A stretch of DNA of 64,000 nucleotides from Pseudobdellovibrionaceae bacterium (GTDB lineage: Bacteria > Bdellovibrionota > Bdellovibrionia > Bdellovibrionales > UBA1609). Positions 1 through 64,000 of the stretch are shown here, piece after piece. The notes below the pieces were generated by a model. That model searched no databases. It saw only the letters and a list, made by a program, of their open reading frames with translations, and was not told the DNA's origin. Both the position numbers and the translations under genes were made by a program. Each line of letters starts with the position of its first letter. Position 1 is the first letter of the stretch. The DNA lies in assembly GCA_947444305.1 (NCBI GenBank), contig CANEZP010000003.1:1-64000 (forward strand). Direction: 5' to 3'.

Positions 1-1254
1 CAAATCACCGGGCACACCGCGCTCGCGTCCGTTAAGGATGATATTGACCGCACCGCCGTCGCTGAGATCCAGCGTTACGGGCAGTTCAACATGAAGCGTG
101 TGAACCTGATCAGGTCCGAGGGAGACTCGCTTCGTCTCTCCCTTTACCTGAAATTTCACGTCCACTTTGTCGAGGGCTTCCAAAATAATCTCGTTTTTCG
201 CCGCTTTTGCGCCGGACTCGGTAGGCTTCGCCGCTTCAACCTTTGCGGGCTCGACCTTAGCTTCTTCAACTTTTGCGGGAACCGGAGGCGCGGGTGTGGG
301 TGCCGGGGCCGCGGCCGCGGCCGCGGCGGGCGGTGGTGTTGAAGCAACGACGGCCGATTTTTCCGGCGCTTCGGATTGGATCGGCTCGGGTCGCGGGGGT
401 GAGAGTACCGTCGGGCGTAACTCTACGAGATTGTTGATCGGCATGCGGATTAAATCCATGCGCGAAGACATAATCGTCTGGGCGTGCGCGATGACCTTAC
501 CCACTTCGCTTTTCGTTTCGGCAACCGGCTCGGCCGGCTTCACTTCAACCGCTTTGGTTTCGGCGGGCTTAGGCTCGACAGGTTTAACTTCCGCGGGCTT
601 TACTTCGGTCGGCTTTACTTCAACCGGTTTGACGTCGACCGTAGCGGCTTTTGGATCGACCGTTGCGGATTCAATTTTAACTTCGTCACCGGTATCGGGA
701 GCGGTGTCCGAAGTGGGCGCTACCGCCGCCGCGGCGGGCGGTACGGTCGCCTCCGTCGGTTTTGCGACATCGGTCGGCGTAGTCACGGGGGTCGCCTTGT
801 TAAGATCGGCACTTGCTTCGACAACCCGCTCGCGTTGGTATTTCTCGATTAATTCACGCACGCCGATAATCAAACCAATCAAGACGACGATCACGACGAC
901 CGCGATCGTGCGCATCCCGCTCGAACTCTCATCGCCAACGCGGCGGCGTGTGGTCGCGGTTGAAGCTTCGTTCTTTGCGGGTTTAGTCGGTTCGCCGGCG
1001 GTGACCGGGGCCGGCGGCGGCCCGCCGGTTTCCTCTTGGAAACTGCGCATGACCGTGTCGACGTCCATTTTTAAAAATAGCGCGTAGGATCGAACAAAAC
1101 CTTTAAGGATTGTCTTCGCGGGAAGGCGGCCTTCGTCGCCGTTTTCGATCGCGGCCAAAACTTTTGGATTAATTTTTGTCGCGAGCGCGACTTCGCTCAA
1201 TGAAAGATTCGAGCTCTCGCGTTTGGATTTGAGAAGTGCGCCGGTGTTCTTCAT
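1..1254 (-). CDS. rodZ: RodZ-like cytoskeletal/cell-shape protein (3' end beyond window)
   Basis: The reading frame starts at ATG 1254-1252 and stays open to base 1, giving 418 residues with the C-terminus missing. Residues 1-65 form a Cro/C1-type helix-turn-helix (GALLKSKRESSNLSLSEVAL). A basic stretch precedes one membrane segment at about 115-132. A long Ala/Pro/Lys/Glu-rich linker with repeated KPVEVKPTEVKPAEVKP-type units follows, then the start of a beta-rich periplasmic domain (VSLGPDQVHTLHVELPVTLD) like DUF4115. This is the RodZ architecture: RodZ links MreB to the wall elongation machinery. Its ATGA overlap with the upstream pilF stop indicates translational coupling. Confidence is high for the family, lower for cellular role because such proteins also act in pilus assembly. 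Confidence 0.85.
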   Translation of the reverse strand, partial: MKNTGALLKSKRESSNLSLSEVALATKINPKVLAAIENGDEGRLPAKTILKGFVRSYALFLKMDVDTVMRSFQEETGGPPPAPVTAGEPTKPAKNEASTATTRRRVGDESSSGMRTIAVVVIVVLIGLIIGVRELIEKYQRERVVEASADLNKATPVTTPTDVAKPTEATVPPAAAAVAPTSDTAPDTGDEVKIESATVDPKAATVDVKPVEVKPTEVKPAEVKPVEPKPAETKAVEVKPAEPVAETKSEVGKVIAHAQTIMSSRMDLIRMPINNLVELRPTVLSPPRPEPIQSEAPEKSAVVASTPPPAAAAAAAPAPTPAPPVPAKVEEAKVEPAKVEAAKPTESGAKAAKNEIILEALDKVDVKFQVKGETKRVSLGPDQVHTLHVELPVTLDLSDGGAVNIILNGRERGVPGDL

Positions 1255-2006
1255 TGTTCGAGCAACTCTAGCATTCCTTTGGCCTTGGCGACATATTTAC
1301 TTTTCGGATAATCCTTCAGTAATTCGTCGATCCGGGCCCTGGTTTTTTCCTTCTGCCCAAGCGTAAAATAACTCATCGCAGAAAAGTAAATGGGATCCTC
1401 GTACCTCGAGGTCCGGCAATATTCGATCGCTTGATCGAGCATTTCGGCCGACTCTTTCACCTTTTTTGTCTCGAACAAAGTACGACCGTAATAATTCGCG
1501 GTCGTGCAGCTCTCGCGGCGAATCTGCATCGATCGCTCTAGATACTGACCGGCCTTTTTAAAGTTACCCATCTCGAAGTAAGCCATGCCCATGTTCGATA
1601 ATGTCTTTTCCGGAGCTTGGTAGGTAAGATCGCCTTCGACTTCGGCCAGCAACTTTATGGCATCGGGGTAGCGTTGTTGATCAATCAATGTGCGGGCCAA
1701 ATTGTTCTTTGCATCCGAAAAATTAGGTTCAAGGCGTATCGCCTCACGAAACTCCGCCTCGGCTTGCTTCGGCCGCGAGCGAACGTAATAAGCGATACCT
1801 AAATTATTGTGTACAAGCGGACTACGCGGATCCAATTTCTCGGCCAGGAGGAGTTCGCTCATCGCCTGAGGATAAAGCCCCTTCGATAAATAACCGTTCG
1901 CTATTTGCATATGTAAACTTGCGCGCTGCTGGGCCTCTTTGCTCGTGGTCGTAGCGCAACCGGCGAAGATAAAAGACACGCTCAAAAATGCGATAATGAA
2001 CTTCAT
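1251..2006 (-). CDS. pilF: PilF/PilW-type TPR lipoprotein (type IV pilus pilotin-like)
   Basis: This is a 251-residue lipoprotein. The signal ends in the lipobox FAGC (Cys16), so it should be lipidated and sorted to the outer membrane. From about residue 30 to the end there are TPR units, with typical motifs such as NNLGIAYY, AEAEFREAIRLEP and NLARTLIDQQRYPDAI. PilF/PilW proteins help PilQ secretin multimerise in type IV pilus assembly. Position between an rRNA methyltransferase and rodZ matches the ndk-rlm-pilF-rodZ order known from other Proteobacteria and supports this over a generic TPR protein. The minor-pilin operon at the right end of the window shows that the organism uses type IV pili. 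Confidence 0.8.
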   Translation of the reverse strand: MKFIIAFLSVSFIFAGCATTTSKEAQQRASLHMQIANGYLSKGLYPQAMSELLLAEKLDPRSPLVHNNLGIAYYVRSRPKQAEAEFREAIRLEPNFSDAKNNLARTLIDQQRYPDAIKLLAEVEGDLTYQAPEKTLSNMGMAYFEMGNFKKAGQYLERSMQIRRESCTTANYYGRTLFETKKVKESAEMLDQAIEYCRTSRYEDPIYFSAMSYFTLGQKEKTRARIDELLKDYPKSKYVAKAKGMLELLEQ

Positions 2007-2057
2007 GAATTTACGGTAACAGAACTTGGGGCACAGTCTACGATGAACCCCGCCCCT

Positions 2058-3230
2058 TTAAGTCGCGGCGCATAAGCTGGCGATCAGCTCAATGTGTTCC
2101 GTTTGCGGGAACATATCCAAACCCTGAACTTTTTCGAGCCGGTATTGCTTGTTACCCACCAACCTTTCCACATCCCTTGCGAAAGTGGTCGGGTTACAAC
2201 TGACATACACAATTTGTTGAGGGGCGAGCCGAAGCAATTCATCGCAAACCTGTTGCGATACGCCCGTTCTTGGCGGATCGAGAACGATCAAACCGGGACC
2301 ATTCAACTTTTTGATTTGTTTTAGACCTTCGCCGACGTCGGCCGCCATCCAATGCAAATTAGGATATTCGGCGCTGAGGGCGCGCGCGCGCTCGGTAGCC
2401 CGGGGGCTCAGTTCGATGGCGGTTAGACTTTTGCCCGGGAAATGCTTCGCGAGCGGAAAGGTTAAATTTCCCGAACCGGCGTAGAGGTCCATGATCCATT
2501 CCGCTTTGACGGAAATAAAATCGAGCATGCGGGTCTTTAAAACTTCGTTCTGCGCTTGATTCACTTGCGCAAAGAGGGCCGCTTCGGGATCGCGTTCACC
2601 CGCGATGGTCAGCACTTCGCCCCGCTCGTTGACCGCGAGTTCGATCTTCACGCCGTCGGTCGCTTTGACCTCATGGAGTTTGTCATTGAGTCGTTCGTCG
2701 GCGATCCAGCATTTGTCGATGGCGATGAGATCGCGCGTTCTCGGCGCGAAAAACCCTTTCTTACCGCCGCGGAAATGAATTTGGATGCGATTGCGGTAAA
2801 AGAATTCTTCACGGGCTTCGAGTATCGGCAACGATTCCCATGCCCCGTATTGCACAAGGCCCCGCAGAGAATCGCGAATGATTTTTTCTTTCTGCACGAT
2901 TTGCTGGGCGTAGGCAACTTGCTGCCAAGAACAACCGCCGCAACGTAAAGCCACCGGGCAAGGGGGTTGCCGGCGGAATGGAGAAGGCGTGACGACTTCG
3001 ACGAGTTCCGCTTCCCACAATCTGGATTTTTTTAGAGTTACGCGTGCGCGCACGACATCTTGCGGAACGACGCCGCCGATGAATACGACGACGCCTTCGA
3101 AACGACCGACCCCGCGCCCGCCGTGGTAGGAGAGCGATTCGATGGTCAGTTCAATAATTTCGTTAGAAGCAGGAACGGCCCCTTGCGGAGCCGGGCGATG
3201 TCTATTTATTCGCGAATTCTTTGGTTTCAA
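2058..3230 (-). CDS. rlmD: 23S rRNA (uracil-5)-methyltransferase, RlmD/RumA type
   Basis: This 390-residue SAM-dependent methyltransferase makes 5-methyluridine in RNA. An N-terminal TRAM-like beta domain (residues about 25-80, [18 protein letters not shown]) is followed by an iron-sulphur cluster signature [10 protein letters not shown], with a fourth Cys at IDKCW. The SAM fold contains [17 protein letters not shown]; the catalytic end has DPPRTG and [10 protein letters not shown], where Cys is the nucleophile. The three clustered Cys plus the distal Cys favour RlmD/RumA over TrmA. It is somewhat shorter than E. coli RlmD. The only supported start is TTG 3230, overlapping ndk by 29 bases. 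In many Proteobacteria rlmN sits here, so this may be a functional substitution. The exact uridine target cannot be read from the sequence. Confidence 0.85.
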
Positions 3231-3627
3231 AGAAGATCTTCAATTCACGCTCAGCGCTTGCGGCGCTGTCGCTGCCGTGAACGGCGTTTTCGCCGACGTT
3301 GTCGCCGTAGAGTGCGCGTAGGGTTCCGGGAGCGGCTTTTTTCGGATCGGTCGCGCCCATGATTTCACGGTTGCGCAAGACTGCGTTTTCACCGGTGAGG
3401 GCCATCAAAACCACGGGTCCCGAGGTCATGAAGCTTACGAGTTCGCCGAAGAACGGGCGTTCTTTGTGTTCAGCGTAGAAAGTTTCGCACTGGGATTTTT
3501 CGATTTTTGTGAGTTTCATAGCCGAGATCTTCAGGCCATTTTTTTCGAAGAGCGAGATGATTCCGCCGATCGCATTCTTCTTCACGGCATTGGGTTTGAT
3601 AATGCTAAACGTCGTTTCGGTCGCCAT
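3202..3627 (-). CDS. ndk: Nucleoside diphosphate kinase
   Basis: This 141-residue enzyme transfers the gamma phosphate from ATP to nucleoside diphosphates through a phosphohistidine. The catalytic stretch [20 protein letters not shown] is intact, with His as the phosphate carrier, and the N-terminus [14 protein letters not shown] is typical. A longer frame is open upstream, but ATG 3627 is chosen because AAGGAG lies just before it and the resulting length fits the family. It is the first gene of the ndk-rlmD-pilF-rodZ group. Confidence 0.95.
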
Positions 3628-3741
3628 TTTGTATTCTCCTTGATTGGCCGCAACATACCCAGTCTCCCCGAGGTAGGTCAATAGCGGCTAGAGGTTTGAC
3701 TTTAAGCGGGCCGGGCTTACAGTTTTTGTTGGGGGTACTAC

Positions 3742-4176
3742 ATGCCGTTAATTTTGGTGCTGTTGTTTAGTCAGGTGGTCTTCGCTACGTCCACGGCCGA
3801 GAACTGCTTGCGGAACTTCCCCTTTCCGCTGGATTCCGACGGACAAGCCGAAGTGGTCGGCGATTCGATCATCGTGACCGGCGAAAACGGCGCCTTAATC
3901 GTCCACCGTCCGAGAGGCTCGGTGACCGTATCCGCCGACGGCGTTCGCTGCAACGGCACTTCGGGTAACGATCAGGGAAGCTTCGCTTACCTGGCGAAAA
4001 TCTTGAAAAAGCGCTCGTCCAGCAAATCCCCCGACGAAAAGGTCAAACTCCGCATTGCCGCGAAGGAATGCTGGAACCTGTCCGCCGGCTTAAACGACGC
4101 GATCTCGAGCGTTCGCGAAGTACAAAAAATGACGGACCTTCAGGAACGAAGCCGCTTCGGGGAAGCGACGAACTAG
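3742..4176 (+). CDS. Small secreted protein of unknown function
   Basis: This is a 144-residue protein with an N-terminal signal sequence (LILVLLFSQVVFA) and a probable cleavage after VFA-T. The mature part has a short beta-rich stretch (VVGDSIIVTGENGALIVH), three Cys and a charged C-terminal half. No known domain was recognised. It stands alone, divergent from ndk, with GGGGGTACTACATG as a weak ribosome site. It is likely periplasmic or exported. Confidence 0.6.
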   Translation: MPLILVLLFSQVVFATSTAENCLRNFPFPLDSDGQAEVVGDSIIVTGENGALIVHRPRGSVTVSADGVRCNGTSGNDQGSFAYLAKILKKRSSSKSPDEKVKLRIAAKECWNLSAGLNDAISSVREVQKMTDLQERSRFGEATN

Positions 4177-4337
4177 TCCGGCCGGTTGTCTCCCGAGCGA
4201 ATCGTTTTCTCCCGGTTTCGACCCGTTTCCCAAGATTGACTATTTTTTCCGGGTACCAACTCGTCACCCCGGCAACCAACCGTATTTTCGAGGCGACTTG
4301 TTGATTCTAAACCGAGTGGTCATCCCGCGGCGACCCA

Positions 4338-5306
4338 TTATCCGGCGACCGACTTCCCGTGCAACCGATCGTGGTGAAACGAACAAAGCGTCGTTAAATT
4401 TCCGGGCTCATTATCCCCGCCCCGAGCCACCTCTATTATGTGGTGAACCTCCACCCACCGGTCCGATCCACAGCGTTCACCCAAACTATTCACATGAGTA
4501 CACATCCCTTGATCCCGCAAAAACACCGCATGCCGCTGCTCCGCCGTAAGCGGAACACGATTTCTGTGCGCACAGAATTTTTTGGAAATATCTCTCGCAT
4601 TGAAGTCCGCAACCGCAATGAGCGGTTCGTTTTTAGTTTGACGTTGCTCGGGTTCCATATCGAAATGCTCACCCTTGGTTTTCGCCTCCGCTTTCCCATC
4701 ATTTTCCGCTTTGTTTTTCCTCACTTGCGAACGCTCCGCCTTCTGAACCGGATCAAACCTTCGCAGATATTCATCCAAGCTCGCCTCGAGCGCGAAGCCG
4801 ACACCCGCTTCCGCATTCTTCTGCGCACGCAAAGCCTTTACCCGATCTAATTTATCTAAAAACTCAGCCGAAACTTTCACCGTCAACTCAACGCACTCTT
4901 CAGATAAAATTTTTGTGCGCTCGGGTTTATGATTGGGATTACGACGTCCTAATTCTATATCTAGCTCACGGCTCGTTTTCGTTTGAGCGATGTGGATAAG
5001 CTCCGCCGCATTTTCTGGATTGATGGTCGACATCAGCCGGCTGAGCACAAATACCGAAAGGTTCGATGTCAGCAATTCAGGAATTTCCAGCGCTCGCCGG
5101 GCTACGGCGATGTACATGTACGCCACCGCATTCGCAAATCCCAAAATCTCGACCGCATAAACGTGCAAACTGCGTTTATCAAATTCCCGGTAGAGCTTGG
5201 TTCGCTCCGCATCCTGAAGAATAGAAATGAAATCCAATTCGAATTTATGAAAGCAATCGCGAGCCTTCAATGCTCTAGCATGAATTTGTTTTTGTTCAGC
5301 GTTCAT
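4338..5306 (-). CDS. HNH endonuclease-domain protein
   Basis: This is a 322-residue protein. The last 65 residues form an HNH nuclease domain: LTAEQRHAVFLRDQGMCTH, then a CGSDRW Zn-type Cys, VEVHHIIEVARGG, and NLTTLCSFHHDRLHG. The His-His, Asn and distal His expected for metal binding are present. Residues 1-130 are a helical domain of unknown function; the middle is Lys/Glu-rich. A very strong ribosome site (GAGGAGG) supports ATG 5306. Single-gene HNH proteins of this layout are often multicopy in Bdellovibrionota (general knowledge). The gene carries one copy of a 16-base palindrome that recurs outside genes in the window, inside the codons for FCAHRN just before the HNH domain. No methylase or restriction partner is adjacent. 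Confidence 0.8.
   Translation of the reverse strand: MNAEQKQIHARALKARDCFHKFELDFISILQDAERTKLYREFDKRSLHVYAVEILGFANAVAYMYIAVARRALEIPELLTSNLSVFVLSRLMSTINPENAAELIHIAQTKTSRELDIELGRRNPNHKPERTKILSEECVELTVKVSAEFLDKLDRVKALRAQKNAEAGVGFALEASLDEYLRRFDPVQKAERSQVRKNKAENDGKAEAKTKGEHFDMEPEQRQTKNEPLIAVADFNARDISKKFCAHRNRVPLTAEQRHAVFLRDQGMCTHVNSLGERCGSDRWVEVHHIIEVARGGDNEPGNLTTLCSFHHDRLHGKSVAG
4562..4577. repeat. Dispersed palindrome copy 1 (inside HNH gene)
   Basis: The sequence is TTCTGTGCGCACAGAA, a perfect 16-base palindrome. It lies inside the HNH gene and encodes part of FCAHRN. Four more copies occur at 5543, 5927, 18635 and 18732. Confidence 0.85.
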
Positions 5307-5542
5307 AGTTCCTCCTCATAAAGTTGAAACAATCTATCACGATGTTTTTAGATTCATTTTTCGAGCGACCTTGATCCTTGCAATAGCGGCTTGTTTCGCT
5401 TCATTACGGCTTTGTTACGGCGCTTGTCTTTAATTTTAGTTTTTCGAATGGAATTTATGATTTGTACTCGGCAGCTTGGGAAATACAACGCACGAAAAGG
5501 CGTCAAATTATTTTTGTTGAGTTGGTAAGAAGTTCTTGGGGT

Positions 5543-5558
5543 TTCTGTGCGCACAGAA
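5543..5558. repeat. Dispersed palindrome copy 2
   Basis: This is a perfect intergenic copy of TTCTGTGCGCACAGAA, upstream of the HNH gene. Confidence 0.85.
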
Positions 5559-5777
5559 TTTATCCGGATCGTTGAGCTTCCGTAGGCGCTTCGATTTTGC
5601 TTCGAGTTGGCTGATTTGGTTTTTGCGGGGTTTGTCCGTCCTTGAGAAGGCCTTCTTACTGCCGTCCGCGGCAGTAAGAGTTGGGGATTTTCGGAGGGTT
5701 TTTTCTTAGAGAGAAAGAGAGAAAACACGGACAGCGAGCTTAGGTATACGGTTTAGGGATAAGGAATCCAGAATCAG

Positions 5778-5852
5778 AATTGAGAATTGAGAATTGAGAA
5801 TTGAGAATTGAGAATTGAGAATTGAGAATTGAGAATTGAGAATTGAGAATTG
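5778..5852. repeat. Heptamer tandem repeat (AATTGAG)n
   Basis: Ten exact head-to-tail copies of AATTGAG (5778-5847) are followed by a partial AATTG. A unit of seven is not a multiple of three, and no gene covers the array. It is a candidate slippage site. Confidence 0.9.
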
Positions 5853-5926
5853 GAAACAGGGGCGAGAGGAGCAGACAAGAAAAAACAAGTTCGAGATTGA
5901 GAATCTCGAGACGAACAGTCTATTTT

Positions 5927-5942
5927 TTCTGTGCGCACAGAT
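5927..5942. repeat. Dispersed palindrome copy 3 (one end mismatch)
   Basis: The copy reads TTCTGTGCGCACAGAT, identical to the other copies except for the last base. It lies 75 bases beyond the heptamer array. Confidence 0.75.
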
Positions 5943-6037
5943 AATGGTTTCTAGCGGCCGCCGGCGGTTCGGTTGAGTCAGGGTTGGTAGATTGGCGATC
6001 TTGGATCGGGATCGAGAACGGCAACGATTAGCCAACG

Positions 6038-6059
6038 AAAAAAGGGCTCTCGCGAGCCC
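6038..6059 (-). terminator. Intrinsic terminator of the sucCD operon
   Basis: On the minus strand GGGCTC-GCGA-GAGCCC forms a six-pair GC stem with a four-base loop, followed directly by six T residues. It lies 27 bases beyond the sucD stop. Confidence 0.85.
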
Positions 6060-6086
6060 CTTCTCCTACTTTCGAAAAAAATTTTC

Positions 6087-6956
6087 TTACGCCAAGCTCG
6101 CCTTTAAAGTCGTGCCCAAATCGGCCGGGCTCCGGGCGATCTTGCAGCCTGCGCTTTGCAGAGCTTCGAATTTGGCTTCGGCCGTGCCCTTGCCGCCGCT
6201 GATGATGGCGCCCGCGTGACCCATGCGCTTGCCCTTGGGGGCGGTGCTGCCGGCGATGAAGCAGGTAACCGGTTTTTTGAATTCGCGTTTGATGTACTCG
6301 GCCGCTTCTTCTTCGGCGCTGCCGCCGATTTCGCCGATCATGATGACGGCGTCGGTGTCTTTGTCGGCGTTGTACAACTCAAGGACGTCGATGAAGTTGG
6401 TGCCGTTGACAGGATCGCCGCCGATACCGACGCACGTCGATTGGCCGAGGCCTAAGGACGTGAGTTGGAAGACGGCTTCGTAGGTTAACGTTCCGCTACG
6501 TGAAAGAACGCCGATGCGTCCCGGTTTGTGAATGTGGCCGGGCATGATGCCGATTTTGCATTCGCCGGGCGTGATGACGCCGGGACAGTTCGGACCGACC
6601 AAACGGGATTTTGTGCCCTCGAGGTAGCGTTTGACCGCGACCATGTCCATGACCGGAATACCTTCGGTGATGCAAACGATCAGTTCGATGCCCGCATCGG
6701 CGGCTTCCATGATGGCGTCGGCCGCGAAGGGCGGCGGAACGTAAATGACGGAAGCGTTCGCGCCGGTTTTGGAAACGGCTTCGTCGACCGTATCGAAAAC
6801 GGGCAAGTTCAAATGCTTGGTGCCGCCTTTACCGGGAGTCACGCCGCCGACCATTTTGGTGCCGTAAGCGACCGCTTGTTCGGAGTGAAATGTACCTTGC
6901 GAACCGGTGAAACCTTGGCAGATCACCTTCGTATTTTTGTTAATCATGATTGCCAT
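6087..6956 (-). CDS. sucD: Succinyl-CoA ligase (ADP-forming) alpha subunit
   Basis: This 289-residue subunit binds CoA and carries the phosphohistidine of the TCA-cycle step succinyl-CoA to succinate. The N-terminus [20 protein letters not shown] is the CoA-binding Rossmann part. [20 protein letters not shown] follows, and the active-site His is in [13 protein letters not shown]. Length is normal. The start overlaps the sucC stop (TAATG), so the two subunits are coupled. A clear terminator follows. Confidence 0.97.
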
Positions 6957-8125
6957 TATTTTGCTCCTTTTACGGCCGCGACGATCGCCTTTGCCGCGCT
7001 ACCCAGGTCGTCGGCGGGAACGATGTTCAAACCGCTCTCGGCCAATATTTTTTTACCCAATTCAACGTTCGTGCCTTGCAAGCGAACGACGAGCGGAACT
7101 TTCAAACCTAATTCTTTGGTGGCCGCGATCACGCCTTCGGCGATGATGTCGCACTTCATGATACCGCCGAAGATGTTCACCAAGATCCCCTTCACGTTTT
7201 TGTCGGAAAGGATCAGTTTGAACGCGTTAGTCACCTTCTCTTTATTGGCGCCGCCGCCCACGTCGAGGAAGTTTGCGGGATTACCACCGCTAAGCTTGAT
7301 GATATCCATGGTGGCCATCGCCAAGCCGGCGCCGTTGACCAAGCAGCCGATGTTGCCGTCAAGCTTGATGAAGGCGAGATCGAATTTCGAAGCTTCTACT
7401 TCCGTAGGGTCTTCTTCACCGGTATCGCGCATCTCCATGACGTCGGGGTGACGGAACAAGGAGTTGGAGTCGAAATTCAATTTGCAATCGAGCGGCATCA
7501 CCGTGCCGTCGCCGGTTTCAACGAGCGGGTTGATTTCGGCCATGGCGCAATCGTAAGTCGTAAAAACTTTGGCAAGCCCGAGCAAAACTTTAACGGCGTT
7601 GCTCGCCGCTTTGTCTTTGAAGCCCAAGTGGTACGCCATTTGGCGCGCCTGGAAAGCTTGCATGCCGACCGCGGGATCGATGACGACTTTGAAGATCTTT
7701 TCGGGATGCTTCTCGGCCACTTCTTCGATGTCCATGCCGCCCTCGGAAGAGCCCATCATGATGGGACGGCCGTAGTGACGATCGACGAGCATCGCGACGT
7801 AATATTCTTTCTTAATGTCACAACCTTGCTCGATGTACACTTTGCGGACCAAACGCCCTTCGGCACCGGTTTGCGGAGTGACGAGCGTCATGCCTAAGAT
7901 TTTTTCCGACAATGATTTTACTTCGTCGAGTGACTTAGCGACTTTGATCCCGCCGCCTTTACCGCGGCCGCCCGCGTGGACTTGCGCTTTGACAACCCAC
8001 ACGCTGCCGCCGATTTTCTGCGCCGCTTTAACGGCTTCGTCGGGCGTCGAGGCGATTTCGCCCTTCAGCAAGGGAATGTTGAATTTCTTTAGAAGCTCTT
8101 TGGCTTGATACTCATGAATATTCAT
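6956..8125 (-). CDS. sucC: Succinyl-CoA ligase (ADP-forming) beta subunit
   Basis: This 389-residue subunit has an ATP-grasp fold that binds the nucleotide and succinate. The N-terminus [19 protein letters not shown] and the motifs [29 protein letters not shown], and GGGANKEKV are all typical. The ribosome site AGAGGATCC precedes the ATG. It sits upstream of sucD and downstream of mdh and a SleB-like gene, all on the minus strand. Confidence 0.97.
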
Positions 8126-8167
8126 GGATCCTCTCAGGATGGTTAAGGGCTGAAGATAGCAGTTACG

Positions 8168-8905
8168 TTAGCGTCTGTAAAACTCGGCGCAGGGCTTCTG
8201 GCCCTCGATGATTTTAACAAAACCTTTGTTCTTTGTCGGATCCGGATCTTTCGCCCACTCGGGACGAACCGCGCCGCCGAAGTCGGAATAAGGAAAAAAG
8301 ACATTCCGGATTTTAGAATATTTCGGATCGATGCCGGTACGGGTGTATTTATCGAGGATGCGCGCGGCGACTTCTTTGGATTGAAGATAAATCGAATACG
8401 CTTCGATCTTGGATTTCACGTCGGTTAAATATTTCTCGGCCTCGTAGGGGCAGAGGAACATGACGGCAAAGATATTATTGCCCTTGCCGGAAAAGCTCGG
8501 CGTGAATTGCTTGCTCGCGAAGACTTCGTGAAAAATCGCATCCGGCTTAGGATCGTCGCGCTTTGGGCTGTACCGATCGACGCGATTGATGATCATCCAT
8601 CCAATCGCGTCCATCAACGAAACGGCGTCGGCCGCTTCGCACTTTTTCGCCCAGTAACCGGTCGCTAAGGCCTCGGAAAAGATGAGGCGCGAAAGCACCT
8701 CGTGATCCGAGAAATTGGCGGCTTCGGCGGCTTCGCGTGCTTTGGCCTCTTCGTTAGAAGAAGCCGGCTTGCACCTGAGCAACTCCGTCGGTTTTGCCGG
8801 CGGCTGACGGGGGCGCGAACTTTCACTGGGCGCTGCGGGCGAATCGTTTTGCGCGAAAACGCCCGCGGAATTTAGAGCCAGCAGGAGCAACAATGCCCTC
8901 ATCAA
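8168..8905 (-). CDS. Exported SleB/CwlJ-like cell wall hydrolase (tentative)
   Basis: This is a 245-residue protein with a signal peptide (RALLLLLALNSAGVFAQ) and a Pro/Ser-rich linker to about residue 45. The core has LSRLIFSEALATG, AIGWMIINRVDRY, and FHEVFASKQFTPSF. These resemble the order of conserved motifs in the SleB/CwlJ hydrolase_2 family (Glu in the first motif, INRV, then a QF motif). Family assignment is by eye and only moderately sure. The gene begins six bases after the mdh stop and is probably transcribed with mdh and sucCD, an odd neighbour for TCA enzymes. If correct it would cut peptidoglycan in the periplasm. Confidence 0.5.
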   Translation of the reverse strand: MMRALLLLLALNSAGVFAQNDSPAAPSESSRPRQPPAKPTELLRCKPASSNEEAKAREAAEAANFSDHEVLSRLIFSEALATGYWAKKCEAADAVSLMDAIGWMIINRVDRYSPKRDDPKPDAIFHEVFASKQFTPSFSGKGNNIFAVMFLCPYEAEKYLTDVKSKIEAYSIYLQSKEVAARILDKYTRTGIDPKYSKIRNVFFPYSDFGGAVRPEWAKDPDPTKNKGFVKIIEGQKPCAEFYRR

Positions 8906-8911
8906 AAACTC

Positions 8912-9856
8912 CTAAACTTTGAGCTTACCTAATGCTTCCACTAAATCTTGCACCGCTTTAGTTGAGTTTGTTAGGCCTGCGCGCTCCTCGTCATTTAATT
9001 TTACTTCAATAACTTGTTCTAGACCTTTGCCGCCTAGTTTACAGAGCACGCCGATGAAGAGATCTTTGATTCCGTATTCACCTTGCAAGAAAGCCGCGCA
9101 GGGAAGAATGCGGCCTTGATCGCGCAAAATGGCTTCGGCCATTTGCACGGCGCTCGCCGAAGGTGCGTAGTACGCAGAGCCCGTCTTCAAAAGACCGACG
9201 ATCTCGGCGCCGCCCTCGCGGGTACGTTTAACTAAAGCGTCAACGCGCTCTTTGGGCAAAATCTCGAGCAGCGGAACGCCGCCGACCGAACAGTGGCGCG
9301 GCATCGGAACCATCGTGTCGCCGTGGCCGCCGAGCACGAAAGCTTGAACATCTTTAACCGAGCATTTTAATTCTTCGGCGATAAAAGAGCGAAAACGTGC
9401 ACCGTCGAGAACGCCGGCCATGCCTAGGACGCGCTCGCGCGGGAAGTCGAGTTCTTTCAAGGCAACGTAAGCCATCGCATCCAAAGGATTGCTGACGACG
9501 ATGACTACGGAATCGGGTGAATTCTCGCGAACGCCTTTGCAAACATCCTTCATGATCTTGGAGTTGGTACTGAGTAAATCATCGCGGCTCATCCCGGGTT
9601 TACGTGGAATACCCGCGGTGATGATGACGACATCCGAGCCGGCGGTGTCTTTGTAATCCGAGGTGCCCGTGATGCGCGCATCAAACTGCTCAACGGGAGA
9701 AGCTTCGAACAAATCGAGTGCTTTACCTTTAGCCGCGCCGTCGTTGATATCGACGAGAACGACGTCGCCGAGCTCTTTTGCCGCTGCCCAGTGCGCGCAC
9801 GTTGAACCGACAAAGCCCGCGCCAACAACCGTGATTCTCTTCCGAGTGTGTTTCAT
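8912..9856 (-). CDS. mdh: Malate dehydrogenase (LDH-like class)
   Basis: This enzyme of about 314 residues oxidises malate to oxaloacetate with NAD. The Rossmann motif [12 protein letters not shown] is near the N-terminus. The substrate loop [14 protein letters not shown], the VSNPLDAM stretch and the catalytic [12 protein letters not shown] are intact; the Arg in PGMSRDD and the loop sequence favour malate over lactate. A start five codons upstream is possible, but ATG 9856 has AAAGG at the right distance. It is the first gene of a TCA group with sucC and sucD. Confidence 0.95.
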
Positions 9857-9972
9857 GAAAAAACCTTTCAATTATGAAAGGGCAGCAAGCGTGCGGCCCC
9901 GATGTAGAGATTCGCCAGATATTAGACAACTTCCTTGCGCTGCACACCAATTTTTGTACAATCTGAGGCATC

Positions 9973-10740
9973 GTGGCAATGCAGCAGCAGTTAGCTCTTC
10001 AGGACGTAACCATCGACTTCGGTGATGGGCCTCTCCTTAAAAACGTAAATCTCGCTGTCGCGCCCGGCGAAAGTGTCGTGCTTATCGGGCCGAGCGGTCT
10101 CGGTAAATCCGTGGTGCTTAAACTCTTCGCGGGTTTACTAAAGCCTACCTCCGGAAAAGTTTTGGTCGAAGGTAAAGATCTGCACGCCCTACCCGCGCAT
10201 GAACAAAGCGCACTCCAATTGAGAATGGGAATGCTGTTTCAAAAAAATGCGCTGTTTGATTCACTCAGTGTCGGTGAAAACATCGCTTTCCCGATGCGCG
10301 AGAAAACTTCACTCGACGAAACTGAAATCCAACGGCAGGTCGACTTTTTTCTCGAAGCCGTGGGCATCGCTTACGCGGCAGCCCTTTTTCCCGACGAGAT
10401 TTCGGGCGGCATGCAAAAGCGCTTGGGCATCGCCCGTGCCTTAGCGCTCCGGCCGCAAATCGTTTTTTACGACGATCCGACCGCGGGTCTTGACCCCATC
10501 ACCAGCCGCCGGATCATCGAATTGATTCAGAAACTCCGCGAAGAACAGAATTCGACAATCGTCACGGTGACCAATGACATGGCGCGCGCATACCAACTTG
10601 CCGACCGGATCGTGATGGTCGCCGACGGCGAACTCATCATCACGGGCGGCAAAGCGCAAACTTTGGCGAACAAAGATCCCCGCGTTTCCCAATTCATTCG
10701 CGGCAAACTCGACGGTCCACTGACCGGGCGGCACGCGTGA
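9973..10740 (+). CDS. Mla-type ABC transporter ATPase 1 (degenerate catalytic site)
   Basis: This is a 255-residue ABC ATPase of the MlaF type. Walker A is GPSGLGKS (about 39-46), the signature is a good ISGGMQKR (143-150), and Walker B is IVFYDDP. The catalytic Glu after the Walker B Asp is replaced by Asp168, and the switch His is replaced by Asn201 (VTVTNDM). So its own ATP site is expected to hydrolyse poorly while its signature stays good. The start is GTG 9973. Its stop overlaps the next ATPase by four bases. It probably forms a heterodimer with the product of 10737-11483 that drives lipid transport with the MlaE-like permeases downstream. Confidence 0.9.
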   Translation: MAMQQQLALQDVTIDFGDGPLLKNVNLAVAPGESVVLIGPSGLGKSVVLKLFAGLLKPTSGKVLVEGKDLHALPAHEQSALQLRMGMLFQKNALFDSLSVGENIAFPMREKTSLDETEIQRQVDFFLEAVGIAYAAALFPDEISGGMQKRLGIARALALRPQIVFYDDPTAGLDPITSRRIIELIQKLREEQNSTIVTVTNDMARAYQLADRIVMVADGELIITGGKAQTLANKDPRVSQFIRGKLDGPLTGRHA

Positions 10741-11483
10741 TCACCTTCCGAGACGTGCACAAGCAGTTTGGTGAGCGCGAAGTTTTGAAAGGGATCACCT
10801 TCGAAGTCCCCGAAGGACAAATTTTGTTTATCCTCGGAACATCGGGCACCGGTAAAAGTGTTTTGCTGAAGAATATCGTCGGACTTATGCAACCGACCTC
10901 CGGGCAAATTCTCGTGGACGGCACCGACGTGACCCGGCTTTCCGAAGAAGAATTGTTTCCCGTAAGACGAAAGTGCGGAATGGTTTTTCAACACCCGGCA
11001 CTGTTCGATTCATTAACTATTTTTGAAAATGTCGCATTCGGTTTAAGAAAACATTATCCCGAATACAGCGCCGCTCAACTCGCCGAACGGGTAAGGGAAT
11101 GCCTGTCGCTTGTTTACCTTTCCGGCGTCGAGGATAAAAAACCTCAGGCCATCTCCTACGGTATGCAAAAGCGCGTGAGCTTAGCGCGCACCGTAGCGGT
11201 CAATCCACGAATTTTATTATTCGACGAACCGACGACCGGCCTTGATCCGGTTACGACCCGGGCGATCAATGATCTTATCCTTGAACTTTCTAGAAAGCTG
11301 AAGACGACATCGCTGGTCGTCAGCCACGATATGCAATGCGCGCTCGACATTGCCGATCAAATTATCGTTTTAGATATGGGTGAGATCGTCGCGCGCGGCA
11401 CGCCGGAGGAACTCCGGAAAAATCCTCACCCGCTGGTTCGTGATTTCTTGAAGGAGGCGCTCGATGCTGAAACCGCTTCTTAA
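10737..11483 (+). CDS. Mla-type ABC transporter ATPase 2 (degenerate signature)
   Basis: This 248-residue ATPase has Walker A GTSGTGKS, Walker B ILLFDEP with the catalytic Glu164, and the switch His198 (VVSHDM). Its signature is altered to ISYGMQKR: the first Gly of LSGGQ is Tyr. It is therefore the mirror image of ATPase 1, which has a good signature but poor catalytic residues. Overlaps with both neighbours (4 and 20 bases) indicate tight co-translation. The family relation to MlaF comes from the operon with MlaE and MlaD homologues. Confidence 0.9.
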   Translation: MITFRDVHKQFGEREVLKGITFEVPEGQILFILGTSGTGKSVLLKNIVGLMQPTSGQILVDGTDVTRLSEEELFPVRRKCGMVFQHPALFDSLTIFENVAFGLRKHYPEYSAAQLAERVRECLSLVYLSGVEDKKPQAISYGMQKRVSLARTVAVNPRILLFDEPTTGLDPVTTRAINDLILELSRKLKTTSLVVSHDMQCALDIADQIIVLDMGEIVARGTPEELRKNPHPLVRDFLKEALDAETAS

Positions 11484-12243
11484 CGTCATCGACGACATCG
11501 GCGAATGCTTGATTTTCCTCCGCCTGATCTTGCGCACGGCTTACCGTTCGCCGTGCACGTGGGAAAGTATTTGTGAACAAACGTGGAAGGTGTCCGTCCA
11601 GAGCACCCCGACCACCGCGCTGGCGGGATTCTTCGTAGGCGCCATCATGACCGTGCAGTTCACGATGCAAACTAAAGCTTTCGGCGCGCTTGGCTACCTC
11701 GGTGGCCTATCAACCAGCGCCACGGTTCGCGAAGTCGGGCCTTTGTTGATCGCGTTCCTACTGAGCGGAAAGGTCGGCGCTTACACCTCGGCCGAACTCG
11801 GAACGATGCGCGTGACCGAACAGATCGACGCGATCCGCTGTCTAGGCGCCAACCCGATCCAGGAAATCATCCTTCCCCGCTTCCTGGGCATCGTCATCTC
11901 CAGTTTCTTTTTGCTCGCCGCGGGTTTGATCATGTCGATCTTCGGGGGCATGTTGATGGGTTCGGTTTTCTCCGGCATCAATCCCGAAGAATACGTGCGC
12001 CATATCCCGACCATCGTTACGCAATTCAGTATCGGCAATGGTTTGTTTAAATGTTTGGTCTTCGCGCTGATCCTCGCGTCGGTTTGTACATATAAAGGAT
12101 ACTCCGCCACCGGCGGCGCGAAAGGCGTAGGCCGCGCGGTCGTCGGCACGGCGGTCATGACCATGGTGGGCATCGTCGTCTTTGATTGGTTCACCAGCTT
12201 GCTTAGCGAAACCGCGTTGAATCTATTCCGGGAGGGCGTCTGA
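11464..12243 (+). CDS. MlaE-family lipid transporter permease 1
   Basis: This is a 259-residue inner-membrane permease of the MlaE/YrbE family. The hallmark stretch is VREVGPLLIAFLLSGKVGAYTSAELGTMRVTEQIDA (shown in part: VREVGPLLIAFLLSG and ELGTMRVTEQIDAI), which forms the coupling region, followed by PRFLG and hydrophobic helices. It starts inside the end of ATPase 2 after GAAGGAGG. It should pair with permease 2 in the membrane to carry phospholipid handed over by the MCE protein. Confidence 0.92.
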   Translation: MLKPLLNVIDDIGECLIFLRLILRTAYRSPCTWESICEQTWKVSVQSTPTTALAGFFVGAIMTVQFTMQTKAFGALGYLGGLSTSATVREVGPLLIAFLLSGKVGAYTSAELGTMRVTEQIDAIRCLGANPIQEIILPRFLGIVISSFFLLAAGLIMSIFGGMLMGSVFSGINPEEYVRHIPTIVTQFSIGNGLFKCLVFALILASVCTYKGYSATGGAKGVGRAVVGTAVMTMVGIVVFDWFTSLLSETALNLFREGV

Positions 12244-12257
12244 CCAACTCACGGCGC

Positions 12258-12923
12258 GTGAAAGACATTTTCGTTCAGCTTGAGTTCGTTACTTGGCAAA
12301 GTTTGCCGGTCATATTGTTCTGCGTTTGCTTCGCCGCGGTCGTCACTATTATCGAATCGTCTTTCCACATGAAGCTTGTCGTACAAAACGATGCGCTGGT
12401 GCCGGGTTTCGCGGCTCTCCTTATATTACGAGAGCTTGGCGCCGTCGTTAGCGCGCTGCTGTTAACCTCACGAGTGGGCGCGGGGCTCGCGGCCGAAGTC
12501 GGTTCGATGAAAATCACCGAACAAATCGAAGCCCTCAAGATGTTGGGTATCGATCCGGTCCGCTTCCTCGTCGTTCCGCGCTTCGTCGCCTGCGTGATCG
12601 GCGGCTTTCTACTCAGCCTGATCGCAAATTTGGTTTGCTTGTACTGTGCTATGTTGGTTAGCGAAGCGAAGTTGAGTTATTCCAGCGGCGCGTTCATCAC
12701 GAGCATGCGTGCCTTCGTGACCTTCCAGGATTTAGTTTTTGCTTGCCTGAAGGGTGCGTGCTTCGGAGCGGTTATCCCGCTGGTAAGCTGCTACTTCGGC
12801 TTTCGATGTAAGAGCGGCGCCGAGGGTGTCGGCCTTGCGACCACGAATTCCGTCGTCGTCTCTTCCGTTTTGATTATAGTTTTAGATTTCGTGCTCACTT
12901 TCCTGTTCTCGCACTTTTATTGA
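12258..12923 (+). CDS. MlaE-family lipid transporter permease 2
   Basis: This is a 221-residue permease, shorter than usual for MlaE because the amphipathic N-terminal helix is missing or very short. LRELGAVVSALLLTSRVGAG and EVGSMKITEQIEALKMLGID are the family hallmarks. It starts at GTG 12258; the frame is open further upstream, so a longer form with an unusual start cannot be excluded. It is clearly a diverged paralogue of permease 1, which implies a heterodimeric permease. Confidence 0.88.
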   Translation: MKDIFVQLEFVTWQSLPVILFCVCFAAVVTIIESSFHMKLVVQNDALVPGFAALLILRELGAVVSALLLTSRVGAGLAAEVGSMKITEQIEALKMLGIDPVRFLVVPRFVACVIGGFLLSLIANLVCLYCAMLVSEAKLSYSSGAFITSMRAFVTFQDLVFACLKGACFGAVIPLVSCYFGFRCKSGAEGVGLATTNSVVVSSVLIIVLDFVLTFLFSHFY

Positions 12924-12932
12924 GGAGTAGTT

Positions 12933-13715
12933 GTGATGAAGCCACAGACTAAGGTTGGATTGATGTTCGTGGGTGCGCTGGTTTTGGTCGTCATCTTCGC
13001 GTTCGCGCTCGGGAAGTTTAATCCGTTTTCGGACGCGCACGAAGTCAACCTGGCGTACAATTTCGCGGGCGGAATCGAAGTCGGCTCACCGGTTCGGGTG
13101 ATGGGCATCAAGGTCGGCAAGGTACGCTCGATTGAGTTCAATCCCGAATTTAAGATGCCCGACACCGGCGAAGAAGTGAAATTGCTGATCAAGATCACGG
13201 TCGACAAGCGTGCGTGGTCCAGTTTGCGGGCCGACAGCAGGTTCTTCATCAACCTAGCGGGCGTTATCGGCGAAAAATTCTTAGAGATCAGCCCCGGGTC
13301 GTCCGACAAGCCGGAATTAACCCACGGACAGGTGATCCGCGGCGAAGATCCTCCCCGCATCGACCAAATGATCTCGCAAAGCTATGCGCTAGCCGGGAAA
13401 ATTCTCGATATGGTGAACAAGAACGAAGGATCGATGGTTGAAACGATCGAAACTTTGAACAAACTGGTCACGAACTTCGATAAAGCGCTAAAACAGCTCG
13501 AAAAGACGTCGCGGGATCCAGAAGTTACAAAAATTGTGAAGAACTTAAGCATCATTATGTCCGACGGCGCGTTCTTCAGCCAGAAGCTGCGGACCCCGGA
13601 AGCCATCGAAACGATGGCTTTGATCAATAAATTGATCAAAAGACTCGAACCGCTCGACGGTCCGGTGATCAAAAAATTTCTCCAACAAGACGGCATCAAA
13701 GCTAAACTTTTTTAG
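12933..13715 (+). CDS. MCE/MlaD-family substrate-binding protein
   Basis: This 260-residue protein has one N-terminal membrane helix (LMFVGALVLVVIFAFALG) and one MCE domain at about residues 37-120. The conserved MCE stretch FAGGIEVGSPVRVMGIKVGK is present. A helical C-terminal part of about 100 residues follows. It should form the periplasmic ring that feeds lipid to or from the permeases. GAGGAG lies before the ATG. It is the last gene of the five-gene operon; no MlaA, MlaB or MlaC gene is adjacent. Confidence 0.92.
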   Translation: MMKPQTKVGLMFVGALVLVVIFAFALGKFNPFSDAHEVNLAYNFAGGIEVGSPVRVMGIKVGKVRSIEFNPEFKMPDTGEEVKLLIKITVDKRAWSSLRADSRFFINLAGVIGEKFLEISPGSSDKPELTHGQVIRGEDPPRIDQMISQSYALAGKILDMVNKNEGSMVETIETLNKLVTNFDKALKQLEKTSRDPEVTKIVKNLSIIMSDGAFFSQKLRTPEAIETMALINKLIKRLEPLDGPVIKKFLQQDGIKAKLF

Positions 13716-13826
13716 CTCATCAGTTAACAACGCCGTTCAAACTTAAACATGAAATCTTAAACGATGCGTGCGGATTCAATGCGCGCGCTTCGCCGCTGTG
13801 GCAGCGGAAAAGAAATGGTTTATGGC

Positions 13827-13859
13827 AAAAAAAAACCCACGGGGTTAGCCGTGGGTTTT
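13827..13859 (-). terminator. Intrinsic terminator after the lysine-rich small gene
   Basis: On the minus strand an 11-pair stem (AAAACCCACGG / CCGTGGGTTTT, loop six bases) runs into a tract of nine T residues. It fits the minus-strand gene at 13883-13963 and may also stop the plus-strand operon. Confidence 0.9.
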
Positions 13860-13882
13860 CTAGTTTCTCGCTTACGCGAAAA

Positions 13883-13963
13883 CTACTTTTTCTTGCGAGC
13901 TCCAACTTTTTTGGTAGCTTTTTTCTTAGTAGCTTTTTTAGCTGCTTTTTTCTTCTTAGCCAT
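13883..13963 (-). CDS. 26-residue lysine/alanine-rich basic protein
   Basis: This is a very short gene, ATG 13963 to TAG 13883, encoding a product made almost only of Lys, Ala and Thr (begins MAKKKKAAKKATKKK and ends GARKKK). A strong ribosome site (GGAGGAG) precedes it and a strong terminator follows 24 bases after the stop, which supports a real and well-expressed gene. It resembles the Lys/Ala tails of histone H1-like bacterial proteins, so a nucleic-acid-binding role is likely but inferred. A longer frame on the same strand, in a different phase, is a shadow. Confidence 0.65.
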   Translation of the reverse strand: MAKKKKAAKKATKKKATKKVGARKKK

Positions 13964-14103
13964 TTTGTCTCCTCCACGGATGAGTAGCGTTTCTCTTCTT
14001 TGAACGCTTCGTTCTCTTTTAGTTTAACCGGGTGACTAATCTCGTCAATAGCAAATTCAAAAAAAAACACATTTTTTGCTTGATGAACATGTCGGAGGTT
14101 CGA

Positions 14104-14838
14104 GTGGCTATCATTTTGTTCGCGATTTCGTTGTTCGGAATCATGTCCGCACTTCGGATGTTGATTCATTTTCGATCGCGCGCGCTCATTTCATCACAGC
14201 ATCTGACAAAAATTGGCACCGGGTCATGCGCGCTCATCATCGGCGTACTTTTTTTCTGCGCGCGCGATCTTATTTGCGCGAGTTTTGCTCTGATGTGCGT
14301 GTTGTTCGTGATGTTTTTCGCGCTCTGGTTTTTTGAGCGTCGGCAAATTGACGCTCTTAAAAAAGAAGTGCCTGGTTTTCTTGATCGTTGGATTCTCAAT
14401 ATGAAACTCGGCAAAGCTTTGTCCGCCGCTCGCACAGCGGCTTTGCAAGATTTGAACGCGCGCGCGCGATCATTGCTCGAACCACTCTTCGTCAGCCAAA
14501 ATATTCCTCATTGCGTGCATCTCATTTTGGATGAAAAAGTTCTTCCGGAGTTGCTCGAATTGAATCATTCACCACACTCCGCGCTCGCGCGTCTTGAGAA
14601 CGCGCGCGAATGGATGCGAAAGTCGGACGACTTCCGACGTAAGTCCGGACAAGCCGTCCGCCAAACGACGATTCAAGCGGTTGTTTTGCTGCTTCTGCTG
14701 ATTGCTTTAGCTGTTTTCACCGTTCAGCGGCACGGCTGGCGGCGCAATTCCGATCTTGTGTTGGCCTCGTTCGTGCTTTCAGGTCTCGGAATCTTCACGA
14801 TGCGGCATTTAGCCAGAAAAAGACGATGGAACATCTAA
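14104..14838 (+). CDS. TadB-like (type II secretion F domain) membrane protein
   Basis: This is a 244-residue membrane protein with N-terminal hydrophobic helices, a cytoplasmic middle part and two C-terminal membrane segments. The middle stretch PGFLDRWILNMKLGKALSAA resembles the T2SSF region of TadB/TadC platform proteins. GTG 14104 is preferred over upstream starts because GGAGG lies five bases before it. It overlaps the next gene by 13 bases. The two together look like the inner-membrane platform of a Tad-type apparatus, but no CpaF ATPase, secretin or Flp pilin gene is nearby. Codons are rich in GCGCGC. Confidence 0.6.
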   Translation: MAIILFAISLFGIMSALRMLIHFRSRALISSQHLTKIGTGSCALIIGVLFFCARDLICASFALMCVLFVMFFALWFFERRQIDALKKEVPGFLDRWILNMKLGKALSAARTAALQDLNARARSLLEPLFVSQNIPHCVHLILDEKVLPELLELNHSPHSALARLENAREWMRKSDDFRRKSGQAVRQTTIQAVVLLLLLIALAVFTVQRHGWRRNSDLVLASFVLSGLGIFTMRHLARKRRWNI

Positions 14839-15263
14839 CGCCGCCACTTTTACGCGCTTTGCGCGAGCTCAGGTGGACCATGAGCTCCGGAAAATCGATG
14901 AACGAAGCGTTTCAACTCTATCTTGAACGCACAAACGACGGCTTGGCATCGCGTTTGCGCCAACTTTGGATCTTGAAAAACAAAAATGTGCGCAACATCG
15001 CCGCCGCGGATGAACTGCCGACGTATTACCAACGGGCTTTTTGGCAACTCGTCGAGCGTGGTAGCCGCGGTGAACCGACGATGGATGCCCTTCGCGCGCT
15101 CGAGACCGAGGTAGAAAGCAAAGCGGAGGCAGAATTAGATGCGCACGTCGCCGCGCTGCCGTTCAAAGTCTTGCTCCCGCTCCTGCTGTTTCAGTTTCCC
15201 GCGTATCTCCTTTTGTTACTCGGTCCACTTTTGCGCGAACTTCAGCGCCAACTCGGAGGTTGA
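14826..15263 (+). CDS. TadC-like (type II secretion F domain) protein
   Basis: This is a 145-residue protein. LRALRELRWTMSSGKSMNEAF and the C-terminal double hydrophobic stretch (PFKVLLPLLLFQFPAYLLLL) match the C-terminal half of TadC-type T2SSF proteins. It is short for TadC, which suggests that platform functions are divided between this gene and its upstream partner. The stop codon is followed directly by the ATG of the next gene. Confidence 0.6.
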   Translation: MEHLTPPLLRALRELRWTMSSGKSMNEAFQLYLERTNDGLASRLRQLWILKNKNVRNIAAADELPTYYQRAFWQLVERGSRGEPTMDALRALETEVESKAEAELDAHVAALPFKVLLPLLLFQFPAYLLLLLGPLLRELQRQLGG

Positions 15264-15707
15264 ATGCGCGTGTTCATCATTCTTTTGTTCGGACTTGCTT
15301 GGTCCGGGGTCGTCCTCGCGACTTCGCTCGAACATGATCACGTGCGCCGGCTTGCGCGCGCGCGCACGCCCGCCGCCGTCGCGAAAGCCGTTGCCGACTT
15401 CGAGAACCTCAAAGTTGCGCGGGCCGCGTGCCGAATTCAAGTTCGTGAGAAACGTCTACCGCTCGCCTGCTACGAAGCGCTGAATTTGGAAATTCGGCAG
15501 GGGCTTCGTCCGGCCCGGCCGGATTCAGGCCGGCGAGGCGTTCTTCATCGGCTTGATGAACTCTGCCGGGAGACGGCGGCGGCGCTCACCGTTCCTGAAC
15601 TCCCGGTTTCGCCGCATGAGACCTCGCCGGCGTGCCGAAAATATCTGGCGGAGGCGCGGTCCATCCGAAATTATCGCGATCGCCGCCCGGACTGGTCCGG
15701 ATATTGA
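15264..15707 (+). CDS. Secreted protein of unknown function in the Tad-like/kinase operon
   Basis: This is a 147-residue product with a signal peptide (RVFIILLFGLAWSGVVLA). The mature part is Arg-rich and has five Cys, which suggests disulphides in the periplasm. No known domain was seen. GGAGG just before the ATG is inside the end of the TadC-like gene, so expression is coupled. Confidence 0.6.
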   Translation: MRVFIILLFGLAWSGVVLATSLEHDHVRRLARARTPAAVAKAVADFENLKVARAACRIQVREKRLPLACYEALNLEIRQGLRPARPDSGRRGVLHRLDELCRETAAALTVPELPVSPHETSPACRKYLAEARSIRNYRDRRPDWSGY

Positions 15708-15710
15708 TAA

Positions 15711-16787
15711 GTGAATCGCATGTGGAAGCGCCCGCCGGCATTTGAAATTAAAGAATTACTCGGTGAAGGAAGCCAGGGTCGCGTATACAAGGCCCTCAGG
15801 CGCGACCGGGCCGCGGATCTTTCGCAAACGGTCGCCGTTAAGATTCTTCATTCCGAGACGGCGGTCGGCGCGTGGAAGAGCGAATTCGATTCGCTAGCCA
15901 AAGTCCGCTCCCCCTATTGCGTTCAAGTTTTCGGTTTCGAGCGCATTCGGCGCCGGCCGGCGCTGATCTTAGAATTTGTCGACGGAGTTTCACTAAGCAC
16001 GCTCGGTAAAGGTTGTTGGCTCGAGGCCGATGACATTACCGAAATTCTCGCCCAGTGTGAGGCGGCGGTCCTCGATCTTTATAAATTCGGTACGTTTCAC
16101 GGCGACCTCAGCCCGCAAAACATTTTGGTCGATCGCGACGGTCACTTACGTTTACTGGACTTCGGGCTCGCCAATTGCGGTGCGGGTTTGGTGCGTGCGA
16201 CTCCGGAATTTGCGGCACCCGAGCGACTCTGCGGAGAAGCCGCTTCGCTTGCCGGCGATATCTTCTCGCTCGGACGAATCGAACAGTTTCTGCAAGGGCG
16301 TGCGTCCGCGGCGGATTCCAAATCGACATACCTTCAATCCAATCCGGAGAAGCGCAGCCTGCGGGGAATTTTCTCGCAACCCGAACGACGCAAGAAGTTG
16401 GCCGCGAAGGTGCGTGCCTATCAGGAGCGGCAATTGATCTCGCGTGATTTCCGCACGCGCACGCAAACTCTGATCACTTCCGCCATTAAGGCGCGCCCGG
16501 TTCCGACTTTCTTGGCGTTGATCTCAGCGGCGTTGTTGTTCGTGATTCCGAGCGCCGGGCGCAGTTCGGTACCGGCCAAGGTTGCCGCGTTGCAAATCCA
16601 AACTCATCGCTGGCATTACTTCCGGCTCGACGGTGTGCCGATCGGCTACTCTCCGCTCAATCTCCCGCTCGAACCGGGTCAGTCCTATAAATTGGAATGG
16701 ACAAGTCAAAACCACGGTGGCGCGAGGCAAATCGTTGTCGAGCCGGGGCGCACCTACCGTTACTCGGATCGCGACTTCTCGCATTGA
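15711..16787 (+). CDS. Transmembrane Ser/Thr protein kinase with C-terminal PEGA-like domain
   Basis: This is a 358-residue protein. The kinase domain spans about residues 10-240: glycine loop LLGEGSQGRVYKA, catalytic Lys44 in VAVKIL, HGDLSPQN (catalytic Asp132, Asn137), and DFG at 150-152. HRD is changed to HGD, so it is a non-RD kinase. One membrane helix lies at about 265-283 (FLALISAALLFVIPSAG). The outer part (WHYFRLDGVPIGYSPLNLPL, then LEPGQSYKLEW) resembles a PEGA domain. The start is GTG 15711, or ATG 15720. It is the last gene of the operon with TadB/TadC-like proteins and may control their assembly. Confidence 0.8.
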   Translation: MNRMWKRPPAFEIKELLGEGSQGRVYKALRRDRAADLSQTVAVKILHSETAVGAWKSEFDSLAKVRSPYCVQVFGFERIRRRPALILEFVDGVSLSTLGKGCWLEADDITEILAQCEAAVLDLYKFGTFHGDLSPQNILVDRDGHLRLLDFGLANCGAGLVRATPEFAAPERLCGEAASLAGDIFSLGRIEQFLQGRASAADSKSTYLQSNPEKRSLRGIFSQPERRKKLAAKVRAYQERQLISRDFRTRTQTLITSAIKARPVPTFLALISAALLFVIPSAGRSSVPAKVAALQIQTHRWHYFRLDGVPIGYSPLNLPLEPGQSYKLEWTSQNHGGARQIVVEPGRTYRYSDRDFSH

Positions 16788-16826
16788 GTCTTCCATATCC
16801 ACCTACCGGGCGGGTATTCCTTAGTC

Positions 16827-17015
16827 ATGACGATCGACAAATTAAATATATTGGAAATGCTGGTCGAAGAACTCCTCAAAGAATCGCCCGAGGAAAAAGT
16901 CGTGCGCACCTGCATGAACGAAGCGGGCATCCCCGACACCAAAGACCCCATCGACCGGATCAACAAAGTCCTCCACGCTTTAGAATTCGCCCAGGCGGAT
17001 AAGGAATTGAATTAA
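16827..17015 (+). CDS. Small acidic protein of unknown function
   Basis: This is a 62-residue helical, acidic protein (EMLVEELLKESPEEKVVRTC). Its stop overlaps the start of the next gene (TAATG), which supports it as real and co-translated with the Cys/Met metabolism enzyme. No domain was recognised. Confidence 0.6.
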   Translation: MTIDKLNILEMLVEELLKESPEEKVVRTCMNEAGIPDTKDPIDRINKVLHALEFAQADKELN

Positions 17016-18181
17016 TGAGCTCCGACAACAAAGATCATGGTTTTGAAACGCGCGCGATCCACGCCGGGCAAGAGCCCGACCCCACGACCGGCGCGATCAT
17101 GACTCCTATATATATGACGTCGACCTACGTACAACAATCGCCCGGCGTACATAAAGGTTACGAGTATTCGCGTTCGCACAATCCAACGCGCAAGGCTTAC
17201 GAGAACTGCATCGCTTCGCTCGAGGGCGGCACATTCGGTTACGCCTTTGCCTCCGGGCTTTCGGCGACGACCGTGCTGTTGCAAATGTTCAAAGCCGGCG
17301 ATCATATCTTGGCCGGTGACGACATGTACGGCGGCACCTTCCGATTGTTCGACAAAGTTTATCGCAACAATGGTTTTGAGTTCGGGTACGCCGACCTCAC
17401 CGATCCCGACAATTTCGATAAAGCCGTAAAACCGAATACCAAATTGTTGTGGCTCGAATCGCCGACGAATCCCATGTTGAAACTCGTCGACATCGCCGCG
17501 TTGGTTAAAAAGGCGCACGCTCGCGGAATTCTGGTCGCGGTCGACAATACTTTCATGAGTCCCTACTTCCAGCGCCCGCTCGAACTTGGTGCGGATCTCG
17601 TCGTGCATTCCTCGACCAAATATCTCGGCGGACATAGCGATGTGATCGGCGGCGTGATCGTTGGTCGTGCGCAAGCCTTGAACGAACGTTTATTTTTCCT
17701 GAGCAACGCGATGGGCCCGATTGCCTCCCCGTTCGATTCCTTTTTGGCGATGCGATCCCTTAAAACTTTGGCGATTCGCATGCGTGCGCATCAGGAAAAT
17801 GCGATCGAAGTGGTCAAGTTTCTACGCACCCAATCGGCAAAAATCGAAAAGGTGATTTACCCCGGCATGCCCGAGCATCCCCAACATGAGCTGGCAAAAC
17901 GCCAAATGTCGGGTTTCGGGGGCATGGTTTCTTTTGTCCTAAAGGGCGGAATGACCGAGACCCGCGCTTTTCTCGAAAATGTGCGCGTCTTTTCTTTGGC
18001 GGAAAGCTTAGGCGGCGTCGAATCGTTGGTGAACCACCCGGCGATCATGACCCACGCCTCGGTCCCTGCCGAAACCCGGAAAGTCTTAGGGATTTCGGAT
18101 AGTCTCGTGCGTTTGAGCGTGGGCATCGAAACCGCCCGGGATCTAATCCGTGATCTCGAACAGGCTCTGGCGAAGGTGTAG
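17015..18181 (+). CDS. metB: Cystathionine gamma-synthase/lyase family PLP enzyme
   Basis: This 388-residue enzyme belongs to the Cys/Met metabolism PLP family. The N-terminus GFETRAIHAGQEPDPTTGAI, the YSRSHNPTR motif and the PLP lysine in VHSSTKYLGGHSDVIGG are all intact. ESLGGVESLVNHPAIMTHAS is the C-terminal substrate region. Sequence alone does not clearly separate gamma-synthase (MetB), gamma-lyase and methionine gamma-lyase; the metB symbol is tentative. No other methionine gene is adjacent. Confidence 0.88.
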   Translation: MSSDNKDHGFETRAIHAGQEPDPTTGAIMTPIYMTSTYVQQSPGVHKGYEYSRSHNPTRKAYENCIASLEGGTFGYAFASGLSATTVLLQMFKAGDHILAGDDMYGGTFRLFDKVYRNNGFEFGYADLTDPDNFDKAVKPNTKLLWLESPTNPMLKLVDIAALVKKAHARGILVAVDNTFMSPYFQRPLELGADLVVHSSTKYLGGHSDVIGGVIVGRAQALNERLFFLSNAMGPIASPFDSFLAMRSLKTLAIRMRAHQENAIEVVKFLRTQSAKIEKVIYPGMPEHPQHELAKRQMSGFGGMVSFVLKGGMTETRAFLENVRVFSLAESLGGVESLVNHPAIMTHASVPAETRKVLGISDSLVRLSVGIETARDLIRDLEQALAKV

Positions 18182-18269
18182 GCGGCGCGTTGTTGCGAGC
18201 CCAAGTGCCCGTAAAGTTTGACAGCTTTGAGCATGCACGGCTAAATCCGTAGTTCGATTTCCCACTAGT

Positions 18270-18345
<76 letters not shown>

Positions 18346-18634
18346 AAACCTCTCCCTTTCTATGGTCGCGCTTTGCGCTCCCCAGCTTCGCTTTTGCTAA
18401 TGTTTTTTCGCCTCCGGCGAATGTTCGCCCGAAGGCTCACCTGCGTGCCGGCGCTGCGCTTGGCTTTGCTGGTGGGTGGGCGCTGCGCTTCGCTTGCTTT
18501 GCTCCGCCTTTTTTTCCTGGTTCATTTAAATTTGGATTTCGTTTTTTTGGCTTCTCCGCCTGGATGGCGGAGAAGGGGCGCTCGCATGGATGGATGGGCT
18601 TCGCTGTTTAGGGATTGGCTTTTTTGGAGATGGA

Positions 18635-18650
18635 TTCTGTGCGCACAGAA
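18635..18650. repeat. Dispersed palindrome copy 4
   Basis: Perfect copy of TTCTGTGCGCACAGAA, between tRNA-Phe and the precursor-peptide gene. Confidence 0.85.
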
Positions 18651-18731
18651 ATTTGTTTTTGAGGTTAATAGTTAGATTAATCTTTAGAACTGTCCGCTTT
18701 GCTTTGCTCGATCAGTATTTTCAAAAACGGT

Positions 18732-18747
18732 TTCTGTGCGCACAGAA
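18732..18747. repeat. Dispersed palindrome copy 5
   Basis: Perfect copy of TTCTGTGCGCACAGAA, 97 bases from copy 4. Confidence 0.85.
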
Positions 18748-18946
18748 AACTTGTCCAACTTTTTCATATTTATGCTCCTGCCGCCTTGCCGATCGTTCTA
18801 CACATGCGTCTCTTCGTTTGGAAAGTTGATTCGGGGATTCTTAATTCTAGGAAATTGTTGCTTCTATTCTGTTGAGGCTTATTTGAGGGCGGCATAAATC
18901 GCGCAATTCTTCTTTGCAGATCGTTAACTCAATAAAGGAGAACCCC

Positions 18947-19135
18947 TTGAAAATTCAGGTCTTAAAGAAACAGATGACCAAGAAAGTCATCCAAGCTTCG
19001 GCGAAACCGTCGGCCGTGCGTAATGCGGGTCCCGTGCGTAATGCGGGTCCCGTGCGTAATGCGGGTCCCGTGCGTAATGCGGGTCCCGTGCGTAATGCGG
19101 GTCCCGTGCGTAATGCCGGTCCGGTTCGTAACTAA
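18947..19135 (+). CDS. Candidate microcin C-like precursor peptide with six VRNAGP repeats
   Basis: TTG 18947 is preceded by AAAGGAG at ideal spacing and gives a 62-residue peptide. Residues 1-23 are a basic Lys/Gln-rich leader (MKIQVLKKQMTKKVIQASAK, then PSA). Six exact VRNAGP units follow (24-59), and the peptide ends VRN. It can equally be read as one VRN followed by six AGPVRN hexapeptides, each ending in Asn. Microcin C precursors (MccA) end in an Asn whose carboxylate is adenylated by the E1-like enzyme MccB, and an MccB-like enzyme, an exporter, a RimL-like acetyltransferase and a TldD-like protease lie directly downstream. No Cys, Ser-rich or lanthipeptide-type core is present. An alternative ATG start at 18974 has a poorer ribosome site. 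The function as a peptide-antibiotic precursor is inferred. Confidence 0.7.
   Translation: MKIQVLKKQMTKKVIQASAKPSAVRNAGPVRNAGPVRNAGPVRNAGPVRNAGPVRNAGPVRN
19016..19132 (+). repeat. 18-base in-frame tandem repeat in the precursor gene
   Basis: Five identical copies of GTGCGTAATGCGGGTCCC (19016-19105) are followed by a sixth with two synonymous changes (19106-19123) and a half copy ending in the stop codon. Lack of synonymous drift among the first five suggests recent expansion or homogenisation. Confidence 0.95.
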
Positions 19136-19151
19136 ACTTTTCTTAATGAGG

Positions 19152-19179
19152 CCGGGGCGTTTTTCGCGTCCCGGTTTTT
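19152..19179 (+). terminator. Terminator/attenuator between precursor and downstream genes
   Basis: CCGGGGCG and CGTCCCGG form an eight-pair stem (one G-T) with a seven-base loop, followed by five T residues. It lies 17 bases after the precursor stop and four bases before the exporter ATG. It would make a short abundant precursor transcript with partial read-through, as is known for mccA in E. coli. Confidence 0.8.
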
Positions 19180-19183
19180 AACT

Positions 19184-20413
19184 ATGAAATCGTTCACTTC
19201 CGCCCAAGTTTTGTTATTGCTGGATGGCTTCTACGAAGGTGGCCGGATGTTTGTCGGCGCCACCTCCGTCATCTACTTGCTCGCCAACGGAGCGACGCTG
19301 GGTCAGATCGCTTATCTCAAGCTCATTCAAGGTAGTGTTTTCCTAATTGCGGAAGTTCCCACCGGCACGTTTGCCGATCTGCACGGACGACGGAAAAGTT
19401 TGATCATCTCCACGCTCTTGGCGCTCGCCGGCTTTGCACTCTACTTTCTAGGAAACGGCTTCGAAGTTTTTGCGATTGCCGAGATTCTTACCGCGCTCTC
19501 CTTATGTTTTTGGTCGGGAGCCTACGAAGCATACTGCGTAGAGTACGCAGACCTAAATTCCGCTCCCGCGAAACTAGATCGTTTCTTTCACCTCAATCAA
19601 GCCACGGTCAGCGTCGCCGTTCTCATCTGTGGATTACTCGGAAGCGCCGTCGCCGAGTATAATCTTGGATACGCTTACTTGGCGGGTATTTTCACATTCG
19701 CGGCGGCGCTCGGCATTCTGGCGATGCTACCCGCAGATGAGGTCATCCCCCAGAGCGCAAAATCATTCGGAGCACGGGTGGTCCAACTCGGACGATCCTC
19801 GAAAGAGGCCGTTATTGAATGTCTTAAAAGTCCTGCGCTCATCCCATTGTTCGTCGCGAGCATCGCTGTGCAGTTTTCTATTCAACCGCTGCTTCATTAC
19901 TGGCAGCCCTTCTTTGAATCAGTAAGTCCGGGCTTACCCGTTTCTCAATTGGGCGTCGTCTTCACTAGTTACACGGCCCTAGGGGCGGTTCTCGGTCTTG
20001 TTTATTCTCGATTTACGGATCTAAAGTTTTTCCGAAGTTACGTCGGCACGATTGCCCTTTTTGGATTATTCAGCGTGCTCTATTTATTTTTGGGCCAGGC
20101 ATCAGGTTGGTGGCCGGCGTTGATCTTGTTCGCCGGGACGCAAGGGGCCTTAACGCTTGCCCGTACTTCGCTCATGGCAAGAATCAATGAACAGTCATCG
20201 AGTGAGAATCGGGCTCGAGTCCTAAGTTCCGTCAGTCTGTTTTCCCGATTCGGCATGATGGGCGCACTTTTTATCATTCCCGCAATTGTACGAACGCAAG
20301 AAATCGGGCCGCAACACACCGCCCAGATTTATAAAACGTTCTCGTACTTTTCGGTGGCGGCGGTCGGCCTCATTTTACTTAGCATGGTTCTACGCCGAAA
20401 ATTTAGAAAATGA
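19184..20413 (+). CDS. MFS exporter (MccC-like position in cluster)
   Basis: This is a 409-residue permease with about 12 membrane helices. The MFS loop motif between helices 2 and 3 is visible as GTFADLHGRRKS. Microcin C clusters use an MFS exporter, MccC, for export and self-protection; position right after the precursor suggests the same job here. Substrate is inferred. No good ribosome site is seen between the terminator and ATG, so translation may be weak. The stop overlaps the next ATG by four bases (ATGA). Confidence 0.85.
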   Translation: MKSFTSAQVLLLLDGFYEGGRMFVGATSVIYLLANGATLGQIAYLKLIQGSVFLIAEVPTGTFADLHGRRKSLIISTLLALAGFALYFLGNGFEVFAIAEILTALSLCFWSGAYEAYCVEYADLNSAPAKLDRFFHLNQATVSVAVLICGLLGSAVAEYNLGYAYLAGIFTFAAALGILAMLPADEVIPQSAKSFGARVVQLGRSSKEAVIECLKSPALIPLFVASIAVQFSIQPLLHYWQPFFESVSPGLPVSQLGVVFTSYTALGAVLGLVYSRFTDLKFFRSYVGTIALFGLFSVLYLFLGQASGWWPALILFAGTQGALTLARTSLMARINEQSSSENRARVLSSVSLFSRFGMMGALFIIPAIVRTQEIGPQHTAQIYKTFSYFSVAAVGLILLSMVLRRKFRK

Positions 20414-20832
20414 GAGCCTGGCCGCGCCGATATTCTTTAGCCGCAATTGCTTTCTTCGCTTTCGCGGCGATTCAGCTTACGAGTTCGGTTTCAAGTTTAT
20501 CCTTTTATCCGTTTAGCCCCTATCGCATGTTCTCAAAGAATTGGAAAAGCGGGATCGAGATGGAACAGATCTTGGTTAAATCGGGGAACCTTTCCTATCG
20601 CCCCTGGGACCTGATGAAAATCCCGTTCTTCCAAGCTAACTCCATCGCCTTTACGACCTTTCTTGACGATGCACCGTTCGAACAGCGTGAAATTGTCTGT
20701 TCACTCTACCGGAAGAACATCGCCGGTTCGGAGGAGATTAAAATCATCCAGCAACATGTTCGATATTCTGATGCGAACGGAATGATGAACGGCGAAATTA
20801 TTTTCGAGAAGGAAGTTTGGGCGTGTCGCTAA
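20410..20832 (+). CDS. Membrane-anchored protein of unknown function (HTTM companion)
   Basis: This is a 140-residue protein with one N-terminal hydrophobic segment (YSLAAIAFFAFAAIQLTSSV), either anchor or signal, then the stretch FYPFSPYRMFSKNW. The rest is a soluble domain without recognised motifs. It is coupled to the MFS gene by an ATGA overlap and to the HTTM gene by a ten-base overlap. Small proteins with a YPFxxYxMF-like stretch often sit beside HTTM proteins (general recollection, not verified). Role in the cluster is unknown. Confidence 0.65.
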   Translation: MRAWPRRYSLAAIAFFAFAAIQLTSSVSSLSFYPFSPYRMFSKNWKSGIEMEQILVKSGNLSYRPWDLMKIPFFQANSIAFTTFLDDAPFEQREIVCSLYRKNIAGSEEIKIIQQHVRYSDANGMMNGEIIFEKEVWACR

Positions 20833-21680
20833 AACTTATTCACGAATTCCTTTTCCGTGCCGGGGCCGAGCGTTTTGCCCGCGCGATTGTCGTCGCTCTG
20901 CCGCTCTACGCCGTGTTTCGGGTCTGGCTTTACGATTGGGCCAGCTATTCTAAGCTCGCGGTCTTCCTTTACCGGCCGCCCGGATTTCTCGCTTTGCCCT
21001 TCCCCGCGCTTTCAACCCTGATCGCCCTCCAAATGTTGGCCACCATCCTAGGTTTAGGCGTCGCGACCGGTCGGTTGGGTGGGAAGACGCTGTTCCTCTT
21101 CGCTTGGCTAAATCTTCTTTTTGATTACTGGCACAATGGATTCGGCTTTATCGAAGTGCAAATTCATTATGTATGGTTTTTATTTATTTTAAGTCTTTGC
21201 CCGAACCCAGGAAGAAGATCAGGCCCCGTGGCCTCTAGCTTCGCTTTTCGGGGAATGGAATTGATCGTGGTCTTAGCCTACTTCCAATCCGGGATAGCTA
21301 AGTTGATTCAATCCGGCATTTCCTGGGCTTCTGATGGGACAACACTCCAAATCGCTTTGCTCCGGCAAGGTCTACAGATCGGCGAATGGCTTGCGCAGTG
21401 GCCTACCCCCATTCGGTGCTTGTCGTGGATAACGTTAATCTTCGAACTTTCGTTTTTGTTCTACTATGCGTTTCCCCGTCTGCGATGGATTTGGCTTACC
21501 ACCTCGGTCGGCTTCCATCTCGGAACTTGGTTATTTCTAGGAATAGATTTTAGTCATCTGTGGATTTTCGCGGCGACTGTTCTCATTGCCGCGCCTGAAT
21601 TAGTGAACCTGCCACGCTCGCGACCTTTGATTCTAAAATGGCCTGAAGTTTGTAAGTATCTAACAACGAGGGCTTGTTAA
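20823..21680 (+). CDS. HTTM-domain (vitamin K carboxylase-like) membrane protein
   Basis: This protein of about 285 residues has several membrane helices. FLFAWLNLLFDYWHNGFGF, IHYVWFLFILSLCPN and AYFQSGIAKLIQSGISWASD match the order of conserved parts in HTTM proteins, the membrane domain shared with vitamin K-dependent gamma-carboxylase; the Lys in SGIAKL aligns by eye with the active-site-region Lys. It lacks the carboxylase lumenal domain. GTG 20823 is preferred to TTG 20817 because GAAGGAAG is better spaced. What it modifies or transports is unknown; being inside the cluster suggests action on the peptide product. Confidence 0.7.
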   Translation: MSLKLIHEFLFRAGAERFARAIVVALPLYAVFRVWLYDWASYSKLAVFLYRPPGFLALPFPALSTLIALQMLATILGLGVATGRLGGKTLFLFAWLNLLFDYWHNGFGFIEVQIHYVWFLFILSLCPNPGRRSGPVASSFAFRGMELIVVLAYFQSGIAKLIQSGISWASDGTTLQIALLRQGLQIGEWLAQWPTPIRCLSWITLIFELSFLFYYAFPRLRWIWLTTSVGFHLGTWLFLGIDFSHLWIFAATVLIAAPELVNLPRSRPLILKWPEVCKYLTTRAC

Positions 21681-21774
21681 GATGTCGATCGCCGTACTGA
21701 TTATTGCGCTACTGTTAAATTCTTTAAGTCCAAGCTACGGATTTCCCACTCAAATTAATAACTCAGGAGAAAAA

Positions 21775-22272
21775 ATGGAAAACGGCATCATCACTCTTCG
21801 GCCACTTCGGTCCACGGATGTAGACGCATTTCTTACTTGGGGGAGTGATCCTGAAGTTACGCAGAGTTTGTTTTGGGATCCGCATACCGATCGTGAAGCG
21901 GCTCGCGAGTTTCTCAAAAAGGTCGCCGAACCACATCCCTGGTTCATGGCGATCTGCTTAGACGGCGAACCCGTCGGTGCGATTACTCTAGATAAGGGAA
22001 GCGGCCGCGCCGGCAACCGGGCCGAACTGGGATACGTGTTGGCTAAAAAACATTGGGGAAAAGGGATTGTCACCCAAGCCACTCGTATGGCACTTCTCCG
22101 CGGCTTTGAAGATTTGGGTGTGGAGCGAATCGAGGCTTGGGTTGATCCCGAGAACAAAGGCTCGATCAAGGTTTTAGAAAGTTCGGATATGAAATGCGAA
22201 GGATTACTAAAAAAATACGTTGTTCACCGCGGACAAACCAAAGACAGGTTAATTTATGCAAAAACAAAATAG
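21775..22272 (+). CDS. RimL-like GNAT acetyltransferase (MccE C-domain-like, self-immunity candidate)
   Basis: This is a 165-residue GNAT protein. ITLRPLRSTDVDAFLTWGSD starts the fold; the acetyl-CoA site is KHWGKGIVTQATRMALL; VERIEAWVDPENKGSIKVLE completes it. ATG 21775 has CAGGAG in front and is chosen; a frame open to 21682 adds a signal-like stretch unlikely in this family. In microcin C systems the RimL-like C-terminal domain of MccE acetylates the processed toxic aminoacyl nucleotide and protects the producer. The same role is proposed here by context. It overlaps the next gene by 17 bases. Confidence 0.82.
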   Translation: MENGIITLRPLRSTDVDAFLTWGSDPEVTQSLFWDPHTDREAAREFLKKVAEPHPWFMAICLDGEPVGAITLDKGSGRAGNRAELGYVLAKKHWGKGIVTQATRMALLRGFEDLGVERIEAWVDPENKGSIKVLESSDMKCEGLLKKYVVHRGQTKDRLIYAKTK

Positions 22273-23317
22273 TGCAGAAGTTCAATACCAAATCCCCCGC
22301 TACCTAGGTTTGCGCGAAATCAAAAAACGCAAAGGAGCGTATGAAGTCTCGCTCGGATTTGCCCTGAAAAATCGAGTTGATCTGGTGCTCGATCAACCGG
22401 GTCTAGATTTACTCGTCGCCTGCCAAGAACCTATCTCAATCGCGCAACTTCGAAGAAAACTCAAAGCGAAAAACCGCGAGGTTCAAGACTGTCTCGATGT
22501 CTTATTAAAGGCCAAGGCCATCGTCGAAATTCCGACCGTGCCCGAAGATTTTACTAGATATGACCGCCACCTTTTATTTTACCAGCTCAGCGGCTTAGAT
22601 CCTGTCGAAGCCCAGCGAAAGATTTCTCAATCAACGATCGCGCTCATCGGGGTCGGCGGAATCGGAAACTGGGCTTCGCTCGCCGCGATCGGAGCCGGGT
22701 TCAAAGAAATCCGCCTGATCGATTTCGACACGATTGAACTGAGCAACCTGACCCGCCAAGTGTTGTTTAAAGAGCGTGATCTCGGAAAAACCAAACTGAA
22801 GGTCGCGGGCGAAGAACTTACGGCCAGAAACAGTAAGACTAAAATTGTCCCGTTCGATATGAAAGTTTCGTCGGCAAAACAGCTTTCCAAAATCTTGAAG
22901 GGGGTCGACTTCGTCATTTTATCCGCGGACCGTCCCGAGGAGATTCATGACTGGGTCGATGACGTTTGCATTAAGCAGAAAATTCCGTATCTGAATCTCG
23001 GCTACCGGGATCACGAAGGGGTGATCGGTCCCCTGACGGTTGCCAAAAAAACTTCCTGCTACCAATGTTTCAAGCCGGCGCCGGTTAAGAACTCGCCCGC
23101 GAAGAGAAAGGCCGGCGCCCTAAGACCTAATTACCAAGCACCTTCGTTTGGACCACTCAACGCTATCGTATCGGCGCTCGGGGTTAACGAGATGATTAAG
23201 TATATCGTCGGCATGGAGGCGCAATCGTTTGCGACCGAATTAGCCGTTGACCCCCATACCTTGGAAGTCACTCGCACTCCGTACGGGCGAGACCCTCATT
23301 GCTGGCACTGCGGCTAA
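22256..23317 (+). CDS. MccB-like E1/ThiF adenylating enzyme with N-terminal peptide-binding region
   Basis: This is a 353-residue enzyme, close to the length of MccB. Residues about 14-95 look like a winged-helix PqqD-like/RRE clamp (LDLLVACQEPISIAQLRRKL). The adenylation fold follows: GVGGIG at 132-137, LIDFDTIELSNLTRQVLF at about 154-171, and a four-Cys Zn site (C268, C271, C349, C352). MccB adenylates the C-terminal Asn of the MccA peptide and forms a phosphoramidate. A TOMM-type role is less likely because there is no YcaO gene, and there is no ubiquitin-like ThiS/MoaD partner. Overlap with the acetyltransferase gene and a four-base gap to the TldD-like gene indicate one operon. Confidence 0.85.
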   Translation: MQKQNSAEVQYQIPRYLGLREIKKRKGAYEVSLGFALKNRVDLVLDQPGLDLLVACQEPISIAQLRRKLKAKNREVQDCLDVLLKAKAIVEIPTVPEDFTRYDRHLLFYQLSGLDPVEAQRKISQSTIALIGVGGIGNWASLAAIGAGFKEIRLIDFDTIELSNLTRQVLFKERDLGKTKLKVAGEELTARNSKTKIVPFDMKVSSAKQLSKILKGVDFVILSADRPEEIHDWVDDVCIKQKIPYLNLGYRDHEGVIGPLTVAKKTSCYQCFKPAPVKNSPAKRKAGALRPNYQAPSFGPLNAIVSALGVNEMIKYIVGMEAQSFATELAVDPHTLEVTRTPYGRDPHCWHCG

Positions 23318-23320
23318 ACA

Positions 23321-24391
23321 ATGCTAAAGCGGCGGCAAGAATCTTTTGAACATGAACTGCGCTGGGTGAGGGGCGTGCGGGCCCTTGCCCGCACCAACGC
23401 CACCGCCGGAACGTGGAGCCTGAGCTCCGCGGGAAAAGTATCCCAACAAACCGAGCGCGCCGTTTGCCCCAACGAAGTAGGCCGTTTACCTAAGCTTAAT
23501 CATAGATTGATTGCGCGATTTGATTCCGTTCGTTTGCTACGCCGGCAAGACATGACACGAATCGATGGCCGGCAGGTTAACCGAGAGCAGATCTACATCG
23601 AAGCGACGCTAGCCCCATTCGGCACCTGGAGCACGGTCATGATGACGGACGTTCGAGATATAGGGTTACTCCTCGAAGGCTGGTTGCAAGAACAGCTCGC
23701 CTACTGCACGCTCCCGGAAAAAATGGATGAGGTAAATTGCTCGGTCATCGAATTCAGTCCGACGGCGTTGGGATATCTGTTACACGAATCGCTCGGTCAT
23801 CGTCTCGAGAGCGATGATTTCAAAAAGCCTTTTGAGTTCAGTTCTTTTACACCCGTCAATTTCGACGTTTGGGATACTCCGGGATTGAAGGGCACCCCAG
23901 GATTTTGTCCCTTTGATGATATGGGGACGCAGGGCAGCCCCGTTCGTTTGCTCGAAGGTAAATCCGGTCGCCAGCAATTATTAACGGCCAAGAGCGGAAA
24001 CCTCCGGGCGGTTCACCATGGCTGGCATCCGATTATTCGGCAGCGCACGTTGGAAGTTCATGCGCGAAAAACATCGAGCGTCCCCGTGGCGGCGAAAATC
24101 TTCATCGATGAAATCGGTTCCGGGACTTTCAGAAACGAAAGTGCGTACCTCGAAACATCCAGACAGTATTACGTAGACTCCCGCGGTCGCCGGGTCCGCA
24201 TGCCGCGTTTACAGATCGAAGTCCGGTTGGATTTTGTTTGTGGACTAAATGTTTTTGGCGATGCTCACTACGTACATCCGGGCGGAGGCTGCGACAAGGG
24301 CTCTCAGCGCGGTCTCGGAATCTCTTTCAAAAGCCCGAGCGCCTGGGCCGATCTTGATTCAAACCCGATTGAAATCCACGCGTTGACGTAA
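23321..24391 (+). CDS. TldD-like metalloprotease (shortened, cluster-encoded)
   Basis: This is a 356-residue protein. It keeps the TldD metal motif as LLHESLGHRLESD (HExxxH, residues 155-160) and the C-terminal metal-ligand region GGGCDKGSQRGLGISFKSP (Cys324). E. coli TldD is about 480 residues, so part of the N-terminal domain is missing. TldD/TldE degrades unfolded peptides and matures some RiPPs, including microcin B17 and a Yersinia peptide-cytidine antibiotic of the microcin C class. No TldE-like second subunit is nearby. Here it may cut the repeated precursor, for example at Asn-Ala junctions; this is inference. It is the last gene of the operon. Confidence 0.82.
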   Translation: MLKRRQESFEHELRWVRGVRALARTNATAGTWSLSSAGKVSQQTERAVCPNEVGRLPKLNHRLIARFDSVRLLRRQDMTRIDGRQVNREQIYIEATLAPFGTWSTVMMTDVRDIGLLLEGWLQEQLAYCTLPEKMDEVNCSVIEFSPTALGYLLHESLGHRLESDDFKKPFEFSSFTPVNFDVWDTPGLKGTPGFCPFDDMGTQGSPVRLLEGKSGRQQLLTAKSGNLRAVHHGWHPIIRQRTLEVHARKTSSVPVAAKIFIDEIGSGTFRNESAYLETSRQYYVDSRGRRVRMPRLQIEVRLDFVCGLNVFGDAHYVHPGGGCDKGSQRGLGISFKSPSAWADLDSNPIEIHALT

Positions 24392-24441
24392 TCAGCGAAG
24401 TTTCGCGCCGGTGATTTTTTCGACACTTATTGCGTCTGACT

Positions 24442-24720
24442 TTATCGGAGTCCGCCGAGAATTCTCTTTTCAAACAATGCGGCAAGTATCGCGCCGCCGA
24501 TTGCGAAAGAAAAAACAACGGTTAACCGCCATCTGTTCACCTCGTTCATACATCGATAGTCCGGTACATCGCCTATAAATCTAGGGCACTCAGCCAAGAA
24601 TCGCTCGGTAGCCTCGTGCCCGAAAAACCGGATAACCAGGGCCCCGATCGCGGTTGCCAATGCGGCCCCTAAAAATATAACTCCGAATCTTTTCAATCGA
24701 TTCTTCACCTTTACTGCCAA
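24442..24720 (-). CDS. Small two-helix membrane protein of unknown function
   Basis: This is a 92-residue protein with two hydrophobic segments (GVIFLGAALATAIGALVIRF and FSFAIGGAILAALF) separated by a short loop containing two Cys. Its start overlaps the stop of the upstream VWA gene by ten bases, which supports it as real. No family was recognised. Confidence 0.55.
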   Translation of the reverse strand: MAVKVKNRLKRFGVIFLGAALATAIGALVIRFFGHEATERFLAECPRFIGDVPDYRCMNEVNRWRLTVVFSFAIGGAILAALFEKRILGGLR

Positions 24721-25688
24721 TACTTAGGGACGAATTTGATTTCGAGTTCGGTGCCCGCGGGTTGGCTCGCAAAGTCGAAAAGGTCGCCGATGACGACGGA
24801 CTTAGTGGTCTCGTCGTAAATCCAGCCGCCGCGTAGGTCGCCGCCCGCCAGGTTCTTGCCGCCGAAATGCACTTCGATGGTGCTGATTACGGGTTCGGTC
24901 GGAAGTTGGATAGTTCGCGTGACTGTATTCACCAGCTTCTCGGCGATCGAGAGCATCGACGCACGCCGGTCGGCGGCGCAAAGATTAAATATTTGCCCGC
25001 CCGTTTCGTTGATCAAGGTCTCGAGCTTAACGCCTGATTTGTGAATGTCTTGATACGGGCATGAAGCGTCGGCACGAGAAGGCAAGAACGCGTGAAGTGA
25101 AAAACCCGCCTGGCTTTTTAGATCATGCAGAAATTCTTTAAACTCTTGCGAAGTTTGTTTGGAGTGATCTTCGGAGTCGGTCACAAACATAACGGCTAAA
25201 TGAGCGCTGGGCCGCAAGAAGCCGGCGTTCACGCCGGAAAGCAGAGGCTCCGATAAACCCATCATCACCGAATTGAAATGCTCGCCGACGGAACTGCCTT
25301 GGATGCCGACCATCATGGCTTGCGATAAATCCTTATTAAAAGTGGCCGAGCTTGAGTCGAGAATTTTGCGAAAGCGGCCGTTATCTAGGTACGGGTTTGT
25401 CCGATTCAATCCCGTCGTCGTAACGACGGCCGCGTGAAGTGAAAGTCCGCGCGCCGCAATGTCGGCCGCGAGTATTGAAACGTTGCTCGCCATCGTTCGT
25501 TGGTGGGGATCCATGCCGCCGGAATCGTCCATGACGAACAATACGTCCGTCAGACTCTCGGCGCCGGGTTGCACGATCACTTTGATGTAGCCGGTGGGCA
25601 TCTCGGGATAAACGAGGCTTTTAATCGATAAGCCCCGCGCTTGGCCGCAGGCCGTAATCATAAGAATAGCAAGAGCTGCGGTTCGCAT
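24711..25688 (-). CDS. Exported von Willebrand factor A-domain protein
   Basis: This is a 325-residue protein with an N-terminal signal; ITAC could be a lipobox (Cys14). The VWA domain starts at LTDVLFVMDDSGGMDPHQ. The metal-site motif is DxSxG instead of DxSxS, while TDSEDHS later gives the expected Asp. Loss of the second Ser may weaken metal binding. The C-terminal part is beta-rich. It is likely periplasmic or surface-exposed and binds a protein partner. A small membrane protein gene overlaps its end. Confidence 0.7.
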   Translation of the reverse strand: MRTAALAILMITACGQARGLSIKSLVYPEMPTGYIKVIVQPGAESLTDVLFVMDDSGGMDPHQRTMASNVSILAADIAARGLSLHAAVVTTTGLNRTNPYLDNGRFRKILDSSSATFNKDLSQAMMVGIQGSSVGEHFNSVMMGLSEPLLSGVNAGFLRPSAHLAVMFVTDSEDHSKQTSQEFKEFLHDLKSQAGFSLHAFLPSRADASCPYQDIHKSGVKLETLINETGGQIFNLCAADRRASMLSIAEKLVNTVTRTIQLPTEPVISTIEVHFGGKNLAGGDLRGGWIYDETTKSVVIGDLFDFASQPAGTELEIKFVPKYWQ

Positions 25689-25747
25689 CGGTGTCTCCGT
25701 AGGTGATAATTCGCCTACGGTAGTACGCGTGACGCCAAAAACAAGTA

Positions 25748-26092
25748 CTAAGCTCTGTTTTTAGAGCCGCACTTAAAATGAATGTACGTATTTTCAGCTT
25801 TAGATTGGTTAGAGTCCGAGCGGGTCACGTTGCCCGAGGTCTTGCTGTACGAGCTGACGTTGCCGGTAAACTCCGACATGTTATTCTCGGCGGTGATTCG
25901 GGCGCGTGCGGGCGAGCAGTATTCGTTCGCCAACTCGATCGCCTTTGCACGGTTCTTCTCTTTGAAGAAGAGTTCGTTCGTGTACTTTACGGTTCCACCT
26001 TTTTGGCCTTCGTAGTTTTTAGTAACGACCTGGGCGCAGCCGGCAAGGTTGAGAGTGAGTAAAGCTAACGGCAAAAGGTTGCGAAGATTCAT
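25748..26092 (-). CDS. Small lipoprotein of unknown function
   Basis: This 114-residue protein has a signal and the lipobox LAGC (Cys19). The mature part is polar and rich in Asn, Ser and Thr, with two further Cys. A ribosome site AAGGAG precedes the ATG. No domain was recognised. Confidence 0.65.
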   Translation of the reverse strand: MNLRNLLPLALLTLNLAGCAQVVTKNYEGQKGGTVKYTNELFFKEKNRAKAIELANEYCSPARARITAENNMSEFTGNVSSYSKTSGNVTRSDSNQSKAENTYIHFKCGSKNRA

Positions 26093-26330
26093 GGGTTCTC
26101 CTTAAAACAGGTTTAACCCTTTAAAAGCAAAGACCACACCGCCTACCGGGCGAAAGGCGGCGACGTAATCGAATTAATAGAGATGGGAGACGCTGGTGAC
26201 AAATTTCGTTAGGCAGTTGTCGGATAGCCAACGGCGCATTTTGAGAAGGCCTCGAAATGAACAAATCGGGGTCGCCGGCCAATATGGGATTTTTAAAATT
26301 GAATGAGTGGGGTCGCCGCAGCGGATTTGC

Positions 26331-26954
26331 TCATTTCGACGCCTCTTGCGGAGACGGCCCGCGCAGGCGTGAAATTTGGCGGTCGTGCACGCGCGAAAGA
26401 CACGCGTGCGCCGCGACCGCCCCGAGCAAAGCCAGGAACATATCCCATTGCGTGTCCCACACGTCGCCTTGGGTGCCGAGGAAAGCGTCGGCCGCCGAAC
26501 CGGTCAACAAAGCCGTACCCCATTCGATGAATTCATAAATGGCGCTGAACGATAAGCAAAACGAAATCGCGACGAGCGTGCGCAAAGCGTTGGACGCGAT
26601 CGCGTTCTTGCGGATTAACCATTCGCGGAACAAAAGCGCCGGCACGAAGCCTTGCGCGAAATGCCCGAGTCGGTCGTAGTGATTGCGCGTGAAGCCGAAC
26701 CAGTCCTGCACGTAAAAACCAAAAGGTACTTCCGCGTAAGTGTATTTGCCGCCGACGCACAAGATGACGGCGTGAATACAAAGTAAAACGAAGAGCAAAG
26801 CGGTGATTTTATATTTACGGTCAATGAAAATCGCAACGGGTAAGCCAACGAGTACGGGCGCGACTTCGAGAAACCAGGTCAGCCGATCCTTAGGCGCAAT
26901 GCCCGACCAGATGAGAACGGCGACCACCGGCAAGAGCAGGGCGTACTTGCTCAT
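26331..26954 (-). CDS. DUF2238/YjdF-type membrane protein
   Basis: This is a 207-residue protein with about six membrane helices. NHYDRLGHFAQGFVPALLFRE, SAIYEFIEWGTALLTG and FLGTQGDVWDTQWDMFLALLGA are the conserved motifs of the DUF2238 (YjdF) family of unknown function. It overlaps the DedA gene by four bases, so the two form an operon. Confidence 0.85.
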   Translation of the reverse strand: MSKYALLLPVVAVLIWSGIAPKDRLTWFLEVAPVLVGLPVAIFIDRKYKITALLFVLLCIHAVILCVGGKYTYAEVPFGFYVQDWFGFTRNHYDRLGHFAQGFVPALLFREWLIRKNAIASNALRTLVAISFCLSFSAIYEFIEWGTALLTGSAADAFLGTQGDVWDTQWDMFLALLGAVAAHACLSRVHDRQISRLRGPSPQEASK

Positions 26955-27616
26955 ACCTTGCGAGATTTTTTTCGTTCGCGCCAGAACTCGAAAACAATCG
27001 GCAGTACGGATACGACGATGATGCCCAAGATGACGTATTGAAAGTTCGATTTAACGGTTGGCAATTGCCCGAAGAAATAGCCGAGGCCCAAGAATGAACC
27101 CACCCACACGGCACCGCCGACGATGTTGTAGATGAAGAATACGGAATAATTCATCGCGCCCATGCCGGCCACGAACGGCGCGTAGGTGCGGATGATCGGA
27201 ACGAAACGCGCGAGGATAATCGTCTTGCCGCCGTACTTGGCGTAAAATTCGTTCGTCTTGGCGAGATGCTTGCGGTTGAGCCAGCGGCCTTCTTCGCGCC
27301 GGAAAATGCGCGGGCCGAGCCATTTCCCGACGTGGTAATTCACCATGTCTCCAAAGAATGCGGCCAAGGTGAGAACCATGAACATGCTCGGCAAATCTAA
27401 ACCGGGAGTGTGATAAGCCAGCAAGGCGCCGACGGCGAACAGCAGGGAATCACCCGGCAGGAAGGGCGTTACGACCAATCCTGTCTCGGCGAAGATGATG
27501 AGCGCGATGATGGCGTAAAGCCCACGGCCGTACTCAATCGACCAAAGCTCGAGCTGCATGGGCGCATTCTGAAACAACAAGCTAAGTTGCGTAAACAACT
27601 CGTTAAATAATTCCAT
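26951..27616 (-). CDS. DedA-family membrane protein
   Basis: This is a 221-residue inner-membrane protein. VVTPFLPGDSLLFAVGAL, FFGDMVNYHVGKWLG and the Arg-containing stretch ARFVPIIRTYAPFVAGMGAM define DedA. DedA proteins act as lipid carriers for undecaprenyl phosphate or phosphatidylethanolamine. ATG 27616 is taken as start; a TTG eight codons upstream would overlap the protease gene. The gene follows the protease gene closely and is coupled to the DUF2238 gene. Confidence 0.9.
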   Translation of the reverse strand: MELFNELFTQLSLLFQNAPMQLELWSIEYGRGLYAIIALIIFAETGLVVTPFLPGDSLLFAVGALLAYHTPGLDLPSMFMVLTLAAFFGDMVNYHVGKWLGPRIFRREEGRWLNRKHLAKTNEFYAKYGGKTIILARFVPIIRTYAPFVAGMGAMNYSVFFIYNIVGGAVWVGSFLGLGYFFGQLPTVKSNFQYVILGIIVVSVLPIVFEFWRERKKSRKV

Positions 27617-27627
27617 GTTTAGAAAAG

Positions 27628-28974
27628 TTAGCCCGGACAAACGGGAAGATCAATGTGAAAGCGGCTGCCCATTTTTTTGCGCGGACCGAGATGGGGTGAA
27701 AAATAAACTCCCGCGGGCTCCGGCCATGCGATCTCCAGTTCATGCGCCCCGCCCGGGCTTACCGATTTAACGCCGGCGTTCACCAAAACTTGGGACATCG
27801 AAGCGATTCTAGGCTGAGCCCATTCGTCGAACTCAATCTTTACTTGTTCAATGATGAAGGGAACCGACGCGGGCCGTTCCTTAGATACCTTGCATTCGGG
27901 AATATGAATCACTTCGAAGCGGGCTTGATCCGAAGAGCGGAGTTGGTAGTCGTACGGGCGCAGACGAAAATTGACCGAAGGTGATACGCGGCGTGCTTTC
28001 AGCTTCGCCATCTCGCTCGCCTGGGCTGCTTCGAAGCGTTGGGTAATGACGGCCTCGCCGGTGACGGTGCACGCGACGGGCTTGGCGCCGGGGAAATCAA
28101 AACAACGCACGTTCGTCGAAACCGAGGACCAATGTTTTTCGTAGATGAATAAGTCCCGCCTCAATTTTTCGCGCACGAGGGCCGCACGTTGTTGGGGGTC
28201 AACGCCCCCGACTTGAACGGCTTGTACGTCTTCACTGCCCGGCGCGAACATCGGCGCACCCGAGGTGCCGGGTTCGAGACGGCACCCGTACGACTGAATC
28301 ATGTCGGGGCTCTCGCTCATCTCGAAAGGAAATTCGGCGCCGTGACGGCGGATAAAGCAATCTTGTGATCGAATCGTCAGCTTCGTTTCCGAAGGACTAT
28401 TCATGATCGCGAACACGGTTAACTTGCTGAAGATTATTTGCGGACCCGACGCCAGCCGTAGCGGAGCAAGACCCCTGACCGCTTTGTTCAGCGTGAACAT
28501 GGCAACGTCGGGTTTCCCGCTGCTAAATTTCTCGCCGCGCGCATCGGGCGTGAATCGTTTAAACGGGACGGCGGTAACCGAACGAACTTCGGCCGAGCCG
28601 TTAATCTTTTGCGTGATGAAATAGCCTTTCGCTTTACCGAAGCCGTCGCAGTGGCCGTTGCTCACGATCGTGTCACCTGAAACAAGAAATGCCGTGCAGC
28701 GCCGAGTGGGGATCATGCCCGCGACCGGTTCGCCGGCAAAGATCAAGGCGCCGACTTGCAACGGGCAGCGCTCGGCCGCGCAACTCACTTCGACGGAGGA
28801 CGGTGACCAATCCATTTCGACGAAAGTGGTTTCAGGTTTGAAAGTGGGCCTCGTGTTTTCCTGAGGGCTACCGAAGGTCTGCGAGCCGTTTTTGGCCGCG
28901 GAGGTCCCTTTCGGCTGTGCGCAGGCCGCGAGAACAAAAATCAGAATGAGGCTAAGAAAGAAACTCGCGCGCAT
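27628..28974 (-). CDS. Trypsin-like serine protease lipoprotein
   Basis: This is a 448-residue lipoprotein with lipobox LAAC (Cys18). The catalytic triad can be read: His in VSNGHCDG, Asp in KPDVAMF, Ser in LEPGTSGAPMF. About 180 residues of unrecognised, beta-rich C-terminal domain follow. It is likely anchored in the outer membrane facing the periplasm or exterior. Secreted proteases of this type are numerous in predatory Bdellovibrionota (general knowledge). Confidence 0.8.
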   Translation of the reverse strand: MRASFFLSLILIFVLAACAQPKGTSAAKNGSQTFGSPQENTRPTFKPETTFVEMDWSPSSVEVSCAAERCPLQVGALIFAGEPVAGMIPTRRCTAFLVSGDTIVSNGHCDGFGKAKGYFITQKINGSAEVRSVTAVPFKRFTPDARGEKFSSGKPDVAMFTLNKAVRGLAPLRLASGPQIIFSKLTVFAIMNSPSETKLTIRSQDCFIRRHGAEFPFEMSESPDMIQSYGCRLEPGTSGAPMFAPGSEDVQAVQVGGVDPQQRAALVREKLRRDLFIYEKHWSSVSTNVRCFDFPGAKPVACTVTGEAVITQRFEAAQASEMAKLKARRVSPSVNFRLRPYDYQLRSSDQARFEVIHIPECKVSKERPASVPFIIEQVKIEFDEWAQPRIASMSQVLVNAGVKSVSPGGAHELEIAWPEPAGVYFSPHLGPRKKMGSRFHIDLPVCPG

Positions 28975-29082
28975 GCGGTTTAAAGAGCAAATTCAAGGCC
29001 CTAACCACGTGAACTTTAGGGGCCACAGAGCCCCGGGCTGAAGACAAGTTTAAGAATAATGCCGCTTTTCGGCGCGGGCGGA

Positions 29083-31770
29083 CTACTTCGGGGGCGCGAT
29101 CAAATTGCTCGGAGCGATCACGCGCCAGCCGCGCGCGAGGAGCTTGCCGTGAGCGGAATTCGGTCCCAAATCATTGTCGTCGGCGCCGTAAAACACATGG
29201 TTACCGCTCGTACCGCAAAGTTCATCAGGGCCGGAGTTCATCGCGGGCACCCGTCTCCACATCATGGTCAAAGCGATTTGCGTCCGCGGTCCTTGGTAGT
29301 ATTTCACCAACAACGGTAAGCGAGTCGCATCATCAACATAAATAGCGTTTGTTGAACAAGCCATGCCTGTCGAGTGATCGCCGTCATTCGAAACTAGGGT
29401 TGAATTGTAACCGGTGGTGCCGGTCGTGCGCGACAGCAACATCGAGCCGTCATCGCTAATCGTTGCGAACTGATACCAGCCGGGTTGATCCAACGTGGCG
29501 TCAAGTTTCAACACCGTCTCGAGACGGAAAGCGAAGTATTCGATAAGAGGTGCGCCCGTATCGTCTTGGATGAGGCCCCCGTTTGCGTTGCTCGGAAAAC
29601 CCGCCGTAAAAGCACGGGTCGTAACGAACAACTGCTTGAGCGCCAAGAGCGCGTTGACTTGAATGCCGTTCGTGTACAAGTACTCAACCGATTTGTTCTG
29701 CAAAGCTTTGAACGAAGCTTGATGAGCGTCATTTAAATAATAGATCTCGCCGACCAAACCGCCGTTACAAGTTTTGTCGCCGCCGACCACGAACGGATCG
29801 CAGATGACGACCTTAGCCGTAACTTGGAAGTTTACTTTTTCGGTGATCGTGTTCCCGACTTTATCGGTCGCGATGATATCGAAAGTGTAGCTGCCGACCC
29901 CGAGGTTCGTGCCCAAATCTATTTTTTGTTTCGCCACGCAGTTGGCGATGTTGGCCATGGGCACGCTGAGGCCGCAACGGACGGTGTCGATACCGCTTGT
30001 TAGATCGACCACTTCGTAGTCGATCATCGCGGGGTCACCTTGCTTGATGGCGACCGGCGCCGAAAGCACGCGGATAATCGGCGGTGCTTTGTCGATGGTC
30101 CATGAACGTGAAGCGGGTTGCGAAACGTTACCCGCCATGTCGATCGCGCGAACGAAAAAGATGTGCCCGCCTTCGCCGAGTGAATTAAGAACGTTCGGCG
30201 AAGCGCACGCGGCGTAAGCGCCGGCGTCCAATCGGCATTCGTAGCTGGCGATACCGTTGGCATCCATCGCCGAAAAGGTAAATTGCGCCGTCGTGACTTT
30301 TACGTAAGCGTCGGGGCCGGTAAGAATTTGTACGGCCGGTGCGGTTAAATCAATCACCCAAGTACGGGTTGCGTTGCCGACATTACCGGCGGCATCCGTC
30401 GCGCGCACATTCAACGTGTGCGAACCGGCGGCCAAATTCAGGAAGTTCTGCCCGGCCGCTCCGCAAGCTGTGTAGGCCGCGCCGTCGATCCGGCACTCAA
30501 GAGTCTTGATACCGCTACCGCCGTCGGTGGCGGTCCAATTAAAGTTTGCGTTCGGTGAATTGCCCAACGCCGCGGGACCGGTGGTGATATTTACGACGGG
30601 CGCGGTAACGTCGATCGTCCATGAATAGCTGATCGGCGCCGACTTGTTGCCGGCGGCATCGTATCCCAACACGTCAAAGCGATGAACGCCTTCGCTCAGA
30701 TTGGCAAAGCTTACCGGCGAAGTGCACGAAGCGAACGCAGCCGAATCAAGCTTGCAGTCGAACTTGGTAATCGCCACGCCGTCGTCAACGCCCATGAACG
30801 CGAAGGTCGCGGCCCGTGTGGCACTGACCGGAACCGGCGTTTGCGTAAACGACAACGAGGGGGCCGTCATATCTACGGTCCAATTTGCCGTAGCGACCAG
30901 CGAACTGTTACCCGCTTTATCAACGGCGATCACTTCAAACTTGTGCAAGCCTTCCGTCAAATTCGCGAGGACTTTAGGTGACGTACAATCGGCGTACGCG
31001 CCGGTGTCTAAGCGGCAAGAATATTTGGCGATGCCCGCGAGCGCATCTTGGCCGACGAAGCCAAGGATCGCATCACCGGCACCCGTCACCGTTGCGGGAC
31101 GCGTGTTGATCGTTACGGTCGGCGGAGTTTTATCAAAGAGAAAGCTGTATGAAATTTCGGGAGACTGGTTCCCCGCTTTATCCGTTACGCGGATCGAAAC
31201 CGTTTTCGCTCCATCGGTCGTCGCTTGCACAGGGTAAGAGTTCGTACACTGAACCGTGATGCCGTCCGGGCCTTTGCAAGACGTCATATCCACGCCGGAA
31301 ACGTTGTCGCTCGCGGTCCAGGTCACATTTGTTTGCGCCACGTTCGTGATTAGACCGGCCGGATTTGCGAAGGAAGCTTGCGGCGGCTGATCGTCGTGCG
31401 TGATGTCATCGGTAACGCAGCCGGAAATATTGCCGGTAAAGTCTTTAAACAGCGCGTGCGTTTTAACTTGCGAGTTGGACTGCGAAAGCGTCCAGACCTT
31501 CGCGGTGGTATACGGCTCCCACACGCCGTCGACGCATCCGTCTTGGTCCGAAATTTTCATCTCCACCGCGCGGACCGAAAACAACTTCAACTTCACCAGC
31601 GATTGGCGCGTGAATTCCGCATTGTCATCGATCTCGACCGAAGCCGAGCTCAAGAATTCTATCTGTTGGGCTAGGAGTGAGGCTTCCGAAGTGACGAAGG
31701 CAACCTTACTGCAGTTCTGGAAACCGAGCAAAATGCCTGCGGCAGCGATTGAGATAAGGACGATTCTCAT
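29083..31770 (-). CDS. Large repeat-domain surface lipoprotein with C-terminal PA14-like domain
   Basis: This is an 895-residue lipoprotein. The signal ends in GFQNC (Cys20). From about residue 130 to 690 it has roughly six beta-rich repeats of 80-95 residues, each with a paired-Cys motif (YSCRLDTGAYADCTSP, FDCKLDSAAFASCTSP, LECRIDGAAYTAC, YECRLDAGAYAACASP) and an AGN-type edge strand (VDKAGN, YDAAGN, TDAAGN). The C-terminal 200 residues contain GWYQFATISDDGSMLL and LLVKYYQGPRTQIALTMMW, as in PA14 carbohydrate-binding domains. It is probably a surface adhesin. The repeats are not identical, so the array is old. Confidence 0.8.
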   Translation of the reverse strand: MRIVLISIAAAGILLGFQNCSKVAFVTSEASLLAQQIEFLSSASVEIDDNAEFTRQSLVKLKLFSVRAVEMKISDQDGCVDGVWEPYTTAKVWTLSQSNSQVKTHALFKDFTGNISGCVTDDITHDDQPPQASFANPAGLITNVAQTNVTWTASDNVSGVDMTSCKGPDGITVQCTNSYPVQATTDGAKTVSIRVTDKAGNQSPEISYSFLFDKTPPTVTINTRPATVTGAGDAILGFVGQDALAGIAKYSCRLDTGAYADCTSPKVLANLTEGLHKFEVIAVDKAGNSSLVATANWTVDMTAPSLSFTQTPVPVSATRAATFAFMGVDDGVAITKFDCKLDSAAFASCTSPVSFANLSEGVHRFDVLGYDAAGNKSAPISYSWTIDVTAPVVNITTGPAALGNSPNANFNWTATDGGSGIKTLECRIDGAAYTACGAAGQNFLNLAAGSHTLNVRATDAAGNVGNATRTWVIDLTAPAVQILTGPDAYVKVTTAQFTFSAMDANGIASYECRLDAGAYAACASPNVLNSLGEGGHIFFVRAIDMAGNVSQPASRSWTIDKAPPIIRVLSAPVAIKQGDPAMIDYEVVDLTSGIDTVRCGLSVPMANIANCVAKQKIDLGTNLGVGSYTFDIIATDKVGNTITEKVNFQVTAKVVICDPFVVGGDKTCNGGLVGEIYYLNDAHQASFKALQNKSVEYLYTNGIQVNALLALKQLFVTTRAFTAGFPSNANGGLIQDDTGAPLIEYFAFRLETVLKLDATLDQPGWYQFATISDDGSMLLSRTTGTTGYNSTLVSNDGDHSTGMACSTNAIYVDDATRLPLLVKYYQGPRTQIALTMMWRRVPAMNSGPDELCGTSGNHVFYGADDNDLGPNSAHGKLLARGWRVIAPSNLIAPPK

Positions 31771-31882
31771 GGGTGCTCCCCTAATTAAACGTTCCGATGG
31801 AGTAGGACACTTTTAGTGTAGGGAGGTTCGCGAAAAACCTGAACAACTTTAAGACGGTCGTCTAATATAGCGACAATGGTCT

Positions 31883-31911
31883 TTAAAGTGTCCCGGGATG
31901 AGACACTTTAA
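31883..31911. repeat. Inverted repeat TTAAAGTGTC / GACACTTTAA
   Basis: Perfect ten-base arms are separated by nine bases, 113 bases upstream of the large lipoprotein start. A further GGACACTTTT lies at about 31807-31816. It could be an operator or a hairpin; no T tract follows on either strand. Confidence 0.6.
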
Positions 31912-31925
31912 CTTCTGATTCCAAG

Positions 31926-31976
31926 CCTTACTTCTGATCCTTACTTCTGATCCTTATTTCTGATCCTTATTTCTGG
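31926..31976. repeat. 13-base direct repeats at the 3' end of the TolR-like gene
   Basis: Four tandem 13-base units of CCTTACTTCTGAT or CCTTATTTCTGAT type overlap the stop codon of the gene ending at 31967. The terminal codons and stop appear to have been duplicated downstream. Confidence 0.8.
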
Positions 31977-32482
31977 ACAACCGCGAGTTTGACGTCGGCG
32001 TAGCCGGCCATCATCGAGGTGTACATGACCTTTTGCAAGACTTCGTAGGGAAGGTCGCGGTCGGCCTGCATCAGGACCTTACCGTCGAATTCAAAGCTGT
32101 CGTTCACTTTTGAAATCTGCTGGGCCAGTTTAGCGCGTTCATCTAGCGCTTCGTACAGCGCCTTCAAGAACGAGGGATCATTGGCGTCGGCAACCGCCGC
32201 GGGTACGCGACCTTTTTCGAGTTCCATGATTTTTTTATCTTCAACGAACACACCGTCTTGCGAAACGATGAGCTTAACTACGTCTACGGGATCGGCCACG
32301 GCGGTCGATTCGGGAATACGTAGCCCGTCTTTAGGATTGATATTCACCGGGCTGGTCGAATACGTCTTCAGCAAAAACACGAGCAAGATAACGAACATAT
32401 CAACCATGGACGTAATCTGGATCTTAAAGTGCGAGGGCGCACGTTTATCCATATATTTGCCCATTCCACTTCTGCGTCCCAT
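31967..32482 (-). CDS. ExbD/TolR-family protein (motor subunit, second copy)
   Basis: This is a 171-residue protein. One membrane helix carries the proton-channel Asp (SMVDMFVILLVFLLKTY), and a periplasmic domain follows (VLMQADRDLPYEVLQKVMYT). AAAGG precedes the start. It is the third gene of a TolQ-TolR-TolR set. Its 3' end runs into a direct-repeat tract. Confidence 0.85.
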   Translation of the reverse strand: MGRRSGMGKYMDKRAPSHFKIQITSMVDMFVILLVFLLKTYSTSPVNINPKDGLRIPESTAVADPVDVVKLIVSQDGVFVEDKKIMELEKGRVPAAVADANDPSFLKALYEALDERAKLAQQISKVNDSFEFDGKVLMQADRDLPYEVLQKVMYTSMMAGYADVKLAVVQK

Positions 32483-32523
32483 ATTAACCTTTCAAAAGGA
32501 CGCAAACATGCGTCCTGCAATAT

Positions 32524-33057
32524 CTAGTTTCCTATTACGTTCGCGAACAGCACATTCGGAAACATCAATTCTGTTTCAACGCTTTGGCCGCTGGCGGGAT
32601 CTTTAAAATTCGTTTTCTTCGAATCCGGGTTGCGGCGCAGTTTATCCATCACCACAACCAGTTCGGCTAAATTGACGTCAGAATCAGGATTCAAGTCGAC
32701 GCGGAAAACTTCCGGGCTCGCCGCTTTCGCGTTGAACGCCGCGGCCTGGAGACCGTCGAGATCCCACGCGCTGTTCTTATTAGGAACGTCGGTGGGAATC
32801 ATTTTTCCGTCTTTCGTGACCTCTAAGGTAAAACCTTTAGTCTTCGAAACTTTGAGCGCAACGGTCGTCTCGGTTTTATCGTTCGCACGTTGGGCCGCTT
32901 CGGCGACAACTTGCGGAACGGACGTATCGATCATTTTCACTTGTACGAACGCAACACTGAGTAGGAGCAAAGGCACGATCGAGACGATGATGTCCAAGAT
33001 CGGAGCCAAGTTCAGATCAAATGTTGCGTCACCAGTCCGAGATTTCATTGCGCGCAT
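32524..33057 (-). CDS. ExbD/TolR-family protein (motor subunit, first copy)
   Basis: This 177-residue protein has a membrane helix with the conserved Asp (LNLAPILDIIVSIVPLLLLS) followed by a periplasmic domain (VFRVDLNPDSDVNLAELVVVM). It is only distantly similar to the other TolR-like protein, so the two likely make a mixed dimer. Confidence 0.85.
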   Translation of the reverse strand: MRAMKSRTGDATFDLNLAPILDIIVSIVPLLLLSVAFVQVKMIDTSVPQVVAEAAQRANDKTETTVALKVSKTKGFTLEVTKDGKMIPTDVPNKNSAWDLDGLQAAAFNAKAASPEVFRVDLNPDSDVNLAELVVVMDKLRRNPDSKKTNFKDPASGQSVETELMFPNVLFANVIGN

Positions 33058-33073
33058 ACCTAAACCTTTCTTC

Positions 33074-33790
33074 TTACGAAGCCTTGGGTGAAGGAGGAGT
33101 GCCCGACTTTTTCATACCGTCGGTGTTCAAATTGCTGGGGTAAGCAGTCAAACCTTTGTAAGGCATGTAAATACGGCCTTTCAAAGCTTCGATTACTTTT
33201 TGCGAAACTTGATCGATCTCGCTGAACAACTGACCTTGCTTAGCGTGCAAGAACGAGTAAACCATCATTATCGGAATCGCGAACATCAGACCAAGCATCG
33301 TAGCGGTCATGGCGATCGAGATACCTTCGGCCAACAAAGTTTGTTTCTGTGCGGGATCGGCGTAGCTTACGGCGCGGAAAGCGGTGATAAGACCGGCAAC
33401 CGTTCCGAGCAGACCGATAAGGGTTACGACGTTAGACAACATCGCCAAGTGACCTAGGCGGCGCATCAGTTTCGGAGCCATTTCGCTAGCCGCGATATCG
33501 TGCGCGGTCTCAACGGCTTGGTCGTCGCGATCCGACTTTTCCAAAATGCGTTTGGTTACGTAAGCGAGCGGCTTCTTCTCGTTAGCCGAGCAGAAGGTGA
33601 TCGCTTCTTCGATTTTATCTTGCTCGATCAGGGTCATGACCTGCTTCAAGAAAGGTTCCGCGGGCATGGCGTACTCGACGAAGAGGGCCTTGTAGCGGTC
33701 GTACATAAGATAGACTCCGAACAAACCGGTCAGTACGATCCAGGCGTCGATAATCTTGTAGTTGTTGATGAACGTTAAAAATGAATCCAT
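33074..33790 (-). CDS. MotA/TolQ/ExbB-family proton channel protein
   Basis: This is a 238-residue inner-membrane protein. The hallmark LGHLAMLSNVVTLIGLLGTV and GISIAMTATMLGLMFAIPIM are the two channel-forming helices. ATG 33790 is chosen over the longer frame because GGAGG lies just before it. A TolQ plus two different TolR proteins is the layout of AglRQS, the gliding motor of Myxococcus, rather than Tol-Pal or TonB systems; neither TolA, TolB nor TonB lies nearby. Confidence 0.88.
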   Translation of the reverse strand: MDSFLTFINNYKIIDAWIVLTGLFGVYLMYDRYKALFVEYAMPAEPFLKQVMTLIEQDKIEEAITFCSANEKKPLAYVTKRILEKSDRDDQAVETAHDIAASEMAPKLMRRLGHLAMLSNVVTLIGLLGTVAGLITAFRAVSYADPAQKQTLLAEGISIAMTATMLGLMFAIPIMMVYSFLHAKQGQLFSEIDQVSQKVIEALKGRIYMPYKGLTAYPSNLNTDGMKKSGTPPSPKAS

Positions 33791-34099
33791 GTGGTTCCTC
33801 CAGGAACTAAAAAACGAACGGATACGGTCAGACAAGTTTTCGGTGGGGCTGTAGTAAAATTGAAGCCTAGTCCCGCGAACGTTAGTCCAGCCTCCCAGCT
33901 CGAAATTAGCCGCCGGAAAGGCGTAAAAACTGATCAGGATTTTAACGTCTCATTAAATTCGGAAAAAAATGTCGACCCGGTAGTCGGCCTAATTTCGTCA
34001 CCTGCGGGTAAGGCTTTCATGCTCTAATGAACGCTAGCGCCGCCGCCGGCAATACGGAGCGGCCCCCGGGGGGAACGTCCTTTGCTTTTCAACGCAGTC
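33791..34099. other. Divergent intergenic region
   Basis: No gene was found in these 309 bases between the divergent TolQ-like operon and a secreted protein gene. It should hold both promoters, but none could be called. A CCCCCGGGGG palindrome lies at 34063-34072. Confidence 0.5.
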
Positions 34100-34537
34100 A
34101 TGAGAAACGGAATTCTCCCCTCGCTCCTACTATGTTTGTCTTGCGCCTACGGCCTTAGCGGTTTTGCGCTCGAGATGGAATACATCAGCCCGGACATGAA
34201 GCAGCAGCTCGAGTCACAATTCGAAAAAGCCGACTTCAGTTCAAAGGCCGCGGACACCATCAAACAAAAACAATGGACCTGCGACATGTACGGAGTGCGT
34301 ACCCGCTTGCAAGTTAAACGCGGCGTGAAGTTGTACAATTGGAAGAAGAGCGATTGGCAAAACGACGGCGCCCAGATCGTGCGTGATTACCAAGCCGGTA
34401 ACAACGGCCTGATCGGTTCAACCGGCAAACTCGAAGACGAAGTCAAGATCAACGCCAAAGGTAAGCTTATCTCCCGCCTAACTTTGACCGAACCGAAGCG
34501 CGAAGTCGTTGCGTACGCGGTTTGCGACACTCCTTGA
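34100..34537 (+). CDS. Small secreted protein of unknown function
   Basis: This 145-residue protein has a signal peptide (LPSLLLCLSCAYGLSGFA) with probable cleavage after GFA-L. The mature part has two Cys that may pair (TCDMYG and AVCDTP near the end) and a basic central region. No domain was recognised. It lies 33 bases before the CNNM-like gene. Confidence 0.6.
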   Translation: MRNGILPSLLLCLSCAYGLSGFALEMEYISPDMKQQLESQFEKADFSSKAADTIKQKQWTCDMYGVRTRLQVKRGVKLYNWKKSDWQNDGAQIVRDYQAGNNGLIGSTGKLEDEVKINAKGKLISRLTLTEPKREVVAYAVCDTP

Positions 34538-34570
34538 CAGGTGTTCTAGGAAATCCGTTAATGATGGCTC

Positions 34571-35617
34571 ATGGAATGGATTGTTGTCCTCGTCTGTTTG
34601 GTCCTCAATGCATTGTTAGCCGCCGCCGAAATCGCATTCGTCACTTTGACTCGCGCGCAATTACGCGACGTCGCTAAATCCGGCAAAAAATCCGCTTTGA
34701 CGTTGATCGAACTGCGGGAAAATCCCGAGCGGACTTTGTCCGTCATGCAGATCGGTATCAGCTTAGTCGGCGCCCTCGCGGCGGCCGTCGGTGGTGCCGA
34801 AGCTCAACAAACACTCGGCCCATACATCCAAGCCAACTTTGAACTGTCGGCGGCCTACGCGCAGGCCATTTCGTTAATCGCGGTCGTCGTTCCCCTCACT
34901 ATTTTAAGCGTCGTCTTCGGCGAGCTTGTCCCTAAAACATTGGCTTTACGAAACCCTTTACGGATTGCGCTTTATTCGGCTCGTTGGCTAATGGCCCTCG
35001 ACCGGATCTTCCTGCCGATCGTCGATGTTCTCGAATGGTCGACCAAGAAAATCCTGACCGTATTTTTCCCGCGAAGTAAATCGGCACCGCCCGCGCCCGA
35101 AACGGTCGAGCTCGATCAACTGTCGAGCCAAGCGCGACAATATATTTTGAACTTAGTAGGTATAGAAAAGAAACGCGTTCGCGACGTTCTTTTGCCGTGG
35201 ACCCAAGTGGACCACGTCTATTTTTCGCAGAGTATTCAAGAAGTCGAAGTGGTTGCGCTCCGGTCCGGGCACACTCGCCTGCCCGTCATCGCCGAAGGGC
35301 AAGTGTTCGGAATCATCAATACCAAAGAACTTTTGGCCTTGGTAAAATCCGGCGCCGACAAATGGGTGCAGATCGTAAGGCCCGTTAGCCGCGTGCAGGA
35401 AACCGACACCTTGCTCAAAGCACTTAGGCAGATGCAAGAAAAGCGCAGTCACCTCTCAACCGTTTTCGCCGGCGCGGCGCTCGTGGGCATCGTAACGATG
35501 GAAGATATCCTGGAAGAAATCATCGGCGAAATTTACGACGAAGACGACGACGGAGCCCTTCGCCGCATCATCAGCAGCTCGGGCCGCATGCGCGGCGGCG
35601 CAAAGTATCAGCCTTAA
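34571..35617 (+). CDS. CNNM/CorB-type (DUF21-CBS) membrane protein
   Basis: This is a 348-residue protein. Residues 1-170 are the DUF21 membrane domain (LNALLAAAEIAFVTLTRAQL, VFGELVPKTLALRNP). A pair of CBS motifs follows (VRDVLLPWTQVDHVYFS to VGIVTMEDILEEIIGEIYDE). The C-terminal CorC_HlyC domain present in longer members is missing. The family exports or handles Mg2+ and other divalent cations. Confidence 0.88.
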   Translation: MEWIVVLVCLVLNALLAAAEIAFVTLTRAQLRDVAKSGKKSALTLIELRENPERTLSVMQIGISLVGALAAAVGGAEAQQTLGPYIQANFELSAAYAQAISLIAVVVPLTILSVVFGELVPKTLALRNPLRIALYSARWLMALDRIFLPIVDVLEWSTKKILTVFFPRSKSAPPAPETVELDQLSSQARQYILNLVGIEKKRVRDVLLPWTQVDHVYFSQSIQEVEVVALRSGHTRLPVIAEGQVFGIINTKELLALVKSGADKWVQIVRPVSRVQETDTLLKALRQMQEKRSHLSTVFAGAALVGIVTMEDILEEIIGEIYDEDDDGALRRIISSSGRMRGGAKYQP

Positions 35618-35620
35618 AGA

Positions 35621-36397
35621 TTAGCCGAAACGCCCGGTAATGTAGGATTCCGTACGGGGATCTTTCGGTTTGGTAAAAATCTGCTGAGTTTTTCCGAACT
35701 CAACCAAATCACCCATGTACATGAACGCCGTCTGATCCGAAATGCGGGCGGCCTGGTGCAGGTTATGCGTGACCATCACGATCGTGACCGATTTCTTCAG
35801 TTCGGAAACGAGCTCTTCGATGTGCGCGGTCGAAATCGGATCGAGCGCCGAGGTCGGCTCATCAAGCAAAATAATCTCGGGCTCGGTCGCGAGCGTGCGC
35901 GCGATGCAAAGCCGTTGCTGCTGCCCGCCGGACAACGCCGTGGCGTTCGAATCGAGGCGATCTTTCACTTCCTCAAAGAGACCGGCTTGGTTCAATGCAA
36001 CCTCGACCGCACGTTCGATGTGCGAGCGGCGACGAACCCCCCGAACGCGAAGTCCGTAAGCCACGTTTTCGAAAATCGATTTTGGGAACGGGTTCGGCTT
36101 TTGGAAAACCATGCCCACGCGCATGCGCACTTCGATCGGATCGACGTCGCGATGAAGGATGTCTTGGTTCTCGGGATAAAGCCAGATTTCACCCTGGTAC
36201 CGGTTGCCGGGGTAAAGATCATGCATGCGGTTAAAACAGCGGAGCAACGTCGTCTTACCGCAACCCGACGGTCCGATGAGCGCGGTGATCGAATTTTTAT
36301 AAATCGGGATGCTGACCTTATTGACGACCTGTTTTTCTCCGTAGAAGAACGACAGGTCTTTAACGTTGGCCGATAATGTTTTTTCCATGTTTCCCAT
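35621..36397 (-). CDS. pstB: Phosphate ABC transporter ATPase PstB
   Basis: This is a 258-residue ATPase. Walker A is GPSGCGKTT, the signature is LSGGQQQR, and Walker B is [27 protein letters not shown] is typical of PstB. ATG 36397 or ATG 36388 may start it. It ends the pstC-pstA-pstB operon. PstS and PhoU genes are not in this window. Confidence 0.96.
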
Positions 36398-36405
36398 TCA
36401 ACCGG

Positions 36406-37308
36406 TTACCATTTAATCCGTTTACGGAATCGCGCGCGAATATAGATCGCGACGGCGTTCATCATCAAGGTCATGCCCAGCAAAATCATTCCGGTCGCGG
36501 CCGCGTTGACGTGGAACTCGGGCTGCGGCCGTGAAATCCAGTTGAACATTTGAATCGGCATTACCGTAAACGGGTCCATCAGCCACTTGCCCGTGACGTA
36601 GGGAAAATTCGGCTGCACGGGTGCCGCCGGCAAAAACGCGATGAAGGTCATCGCGCCGATCGTAATCAGGGGCGCGGTCTCACCGATCGCGCGGCTGAGC
36701 GAAATGATAACGCCGGTTAGAATCCCGCCCGTCGAGTAAGGCAACAAGTGATGCTGAACCAGCTGCCATTTGCTCGCCCCGACTCCGTAGGCGGCCTCGC
36801 GAATGTGACCGGGAATCGTGCGCAAGGCTTCGCGCGTGGCCACGATCACGATCGGAAGCACGAGCAAACCTAAAGTTAAACCCGCCGTCAGAATACTTTG
36901 CCCAAGGCCGAAGCGGTAAACGAAGAGCCCGAGTGCCATCAAACCGAAAGTGATCGAAGGAATGCCGGCGAGATTGACGATGTTCAGTTCGATGAACCCG
37001 GTTAAAAAATTCTTAGGTGCGTACTCCTCGAGATAAACGCCGGCCGCAATCCCGATCGGGATCGCGCACAACGCGGTGACGAGCATCACGCACAGGGTAC
37101 CCACCCACGCCGAGAGAATGCCGGCCTTCGCGGGAAATCGTGAAGGAAAATTCCAAAAGAAATCGAGCGAGATACGCGGGATACCGGTAGTGCCGAGATC
37201 GACGATTAAAGCGACCAGCGTCAGGAGCGAAAAAAACAGCAACATCAACGCAATCACGACGAAGGCGATGTCTTTGAATTTGCGGACCTTCAAATTATTG
37301 GGCGCCAA
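36406..37308 (-). CDS. pstA: Phosphate ABC transporter permease PstA
   Basis: This 300-residue permease has six membrane helices. The EAA-type loop TREALRTIPGHIREAAYGVG and the end GETAPLITIGAMTF are typical of PstA. It directly follows pstC (next base) and precedes pstB by eight bases. Confidence 0.95.
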   Translation of the reverse strand: MAPNNLKVRKFKDIAFVVIALMLLFFSLLTLVALIVDLGTTGIPRISLDFFWNFPSRFPAKAGILSAWVGTLCVMLVTALCAIPIGIAAGVYLEEYAPKNFLTGFIELNIVNLAGIPSITFGLMALGLFVYRFGLGQSILTAGLTLGLLVLPIVIVATREALRTIPGHIREAAYGVGASKWQLVQHHLLPYSTGGILTGVIISLSRAIGETAPLITIGAMTFIAFLPAAPVQPNFPYVTGKWLMDPFTVMPIQMFNWISRPQPEFHVNAAATGMILLGMTLMMNAVAIYIRARFRKRIKW

Positions 37309-38271
37309 TCAATAAGCCTCGCGGAAACGGCGGCGCAGGGCGAAGCCGATCAAATTGAATGAAAACGTCAGGATCAACAAAGTCAGTCCCGCGACGTAAA
37401 TGGATTGGTAGCCGATTGAGCCGTGCGGTAAGTCACCGAGGCTGACCTGAACGATAAAGGCCGTGATGGTCGCCACCGGTTGGGTCGGATTGAACGTGAG
37501 GTTCGGCTGTAAGCCCGCGGCGATGGCGACGACCATCGTCTCACCGAGCGCGCGCGACACCGCTAAGATGTACGCCGAAATAATGCCGGAGAAGGCCGCG
37601 GGGTAAACGACGCTAAATGAAGTTTGCAAACGGGTTGCGCCGACGGCGTACGAAGCCTCGCGTAAATAATTCGGCACCGCGCGCATCGCATCTTCGCTGA
37701 GCGAGGAAACGTAAGGCACGATCATTAAACCCATGACGATGCCGGCGCTAAGCGCATTAAAGCCGCCCATTTCGGGGAAAACTTTTTGAAGAATCGGCGA
37801 AACGAAAAGCAGCGCGAAGTAACCGTAAACCACCGTGGGTACGGCCGCGAGCAATTCGAGCACGGGTTTGAGCATCTCGCGCAAACGGGCCGGCGCGTAT
37901 TCGCTCAAGAAAATGGCGATGATCGTACCGACCGGAATGGCGATGCTGATGGCAATGAGAGTCGTCAGGAAAGTTCCGCAAAGCAGCGGCAGAATACCGA
38001 ACTGAGGATTATCAAAAAGCGGTGTCCACTGCCGGGCGGTTATGAACTCAAGAATGGAAACATGCGCAAAAAATGGAATCGATTCGGAAACTAATATGGC
38101 AACGATGCCAACCGTGATCACGACGCTCGAAGCCGCCGCCAAAAATAAAATGGCTTCGATGATACGCTCTTTGATGATTCGCAGTTTTTTTACGTTCAGG
38201 GTGGTTTCCTGAAGGCTGGTGATCTTGGGTAGGCGGATGCTGTCCAAGGTCTCGGCATCATGGGTATTCAT
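37309..38271 (-). CDS. pstC: Phosphate ABC transporter permease PstC
   Basis: This permease of about 320 residues has the PstC-typical stretches ARQWTPLFDNPQFGILPLLC, LSEYAPARLREMLKPVLELL and AVPNYLREASYAVGATR. ATG 38271 is preferred; the frame is open eight codons further. It is the first gene of the operon, lying downstream of the OmpA-family gene on the same strand. Confidence 0.95.
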   Translation of the reverse strand: MNTHDAETLDSIRLPKITSLQETTLNVKKLRIIKERIIEAILFLAAASSVVITVGIVAILVSESIPFFAHVSILEFITARQWTPLFDNPQFGILPLLCGTFLTTLIAISIAIPVGTIIAIFLSEYAPARLREMLKPVLELLAAVPTVVYGYFALLFVSPILQKVFPEMGGFNALSAGIVMGLMIVPYVSSLSEDAMRAVPNYLREASYAVGATRLQTSFSVVYPAAFSGIISAYILAVSRALGETMVVAIAAGLQPNLTFNPTQPVATITAFIVQVSLGDLPHGSIGYQSIYVAGLTLLILTFSFNLIGFALRRRFREAY

Positions 38272-38327
38272 AACCGGGGATACTAGCAAAACCATATGGG
38301 CCCGAATGTCAGGAACCCGTTAGGAAC

Positions 38328-38348
38328 CCCGGGAAAAAAATTCCCGGG
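38328..38348. terminator. Hairpin between ompA-like gene and pst operon
   Basis: CCCGGGAA and TTCCCGGG form an eight-pair stem with a five-base loop, nine bases past the OmpA-family stop. There is no T tract after the stem, so termination is possible but not certain. Confidence 0.55.
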
Positions 38349-38356
38349 TCTCTCCT

Positions 38357-39469
38357 TTATCGCCGTACAGAATCGATAATGTTCTTTAAAGCTTCCTGAT
38401 TCTTGACACCTTGGAACTCGAGCTCAACGCGGCGGTTACGTTGAAGTGCCGCGGGCGCCATCGAATTCGAGAGAAGGTCTTTTTTGCCGCGGCCTTCGGT
38501 GATCGTTTGGTTGCGATTGATGCCCGACGCAATCAGGGCATCTGAGATCGTGCGGGCACGGCGCTTCGAAAGATTCTCGTTATAGACTTCGGTACCGCGT
38601 TGATCGGCGTGACCGACGACTTCGACTTTATCAAACAGTTGGCGGTTCGCCGCGAGGGCGCGGGCCAAACGGTTCAGGTATTGGCGGCTGCTTGAAACGA
38701 GCTTGGTTGAATCCGTTTCGAAATTTACGTCATCCGGATCGATGTGAAAAGTTTGAACGGCGCGCTTCGCAAGGTGGGGCGCGATCGGTTCGGGGCGGGT
38801 TTCTTCGACGCGAATGATTTGCGGTGCGGGGGCCTGCGGAGGACCGAAGCTAACCTGCAACTCGGCCATGACGGTGTCGATCGTTTCGCCGCTGATGCCG
38901 ACGTCGGTCATCGCGCGGCCACCGGCGCGAACGATGTATTGATCGGCGTAGGTAAACTCTTTCATAACTTGCAGACCGATGAACGAAGCTAAATTATTTG
39001 TGTTTGATTGATAACGGTCGGGGTTGTCGACCAGCGTGTTCCAGATCGCACCGAGCTGCCAGTGATTGGTGAATTGATAGCGGGCCGCGAGTTCGGTGTA
39101 GAGCGATTGAATGGAATCGGCATCGGAACCACGTTGCGTGAGGAATTCGTTGTGCAAACCGAGGCCGGCATCGGCGATCCAAGGTGCGGAATCGAAATAA
39201 TATGATCCAAGAATTTTGACGTGCGTCGGAACGCCGCCCGAGCGCACGTTGTCGTTGTGATCCATCAAACCTAAACCCACGCCGAGGAAGGGCCACAATC
39301 CTTGCGGTTTGCTCAAGTCACCTTTGCGAATTTCAGGCTTAAGGCTGAGCGCATTGTTTTGTTGCGCGAACGCGGCGAAACCGGAGGTCGCAACAACCGA
39401 AATCAATCCAACGACTAGAGCAATACGACCAAACACAAGACCCCCGGATTCAGCATAGTTTTTAATCAC
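38357..39469 (-). CDS. OmpA-family outer membrane protein
   Basis: This 370-residue protein starts with a signal peptide ending FAAFAQ. Residues about 40-210 look like an outer-membrane beta-barrel (GVGLGLMDHNDN, ARYQFTNHWQLGAIWN). Residues about 245-370 form an OmpA C-terminal peptidoglycan-binding domain (VEVVGHADQRGTEVYNENLS and KRRARTISDAL). GTG 39469 gives a long N-terminus; GTG 39436 with GGGGG upstream is a plausible shorter start. Confidence 0.88.
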   Translation of the reverse strand: MIKNYAESGGLVFGRIALVVGLISVVATSGFAAFAQQNNALSLKPEIRKGDLSKPQGLWPFLGVGLGLMDHNDNVRSGGVPTHVKILGSYYFDSAPWIADAGLGLHNEFLTQRGSDADSIQSLYTELAARYQFTNHWQLGAIWNTLVDNPDRYQSNTNNLASFIGLQVMKEFTYADQYIVRAGGRAMTDVGISGETIDTVMAELQVSFGPPQAPAPQIIRVEETRPEPIAPHLAKRAVQTFHIDPDDVNFETDSTKLVSSSRQYLNRLARALAANRQLFDKVEVVGHADQRGTEVYNENLSKRRARTISDALIASGINRNQTITEGRGKKDLLSNSMAPAALQRNRRVELEFQGVKNQEALKNIIDSVRR

Positions 39470-39521
39470 TTAACATTTATCTTAATGACGCCTATTCCGG
39501 CAAGGCCTTATACTTTTGCGC

Positions 39522-40649
39522 ATGGGGAACGAAGTGAAAAAAATCAGAGTTGGTTTAATCTTTGGTGGACGCTCCGGTGAGCACGAAGTGAGCATCGCGT
39601 CGGCCATGTCTGTCTACAATGCTTTGGACAAGTCTCGTTATGAAGTGATTTTAATCGGAATCGATAAGACCGGCCGATGGCTCTTACCCGACCCAAAAGT
39701 TCTGCTCGCTCACGCCGGTAACCCGATGAAAATTCAGCTCGGACAAATGACCGGCTCTTACGGGCTCGCGCCTTCGGGTGGCGCAACGCAGATGATCGCG
39801 ATGGAGGCCTCCGCGCCCGCACCGGGACATTTCGATATTGTTTTACCCATCATGCACGGAACTTTCGGCGAGGACGGCACGATCCAAGGAATGCTCGAGA
39901 TGGCGCAAATCCCCTACGTCGGCTCGGGAGTTTTAGGCTCGGCACTCGGCATGGATAAGGAAGTCGCCGCGCGCTTGTTCAACGCGGCAGGTATCCCGAC
40001 CGTGCCTTCGATGTGCGTACGTAAGCATGAATTCCTAAACGACAAAGCCGCGGTCGAAGATAGCTTGGTCAAAGCTTTCGACTTTCCTTTCTTCGTGAAA
40101 CCCGCGAACGCGGGTTCTTCCGTGGGCGTGCATAAGGTTAAATCACCCGAAGGTATCCGCGCCGCGCTTGAAGATGCATTTTCCTTTGATTTAAAAATCA
40201 TCGTGCAAAACGCGATCGATGCGCGCGAACTCGAAGTTTCCGTGCTCGGTAACGACACTCCGAAAGCCAGCATCGTCGGCGAGATCGTTCCGAAGCACGA
40301 ATTCTATTCGTACGAAGCGAAATACTTAGACGACAACGGTGCCGAACTAAAAATCCCGGCCGACAATCTGCCCGAAGAAGTTCGGGAAAAAGCCCGCGCG
40401 TGGGCCGTGCAAGCCTTCCTCACTTTGGAGTGCAAAGGTCTGGCACGCGTCGACTTTTTCATGGACCGCAAGACGGGCGCACTTTACCTAAATGAGATCA
40501 ACACAATCCCGGGCTTCACGAGCATCAGCATGTATCCTAAATTGTGGGAGGCCTCCGGTCTGCCGTACGCGCAATTGCTCGACGAGTTGATCCGTCTCGC
40601 CTTAGACGATTCCAAAAAACGCCGCGAACTTCGCGTCACTTACGCTTGA
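39522..40649 (+). CDS. ddl: D-alanine--D-alanine ligase
   Basis: This 375-residue ATP-grasp enzyme makes D-Ala-D-Ala for peptidoglycan. RVGLIFGGRSGEHEVSIASA, LPIMHGTFGEDGTIQGMLEM, VKPANAGSSVGVHKV and LNEINTIPGFTSISMYPKLW are all intact. ATG 39522 is preferred to the upstream TTG. It is nine bases upstream of an Hsp70-like gene, with which it probably shares a transcript. Confidence 0.96.
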   Translation: MGNEVKKIRVGLIFGGRSGEHEVSIASAMSVYNALDKSRYEVILIGIDKTGRWLLPDPKVLLAHAGNPMKIQLGQMTGSYGLAPSGGATQMIAMEASAPAPGHFDIVLPIMHGTFGEDGTIQGMLEMAQIPYVGSGVLGSALGMDKEVAARLFNAAGIPTVPSMCVRKHEFLNDKAAVEDSLVKAFDFPFFVKPANAGSSVGVHKVKSPEGIRAALEDAFSFDLKIIVQNAIDARELEVSVLGNDTPKASIVGEIVPKHEFYSYEAKYLDDNGAELKIPADNLPEEVREKARAWAVQAFLTLECKGLARVDFFMDRKTGALYLNEINTIPGFTSISMYPKLWEASGLPYAQLLDELIRLALDDSKKRRELRVTYA

Positions 40650-40658
40650 GTCCTACAA

Positions 40659-41927
40659 TTGGGTAAAACGACGTTAGCTATCGATTTTGGTACGAGTAAT
40701 TCGCTCGTCGGCGCGTGGAAAGACGGCAAACGAATCGAAGCGCTCGCGCTCGATCATTTGGCTAAAGATCCGACGCTGATGCGCACCTTGCTCTACTTTC
40801 CGAGCGGCGACGTCTGTTTTTACGGCGCCGAAGCGGTCAGCAAATATCTTGAAAATGAAATGGACGGTCGTTTATTCCGTTCGTTTAAGTCTCACCTACC
40901 GAACCGCCAGTACCTCGGCACCTTCGTCGACGACCGGGCATTACCGCTCGAGACGATGATCGGTATTTTCATGCTCGAGCTGCGCAAACGTGCGGAGAAA
41001 ATTTTGGGCGAGGAAATCGATTCCGCCGTCGTCGGCCGGCCGGCGCGCTACTCGCTCGACGTGGCCGCCGATAATTTCGCGCTTCACCGGATGACCAAGG
41101 CCGCGCAGTACGCAGGCTTTAAGAACTTAGAGTTCGTGCCCGAACCTTTGGCCGCCGCGCTCGATATGCGCCGTTCGATGAAGGAAGAAAAGCTTATCCT
41201 CGTCGGGGATTTCGGCGGCGGAACTTCGGACTTCACGCTCATCCGTGTCGGCCCCTACGCTTTTCAAAAAGAACACGTGCTCGGTCTCGACGGTTGCCCG
41301 AAAGCCGGCGACGCGCTCGATAGCTTGTTCATGTCGAATCGCCTCAATGATTTCTTCGGCGCCAAAACCGAATATAAAGTTTTATTCGGCAGTAACCGTA
41401 TGACCATGCCGTTGTCGGTGATGGATCGCCTGAACCGTCCCGCCCACATCGTCCATCTTAAAGAACCCGCAACATACGACTTTATTCGCGAAATTCGTAA
41501 AGGCGCCCTAGGACCAAAAGATAAAGAAGCCGTAGACCGCCTGTTCTTGCTGATCGAGGATCAGCAGATCTTTCCCTTCTTCGAAAAAATTGAACGTACG
41601 AAACGCGACCTCTCGCACGCCGACTCGGCAATTTTCGAATTTGATTATCCGGATTTAGAGATCAAAGCGAATTTCAAGCGCGCGGAATTTGAAAAATGGG
41701 CCGAGCCCACCTCTGAAGATATCTTCGCCGCGCTCGACAAATGTTTAAAGCAAGCCGGACTTACGGAAGACCGTGTCGACCTCGTTTGCCTCACCGGTGG
41801 ATCGGCGCAGGTGCCGTTAATCCGGAATGAATTGGTACGCCGCTTCGGCACCGAGAAGCTCCAGACGCAAAGCCACTTCCACTCCGTCTTGTCGGGGCTG
41901 ATCGAAATGGCCGGGCATTTAAATTAA
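40659..41927 (+). CDS. Hsp70-family protein, YegD-like
   Basis: This 422-residue protein consists almost only of the actin-like ATPase domain: TTLAIDFGTSNSLVGAW at the start, GDFGGGTSDFTLIRVG in the middle and LTGGSAQVPLIRNELVRRFG near the end. There is no peptide-binding C-terminal domain, as in YegD. The start is TTG 40659. The client is unknown. Confidence 0.88.
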   Translation: MGKTTLAIDFGTSNSLVGAWKDGKRIEALALDHLAKDPTLMRTLLYFPSGDVCFYGAEAVSKYLENEMDGRLFRSFKSHLPNRQYLGTFVDDRALPLETMIGIFMLELRKRAEKILGEEIDSAVVGRPARYSLDVAADNFALHRMTKAAQYAGFKNLEFVPEPLAAALDMRRSMKEEKLILVGDFGGGTSDFTLIRVGPYAFQKEHVLGLDGCPKAGDALDSLFMSNRLNDFFGAKTEYKVLFGSNRMTMPLSVMDRLNRPAHIVHLKEPATYDFIREIRKGALGPKDKEAVDRLFLLIEDQQIFPFFEKIERTKRDLSHADSAIFEFDYPDLEIKANFKRAEFEKWAEPTSEDIFAALDKCLKQAGLTEDRVDLVCLTGGSAQVPLIRNELVRRFGTEKLQTQSHFHSVLSGLIEMAGHLN

Positions 41928-41978
41928 TTCATAATAAACAAATTGGGCTCGCTTTCCCGCCCGTGTTAACTTCCGCCC

Positions 41979-43184
41979 ATGCTTTTTATCCGGCTCACTC
42001 TTTTCCTTTTGGCCTTACTGCAGATCGCGTGCGCTTCGAAGGCGATTATCCGGGATCGCGATTACTCGCCCGCGGTCGAAGCCTACCAACTCACCGATGC
42101 TAAAGACGCGCTCGAAAAATTCCCCAGCGGCGAGGCAAACGGCTTTATCACCTCGGTCGAACGTGGGTGGCTGCAACAGTGGGCCGGGCCTTCCGCAACC
42201 GGTGGGAGCGAGAAGCCCTTGCAGAAACAGGTCGACACTTTTGATCAGCGCCGCTTCATCAGCGTCACCCGTGAAGCAGGCATTTTTTTATTTCAAGAGT
42301 CTGAAGAAGGTTACGTTCCCAGCGAGCACGAGATCATTATCTTACATTTGGTCAGCGCCGCGCATTTCGCTAAAGCAAACAAGAACGATGAAGCAAAGGT
42401 TGAGTTACGCCGCGCGGGTTACATCTTAGACCGCTTTTGGGATGACGCCTCTTTACGTTTATGGCTGGGCGCACTTTGGACTTCGCTCGGCGAGTGGGAC
42501 GAAGCGCAAGTTGATCTCCGGCGAGCGGCGCAGATTACCGGCGACAAAGAATTGCGCTCTTTGAGCGAAAGTAAAAAACCACCGCCCGCGCTAGCACTCC
42601 ATTTTTACGGTAACGGCCCGCGCGTCGCGTGGAAAGAGGGTGAATACCAACCCGAATTCGTGCCCGACCCCGCGCGCCCGATGAACACGCTCGCCGCCGT
42701 TCCGACCTCGGCGTGGTTTAAGCGGCACTCGCTGCGTAACTCGGCGCTGCGGGATTTGCTGGTGAAGTCCAACTTCATGGCACAATACCTTGGTTCAAAA
42801 TCAATGACCTACGCCGAACACGGAATCGTGAAAACTTCGACGTGGACCGTACGCACCGTGGGTTTGGTTGCGGGCGCCGCGATCATCGGTGCCGGCGTAT
42901 ACCTCGCGATCCACGCGAACGCGACCGGCGAAATCCTCCAGCTTTTGGTGCCGGCGGGGCTCGGGGTCGGCGGCGCAATCTGGGCCATGGGAAAAGATAT
43001 GGATCAGCAACTCACTCGCGAGATCAAAGCGCACGACCGCCAAAACCAAGAAGACCTCCGCATTTACCGGATGGTTCGCTTTATGCCCACGTGGATCGCG
43101 ATCGACAACAAACCTTCGGCTGCTTTACCGAACACCGTGACCGTCCCGCTCGGTCGCGGGGTCGAACTTATCAATCATTTTTGA
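41979..43184 (+). CDS. TPR-containing lipoprotein (COG3014-like)
   Basis: This 401-residue lipoprotein has the lipobox QIAC (Cys19). Residues about 110-190 show TPR-like helices (AKANKNDEAKVELRRAGYIL and LGEWDEAQVDLRRAAQITG). A hydrophobic glycine-rich hairpin lies at about 290-330 (VGLVAGAAIIGAGVYLAIH). The layout recalls COG3014 lipoproteins, a family without firm function. It is convergent with the PDZ gene. Confidence 0.65.
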   Translation: MLFIRLTLFLLALLQIACASKAIIRDRDYSPAVEAYQLTDAKDALEKFPSGEANGFITSVERGWLQQWAGPSATGGSEKPLQKQVDTFDQRRFISVTREAGIFLFQESEEGYVPSEHEIIILHLVSAAHFAKANKNDEAKVELRRAGYILDRFWDDASLRLWLGALWTSLGEWDEAQVDLRRAAQITGDKELRSLSESKKPPPALALHFYGNGPRVAWKEGEYQPEFVPDPARPMNTLAAVPTSAWFKRHSLRNSALRDLLVKSNFMAQYLGSKSMTYAEHGIVKTSTWTVRTVGLVAGAAIIGAGVYLAIHANATGEILQLLVPAGLGVGGAIWAMGKDMDQQLTREIKAHDRQNQEDLRIYRMVRFMPTWIAIDNKPSAALPNTVTVPLGRGVELINHF

Positions 43185-43187
43185 TTT

Positions 43188-43820
43188 TTAATCGGTGATC
43201 TGAAACGGCAGCGTCAGGCTCTGACCGTTGCGCAATACCTGAACCGCGTAGCTTTCGGTTTCACCCGTAAGAAGCGCGGGCAACAAACCCATCGCGTCCG
43301 CAGGGGCGGTGATCCTTCGATCGTTCACTTGGGTGATGACGTCGCCCGGTAAAAAACCGAGCTCATGGAAGACGCTGCTTTTTTCGATGGTTACGAAGCG
43401 GTAGCCTTCGGTGACGCCGTCCACCACGCGGGGTTCCATCCGCGCGGTGCTTAATGTTCCGTCAAGATCGCCCGCGAATCTAAGAACTTTCGCGCGCGGA
43501 ATTTTCACCTTCGTGGGTGCGGCCACGGTTACGTTTACCCCCGAAGGCATCTTCGCGAGCGTGCAGGCCGATTCTTCTTTCAACTCGCAGCCTTTCCGAA
43601 AGGCGGCGGTTGCGCGTGACCGGTTTGCGGGAGTTTGCCACAGAGTTGTCCCCAGCTTTACGCACGCACGGGGCTTATTTTGTTCAAAGCATTGTTTGTT
43701 TAGCTCGGCTAAAGCATCGGCGGAACCGCCGGCGCGTGACAAAGAAATGGATGCGCAGGTGACAACGGCGAAAAGTAAACGCACTAGTATTTTATTGAAA
43801 ACAGTTTTGGGCGACAACAT
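43188..43820 (-). CDS. Exported PDZ-domain protein
   Basis: This 210-residue protein has an N-terminal signal (LLFAVVTCASISLSRA), a short Sel1-like helical part with paired Cys (CVKLGTTLWQTPANRSRATA, CTLAKM), and a C-terminal PDZ domain (SSVFHELGFLPGDVITQVND). The PDZ resembles GspC/PulC type domains. No protease domain is present. It probably acts in the periplasm as an adaptor. Confidence 0.72.
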   Translation of the reverse strand: MLSPKTVFNKILVRLLFAVVTCASISLSRAGGSADALAELNKQCFEQNKPRACVKLGTTLWQTPANRSRATAAFRKGCELKEESACTLAKMPSGVNVTVAAPTKVKIPRAKVLRFAGDLDGTLSTARMEPRVVDGVTEGYRFVTIEKSSVFHELGFLPGDVITQVNDRRITAPADAMGLLPALLTGETESYAVQVLRNGQSLTLPFQITD

Positions 43821-43899
43821 TGAGGGACCGATAAGAACTTAAGTCGGTAAACCACTCAAGGAAAAAAAGGCGCTAGAGGGGTGACGAGCGTAACTCGCC

Positions 43900-44082
43900 C
43901 ACCGCCTCCGCGATTAGTGGGAAACCTCTCATGTGGAGGTTCAAAGTGGAGCCTTATGTGCTGGACGACTTGTCCTTGGCGCCGGTGTTGTCGGATGAGA
44001 ATTGCACCTGTGATGCCAGATCCAAATTTCGGCTCATTTCGAGATGTTAGGCCGAGGCACCACGGTACCCGGGCCTTTTTTT
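43900..44082 (+). ncRNA. Candidate structured small RNA (6S-like long hairpin)
   Basis: This 363-base gene-free stretch has nested complementary segments in register: GCCTC 43904 with GAGGC 44054, GAGCC 43949 with GGCTC 44031, CTGG 43961 with CCAG 44016, and CGAC 43966 with GTCG 43990. A perfect side hairpin AACCTC/GAGGTT lies at 43923-43941. A terminator (GGCC..GG / CC..GGCC followed by seven T, 44050-44082) ends it. One long interrupted hairpin of about 180 bases with a side hairpin in the bubble is the general form of 6S RNA. The match is by shape only; no conserved 6S sequence was recognised. It could be another sRNA. Confidence 0.4.
44050..44082 (+). terminator. Intrinsic terminator of the candidate small RNA
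   Basis: A GC-rich stem GGCCgaGG / CCcgGGCC has a 2x2 internal mismatch and is followed by seven T residues. Confidence 0.65.
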
Positions 44083-44184
44083 ACGGAATTCCTCCACATC
44101 GCGTACCACGGTGGGACGGGCCTTAAGTCTAGGATTTCCCCGTCCGATGAAGTCTTAGCTGTCCGTAACTTCTAAGGAGTACCC

Positions 44185-44484
44185 ATGTCTCAGTACGATA
44201 CACAGAGTTTATACGACTTTTTATTCCACACGCCCGAGGGCGCGCTTCGCAAAATGCTCAACGACAAAAAGAATATGTCCGATGTGCACTGCGGCCTGCT
44301 GATTAAAATCGTTAAATCCTGCACCATGGACGTGTTCGGTGCGCACTTCGAGAAACAAGACTTTCCTAAGCTGCGCATGGGTCCGGCCGAGATGAAAATT
44401 AAAGAGAAATTCTGGCAAGACTGCACGGCCACTTTGCTCGAGCGCGGCTTGTTGCAACCTTCCACGCAAAAAGCGGCGGCTTAA
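44185..44484 (+). CDS. Small soluble protein of unknown function
   Basis: This 99-residue protein is helical and charged, with three Cys (DVHCGLLIK, VKSCTMD, WQDCTA). A strong ribosome site AAGGAG precedes ATG 44185. No signal peptide or known domain was seen. It lies just after the candidate small RNA. Confidence 0.7.
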   Translation: MSQYDTQSLYDFLFHTPEGALRKMLNDKKNMSDVHCGLLIKIVKSCTMDVFGAHFEKQDFPKLRMGPAEMKIKEKFWQDCTATLLERGLLQPSTQKAAA

Positions 44485-44487
44485 AGA

Positions 44488-44610
44488 ATGCGCCGGATCG
44501 TGTTCGTCGCGTTTCTAATGATTTTGGTGGGCTGTCGCGCCAGCGCGGAGCCCACACCGGCACAGACTACGGCTCGGGCTGAACATCCCAGCCATCCGGG
44601 TTGCTTTTAA
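44488..44610 (+). CDS. Possible 40-residue lipoprotein
   Basis: ATG 44488 follows the previous stop by three bases. The product has a short signal and lipobox LVGC (VFVAFLMILVGCRASAEP). It overlaps the convergent KefB-like gene by 44 bases. Size and overlap make it uncertain. Confidence 0.4.
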   Translation: MRRIVFVAFLMILVGCRASAEPTPAQTTARAEHPSHPGCF

Positions 44611-46378
44611 GAGTTTCCCGCTCACCATTGAACATGTTTTCGAGATCGACCCGTGCCTGACGCGCGGCCGAGGTGAGTTTCGTTTCATCGTTCCTAACGG
44701 CGTGAAGATTGTAGATCATGCGAATATTGTGTTCACGAAACTTGTTCGAAGCGCGAACCGCCGAATAAGGCTCCCACCCTATCGTTTTTAAAACCTCGGT
44801 GCTCATCCGAAGAGAGCTCTCGAACGTTTCTCGTTCCCAAAAAGTAATATCGCGGTCGATCAATTCATAAACGTGCCCGACGTTGCGGGCCCGCGAGACG
44901 AGCTGCAAGTGCGGAAAATGCTGCTGCGCTAGATCAATAATTTCTAAACTGTCCTCTTGATCATCGACGGCGACGACTAAAACTTTTGCGGTCGCCGCAC
45001 CGGCCGCTTCGAGAAGATCTAACCTTGTTGCGTCCCCGTAATAAATTTTAAACCCGAACCGCCGGAGCAATTCGATTTGATCCGGATCGTGATCAAGAAC
45101 GGTTGCCGTGATGCCGTTCGCGTAGAGCATCCGGCCGATGATTTGCCCGACCCGGCCGAAGCCCGCGATCAAAACTTCGGGGTGATCGTTGTGAACTTCG
45201 GCACCCTCGGGTTGCTTTATTGTCATCGCCGCTAATTTCGGCGCTAACCAGCGATCGTAAAACAAAAGTAACAAGGGCGTAGAAGCCATGCTCAAGGCAA
45301 CCGAGGCGGAAAGTAACGCGGTTTGCTCGGGGTCGATCATTTTCATAACTTGGGCGCTACCAAGCAAAACGAAAGCGAACTCACCGACTTGGGAAATGAG
45401 GATCGCGAAAAGCGGCCGTTCTTTCAGGCTAATGTTGAAGGCCCGCGCGAGCGCGAAGTGCACGACCAACTTAATGAGCAATAAGCTCGCGACGATTCCG
45501 GCTACGGTTCCCGGTTGGTGGGCGATGGTTGTGAGATCGACGGCCATGCCCACTGTGACGAAAAATAACCCGAGCAAGATGCCTTTGAAAGGTTCGATAT
45601 CCATTTCGATCGCGTGCCGGTATTCGGAAGTCGCGAGCAGCACGCCCGCAACGAACGCTCCTAAGGCCATCGAGACCCCGAGCTCTTCCATCAACGCGGC
45701 CATGCCGACGACCACGAGCAGAGACATCGCGGTGAAAACTTCACGAAGATGCGCGCCGGCCACGATTCGAAGCGCGTGGCGCAGAACGATTCGCCCCGCG
45801 AGCATGATGCCCGCGATCACTAATAAAATTATCCAGGGCGATACGCCTTTTTTCTCGGCGGCTTGACCCGCGAGATGGGGCAGCAAAGCGAGCACGGGCA
45901 ACACCGCGATATCTTGAAACAGCAGAATCGAAAAAGCCGAACTGCCGCCCTTAGTGTTGAGTAGATTGCGTTCGCGCAAAATCTGCGTTGCGATCGCCGT
46001 ACTTGAGGTTGCCGCCGCAACGCCGACCACGATGGCCGCGTTCCACGGCAAACCGAAAAGACGCGCGCAGATCGCGACCAAACCCGACACGATCAAAACT
46101 TGAAGCGTACCCATTCCGAAGATCGGCATTCGCCACGCCCAAAGTCTTTTCGGCTCAAGCTCTAACCCTATGATGAAAAGTAAAAAGACGACGCCCAGTT
46201 CGGAAACGTGCGCCATCCGTTCGGGCTCCGCGATTAAACCAAAGCCCCACGGTCCGAGCAAAACCCCGGCGACCAGGTAGCCGAGGACGGAGCCTAAACC
46301 GATGCGTTTGAACATCGGTACGAATAAAACGCCGGCCGCAAGCAACAAAACGATATCGGTCAAAAACCCGTGGCTCAT
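44567..46378 (-). CDS. KefB/KefC-type K+/H+ antiporter
   Basis: This 603-residue protein has an N-terminal Na+/H+ exchanger domain of about 12 helices (EKKGVSPWIILLVIAGIMLA; LGVSMALGAFVAGVLLATSE) and a C-terminal TrkA-N/RCK domain (VLIAGFGRVGQIIGRMLYAN; YGDATRLDLLEAAGA). This is the Kef layout: glutathione-gated K+ efflux that acidifies the cytoplasm during electrophile stress. It overlaps the KefF/KefG-like gene by four bases. Confidence 0.92.
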   Translation of the reverse strand: MSHGFLTDIVLLLAAGVLFVPMFKRIGLGSVLGYLVAGVLLGPWGFGLIAEPERMAHVSELGVVFLLFIIGLELEPKRLWAWRMPIFGMGTLQVLIVSGLVAICARLFGLPWNAAIVVGVAAATSSTAIATQILRERNLLNTKGGSSAFSILLFQDIAVLPVLALLPHLAGQAAEKKGVSPWIILLVIAGIMLAGRIVLRHALRIVAGAHLREVFTAMSLLVVVGMAALMEELGVSMALGAFVAGVLLATSEYRHAIEMDIEPFKGILLGLFFVTVGMAVDLTTIAHQPGTVAGIVASLLLIKLVVHFALARAFNISLKERPLFAILISQVGEFAFVLLGSAQVMKMIDPEQTALLSASVALSMASTPLLLLFYDRWLAPKLAAMTIKQPEGAEVHNDHPEVLIAGFGRVGQIIGRMLYANGITATVLDHDPDQIELLRRFGFKIYYGDATRLDLLEAAGAATAKVLVVAVDDQEDSLEIIDLAQQHFPHLQLVSRARNVGHVYELIDRDITFWERETFESSLRMSTEVLKTIGWEPYSAVRASNKFREHNIRMIYNLHAVRNDETKLTSAARQARVDLENMFNGERETLKSNPDGWDVQPEP

Positions 46379-46932
46379 TGAGCGGATCCTCCGGTCATTT
46401 GCGCCAGCTTCTGCCTAACGCGTTGGCCATGTTCGCGAAGCTGGTCTTCCTGCGCGACGATCGAATTGTAGAGGATCACCGGCTCGTGCCATTTCATTTG
46501 GCAAAGATGAGCGGTTTGGTTCCACGGCGCGAGGAAGGTTTCCATCGGGAACCGGTTATAGCCTTGCGCCGAGTAAGAATCTTCGGGACCGCCGACCGTC
46601 ATCGAGACGAGAAAATTTTTATCTTTGAGCTTATCGCCCCCGGGCCCGTAAGCCCAACCGGGTTGCAGCACTTCGCTCACCCAATGCCGCATCAAAGAAG
46701 GCATCGCGTACCAATAAAAAGGATGTTGAACGACGATCGTGTCGTGCGCCGCAAGCAAATCACGCTCGAAGCGCGTATCGATGTGGAAATAGGGATACAG
46801 GTCGTAGAGCGGGTGAACGGTCAGCCCCGGAAGGTCGGCCACGGCTTCAACAACGGCGCGATTCGAGCGCGAATCTTGTAAATAAGGGTGCGCGATCAAA
46901 AATAAAACGGAAGAGTCGTCGGGAATTTTCAT
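46375..46932 (-). CDS. KefF/KefG-like NAD(P)H quinone oxidoreductase (flavodoxin fold)
   Basis: This is a 185-residue flavodoxin_2 protein. VLFLIAHPYLQDSRSNRAV, HDTIVVQHPFYWYAMPSLM and GPGGDKLKDKNFLVSMTVGG are hallmarks. Such proteins bind Kef antiporters and raise their activity. ATGA overlap with the antiporter gene confirms pairing. Confidence 0.9.
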   Translation of the reverse strand: MKIPDDSSVLFLIAHPYLQDSRSNRAVVEAVADLPGLTVHPLYDLYPYFHIDTRFERDLLAAHDTIVVQHPFYWYAMPSLMRHWVSEVLQPGWAYGPGGDKLKDKNFLVSMTVGGPEDSYSAQGYNRFPMETFLAPWNQTAHLCQMKWHEPVILYNSIVAQEDQLREHGQRVRQKLAQMTGGSAQ

Positions 46933-46944
46933 CTTAAGTTCACC

Positions 46945-47385
46945 CTAACGCCACAAGTGGGCATCGAGCGAGTAAGCGCCGGGACCGAGCAGAAAGAGCA
47001 CGACGCAAATCACGGCTAAGTTGAGCGCGTATTCATTGCCGGGAGGATTATTGGTGATTAAGTAGCCCGCGCCCCTATGACCAAGCACGACGGCGACGAG
47101 CATCACGAAAAAACAAAGCAAGTAACCGACCCGCGTGCAAAGCCCCAGCGTGATGAGAACTCCACCCAGAATTTCGGAAGCCATTGCCGCGCGCGCTTGC
47201 GCCGCCGGAAAAGGCACGCCGAGACTTTTTAACCATCCGGTAAAACCGGCCATATTTCCCGTGCCGACGAGTCCCAGCTTACCGAGGCCGTGCACGATGA
47301 AACAAACGCCGATGAAAATCCGCGCGATCAATACCGCGAGATCGTCGATCTGCGGACTTCCGTAGAGAAAAAATTGGTCTAACAT
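46945..47385 (-). CDS. DoxX-family membrane protein
   Basis: This 146-residue protein has four membrane helices with the DoxX pattern (RIFIGVCFIVHGLGKLGLVG, EILGGVLITLGLCTRVG). ATG 47385 is preferred, because a longer frame would overlap the divergent exonuclease start. It lies 12 bases upstream of the KefF-like gene and is probably in the same operon, which fits a redox-stress role. Confidence 0.85.
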   Translation of the reverse strand: MLDQFFLYGSPQIDDLAVLIARIFIGVCFIVHGLGKLGLVGTGNMAGFTGWLKSLGVPFPAAQARAAMASEILGGVLITLGLCTRVGYLLCFFVMLVAVVLGHRGAGYLITNNPPGNEYALNLAVICVVLFLLGPGAYSLDAHLWR

Positions 47386-47434
47386 GATTTCGTTTTTACC
47401 GGATTTCTGCCGAAGGTGGTAGGATTTCCGCTCG

Positions 47435-48433
47435 ATGCTCACCATGACGAAACAAGGTTTATTTTGCAGGGCCGGCGATTTCTACATCGATCCAAGCCGC
47501 GGCGTTGATCACGCCGTGATCACGCATGCGCATAGCGATCACGCCCGCCGGGGAAGCCGCCAGTACTATTGCGTACGCTCGGGTGAGGCCTTGCTGCGTG
47601 CGCGCATCGGTCAGAATATTCCGGTTAAAACATTCGCGTTCGCCGAACCGTTTGAGATCAACGGCGTAAAAATCTCGCTGCATCCCGCGGGGCATATTCT
47701 AGGCTCGTCGCAAGTAAGGCTCGAGTACGCGGGCGAAGTTTGGGTGGCTTCGGGTGATTACAAACGCGATCGCGATCCGACCTGCGAACCTTTCGAACCC
47801 ATTCCCTGCGATGTCTTCGTCACCGAAGGAACTTTCGGTACGCCGAACTACGTGTGGGAAAAAGATATGGATCTCGGTAAGCAGATTCACGATTGGTGGA
47901 TGAGGAACGCGGCCCGTGGCGTGAACAGCGTTTTGTTTGCTTATTCCTTGGGGAAAGCGCAAAGGGTTTTGGGCGTTCTCGAGCCGTTCGCCGACCGGCC
48001 CGTTCACTGCGATCCTTCGGTCGCCGAGCTCAACGAATGTTATCGTGAACAAGGCATCGCGCTCGCGCCGACGACATGTTTGAGCGAGCTGGATTCGGAC
48101 CGCCGCCCCGTCGGCGAACTATTTCTAGTGCCCCAATCTTTCTTGAAAACACCCCGCGCGCGAATGCTTGGCCCACGTTACGAGACCGCTTTCGCTTCGG
48201 GCTGGATGGCCGGTGGGCGCGGGTTTGGTTCGTACAACAAAGGCTTCGTCATGTCGGACCACGCCGACTGGAACGATCTCGTGCGAACGGTTTTAGAGAC
48301 GGGGGCAAAACGCGTTTACGTTCAGCATCGCGGTAAAGGCGCACTCGTGAAACACCTTCGTACCTTAGGCGTCGATGCCTACCCGGATTCCGACATGGTA
48401 CCGGGCGAAATGTTTCAGTTAGCTTTATTTTGA
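47435..48433 (+). CDS. Ligase-associated-type DNA exonuclease (metallo-beta-lactamase fold)
   Basis: This 332-residue protein has a metallo-beta-lactamase fold of the CPSF/Exo family. FCRAGDFYIDPSRGVDHAVI, THAHSDHARRG, HPAGHILGSSQV, GDYKRDRDP and MSDHADWNDL are all present and match the ligase-associated DNA exonuclease family. The usual partners (ATP-dependent ligase and Lhr-type helicase) are not adjacent. Its end overlaps the convergent gene by nine bases. Confidence 0.85.
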   Translation: MLTMTKQGLFCRAGDFYIDPSRGVDHAVITHAHSDHARRGSRQYYCVRSGEALLRARIGQNIPVKTFAFAEPFEINGVKISLHPAGHILGSSQVRLEYAGEVWVASGDYKRDRDPTCEPFEPIPCDVFVTEGTFGTPNYVWEKDMDLGKQIHDWWMRNAARGVNSVLFAYSLGKAQRVLGVLEPFADRPVHCDPSVAELNECYREQGIALAPTTCLSELDSDRRPVGELFLVPQSFLKTPRARMLGPRYETAFASGWMAGGRGFGSYNKGFVMSDHADWNDLVRTVLETGAKRVYVQHRGKGALVKHLRTLGVDAYPDSDMVPGEMFQLALF

Positions 48434-49054
48434 TTGAGTGCTGGAGGCCGGCGCGCGCTGCCGGCGGCGCCAGTTGTCGGTCGCTTCGGTGAGTGGCCCG
48501 CCGTCGACCGCGGCGCTTTGTTGACCGGCAAACTCTTTATCCATTTTGTCCGCGAAGGCGGTGAGCTTAGCCTGGAGCTCGCTTCGCTGCCCGGCGCTCA
48601 ACACCGATTTGCATTGCGGGCAGTGCGTAAGCTGGCTTACGCACTTTCCGGATTCGTATTTTTCAACGCAATGGTAAACAACTTTTGCTTTGTGCAGCGA
48701 TTCACTAAATTCAAAACGGGAATCCACAAACCAAAGGGCTCCGTCGGTTAGAGCGGCCGACATCAGGAGCGCGAACACAAAAAAGATCGCACCGGATCTT
48801 GTATTCCAACGATCCCGGTCGATCAGATACTGCAATGAAAAACACGACAGCGAGACCGCGGCCAGCACGATGCTTAATACGATCGCCAAATTCGCCGGTC
48901 CGATCGCGCGCCCGTAAACCAGCGACGGATCGCGCAAAGTTAGATAACCGACAAGCGCAAAGACCGTTACGCCCGTTGCGAGAACAATCGTATCACCGTG
49001 CTTTTTGATTTCGGTTTGCCGTCGGTCGCGTCCCCGCGGGTGATGCTTCGCCAT
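48425..49054 (-). CDS. Three-helix membrane protein with CxxC motif, unknown function
   Basis: This 209-residue protein has three membrane helices (about 22-40, 52-75, 88-110) and then a soluble Cys-containing stretch (CVEKYESGKC and THCPQCKS) that could hold a Zn or disulphide. The C-terminus is polar. The start overlaps the stop of the upstream secreted-protein gene (TAATG). No family was recognised. Confidence 0.65.
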   Translation of the reverse strand: MAKHHPRGRDRRQTEIKKHGDTIVLATGVTVFALVGYLTLRDPSLVYGRAIGPANLAIVLSIVLAAVSLSCFSLQYLIDRDRWNTRSGAIFFVFALLMSAALTDGALWFVDSRFEFSESLHKAKVVYHCVEKYESGKCVSQLTHCPQCKSVLSAGQRSELQAKLTAFADKMDKEFAGQQSAAVDGGPLTEATDNWRRRQRAPASSTQSK

Positions 49055-50136
49055 TATGGGTTACTGCCGAGAGATTGAACCGTATTACGCGTTGCGACCC
49101 GGCAACCGGCCGCGTGAGCCGATAAAGCATCTTTATATAGTTCATCACAAGCATTACCGGCTTCGCTTGTAGAACCAAGAAACATTCCCACGCCCGCCGT
49201 CCCGAGGCCAAGAACGCCTGTCGTTGCGCCCGCGACAAATCTCGTGGCCCCGGCCGCCATCGAACCTTCACCGAACGCGGCGCCTACGCCCGTTCTTGCA
49301 ACTGCGTTTTGCCCTTCGCTTTGAATTTGGTCTTTGACGGCGGACACGATCCCTTCGGACTTTTTCGGACCACCCGGCTCTTCCAGCGCGGAGACGTTTG
49401 TCTTTTCAATTTCGGCGGGCGGCGGTCCGTCACTGTTCGCCGACGCGATAACTTCCTGCGCGCGGTCGGCGTCGTAAGAGTCGCGTTGGGCGACGTCACC
49501 GTAGCAACGGGCATTGTCATCGAGCGCGCCTTCCGCCGCTTCGCGGAATTTTCCCGTTTCGGTTCTTTGTGATTCAAGATCGAGGTCGATGTCCGAATAG
49601 CGACGGTTGATCGCGGCAATTTGCGAAGCGCGGTTTGGACCCGCGGGGACGGCACCGAGCTGACGGGCTTTATCACTCGCGTTGCTGATCTGAGCTTGCT
49701 TCAAGCCCTTCTCGATTTCTCCGCATTTCTCTTTCACATTCTCTTTGGCTTTAGCGCAGAGCTTTGACTTCGCCGTGTTTCGGGTAGCGGCGATGCGCAA
49801 TCCGTCACGCTGCGCCTGCGCACCGTTTCTAATATTGGAAGTTGGCGCTGGCGCAGAAGCATCTACTCCGGTTTCGGTGTCTGCGCCCGCCATATTGCAA
49901 GCCTCGTACTGCTTTTGGATTTGCTCACGGCAGGCGTTCGGAACTTTTTTGTTGCGTAATCCGTCACGGATGCCCGTCGCATTCTTTTGTCTTTTTAAGC
50001 ACGTGCTACCGAGGTCGGCGGGAAGGCCGGCTCCGTCTAGCGCGAAGCCCTGCTCTTGCGCGAAGCTTTGCACGAAGGGATTCATCAGGACAAAAATCGA
50101 AGCCAAACTCAGGGACAAAGTTCGGAAATCTTTCAT
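49054..50136 (-). CDS. Secreted protein of unknown function
   Basis: This 360-residue protein has a signal peptide (LASIFVLMNPFVQSFAQ). The mature part is polar and helical with several Cys, and near the end is a glycine/alanine-rich hydrophobic hairpin (ATRFVAGATTGVLGLGTAGV, then GMFLG). It may insert in a membrane or fold as a glycine-zipper. It is coupled to the membrane-protein gene downstream. Confidence 0.65.
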   Translation of the reverse strand: MKDFRTLSLSLASIFVLMNPFVQSFAQEQGFALDGAGLPADLGSTCLKRQKNATGIRDGLRNKKVPNACREQIQKQYEACNMAGADTETGVDASAPAPTSNIRNGAQAQRDGLRIAATRNTAKSKLCAKAKENVKEKCGEIEKGLKQAQISNASDKARQLGAVPAGPNRASQIAAINRRYSDIDLDLESQRTETGKFREAAEGALDDNARCYGDVAQRDSYDADRAQEVIASANSDGPPPAEIEKTNVSALEEPGGPKKSEGIVSAVKDQIQSEGQNAVARTGVGAAFGEGSMAAGATRFVAGATTGVLGLGTAGVGMFLGSTSEAGNACDELYKDALSAHAAGCRVATRNTVQSLGSNP

Positions 50137-50166
50137 AAAGATAAGGATAACAAGATGCGCGAGTAA

Positions 50167-51294
50167 TTAGCGAGAAATCTGCGGGGCCTGGGCCGGGGGA
50201 ACCGTGGCCGGTTTCGTATTCGCGGGCGCCGTCTCATTTTGGGGCGCGAAAGCTTTCTTCTCGCAACGGAAGGTTTCGGCAAGACTTAGGTTTGGGAAGT
50301 CGGTTCTGATGGCTGCGAGGATGCTCGCCGTAGAACTATAAAACCCGGAGCCGACGCATTCTTTATTCGGATTATTATGGATCGTCGAGCGAGCCACACC
50401 TACTAAAGTAGAGTTATTTACGTTGACCAAGCCGGCACCGCTTACACCCCGCAAGACGTCCGTCGTGGTTTGCAAAACGTGTCCCGCCTGCACCGCGGGT
50501 TTGGTCGCGGTAATGAATTTCTGATCTTTAAATTCTAGCGTGGAGTTCACCGTGCGGCAGAAATTTTGGTAAGCGATGGTTTCACCCGGAGTAAGGTATG
50601 GTCCGTCATCATCGGCATCGCGCGCGCCGGGTTGGTAAACCTGCCGTGCCGTCAACGGCGGGAAACCGATCGCCGCCACGCCCGTCCCGGGCGCCGGCGT
50701 CTTTTCCGACACGTGAAAACAGGGTTGTTCTTTTACAAATCTCTCATCGATTTTCAAAACGGCGTAATCCAGACCTTTGCACTGAATATTGACCGTACTC
50801 GCCGCGTTCCGATCAGCGCCCCGACAGTCGTTAGTGGCAAGAATTTGGGCCGGAATGATTTGACCGTTAATCCTTACCGAACACGACACGCTACTCAACT
50901 TTGCACGATCTACCGAGGAGATGCCGTCAATCTTCGTCAGCGCCTGCCCGCGTGCTAAGCATTCTTCCACGCAATGTCCCGCCGTTAGCAAAGTTCCGTC
51001 ATCCGAAATGATGCTTCCCGAACAATGGTCGATGACTTTTCCGCTCGCATTGACGAGCTCAATCTTCGGGGTGGCCGCCAGCATATTGAGCGGCATCTTT
51101 AATTCGACAAGCCCTTGTTGAGCGGGAATAAATTTAGCTTTGCTAATCATTCCGTCCGGCGGCTGGAGTTGCGCGAAGGGCATGATTGCGAATGAGGATG
51201 ACGCGTGAAACAAGAGCGCTGCGCCGAACATACACGCGACGCCGAAACCAAGTCCTGCGTTTTTAAAAGATGTACGGCCGAGGTTAACTCTCAT
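50167..51294 (-). CDS. Secreted trypsin-like serine protease
   Basis: This 375-residue protein has a signal peptide (ALLFHASSSFA). Triad residues are His in LLTAGHCVEE, Asp in KGLDYAVLK and Ser in RGVSGAGLVNV. Paired Cys suggest disulphides. The C-terminal tail is Pro/Ala-rich. It is distinct from the lipoprotein protease at 27.6-29.0 kb. It lies 30 bases upstream of the secreted-protein gene and probably shares its transcript. Confidence 0.82.
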   Translation of the reverse strand: MRVNLGRTSFKNAGLGFGVACMFGAALLFHASSSFAIMPFAQLQPPDGMISKAKFIPAQQGLVELKMPLNMLAATPKIELVNASGKVIDHCSGSIISDDGTLLTAGHCVEECLARGQALTKIDGISSVDRAKLSSVSCSVRINGQIIPAQILATNDCRGADRNAASTVNIQCKGLDYAVLKIDERFVKEQPCFHVSEKTPAPGTGVAAIGFPPLTARQVYQPGARDADDDGPYLTPGETIAYQNFCRTVNSTLEFKDQKFITATKPAVQAGHVLQTTTDVLRGVSGAGLVNVNNSTLVGVARSTIHNNPNKECVGSGFYSSTASILAAIRTDFPNLSLAETFRCEKKAFAPQNETAPANTKPATVPPAQAPQISR

Positions 51295-51573
51295 GTAATT
51301 ATCGTAAGCCGAAACAAACGATTACGCCATGCCTGAAAAGGTCCATGTTTCCACTCAATTGAAACAATCGTTTTAAGTTGAGGCGAAAATAGCCGGTAAC
51401 GAATCGGATTTCGCCACTGATAAAACCTGCCTGAATATATTTTTGAGCCATCGGACCCGCAAACGCACTGGAGATCTATTAGACGCCGCCTGAACTTTCG
51501 ACGGCGTTTTCGAAGCTACATTTATACCGCTGGATTCCCGATTGCTTTATTGAACGGCAGAGGTCCCGCTGAA

Positions 51574-53562
51574 ATGATGTATAAAAGAAGAACAGGCATT
51601 CTCATTTTGATAATCGCCGCCATCCTGGGCGGCTTTCAAAACTGTTCACCGACCATGATGAAATCATTTAGCTCGGTCACGTCCGAACAAGCGCGCAACC
51701 TATTCACCTTTTTAAGTTTAGGTTCTAAAGAAGAACCGGCGCTGATGAAGTCAATCTCACGTTTCGAATTGCTCGCGGCCAGTGAAGCATTGATCGGCCC
51801 CGGTTTACTTTCAATCGTCGACATCGCGAGCCTCCCCGCAGACCCGAAAGTAAATGCGTTTGAATCGGCCGCCGTTCAAAGCTACGACACAAGTTTTTTG
51901 GACTCGCGCTTCGGTTTCGCGCAAAAAGTTGCCGGGCTCGCCTTACGCTCTAAGTTGGTCGTCATTTGCCAACCGCAGCTCATCGCCCACGCCGCGTGGG
52001 ACGGCTGCGTCCGTAACATCGCGACGGCCTTCGCGAAGAAAGCCTTTCGCCGCGAATTGACTTCCGACGACGAAGCTTCGCTCGCCGCCGTTTACGCGGA
52101 AGCCGCCAATTCGGCCGGTGCCGAGATCAACGCCACCCCCGTCAGCGTACCGATGGGCTACCTTGATTTCGCCGAACCCAACTTAGTGGTCTCGGGCTGG
52201 GCGCTGGATCCTGCTTGGCCGGACCGTACGGTTGAAGTCCATATCTACGTCGACGGCGTGTACGCCGGGAACACGTTCGCCAACTCACCGCGGGCCGATG
52301 TGAACGCAGCGTTCGCGACCGAGGGCTACACCGGCGATCACGGTTTTAGCTATCGCTTACCCGCGGGTTTCGCGAACGGCGCAAGTCATCGCGTGGTCGC
52401 TTACGCCATCGGCGGCAACGGCTTCAATCCTCAACTGACGAATACTAAAACTTTCGTATCGACCTCCGCGGGTGCGCCCCCGGTCGTACCTCCGCAATTG
52501 GGCGTCGCTACCGAAGAAGGCTTACGATCCGTCTTTACGAAAGTATTGATGTCGCCCTCATTTCAATTTCGGACCCTGTCGGCCGATCCTAATTTCCAGC
52601 TCGCCAATCACCTCGCTTGGTTTTTGACCGGCACCCTGCCCGACGAAACGTTATTGAAATACGCTAGCCAAGGCCGTCTTACCGACCGGGCGTTGTTTGC
52701 TTCCGAAGTGAATCGTCTATTGAATTCAGAATCTGAAAGCTTTGCGCTCAACGTGTTCGGACAATGGATGGGCTTCCGAGATCTCGCTTTGAAATCGGGC
52801 GTCACTTCCCTTGAACAATCCATGATTCGTGAATCCACGCTCGTCTTCAAAGAGATCGTCGATAAAAATCTTCCGCCGAACGCGATCCTCGAGCCCGGCT
52901 TCACTTATCTGAACCGTGAATTATCGGCGCACTACAAGGTGGGCTCGAACCTTTCCGATTTCGCGCGCGTTCCCACGAGCGAACGCGGCGGCATTCTTGC
53001 GCAAGGAAGTATCCTGCGCGTGAGCTCACCGAACGCCGACACCAAACCGATCGTGCGCGGAAAATGGGTTCAGTGGAGTCTGCTATGCCGGACTATCCCG
53101 TCGCCCAGCGCGGAACTCTTTCAACAAATTGCGCAGGTGCAAGCGGCGGCCGATCCTAATTGGACGGTTAGCGAACGTCTTGCCAATCACCGCGCGGCCG
53201 GACCCGCGTGTTTCAATTGTCACCAATATATGGATCCGCTCGGTCTCGCGCTCGAGAATTTCACGCCCCTCGGTTTATGGCGCGACACCTACCCGAACGG
53301 TAAGCCCGTCGTCGCCGACGGCCAGTTAGGTGATAAGAAATTTAACGGTGTCGCGCAGCTGACTAAACTCGTGCAAGAACGCAACGACTTCAAAGCTTGC
53401 GTCGCGAGCCGTTTGCTCACCCACGGATTAGCACGCCCGGTAAGCAACGATGACCTCGGAACTTTACTGCAGCTCATGGGTACCGGCGTCGGCGTCCGTG
53501 ACATGATTAGCATCGTCGCCAACTCGGAAGCCTTTCAGCGCGCCGCAAGGGGAGAACCCTAG
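51574..53562 (+). CDS. DUF1592/DUF1588/DUF1585 lipoprotein with inserted beta domain
   Basis: This is a 662-residue lipoprotein with GGFQNC lipobox. The set of domains DUF1587/1592/1588/1585 is seen as FAKKAFRRELTSDDEASLAA, LAWFLTGTLPDETLLKYAS, RGGILAQGSILRVSSPNADT and CFNCHQYMDPLGLALENFTP; the CxxCH motif recalls cytochrome c haem sites. Between the first and second is an insert of about 100 residues (LVVSGWALDPAWPDRTVEVH; FGSYRL-like edges) resembling a sugar-binding GW-like beta domain. ATG 51574 is taken as start, with GAGG upstream. The partner DUF1552 gene starts at the next base after the stop. Confidence 0.82.
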   Translation: MMYKRRTGILILIIAAILGGFQNCSPTMMKSFSSVTSEQARNLFTFLSLGSKEEPALMKSISRFELLAASEALIGPGLLSIVDIASLPADPKVNAFESAAVQSYDTSFLDSRFGFAQKVAGLALRSKLVVICQPQLIAHAAWDGCVRNIATAFAKKAFRRELTSDDEASLAAVYAEAANSAGAEINATPVSVPMGYLDFAEPNLVVSGWALDPAWPDRTVEVHIYVDGVYAGNTFANSPRADVNAAFATEGYTGDHGFSYRLPAGFANGASHRVVAYAIGGNGFNPQLTNTKTFVSTSAGAPPVVPPQLGVATEEGLRSVFTKVLMSPSFQFRTLSADPNFQLANHLAWFLTGTLPDETLLKYASQGRLTDRALFASEVNRLLNSESESFALNVFGQWMGFRDLALKSGVTSLEQSMIRESTLVFKEIVDKNLPPNAILEPGFTYLNRELSAHYKVGSNLSDFARVPTSERGGILAQGSILRVSSPNADTKPIVRGKWVQWSLLCRTIPSPSAELFQQIAQVQAAADPNWTVSERLANHRAAGPACFNCHQYMDPLGLALENFTPLGLWRDTYPNGKPVVADGQLGDKKFNGVAQLTKLVQERNDFKACVASRLLTHGLARPVSNDDLGTLLQLMGTGVGVRDMISIVANSEAFQRAARGEP

Positions 53563-54843
53563 ATGAAAAGACGTCAATTTCTACATAACGCCGGCGTGTT
53601 CCTTTGGTTGCCGGTGCTCGAATCTCTCGTCCCGCAAAGTGTGTTTGCGCAGTCGTTATCGCGCAGCCGCTTCGTCATGGTGTTCACGCCGAGCGGAATG
53701 CTGATGCCCGGTGGTGAGAACGGAAATTGGACGTTCGAGGGTGCGTTGAAGCCTTTAGTGGACGCGGGCCTCCGCTCGAACTCCATGATCGTTCGCGGCC
53801 TGAGAGCCGACGGCGGAACCGATCCGCACTGGTTGAATACGGCCGGGTTTCTCTCCTGTAAGCCGATCAAAATTGCGAACGACCGGCCCACCGAATGCGG
53901 CAAAACTTTCGACCAGTACGTGGCCGACAAGAACCCGACTCTTCTTCGCTCATTGCACGTCGGTTTCAAACCGATGAACCGGGATTTCTCGGCCGATCAC
54001 GGCGGATACTCCGATCGCTACCTTGATACACTATCATTTCGCGCGGACAACCGTCCGATCGGCAATACGTATTCACCGCAAGCTTTGTTCGATCAAGTCT
54101 TCGGCGGGGGCGCGGCCGGCTCGCGCCATATCCGGGCTTTAAACCAAAGACGCAAAAGTATCATCGACGGCGTTATCGGCGAGCTGGGAAGCGTAAAACG
54201 TTCTTTGAGTTCGACCGACAAACCAAGGTTCGAGGCGTACCTCGACGGTATGCGCGACATCGAAAAGACATTATCGACCAACATAAACAATGCACCGACG
54301 TGCATTCCCGCCGGCGCACGTCCCGGTCCTACCGATTACCTGCAGCAGCTCCAGGTCATGCAAAGCATCGTGGCGCAGGCGTTCCAGTGCAATTTAATTT
54401 CGTCGGCCACGATCATGTACGATGACGGCGTGGGAGATCAATTTTTGGTCCACCCCGGCGGCGATCATGATCACCACGGCTACGCTCACCACGGCAACGA
54501 AGCCGCCAACATGGCGAAGCTTAACGCGATCAACGTACGTCACGGCGATCTGTTCGCAAAATTCGTCGGCGAGATGAAAACGCGCGGTCAGCTCGACAGC
54601 ACGTTGGTGATGTGGGGATCAAACATGTCAGACGGCAACACGCACAACACCGCTAACCTTCCCGTCGTCGTATGCGGCGGCGGCGCCGGTTTAAAATTCG
54701 GGCAGGAAGTGAACGCAGCACGAACGAGCATTCCGAAGGCAAACCTATTCGTCGAATTAGCCGAAATTTACGGCTTGGCCTTGCCGGTGTACGGCAGCGA
54801 TGCCTCGGCCAGCGATGGCACTCGAATCGGAATTAAAGTTTAG
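53563..54843 (+). CDS. DUF1552-family exported protein
   Basis: This 426-residue protein starts KRRQFLHNAGVFLWLPVLES, a twin-arginine-like signal. GDHDHHGYAHHG and DSTLVMWGSNMSDGNTHNTA are conserved in DUF1552, an alkaline-phosphatase-superfamily-like group of unknown function. DUF1552 genes nearly always follow DUF1592-type genes in planctomycetes, myxobacteria and relatives; the same pair is seen here with no gap. Confidence 0.88.
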   Translation: MKRRQFLHNAGVFLWLPVLESLVPQSVFAQSLSRSRFVMVFTPSGMLMPGGENGNWTFEGALKPLVDAGLRSNSMIVRGLRADGGTDPHWLNTAGFLSCKPIKIANDRPTECGKTFDQYVADKNPTLLRSLHVGFKPMNRDFSADHGGYSDRYLDTLSFRADNRPIGNTYSPQALFDQVFGGGAAGSRHIRALNQRRKSIIDGVIGELGSVKRSLSSTDKPRFEAYLDGMRDIEKTLSTNINNAPTCIPAGARPGPTDYLQQLQVMQSIVAQAFQCNLISSATIMYDDGVGDQFLVHPGGDHDHHGYAHHGNEAANMAKLNAINVRHGDLFAKFVGEMKTRGQLDSTLVMWGSNMSDGNTHNTANLPVVVCGGGAGLKFGQEVNAARTSIPKANLFVELAEIYGLALPVYGSDASASDGTRIGIKV

Positions 54844-54892
54844 TTTAGAAAAGTTTAATCACGTTAATGGGTTTTTTAAAAGGGAGCGAAGA

Positions 54893-55504
54893 ATGAAGAA
54901 GTACGTCATTGCGAGTGTAGGATGTTTAATATTTATGTTCACCAATTGCGCGGAGCCTTTGCCCGACATGTTGGATGATCAGCCGTCGACCGGTGGTTTA
55001 GCTACGGATCCGGCAAGCGCAGGCCTCGCCGGTGATTTCGGTACCGTCGGTGAATCGGTAAATCCGCCGCTGATGACGACGCCGCCCGCCGCGGTGACGC
55101 CGCCCGTGACCGAAGACAATTCGACGACGACTCTTTACCGGTTTTTCCATACGTACAACGCCCAGCACTTTATGACGGGCAATCCGCAGGAAGCAAGCTC
55201 ACCTTGGGTACTCGACGGCACCACGTATAAGGTTTTTAACGTTGGTTACAATCACCGTCACCCGGTTTACCGTTGTTACGTCGAATCGAGCGGCGACCAT
55301 TTCTCTTCCAACGACGATAAGTGCGAAGGTTACACGTTCGAAGGACGTTACGGATACCTTGAAAACGCGCCGACGACCGCCGCCCCGCGCGCGCTTTACC
55401 GTTGCTTCCACGAACAACAGTATCATCACATGGATTCACCGAACAAAGACGAGTGTATCGGCGCCGGCTTTCGCGTCGAAGGAATCATGGGTTACATCCC
55501 TTAA
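54893..55504 (+). CDS. Lipoprotein with DUF5648-like domain
   Basis: This 203-residue lipoprotein has lipobox FTNC (Cys18). After a Thr/Pro-rich linker, residues about 80-203 contain two repeats of the DUF5648 type (LYRFFHTYNAQHFMTGNPQE; VYRCYVESSGDHFSSNDD; LYRCFHEQQYHHMDSPNKDE). This domain is thought to bind carbohydrate. AGGGAG precedes ATG 54893. Confidence 0.75.
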   Translation: MKKYVIASVGCLIFMFTNCAEPLPDMLDDQPSTGGLATDPASAGLAGDFGTVGESVNPPLMTTPPAAVTPPVTEDNSTTTLYRFFHTYNAQHFMTGNPQEASSPWVLDGTTYKVFNVGYNHRHPVYRCYVESSGDHFSSNDDKCEGYTFEGRYGYLENAPTTAAPRALYRCFHEQQYHHMDSPNKDECIGAGFRVEGIMGYIP

Positions 55505-55543
55505 TCGGTAGCCGCGCGGGCGCCCTCCTGATAGGGTGGCGCC

Positions 55544-57433
55544 ATGAAAAACATCGCGCCTTTCGGAAGCTGGAAATCACCCATCACGGCCGAGGTCGTT
55601 AGCGGTAAAGACCGCGGCCTCGGTGCCGACCTGCAAGTCGACGCGCTCGACGACTCTATTTATTTTATTGAGTCACGCCCCGACGAAGCGGGCCGGCAAG
55701 TTCTTATGCGTCTTACTATCGACGGCAACGTGCACGAGGTTCTGCCCGCCGAGTTCAATGTACGCACTAGATATTTAGAATACGGCGGCGCAAGTTTTTT
55801 GGTTCACGCCGGTACGGCGTACTTCATTAACTTTACCGACCAACAGATCTACGCCGCGAAACTCGGCCAAGCCCCCCGAAAGCTTACTTCCGAAACGAAA
55901 AATCGCTTCGCCGATCTCACCTTCGATCAGAAAAGAAATCGCTTAATCGGCCTGCGCGAAAAACCCGGTAAGGCCGAACCGGAAAACACGATTTGCGCCG
56001 TCGACATCACCGATGGTTCGGTGAGTGATTTGGTCACCGGCGCCGATTTTTACAATTGCGCCCGCCTACGCGGCGATCAACTGCTGTGGATTTCTTGGAA
56101 TCACCCCAATATGCCCTGGAATGGCAGCGAGCTTTGGACCGCGGATCTTAACGATCTAGCTAAGCCGAACAAAATTGCGGGTGACGACACCCACGCCGTA
56201 TCGCAAGCGCAATGGGGCGAAGACGGCAGCATTTATTTCGCTCTCGAGAATCCGGAGTTCGCGGCACTTTATCGTTACGCCGGCAATCGAATGACAAAGG
56301 TGTTTTCGCCCGAGGCCGAGTTCGTACTGCCCGATTGGGTGCCGGGCACGCAGCAGTACGCGCTCTTCAACGACGGTTTGGTTATAGCCGCGTACCTAAA
56401 GGGCGGCCGCTGGCAAATGATTTCCGGCCATAATCCCGCGGACGCAAAAATCATCGGCGAGCCTTTGCCTACGGTGTCCACGCTCCGGCGGGCGGGCGAC
56501 GGCGCCGTCGCGATTATCGGGCGGGCAAAATTAAATTCAACCATCGTTTCCATCAGCAATGACGGAGCGATGAAAATCTTGTACGCACCAAAGATGACCG
56601 AAATCGCGGCCGAATTTATTTCGGTTGCGGAACAAATTGAGTTCCCGACCGAAAACGGCGGCACCGGCTACGCCTGGTTTTACCGTCCGGTGAACGCGCT
56701 TAACAAAGGGCCGGAAGGGCAGAAACCACCGCTCGTCGTGATGGCGCACGGCGGACCAAGCGCGATGTCCTTCTCTAGCTTTCGTAAAGATATTCAGTTT
56801 TGGACGTCACGCGGTTACGCGGTTGCCGACGTCAACTACGGCGGCAGCACGGGTTACGGCCGGACGTACCGCGAACGTTTGCGGGGAACCTGGGGCTTAG
56901 TTGATGTGAGCGATTGCGCCCGCACGGTCGAATTTTTAAGTAAACTAAATTTAATTGATCCAAGACGCGTGGCGATTCGCGGCGGCAGCGCCGGTGGTTA
57001 CACTACCCTCGCCGCGCTTGCCTTCACCAAGGGTATCTTCGCCGCGGGCGCCAGCTACTTCGGAGTCAGTGACCTAGAGTTGCTCGCCAAGGAAACACAT
57101 AAATTTGAGTCACGCTACCTTGACCAGCTCGTCGGTCCTTATCCAGCTGCCCGCGAAATTTATCAGGAGCGCGCACCGCTTGCGCACATTGACCGGTTTG
57201 ACTGCCCGATCATCTTTTTTCAGGGCGATGAGGACGCGGTCGTGCCGCCGAACCAATCCGAACTCATGTACAAGTCCTTAAAGGCGAAAGGCATCCCGAC
57301 CGAGTATCATCTTTACGCAAAAGAGGGGCACGGCTTCCGGCGCGCCGAAAATAATCAGCACAGTCTAAAAGCCGAACACAATTTCTACGCCCGCTTTTTT
57401 AATTTTCCCGTTCAAACGGAGGATAAAGTTTGA
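55544..57433 (+). CDS. S9-family prolyl oligopeptidase-type peptidase
   Basis: This 629-residue cytoplasmic enzyme has an N-terminal beta-propeller and a C-terminal alpha/beta hydrolase domain. The nucleophile is in IRGGSAGGYTTLAALAF, the Asp in FQGDEDAVVPPNQSE and the His in AKEGHGFRRAENN. VVMAHGGPSAMSFSSF gives the oxyanion region. It has no signal peptide. It overlaps the HAD gene by four bases. Confidence 0.93.
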   Translation: MKNIAPFGSWKSPITAEVVSGKDRGLGADLQVDALDDSIYFIESRPDEAGRQVLMRLTIDGNVHEVLPAEFNVRTRYLEYGGASFLVHAGTAYFINFTDQQIYAAKLGQAPRKLTSETKNRFADLTFDQKRNRLIGLREKPGKAEPENTICAVDITDGSVSDLVTGADFYNCARLRGDQLLWISWNHPNMPWNGSELWTADLNDLAKPNKIAGDDTHAVSQAQWGEDGSIYFALENPEFAALYRYAGNRMTKVFSPEAEFVLPDWVPGTQQYALFNDGLVIAAYLKGGRWQMISGHNPADAKIIGEPLPTVSTLRRAGDGAVAIIGRAKLNSTIVSISNDGAMKILYAPKMTEIAAEFISVAEQIEFPTENGGTGYAWFYRPVNALNKGPEGQKPPLVVMAHGGPSAMSFSSFRKDIQFWTSRGYAVADVNYGGSTGYGRTYRERLRGTWGLVDVSDCARTVEFLSKLNLIDPRRVAIRGGSAGGYTTLAALAFTKGIFAAGASYFGVSDLELLAKETHKFESRYLDQLVGPYPAAREIYQERAPLAHIDRFDCPIIFFQGDEDAVVPPNQSELMYKSLKAKGIPTEYHLYAKEGHGFRRAENNQHSLKAEHNFYARFFNFPVQTEDKV

Positions 57434-58086
57434 ATCCCATTGCTTTAATTATTTTTGATTGTGACGGCGTCGTCGTCGACAGCGAACTCATCGCAAACCG
57501 CATCGGCGCCGAATTGAAAACGGAACTCGGTTTTCCCTTTACGACCGAAGAACACATTCGAAAATTTACCGGACTCGGCGCGAGCTCCGCGAGCGTGGCC
57601 GAACTGCGTAAAAAACTTCCCGCCGACTATTCTAAAACGGCCGACGCCCGCCGGGCCGTTGCGTTCGCCGCCGAATTGCGAGAGATCGAAGGTATTTCCC
57701 GCTTACTAGAAACGTTGACGGTACCGTACTGCTTGGCTTCGAACGGAGATCTCGAAAAAATCAAAGTGACCCTCGGCGTGACGAGACTTTACGATCGTTT
57801 TGCGGGCCGTATTTTCCACAGCGGCCTCGTGAAAAATTTAAAACCCGCGCCGGATTTATTTTTGCTGGCCGCTAGAACAATGGGCGTTGAACCTAAAAAT
57901 TGTTTAGTCCTCGAAGATAGCGTCGCCGGCGTGCAGGCCGCGCTCGCCGCGGGCATGGCGGTTGCCGGTTTCACCGGCGGTAGCCACGTTTACCCCGAAT
58001 TGCCCACTCTGCTCAAAGAAGCGGGTGCGCCTTACGTTTTTAAAACGATGAGCGAGTTTGCATCATTCTTGGACCGTTCACGCTAA
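57430..58086 (+). CDS. HAD-superfamily phosphatase
   Basis: This 218-residue HAD hydrolase (subfamily IA) has the nucleophile motif IIFDCDGVVVDSE, a motif II Ser/Asn stretch (CLASNGDLEK), and the motif IV LVLEDSVAGVQAALAAGM. The start is TTG 57430, overlapping the peptidase stop. It resembles YieH/phosphoglycolate phosphatase-like enzymes; substrate unknown. Confidence 0.88.
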   Translation: MNPIALIIFDCDGVVVDSELIANRIGAELKTELGFPFTTEEHIRKFTGLGASSASVAELRKKLPADYSKTADARRAVAFAAELREIEGISRLLETLTVPYCLASNGDLEKIKVTLGVTRLYDRFAGRIFHSGLVKNLKPAPDLFLLAARTMGVEPKNCLVLEDSVAGVQAALAAGMAVAGFTGGSHVYPELPTLLKEAGAPYVFKTMSEFASFLDRSR

Positions 58087-58193
58087 GGGACTAGATCTTA
58101 GCCCGGCTTAAACGCTCAAGCGGCCTAGACTTTGATATGGTTCGGCGGGGTAACCCTCAGCCTTTTCTATATATAGACCGATGAAAAACTAGG

Positions 58194-59696
58194 ATGAGAA
58201 AACCAAATTCTCAGTTTATTTTTCTTAGCGTCTTGATGATGCTTGCGCCTATTCTCGGCGCGGGGCGCGCCTACGCCCAACAAACATCACGAATCGGCTT
58301 CTGTCTAAACCTCGCGCAAACCGTGCAAGAGTCTGCTTACGTACAAACCCGTAACTACCTGACCCGCGAAGACGACCTACGCCGTGAATTGATGAGCGCG
58401 TGCACCGGCTTCCGCTACGAAACGATCACGAAGGCCGGCGGCGGCTTCCGCGTCATCGCCGAAGGCGACGGCGAAATCTGGAGCATCGACGAGAAGAAAA
58501 ATTTGGTTCGCATCGCCGGCGAGAAGAATTCGCTCGCGAGCACCGAAACCTTCAGCCCCTTCGGCGTAGCGACTAAATCAAAAGGCCGCCAAGCCCAAGT
58601 TCAGTCCGTAAAAGCGTCCGATAAAGAATTGGCCGCCCTCCGCGCGCAAGGTGCGCCCGCGGCTCCTTCCGCAACAGCGGCATCGGCCCCGGTGAAAAGA
58701 ACTCAAGTCAACGAACCGGCCATCGCGGTGGCCGCTGCACCGGCGAGCGGCAAGAGCCCGATCTTCGGCGTCGCGGACGAAGATGATTCTTCCGGCGAGC
58801 CGATTCCCCGTCCGTTTACGGTCGACCCGAATACGAAGATAACTCCCGAACGTTCTGCAAAGGACGATGCTACACCCCCGCCCGATAAAGCGGTGCGCGC
58901 CGGCCAAGAGGTTTCGTCCGACGGCATGAACCTTACCCGCATGACCCAGTGTTTTAACCGTAAGCACTATCACTCCGAAACTTGCCAAAGTCTGTTCAAC
59001 GAATTGCACCGCCAATGCGGTAAAGACGATGTTCCGCTCGTGCGTCTTTGTTTAGAGCTTGAAGCGGCCATCGGCGACGTCAATCTGGCGGCTTGCGTGA
59101 ATAACGATGTGGACTTCGGTAAATGCGAACTTCGTAAAGTGCAGTTAGAAAAACGTTGCAGCAACCAATTGCGCCAGCCCAGCGCCGAGTGCCGTGGTTT
59201 AGCCCGCTACTTAGCGAGCGCAACTCCACCCTCGGTCGATGCTTCTAAAGCGACTCCTGCCATGTTCGGCGGAGCCGGCGCGGTGAAATTCCCGGCCGAC
59301 GCGACTCCGCGCAGTCTTGGTTCCACGCTGCGTACACTTATTCGCTTACGCCCGGTGATCTACGAATCTAAATCTAACCCCCGCTTCAAAGAGATGGGTT
59401 TTATCTCGCAAGAAGTTGAAATGGTGAATTCGGCGCTCATGAATTACAAATCCGGCGGCGAACCCGAAGGCGTGAAGTACACCCAATTCGCGGCGTTACT
59501 CACCAGCGGTATGCAAGAGATGTACGGAATGTGCCGAGAGAATTTAGATTTCCAACGCGATATCATCAATCGCGCCTCGACTTTGGAACAAGATAACTCA
59601 GCTCTGCGCCGTGAAAACGAAGCGATGCAAAAGCAGCTCTCCGCCTTGACCGAAGAAGTCAAAGCGATCAAAGAATCCCTGTTACGTAAAAAATAA
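58194..59696 (+). CDS. Secreted protein with C-terminal tail-fibre/S74-like chaperone domain
   Basis: This 500-residue protein has a signal peptide (MLAPILGAGRAYAQ). Residues about 20-380 are polar with an Ala/Pro-rich linker and a Cys-rich middle. The last 120 residues match the Peptidase_S74 pattern: LRPVIYESKSNPRFKEMGFI, SQEVEMVNSALM, GVKYTQFAALLTSGMQEMYG, then a coiled coil (LEQDNSALRRENEAMQKQLS). The usual Ser-Asp cleavage site before the domain (SDxRLK) is not seen; SLGSTLRTLIRLRP stands there. It may therefore trimerise without self-cleavage. Such proteins are common in Bdellovibrio (general knowledge). Confidence 0.75.
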   Translation: MRKPNSQFIFLSVLMMLAPILGAGRAYAQQTSRIGFCLNLAQTVQESAYVQTRNYLTREDDLRRELMSACTGFRYETITKAGGGFRVIAEGDGEIWSIDEKKNLVRIAGEKNSLASTETFSPFGVATKSKGRQAQVQSVKASDKELAALRAQGAPAAPSATAASAPVKRTQVNEPAIAVAAAPASGKSPIFGVADEDDSSGEPIPRPFTVDPNTKITPERSAKDDATPPPDKAVRAGQEVSSDGMNLTRMTQCFNRKHYHSETCQSLFNELHRQCGKDDVPLVRLCLELEAAIGDVNLAACVNNDVDFGKCELRKVQLEKRCSNQLRQPSAECRGLARYLASATPPSVDASKATPAMFGGAGAVKFPADATPRSLGSTLRTLIRLRPVIYESKSNPRFKEMGFISQEVEMVNSALMNYKSGGEPEGVKYTQFAALLTSGMQEMYGMCRENLDFQRDIINRASTLEQDNSALRRENEAMQKQLSALTEEVKAIKESLLRKK

Positions 59697-60173
59697 TTAC
59701 TGAGCGCGAATCTGACCGATCGCGGGTAAGATGCGAAATCTCGCCACTTCCGTACCTAACCTTAGTTCGAAAGTAACCGCCCGGTCGTCGGCCACGCCAC
59801 CGTTCGTATTGAAAACGATGACGTTATTGTTGTCGCTAAAGGCGGTGATTTCGGCCTTACGTGCGCCGAAGTCGATCGGAGTCAGCGTTCGAAGCGCCGT
59901 CCCGAACGGACCGTTACACCGGCGGCCCGCGCCCGCGGCAAAAGTTTCGGCCGCGAAACTGTTGTTCTCCAGCCGAACGCGCACGCATTCCGATCTTTGA
60001 CTGGCGAGACCCCTAGCTTCTTGAAGCGCATCCAAAAGGTCGGCGCGCATAACCGCGATCTGCGTCGACTTCCGGTGCGAGAATGTATACGCACCCATGC
60101 CGGCCATTACGCCCATGATGCCTAAGACCAGCATCATTTCGACTAAGCTAAAACCTTTATTCGCCGGCTTCAA
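59697..60173 (-). CDS. Minor pseudopilin, GspH/FimT-like
   Basis: This 158-residue prepilin starts MKPANKGFSLVEMMLVLGIM: a short leader ending in Gly, then Phe and Glu+5 as required by PilD. TTG 60173 with GGGAAG upstream is the best start; the frame is open much further but without a ribosome site. The globular part has two Cys pairs at most (RSECVRVRLE, GRRCNGPFG). It overlaps the HAMP gene end. Confidence 0.82.
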   Translation of the reverse strand: MKPANKGFSLVEMMLVLGIMGVMAGMGAYTFSHRKSTQIAVMRADLLDALQEARGLASQRSECVRVRLENNSFAAETFAAGAGRRCNGPFGTALRTLTPIDFGARKAEITAFSDNNNVIVFNTNGGVADDRAVTFELRLGTEVARFRILPAIGQIRAQ

Positions 60174-60552
60174 TTTTCTTCCCAAGTTTTTCGACGACAC
60201 GGTTGTAATCCGTAAATAGATCTTCGTAAGCGTCTCCCTTTCGAATCCGAATTTGCTCCGGGATCTTACCTTCTGCAATGAGCTTCAGATTCCGGTGGAG
60301 CCTGAATAGCGGTCCCGAAACTTGGTTGGAAATCACTAAACCCAAAAGGGTAATCATCGTTAACAGCAGAATACCGATGCCGGTGAAGATTAGGGTCGTT
60401 CGTTGCGAAAGATCGGTATCTCGTTGCGCGACTGCGCAAACGTTAATCGTATATACGGTGCAGAGGATACCCGCGAACAACCCGTAAGCGACGAAGCGCA
60501 ACTGCACCCGGGGATTGACCAGCAACTTGCCGCTCAAAGATCTGAAATTCAT
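60157..60552 (-). CDS. Membrane protein with HAMP domain
   Basis: This 131-residue protein has two membrane helices (VAYGLFAGILCTVYTINVCA; LIFTGIGILLLTMITLLGLV) and a HAMP-type segment (SGPLFRLHRNLKLIAEGKIP). No output domain is present. ATG 60552 overlaps the previous stop (TAATG). Its place inside a minor-pilin operon suggests a role in pilus control. Confidence 0.7.
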   Translation of the reverse strand: MNFRSLSGKLLVNPRVQLRFVAYGLFAGILCTVYTINVCAVAQRDTDLSQRTTLIFTGIGILLLTMITLLGLVISNQVSGPLFRLHRNLKLIAEGKIPEQIRIRKGDAYEDLFTDYNRVVEKLGKKIEAGE

Positions 60553-63041
60553 TAGTCCACCTTCCAATCCAATAGTGCGGATACGTAGAACACGGGCGCG
60601 CCCGGCGGTTGATTTACGGAAAACTGAAAGTGGGGATCGTAACTGATAATTCGTTCGCCGGCGCGGTATGTATAGCCTGAAGCTTCCCAAAATTTTCCGT
60701 AACGTTCGTAAACGGGATAGAAGCCGACGACGATCGAACCGTTAAAGGTAATCCGCGCCGCCCGCCAATCTTCCATCATCGAAGGAAACGCCGAGAGCGG
60801 CATGCTCGTACGCGACCGCGCCCAGCCGGTAAGCACGGCGGTGTTGTAAGTGGTCGGCGCGGCGATCCGCGCGGCCGCGTGAGATTCATCTTCCCACGAG
60901 GCGTTCGCGTCGCTCCAGTTGTTCGACATGAAATTAATCTGATCGGCCGCAACGAGTGTCGGAATCCACGGCTTTGCGATGGGCGAAGTCACGACCGATT
61001 GGGTGTTGAATTCCCCCTGCAGATACATGCCGATGCTGGTGACGACGCTCAACCCAAGTTTCAATTTATCGGGATCGATCGCAAAGCCGTTGATCACGCG
61101 AACCGCATTCGGAAAACCATTTAACGTGCCCGCCGCGTACAGACTGCACGAAGGAATTCGAAATCGGTTTGCCGGCAGCCCGCCGTTACTAAAGAGATCA
61201 AAAGGCAGACTCAAATTGTCCGAGCACAGCGGTTGCGGCAGCGCCGCCTGCATCGGTCCGGTCGCGGCCCCTTGTTGAGAGTCGGTGGCGCTACCCTGCG
61301 CCGGCGCCATTCGTGGTGAATCGCTCGGGCTAAAACCGTCGTTCGTGCCCGGCGGGTACCAGCGCGCGCTGATGTAGATCATCCCGTTAAAATTTGCCCG
61401 CATGAGCCGGGTTGCCCCGAAGTAAGAACCAAGCTCGCCGCGGGCCGTATCTTCCAAGGCGAGCTGGAATTGTTCGGCATCGAAGTTCATCGGTAAGATT
61501 TTCGCGCGTGCGCGACGTTCGGCGGTCGTGCCGGGTAATAGTTTGTAGATGTGGCCGTCGTGAAAACCGCTCCGGGTCGCGTTCAATAAAGCGGTCGGAA
61601 TGCCCGGGCTCCCCGCCGAAGTACAAACGATCGGGGTAAACACATCGGCAAGACCCGGCGCCGGCGAAACAAGGATCGGTGCGGGCAAGGGCGGTATGGG
61701 TCTTGGACAAATCTGATTAGCTCGGCTGTCGGAACCGTTGGCGCCAAGCCAGTGACCGGGTCGCCAACGGGTTTTCGGCCCCGAGCTATCTTGAAAAAGA
61801 TTTCCGTACGAGATGATGCCCGTTCGGTCATTACTTAACGACATCGTGAGCGGATTGTACTCGTAATAAGAATATCTGCGCGGTACCGACGTCCAACCCC
61901 AGCGCAGCGCCAAATCTTCTTGCCCGACGGGATTGCCGAAATAATCGGTGTGCCGGCCCGGGTGATCCGACCAAATCGGAATGCCCGGCCAGTTACGGAG
62001 ATTCGCGCGGTCGCGCAAATACCAAACGCCGGAGATCACGCGAATGTCGGCCTTGTACGCAAATTTTTGTTTCGCGACTTGTTCACTATCGGCGGATTTG
62101 ACCGGGTCGACGATGAAGCGCAGATTCGCGTTGTTCATCATGCCGGTCCACCGGTCGTCGCCGTCGGCACCCATCTGAGTTTGTAAACCGCTCGGCACCG
62201 GCAAAACCATCGCGTTTACACCGTGGGCCGAATCCAGCGCGTTCCCGTTCCAAGTCGCCGGCGCGTAATCCGCCCAGGGAATTCGCGTGCCGCCGCAGTT
62301 TGTGCAACCGTTCGAATTATTACTTTGCAGTTTTATGGGGTTCGCCAGATTTGGTCCCGAACCGATGAAAGCCATGTTGTAATTTTGCCGGTACCGGCAG
62401 GCCGAGACGTTGCCGTACATCAGACGCCGGGCCGAGCTCACCTGACTGAGATAAAGACCGGTCGCGCCCGCGAGACATAAATCCCCGTTCGAGTGCACGC
62501 GTCCGAATAAACGCATCTCCGGCCCGGGATTAAAATCGGCATAAATAAGATCTATGAAGTACAGAAACTGAAACATGGAAACTTGCGCGAGCGAAACGGT
62601 GGCTTCCATATTGACGACCGTTTGATCGGTGCCGGTCAGTTCGGTCTTCACCACGTAAGAAACCTTCAGCGTGGCTTGCGGCGCGATCATCCCCCGAAAG
62701 GTCCCCGTCGTGATCGGGCTGGTCACGGGCACACCTTGAAAAGTAACGGTGATGTCGGTGAGCTTGTAACCCGTGCTGATGTAAGTGGGCAATTCGGTTT
62801 GTAACCGTAGGGTCAGATCGTTCGCGTCAGGCGTCGTAACCTCGCTGAGGTACGTTTGCGCGATTTTATTTACGACGAGCAGGCTACCCTCGGCGACGTA
62901 CTGTGTTCTCTTCTGCGCAAAAAGTCTCCCGCTCTGGCTCATGACGCTCGACATGTTCGTAAAGATTGCCGAGATCGCGAGTCCAAGCGAGGCGGTAATC
63001 AAAACGATCAACAGTAGCGCGTTGCCCGCGTTGTTCCTCAT
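60552..63041 (-). CDS. Very large PilX-like pilus assembly protein
   Basis: This 829-residue protein begins RNNAGNALLLIVLITASLGL, an N-terminal hydrophobic helix like PilX-type minor pilins, and has AEGSLLVVNKIA in the amphipathic extension. The rest is a long exported domain rich in Asn, Tyr and Trp with paired Cys (NNSNGCTNCGGTRIPWADY). PilX is usually below 250 residues, so this is an extreme extension. It may be a tip adhesin like PilY1 in role. It overlaps the PilW-like gene by four bases. Confidence 0.65.
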   Translation of the reverse strand: MRNNAGNALLLIVLITASLGLAISAIFTNMSSVMSQSGRLFAQKRTQYVAEGSLLVVNKIAQTYLSEVTTPDANDLTLRLQTELPTYISTGYKLTDITVTFQGVPVTSPITTGTFRGMIAPQATLKVSYVVKTELTGTDQTVVNMEATVSLAQVSMFQFLYFIDLIYADFNPGPEMRLFGRVHSNGDLCLAGATGLYLSQVSSARRLMYGNVSACRYRQNYNMAFIGSGPNLANPIKLQSNNSNGCTNCGGTRIPWADYAPATWNGNALDSAHGVNAMVLPVPSGLQTQMGADGDDRWTGMMNNANLRFIVDPVKSADSEQVAKQKFAYKADIRVISGVWYLRDRANLRNWPGIPIWSDHPGRHTDYFGNPVGQEDLALRWGWTSVPRRYSYYEYNPLTMSLSNDRTGIISYGNLFQDSSGPKTRWRPGHWLGANGSDSRANQICPRPIPPLPAPILVSPAPGLADVFTPIVCTSAGSPGIPTALLNATRSGFHDGHIYKLLPGTTAERRARAKILPMNFDAEQFQLALEDTARGELGSYFGATRLMRANFNGMIYISARWYPPGTNDGFSPSDSPRMAPAQGSATDSQQGAATGPMQAALPQPLCSDNLSLPFDLFSNGGLPANRFRIPSCSLYAAGTLNGFPNAVRVINGFAIDPDKLKLGLSVVTSIGMYLQGEFNTQSVVTSPIAKPWIPTLVAADQINFMSNNWSDANASWEDESHAAARIAAPTTYNTAVLTGWARSRTSMPLSAFPSMMEDWRAARITFNGSIVVGFYPVYERYGKFWEASGYTYRAGERIISYDPHFQFSVNQPPGAPVFYVSALLDWKVD

Positions 63042-64000
63042 TGGTAAGTCCTCGTGCTTCGAATAGTAAACGTTGAAACTTGATTTTCAACGAGCCACTT
63101 GCCCGGCGCGAGCAAGGGGCCGTCGAGTAAATTGCTCCCGCCTTGCGAGTTGGGTTGCCCGGACTGCTGGCCCATCGCTAACCCGAGCGCGACCATTCTT
63201 AATTGTGACCGCGAAACATTTAAAAATACTCCCGCGCCTAAACGTTCGGTCGCGGTCGTACTGTTGTAGAGGTATTCATCCAGGTGGTTTGAAGTATTTC
63301 GAACGATTCCGTCGGCCGGATCGAAATCAAAACCCAAAGCAATTTGAAAATCTAAAATCCGGTCGGCCAGCGCTGAGGTAACGCCGGAATTCATGTTGGT
63401 ACCGCCATTTTGGTAAGTGAAGCGATTGAGCTCCGAGATGGCTTTATCAAGATAAAATGTTCGAAGCTGAACGGGCACCATCAGGCCGGTGGACCAGTCG
63501 TAAGGCTCCGCCACGTTGTCGTTAAATGCGGTCGGCCCCGGCGCGAGCGTCGCCGTGCATGCATTCAGATCAACGGACGCGACGTAGCGATGCCCGATCA
63601 AATTCACTTTACTTAATATGACGTGCGAACGAAGCAGGCCCAGCGTCGCCAAACAACATGGGCCGCCGCCGGTCTCGATGGTGATCAGCCCGCCCGCTCC
63701 GACCGATCGGATACTGCACGCGGAAGTCGCCGACGTTTTCACGATGGTCAGCCGATCCGAACCCTGACACGCCGGAAAGGTTGCCCTAGCGGCGCAATTG
63801 TTTTCCGCGATGACGCCGGACCAAACCGGCAACAGTTCACCGCCCGCGCTCGGTATTTCACGGGCGAAATAATTCGTGAGTTCCATGATGTCGACGCTCA
63901 GTCGCCCACGCGCGGTGGCCTGACTTGAGTAATCGAGCTGTAGCGACGTCACGCCGACCAAAGTCATCACCACGACGGTGGAGATGGTCACCGAAATCAT
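63038..64000 (-). CDS. PilW-like minor pilin (5' end beyond window)
   Basis: The frame is open to the right edge. The visible part begins MISVTISTVVVMTLVGVTSL, the hydrophobic helix of a type IV prepilin; the GFTLVE-type leader and true start must lie beyond base 64000. The following part (LTNYFAREIPSAGGELLPVW) fits PilW. Several Cys pairs suggest disulphides. It is the first visible gene of the minor-pilin operon (PilW-like, PilX-like, HAMP, GspH-like). Confidence 0.75.
   Translation of the reverse strand: MISVTISTVVVMTLVGVTSLQLDYSSQATARGRLSVDIMELTNYFAREIPSAGGELLPVWSGVIAENNCAARATFPACQGSDRLTIVKTSATSACSIRSVGAGGLITIETGGGPCCLATLGLLRSHVILSKVNLIGHRYVASVDLNACTATLAPGPTAFNDNVAEPYDWSTGLMVPVQLRTFYLDKAISELNRFTYQNGGTNMNSGVTSALADRILDFQIALGFDFDPADGIVRNTSNHLDEYLYNSTTATERLGAGVFLNVSRSQLRMVALGLAMGQQSGQPNSQGGSNLLDGPLLAPGKWLVENQVSTFTIRSTRTYQ

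Follow-up and report, generated by a model that had tools for sequence, protein, structure and literature searches.

A candidate microcin C-like gene cluster with a tandem-repeat precursor and a TldD-like protease, likely from a relative of Bdellovibrio

Introduction

The known microcins C are Trojan-horse inhibitors of aspartyl-tRNA synthetase. Does a block of seven genes in a 64,000-nucleotide stretch of bacterial DNA (here, the window) encode a system of this kind? If so, what does its precursor, in which one hexapeptide is repeated six times, deliver?

The reading favored here, with a probability of roughly 0.55, is a microcin C-like system. In it, a TldD-like protease would cut a precursor that consists of six AGPVRN units behind a leader, an MccB-like E1 enzyme would tag hexapeptides ending in Asn, and an MFS pump would export them. 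The likely outcome, with the units cut apart by the cluster's own protease, is several small nucleotide-tagged antibiotics. The starting points are the gene set and its order, the repeat array, the catalytic residues of the protease and a second cluster, L095, all read directly; the MccB fold with its peptide clamp and the TldD fold are seen in models.

The gene block and its setting

All seven open reading frames lie on the + strand at 18947..24391, in the order precursor, MFS, small membrane protein, HTTM/SdpB-like protein, GNAT acetyltransferase, E1 and TldD-like protease. Neighbors overlap by 4, 16 or 17 bases, or are separated by 1 or 3. The single-strand block of seven parts with overlaps proposed in a first-pass annotation of this DNA is as described. 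The sole real intergenic gap, 48 bases, lies between the precursor and the MFS gene. It holds a hairpin followed by a T-run (19148..19178, + strand; -21.6 kcal/mol, z -3.8) that resembles a terminator or attenuator. This hairpin is absent from the list of a terminator pattern scan; in L095, a similar GC hairpin with a T-run was read by eye 3' of the precursor. A promoter scan detected none near the precursor.

A tRNA-Phe gene (GAA; 18270..18345, + strand) lies upstream, within a variable genomic site. It is found at the corresponding site of two further genomes, in the same orientation in G001 and in the opposite one in G003. A perfect palindrome, TTCTGTGCGCACAGAA, occurs at 18635..18650 (no strand assigned) and again at 18732-18747; it is also common to an HNH gene family. 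In another genome of the window organism's order, the E1 shares 97% identity with the E1 of Bdellovibrio sp. HCB-162, and the host is likely a relative of Bdellovibrio. For the order to which Bdellovibrio belongs, a literature search returned no report of a microcin C-like system.

The precursor and its repeats

The precursor gene (18947..19135, + strand) has 62 codons. It starts at a TTG, six bases 3' of the ribosome site AAGGAG (18935-18940); the ATG inside the gene at 18974 might be used instead. A leader ending in AVRN is followed by six AGPVRN units, the last of which supplies the terminal Asn. As DNA, the array has a period of 18, 6.6 copies and a 97% match, with the six units at 19025..19132 (+ strand); five are identical, and the last carries four synonymous changes. 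The first-pass annotation had called this a short peptide gene ending in Asn. The translation confirms the Asn; the tandem array, and with it the likely multi-core nature of the peptide, had been missed.

At least one other frame of the array is open. It was rejected as coding, since only the AGPVRN frame has the ribosome site and the third-position changes.

The second cluster, L095, has the same MFS-E1-TldD core and a different, VRN-repeat precursor whose units differ from one another mostly by synonymous changes. Of eight positions that vary there, six are third codon positions and two fall in a K/R codon, which led to the rejection of pure repeat slippage; these synonymous counts compare four and six units in pairs, and are hence not independent. 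The inner units of L095 are conserved as amino acids despite many synonymous changes, and so seem to matter. Both precursors end in RN and both sit in an E1 operon. These two are the only repeat precursors found, and a homology search with both gave no match at E<=10, so it supplies no independent evidence for more.

Might a terminal Asn next to an E1 gene arise by chance? An Asn-ending small ORF was absent within 700 bases upstream of 7 of 23 E1 loci (L006, L007, L008, L011, L024, L095 and L098), which counts against the favored reading; in L095, the MFS gene sits between precursor and E1. The control consisted of 628 mechanically called ORF starts, all from the + strand of L006-L085 and outside bases 6500-9500. 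It gave two Asn-ending heptapeptides, both already listed as E1-linked and both with an E1 outside the excluded range. Because the control reached 200 bases upstream and the E1 scan 700, each with a loose ribosome-site pattern, the figure to set beside 2 of 628 is 10 of 23 E1 loci. Chance was rejected on this comparison.

The E1 enzyme

The E1 gene (22256..23317, + strand) encodes an MccB-like enzyme with an N-terminal peptide clamp (RRE), as judged from sequence, tree and predicted fold. MccB is its best match by sequence and by predicted fold over residues 9-353. Against MoeB/ThiF models it scores 113.8 of 449, 107.2 of 266 and 104 of 275 bits, all below cutoff. In the tree it stands apart from a 9-row outgroup-type group (support 100). 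A housekeeping E1 of the MoeB/ThiF type was rejected on these grounds.

The MccB assignment of the first-pass annotation survives with an amendment: MccB is nearest, but the window enzyme falls outside the heptapeptide MccB enzymes. An 18-row clade holding E. coli MccB (support 100) excludes it; it lies in a separate 28-row clade (support 98), and the fork uniting the two has a support of only 93. P0104 and P0113, two rows on long branches whose source names are of MoeB type, are placed on its side. This is a quick tree of 94 of the 145 sequences gathered, with SH-aLRT support only, several long branches and no validated ThiF, MoeB, PaaA or TOMM enzyme; the alignment (A1) took 34 sequences from 211 matches, of which at least 120 were listed.

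The profile comparison that the first-pass annotation had suggested came out against MoeB/ThiF, and less clearly against TOMM enzymes. Among the 25 NCBIfam models listed for the window E1, only TIGR03882 (TOMM leader-binding) clears its cutoff, with 38.8 against 36.9 at residues 245-353. The L095 E1 scores 41.8 and P0007 38.6, while E. coli MccB stays below at 29.0; at 1e-5 no match is listed for the L097 E1 or P0041. This is a mild warning. It raises the question whether this is a TOMM-type (azole/azoline) cluster in which the E1 binds the leader for a YcaO enzyme, and NCBI does call relatives of the E1 "TOMM precursor leader peptide-binding protein." However, Pfam and NCBIfam find no YcaO among the seven proteins, and the AGPVRN units have no Cys, Ser or Thr. 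Further, residues of the MccB-type ATP site appear to be kept in the E1, among them R167, K180 and D225, whose roles are taken from the comparison of EnfB with MccB in a section of PMC12250964, with the numbering assumed to correspond. The TOMM cluster was rejected as extremely improbable.

A separate question is which bond the E1 makes. It might activate the terminal Asn and form a succinimide, amide or macrocycle instead, giving an MccB-superfamily RiPP that carries no nucleotide and is possibly a signal. PMC12250964 describes MccB relatives that produce imides, thiolactones and amides, and EnfB, GrcB and PaaA as MccB-like yet with different chemistry; IndF belongs with them according to an abstract. 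A distinct clade and a TOMM-type score above cutoff suit such an enzyme, and both count against the nucleotide. Conversely, all MccA precursors in one survey, as excerpted from PMC6495379, have a C-terminal Asn, and the two repeat precursors terminate in RN. Within the class, the MFS is common only to MccB clusters, and relatives in the same family carry MccF-, MccD- and MccE-like genes. We regard another bond as improbable, and nucleotide transfer to Asn as the better account.

The clamp invites a different question. Recognition sequences in repeated copies are known from other RiPPs, and the AGPVRN units could be copies of a leader motif that dock on the E1 clamp, with the real core being short and C-terminal. 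But every unit shares its C-terminal RN with the final core, and heptapeptide MccAs of the same ending have no leader. Docking sites are a very unlikely explanation of the array, and cores remain the preferred one.

Outside the window, a scan of genome contigs retained 80 loci, all at 40% identity or less to the window E1. A plasmid search gave 29 records (27 from Escherichia, 2 from Salmonella) at 34-35%, and viral contigs gave one MccB-like match (30%) and 76 weaker E1s. In Polyangiaceae, 1 of 108 genomes has an E1, and it is a different one.

The TldD-like protease

The last gene (23321..24391, + strand) encodes 356 residues and belongs to a small family whose members are 28-50% identical to it. 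The HExxxH zinc site, an E/D pair and a C-x-K motif (H155, E156, H160, E163, D165, C324, K326) are invariant in 11 of 11 such sequences. By sequence, TldD membership falls below the Pfam cutoff (PF19289, 19.5-20.2 bits against 22), and PDB searches with the sequence or its profile matched no TldD; by predicted fold, it is clear. The fold search gave 16 matches at E<=0.001, all TldD, TldE or PmbA, the best with a TM of 0.71 by query and an rmsd of 9.3. Residues and predicted fold thus agree with the first-pass assignment. A TldE is missing from the cluster; the genome has two strong TldD/TldE genes at other loci. Among 98 loci, TldD queries matched only at the window and G087 loci. On further contigs, a putative E1-TldD linkage is seen for 5 of 9 non-self TldD matches, judged by contigs of equal length, an indirect result from 7998 scored candidates.

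Known TldD/E is described in a portion of PMC10885120 as a "pencil sharpener" that works from the N-terminus and stops short of the first heterocycle of microcin B17 by 13 residues. In this mode the inner AGPVRN units would be destroyed. The product would be a single core: the E1 tags the last Asn, the protease trims the N-terminus to about 11-13 residues, and AGPVRNAGPVRN-nucleotide, two units long, is left, the inner repeats being tail or spacer. The Yersinia MccA, 42 residues long, gives an 11-residue product according to an extract of PMC6495379. E1 enzymes of the MccB kind activate a free carboxylate, and, until some cut is made, only the last unit has a free C-terminal Asn. Set against this are the conserved inner units of L095 and the length of AGPVRN, which is that of the microcin C heptapeptide without its Met. 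A single core is unlikely, and separate hexapeptides are preferred.

The exporter, the membrane pair and the acetyltransferase

The MFS gene (19184..20413, + strand; PF07690, 1.7e-15) is weakly similar to E. coli MccC (22%, 9e-11). At E<=1e-20 its group occurs in 3 of 143 genomes of the class, its own included, each time adjoining an MccB-like E1. This bears out the first-pass view of an MccC-like exporter.

The next two genes form a pair. The small membrane protein (20410..20832, + strand; motif YPFSPYRMFS) is SdpA-like by position only. It has no match in Pfam, NCBIfam or PHROGs, and weak relatives in L096, L020 and L098 (E of 9e-5, 3e-4 and 0.004 in a small set); a scan with the motif also matched seven unrelated loci (L052, L123, L124, L130, L131, L160 and L166). 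Its companion (20817..21680, + strand; start at TTG 20817 or GTG 20823) has no Pfam match; with the SdpB-family model (TIGR04033, E=0.0017) it reaches 18 bits, the cutoff being 178.4. The name HTTM is thus a weak one, suggested by that match and by alignment with relatives, the closest in the class being that of the G034 MccB cluster (2.7e-14). With such relatives in other MccB-type clusters, the pair, which the first-pass annotation did not know from clusters of this kind, is not a unique addition.

The GNAT gene (21682..22272, + strand) is RimL-like (PF13302, 5.6e-28); its probable start is not 21682 but the ATG at 21775, which follows an AGGAG. The family proposed earlier stands; the immunity proposed with it is possible, as is tailoring, the weak similarity to the C-terminal domain of MccE being 34% over 90 residues (E=2e-7). 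L095 has no GNAT match, and the window cluster showed no gene for MccF, HIT or AspRS.

A proposed mechanism and its significance

The favored reading would run as follows. The TldD-like protease splits the precursor into hexapeptides ending in Asn, presumably by cutting between Asn and Ala. The E1 is predicted to attach a nucleotide to the Asn, perhaps through an isoaspartyl-amide N-P bond. Cutting and tagging may alternate, starting at the C-terminus, every cut leaving the clamp-bound precursor with a newly exposed Asn at its end. The MFS pump would export the tagged hexapeptides, the GNAT might confer immunity, and the HTTM pair might tailor the peptide or aid export. By analogy with known microcins C, the target would be aspartyl-tRNA synthetase. 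The fullest version, a polyprotein microcin C from which six or seven peptide-nucleotides are dispensed by alternating E1 and TldD, with the SdpAB-like pair as a new module, is offered tentatively.

E. coli microcin C is described in a passage of PMC6495379 as limited to a short precursor, longer ones cutting production at several steps. If the proposal is true, a precursor that holds several cores and comes with its own protease would be a further way to meet this constraint, and a route to many warheads from one gene. It would also place TldD inside a microcin C-like cluster, add a membrane pair repeatedly found next to MccF-, MccD- and MccE-like genes, and extend microcin C-like systems to the order that includes Bdellovibrio.

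Comparison with known systems

E. coli microcin C (MccABCDE-F, plasmid NC_010257) shares with the window a clamp-bearing MccB-like E1, an MFS, an Asn-ending precursor and a GNAT that is weakly MccE-like. Its precursor, however, is the heptapeptide MRTGNAN, whereas the window has a long tandem array, an in-cluster TldD-like protease and the HTTM pair. Conversely, the window cluster has no MccD, MccE decarboxylase or MccF, and its E1 lies in another clade. From the same order as the window comes the classical heptapeptide cluster of G051 (MNSTARN-MccB-MFS-GNAT), which likewise has a homologous MFS (33%), an E1, a peptide ending in RN and a GNAT. There, a single heptapeptide is encoded, no TldD is matched, and the GNAT belongs to a different group.

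The microcins C of Yersinia pseudotuberculosis and Bacillus amyloliquefaciens also have long Asn-ending precursors, and a TldD-type protease is involved in Yersinia (extracts of PMC6495379, PMC12250964 and PMC10885120). One product is described there for these precursors, 11 residues long in Yersinia, against the repeats of the window, and the Yersinia TldD/E is encoded outside the cluster (PMC10885120, in part). TldD/TldE (MEROPS M103) share with the window protease the fold and the HExxxH...E.D...C.K residues, and differ from it in its length, its sub-cutoff Pfam score and the lack of a TldE beside it.

The SdpA/SdpB pair offers a weak likeness, in that a small membrane protein immediately precedes one resembling the SdpB family. 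Here, however, no SdpC-like precursor was seen, the match is far under the family cutoff, and an MccB adjoins. Pearlin clusters, for example that of ammosamide, do place a TldD/E-like protease inside a RiPP cluster, and their scaffold peptide, once cut at its C-terminus, is used again (both from a section of PMC10885120). Pearlins add single amino acids to this scaffold, whereas the window combines an MccB-like E1 with repeats made by the ribosome.

A tandem precursor and its proposed processing

The first-pass annotation had described seven open reading frames running in one direction at 18947-24391 (+), and a reading of the frames bears this out. The microcin C-like interpretation placed upon them stands in most of its parts. 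The cluster begins 601 bases downstream of a tRNA-Phe gene (18270-18345) with a precursor whose TTG start, at 18947, has AAGGAG upstream. The peptide is (M)KIQVLKKQMTKKVIQASAKPSAVRN, followed by six AGPVRN units and a stop. Tandem Repeats Finder gives an 18-base period, 6.6 copies and a 97% match. Five of the six AGPVRN units are identical in their DNA; the sixth carries four changes, all of them synonymous.

A genome of the same class, G087, holds the core of this cassette (locus L095) as a row of precursor, MFS exporter (45% identical to that of the window), E1 adenylating enzyme (50%), and TldD. The E1 of G087 and that of Bdellovibrio sp. HCB-162 are 97% identical. In the G087 precursor, MLIKVKATATKKTTKRN precedes four units, AIKVRN, AIKVRN, AIRVRN, and AIRVRN. 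The two precursors have the same general layout, with units of equal length that end in VRN, while differing in the sequence of the unit. A crude count of pairwise differences among the four G087 units gives 25 synonymous and 4 nonsynonymous changes (pS 0.91, pN 0.05); of the eight positions that vary, six are third positions and two fall in the K/R codon. Judged from these sequences, the units seem to be individually maintained by selection.

In both clusters a hairpin with a T-run lies between precursor and exporter gene, strong in the window and, by eye, comparable in L095. This is reminiscent of how known clusters come to make precursor message in excess of enzyme message.

Here, the precursor leader would bind the clamp of the E1 (22256-23317), which would adenylate the terminal Asn in the fashion of MccB. 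The TldD-like enzyme would then cut between units, releasing a hexapeptide-nucleotide and exposing a new terminal Asn, and the MFS protein would export the products. Peptidases of the target cell would free an isoaspartyl-nucleotide, blocking aspartyl-tRNA synthetase, as is described for microcin C itself (PMC12250964). The strongest rival to this unit-by-unit release is N-terminal trimming that leaves a single product of two units.

The TldD-like protease

By sequence alone, the window protease gives a sub-threshold hint of TldD and no more. Its predicted structure (pLDDT 86.2) comes closest to E. coli TldD (5nj5_A, E 3.8e-16; query TM 0.71, target TM 0.55, rmsd 9.3), and at E<=0.001 every one of the 16 structures matched is a TldD, TldE or PmbA. 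Residues H155, E156, H160, E163, D165, C324, and K326 are common to all 11 TldD-like sequences. Their E. coli counterparts, H262, E263, H267, E270, D272, C454, and K456, are assigned roles as zinc ligands, acid-base catalyst and clamp tethers (PMC5810440). Since two full-strength TldD/TldE genes lie elsewhere in the host genome, the TldD of the cluster is an extra copy. For five of nine TldD matches beyond the window's own, the contig has the same length as that of an E1 match, suggesting that the two genes are linked there.

Exporter, acetyltransferase and other E1 loci

Of the 143 genomes of the class, 3 have a match to the window MFS protein at E<=1e-20, counting the window's own genome, and each match adjoins an MccB-like E1 gene. 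The protein resembles E. coli MccC weakly (22%, 9e-11). The GNAT is RimL-like, with weak similarity to the immunity domain of MccE. It has no match among the GNATs of the MNSTARN (same-order genome G051), MNSVVRN, and MNTTPRN clusters, which match one another.

A scan with a loose ribosome-site pattern, reaching as far as 700 bases ahead of each of 23 E1 genes, gave an Asn-ending heptapeptide for 12 of them: MISSGSN, MDHIGFN, MLKLGGN, MISIASN, MDHSMNN, MIAAVRN, MISVSSN, MNSVVRN, MNTTPRN, MNFDHHN, MNSTARN, and MRTGNAN. Ten lie within 200 bases of the E1; MLKLGGN falls 47 bases into the E1 as called, and MISSGSN is 345 bases upstream of a truncated E1 call. As a control, 628 mechanical ORF starts, searched over 200 bases, gave two Asn-ending heptapeptides, both E1-linked members of the 12. 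Four of the 12 end in RN, and the hexapeptides IAAVRN, NSVVRN, and NSTARN are shaped like AGPVRN and AIKVRN. Seven of the 23 loci have no Asn-ending small ORF in the 700 bases.

A 351-aa MccB-like E1 on an IMG/VR contig (L099) is placed in the heptapeptide clade. The window E1 also has a match among the PHROGs, PHROG 19840. In a Dactylosporangium MAG (L007 6245-7927), what appears by eye to be an aspartyl-tRNA synthetase ORF lies directly upstream of an E1-methyltransferase fusion, which would fit target-copy immunity.

A recurring membrane pair

The small membrane protein (20410-20832) and the HTTM protein (20817-21680) overlap. Among the 143 genomes, the HTTM protein has its nearest relative in G034 (2.7e-14), followed by one at 5.1e-9. 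The G034 cluster (L096 984-4547, minus strand) holds an Asn-ending ORF, an MccB-like E1, a small membrane protein, an HTTM protein, and an S66 peptidase that shares 36% identity with E. coli MccF. A Sorangium cluster (L020 6238-11466) has E1, a methyltransferase, an MccF-like peptidase (38%), a small protein, and an HTTM protein. Because the pair is found in both, and the small protein also in G036, it appears to be a module that recurs among MccB clusters. The G036 cluster (L098 1593-4998) contains E1, an MccD-like methyltransferase (36%), an MccE-like decarboxylase (28%), and the small protein before the contig ends; no Asn-ending small ORF lies in the 700 bases upstream of its E1. A P..PY.MF-type motif, in G036 PFSSYNMF, is common to the small proteins, which are otherwise weakly alike; a loose scan for this motif also matched seven unrelated loci.

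The partners of the pair point to microcin C chemistry. By analogy with SdpAB, our guess at its role would be membrane-side tailoring or export. The pair and the GNAT look accessory, since neither has a match in the 14 kb of the G087 locus.

The E1 genes of L020 and L096 are preceded by longer Asn-ending ORFs (64 and 91 residues), candidate precursors whose starts look, by eye, like signal peptides. These clusters may represent a branch of microcin C with secreted precursors.

The genomic site

The cluster is located in a variable site. To its left lies a gene at 17015-18181 and to its right a DedA-like gene (26951-27640); both are conserved in the same-genus genomes G001 and G003, and in G002 no left gene was found at 1e-100. 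The interval between the two genes is 8.8 kb in the window (18182-26950), 5.5 kb in G001 and about 0.7 kb in G003 (comparison loci L204, L205). All three intervals contain tRNA-Phe, in opposite orientation in G003, and that of G001 contains other genes, two-component and FIST. The window cluster was probably acquired. Its GC content, 51.2%, is below the 53.9% of the window.

The genome contains 14 exact copies of a perfect palindrome, TTCTGTGCGCACAGAA. At up to two mismatches, the window has five (4562, 5543, 5927, 18635, 18732) against 0.01 expected. At five places (window 4338-5306 (-) and loci L206-L209), an HNH-domain protein gene has one copy inside it and another upstream, spaced 944-1089 bases apart; the proteins are 63-70% alike. 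Together with its palindromic site, the gene has the look of a selfish or homing-type gene present in multiple copies. The sites at 18635 and 18732 stand alone, directly before the microcin-like cluster.

Comparison with known systems

Microcin C precursors are described as having 7-8 residues, with a small group of 17-56 (PMC6495379). Among the open-access papers listed on microcin C, RiPP/TldD clusters and Bdellovibrio, none was seen to report a system like this one; Table S1 of PMC6495379 might list a repeat precursor. No paper of the open-access set searched brings together "microcin C" and "HTTM". For klebsazolicin and the Yersinia microcin C, the acting TldD/E is encoded outside the cluster (PMC10885120). 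Pearlin clusters can carry genes for TldD/E-like proteins (PMC10885120), so a TldD within a RiPP cluster is not, of course, new as such. What is new here lies in a tandem precursor with its own protease, together with the recurring membrane pair.
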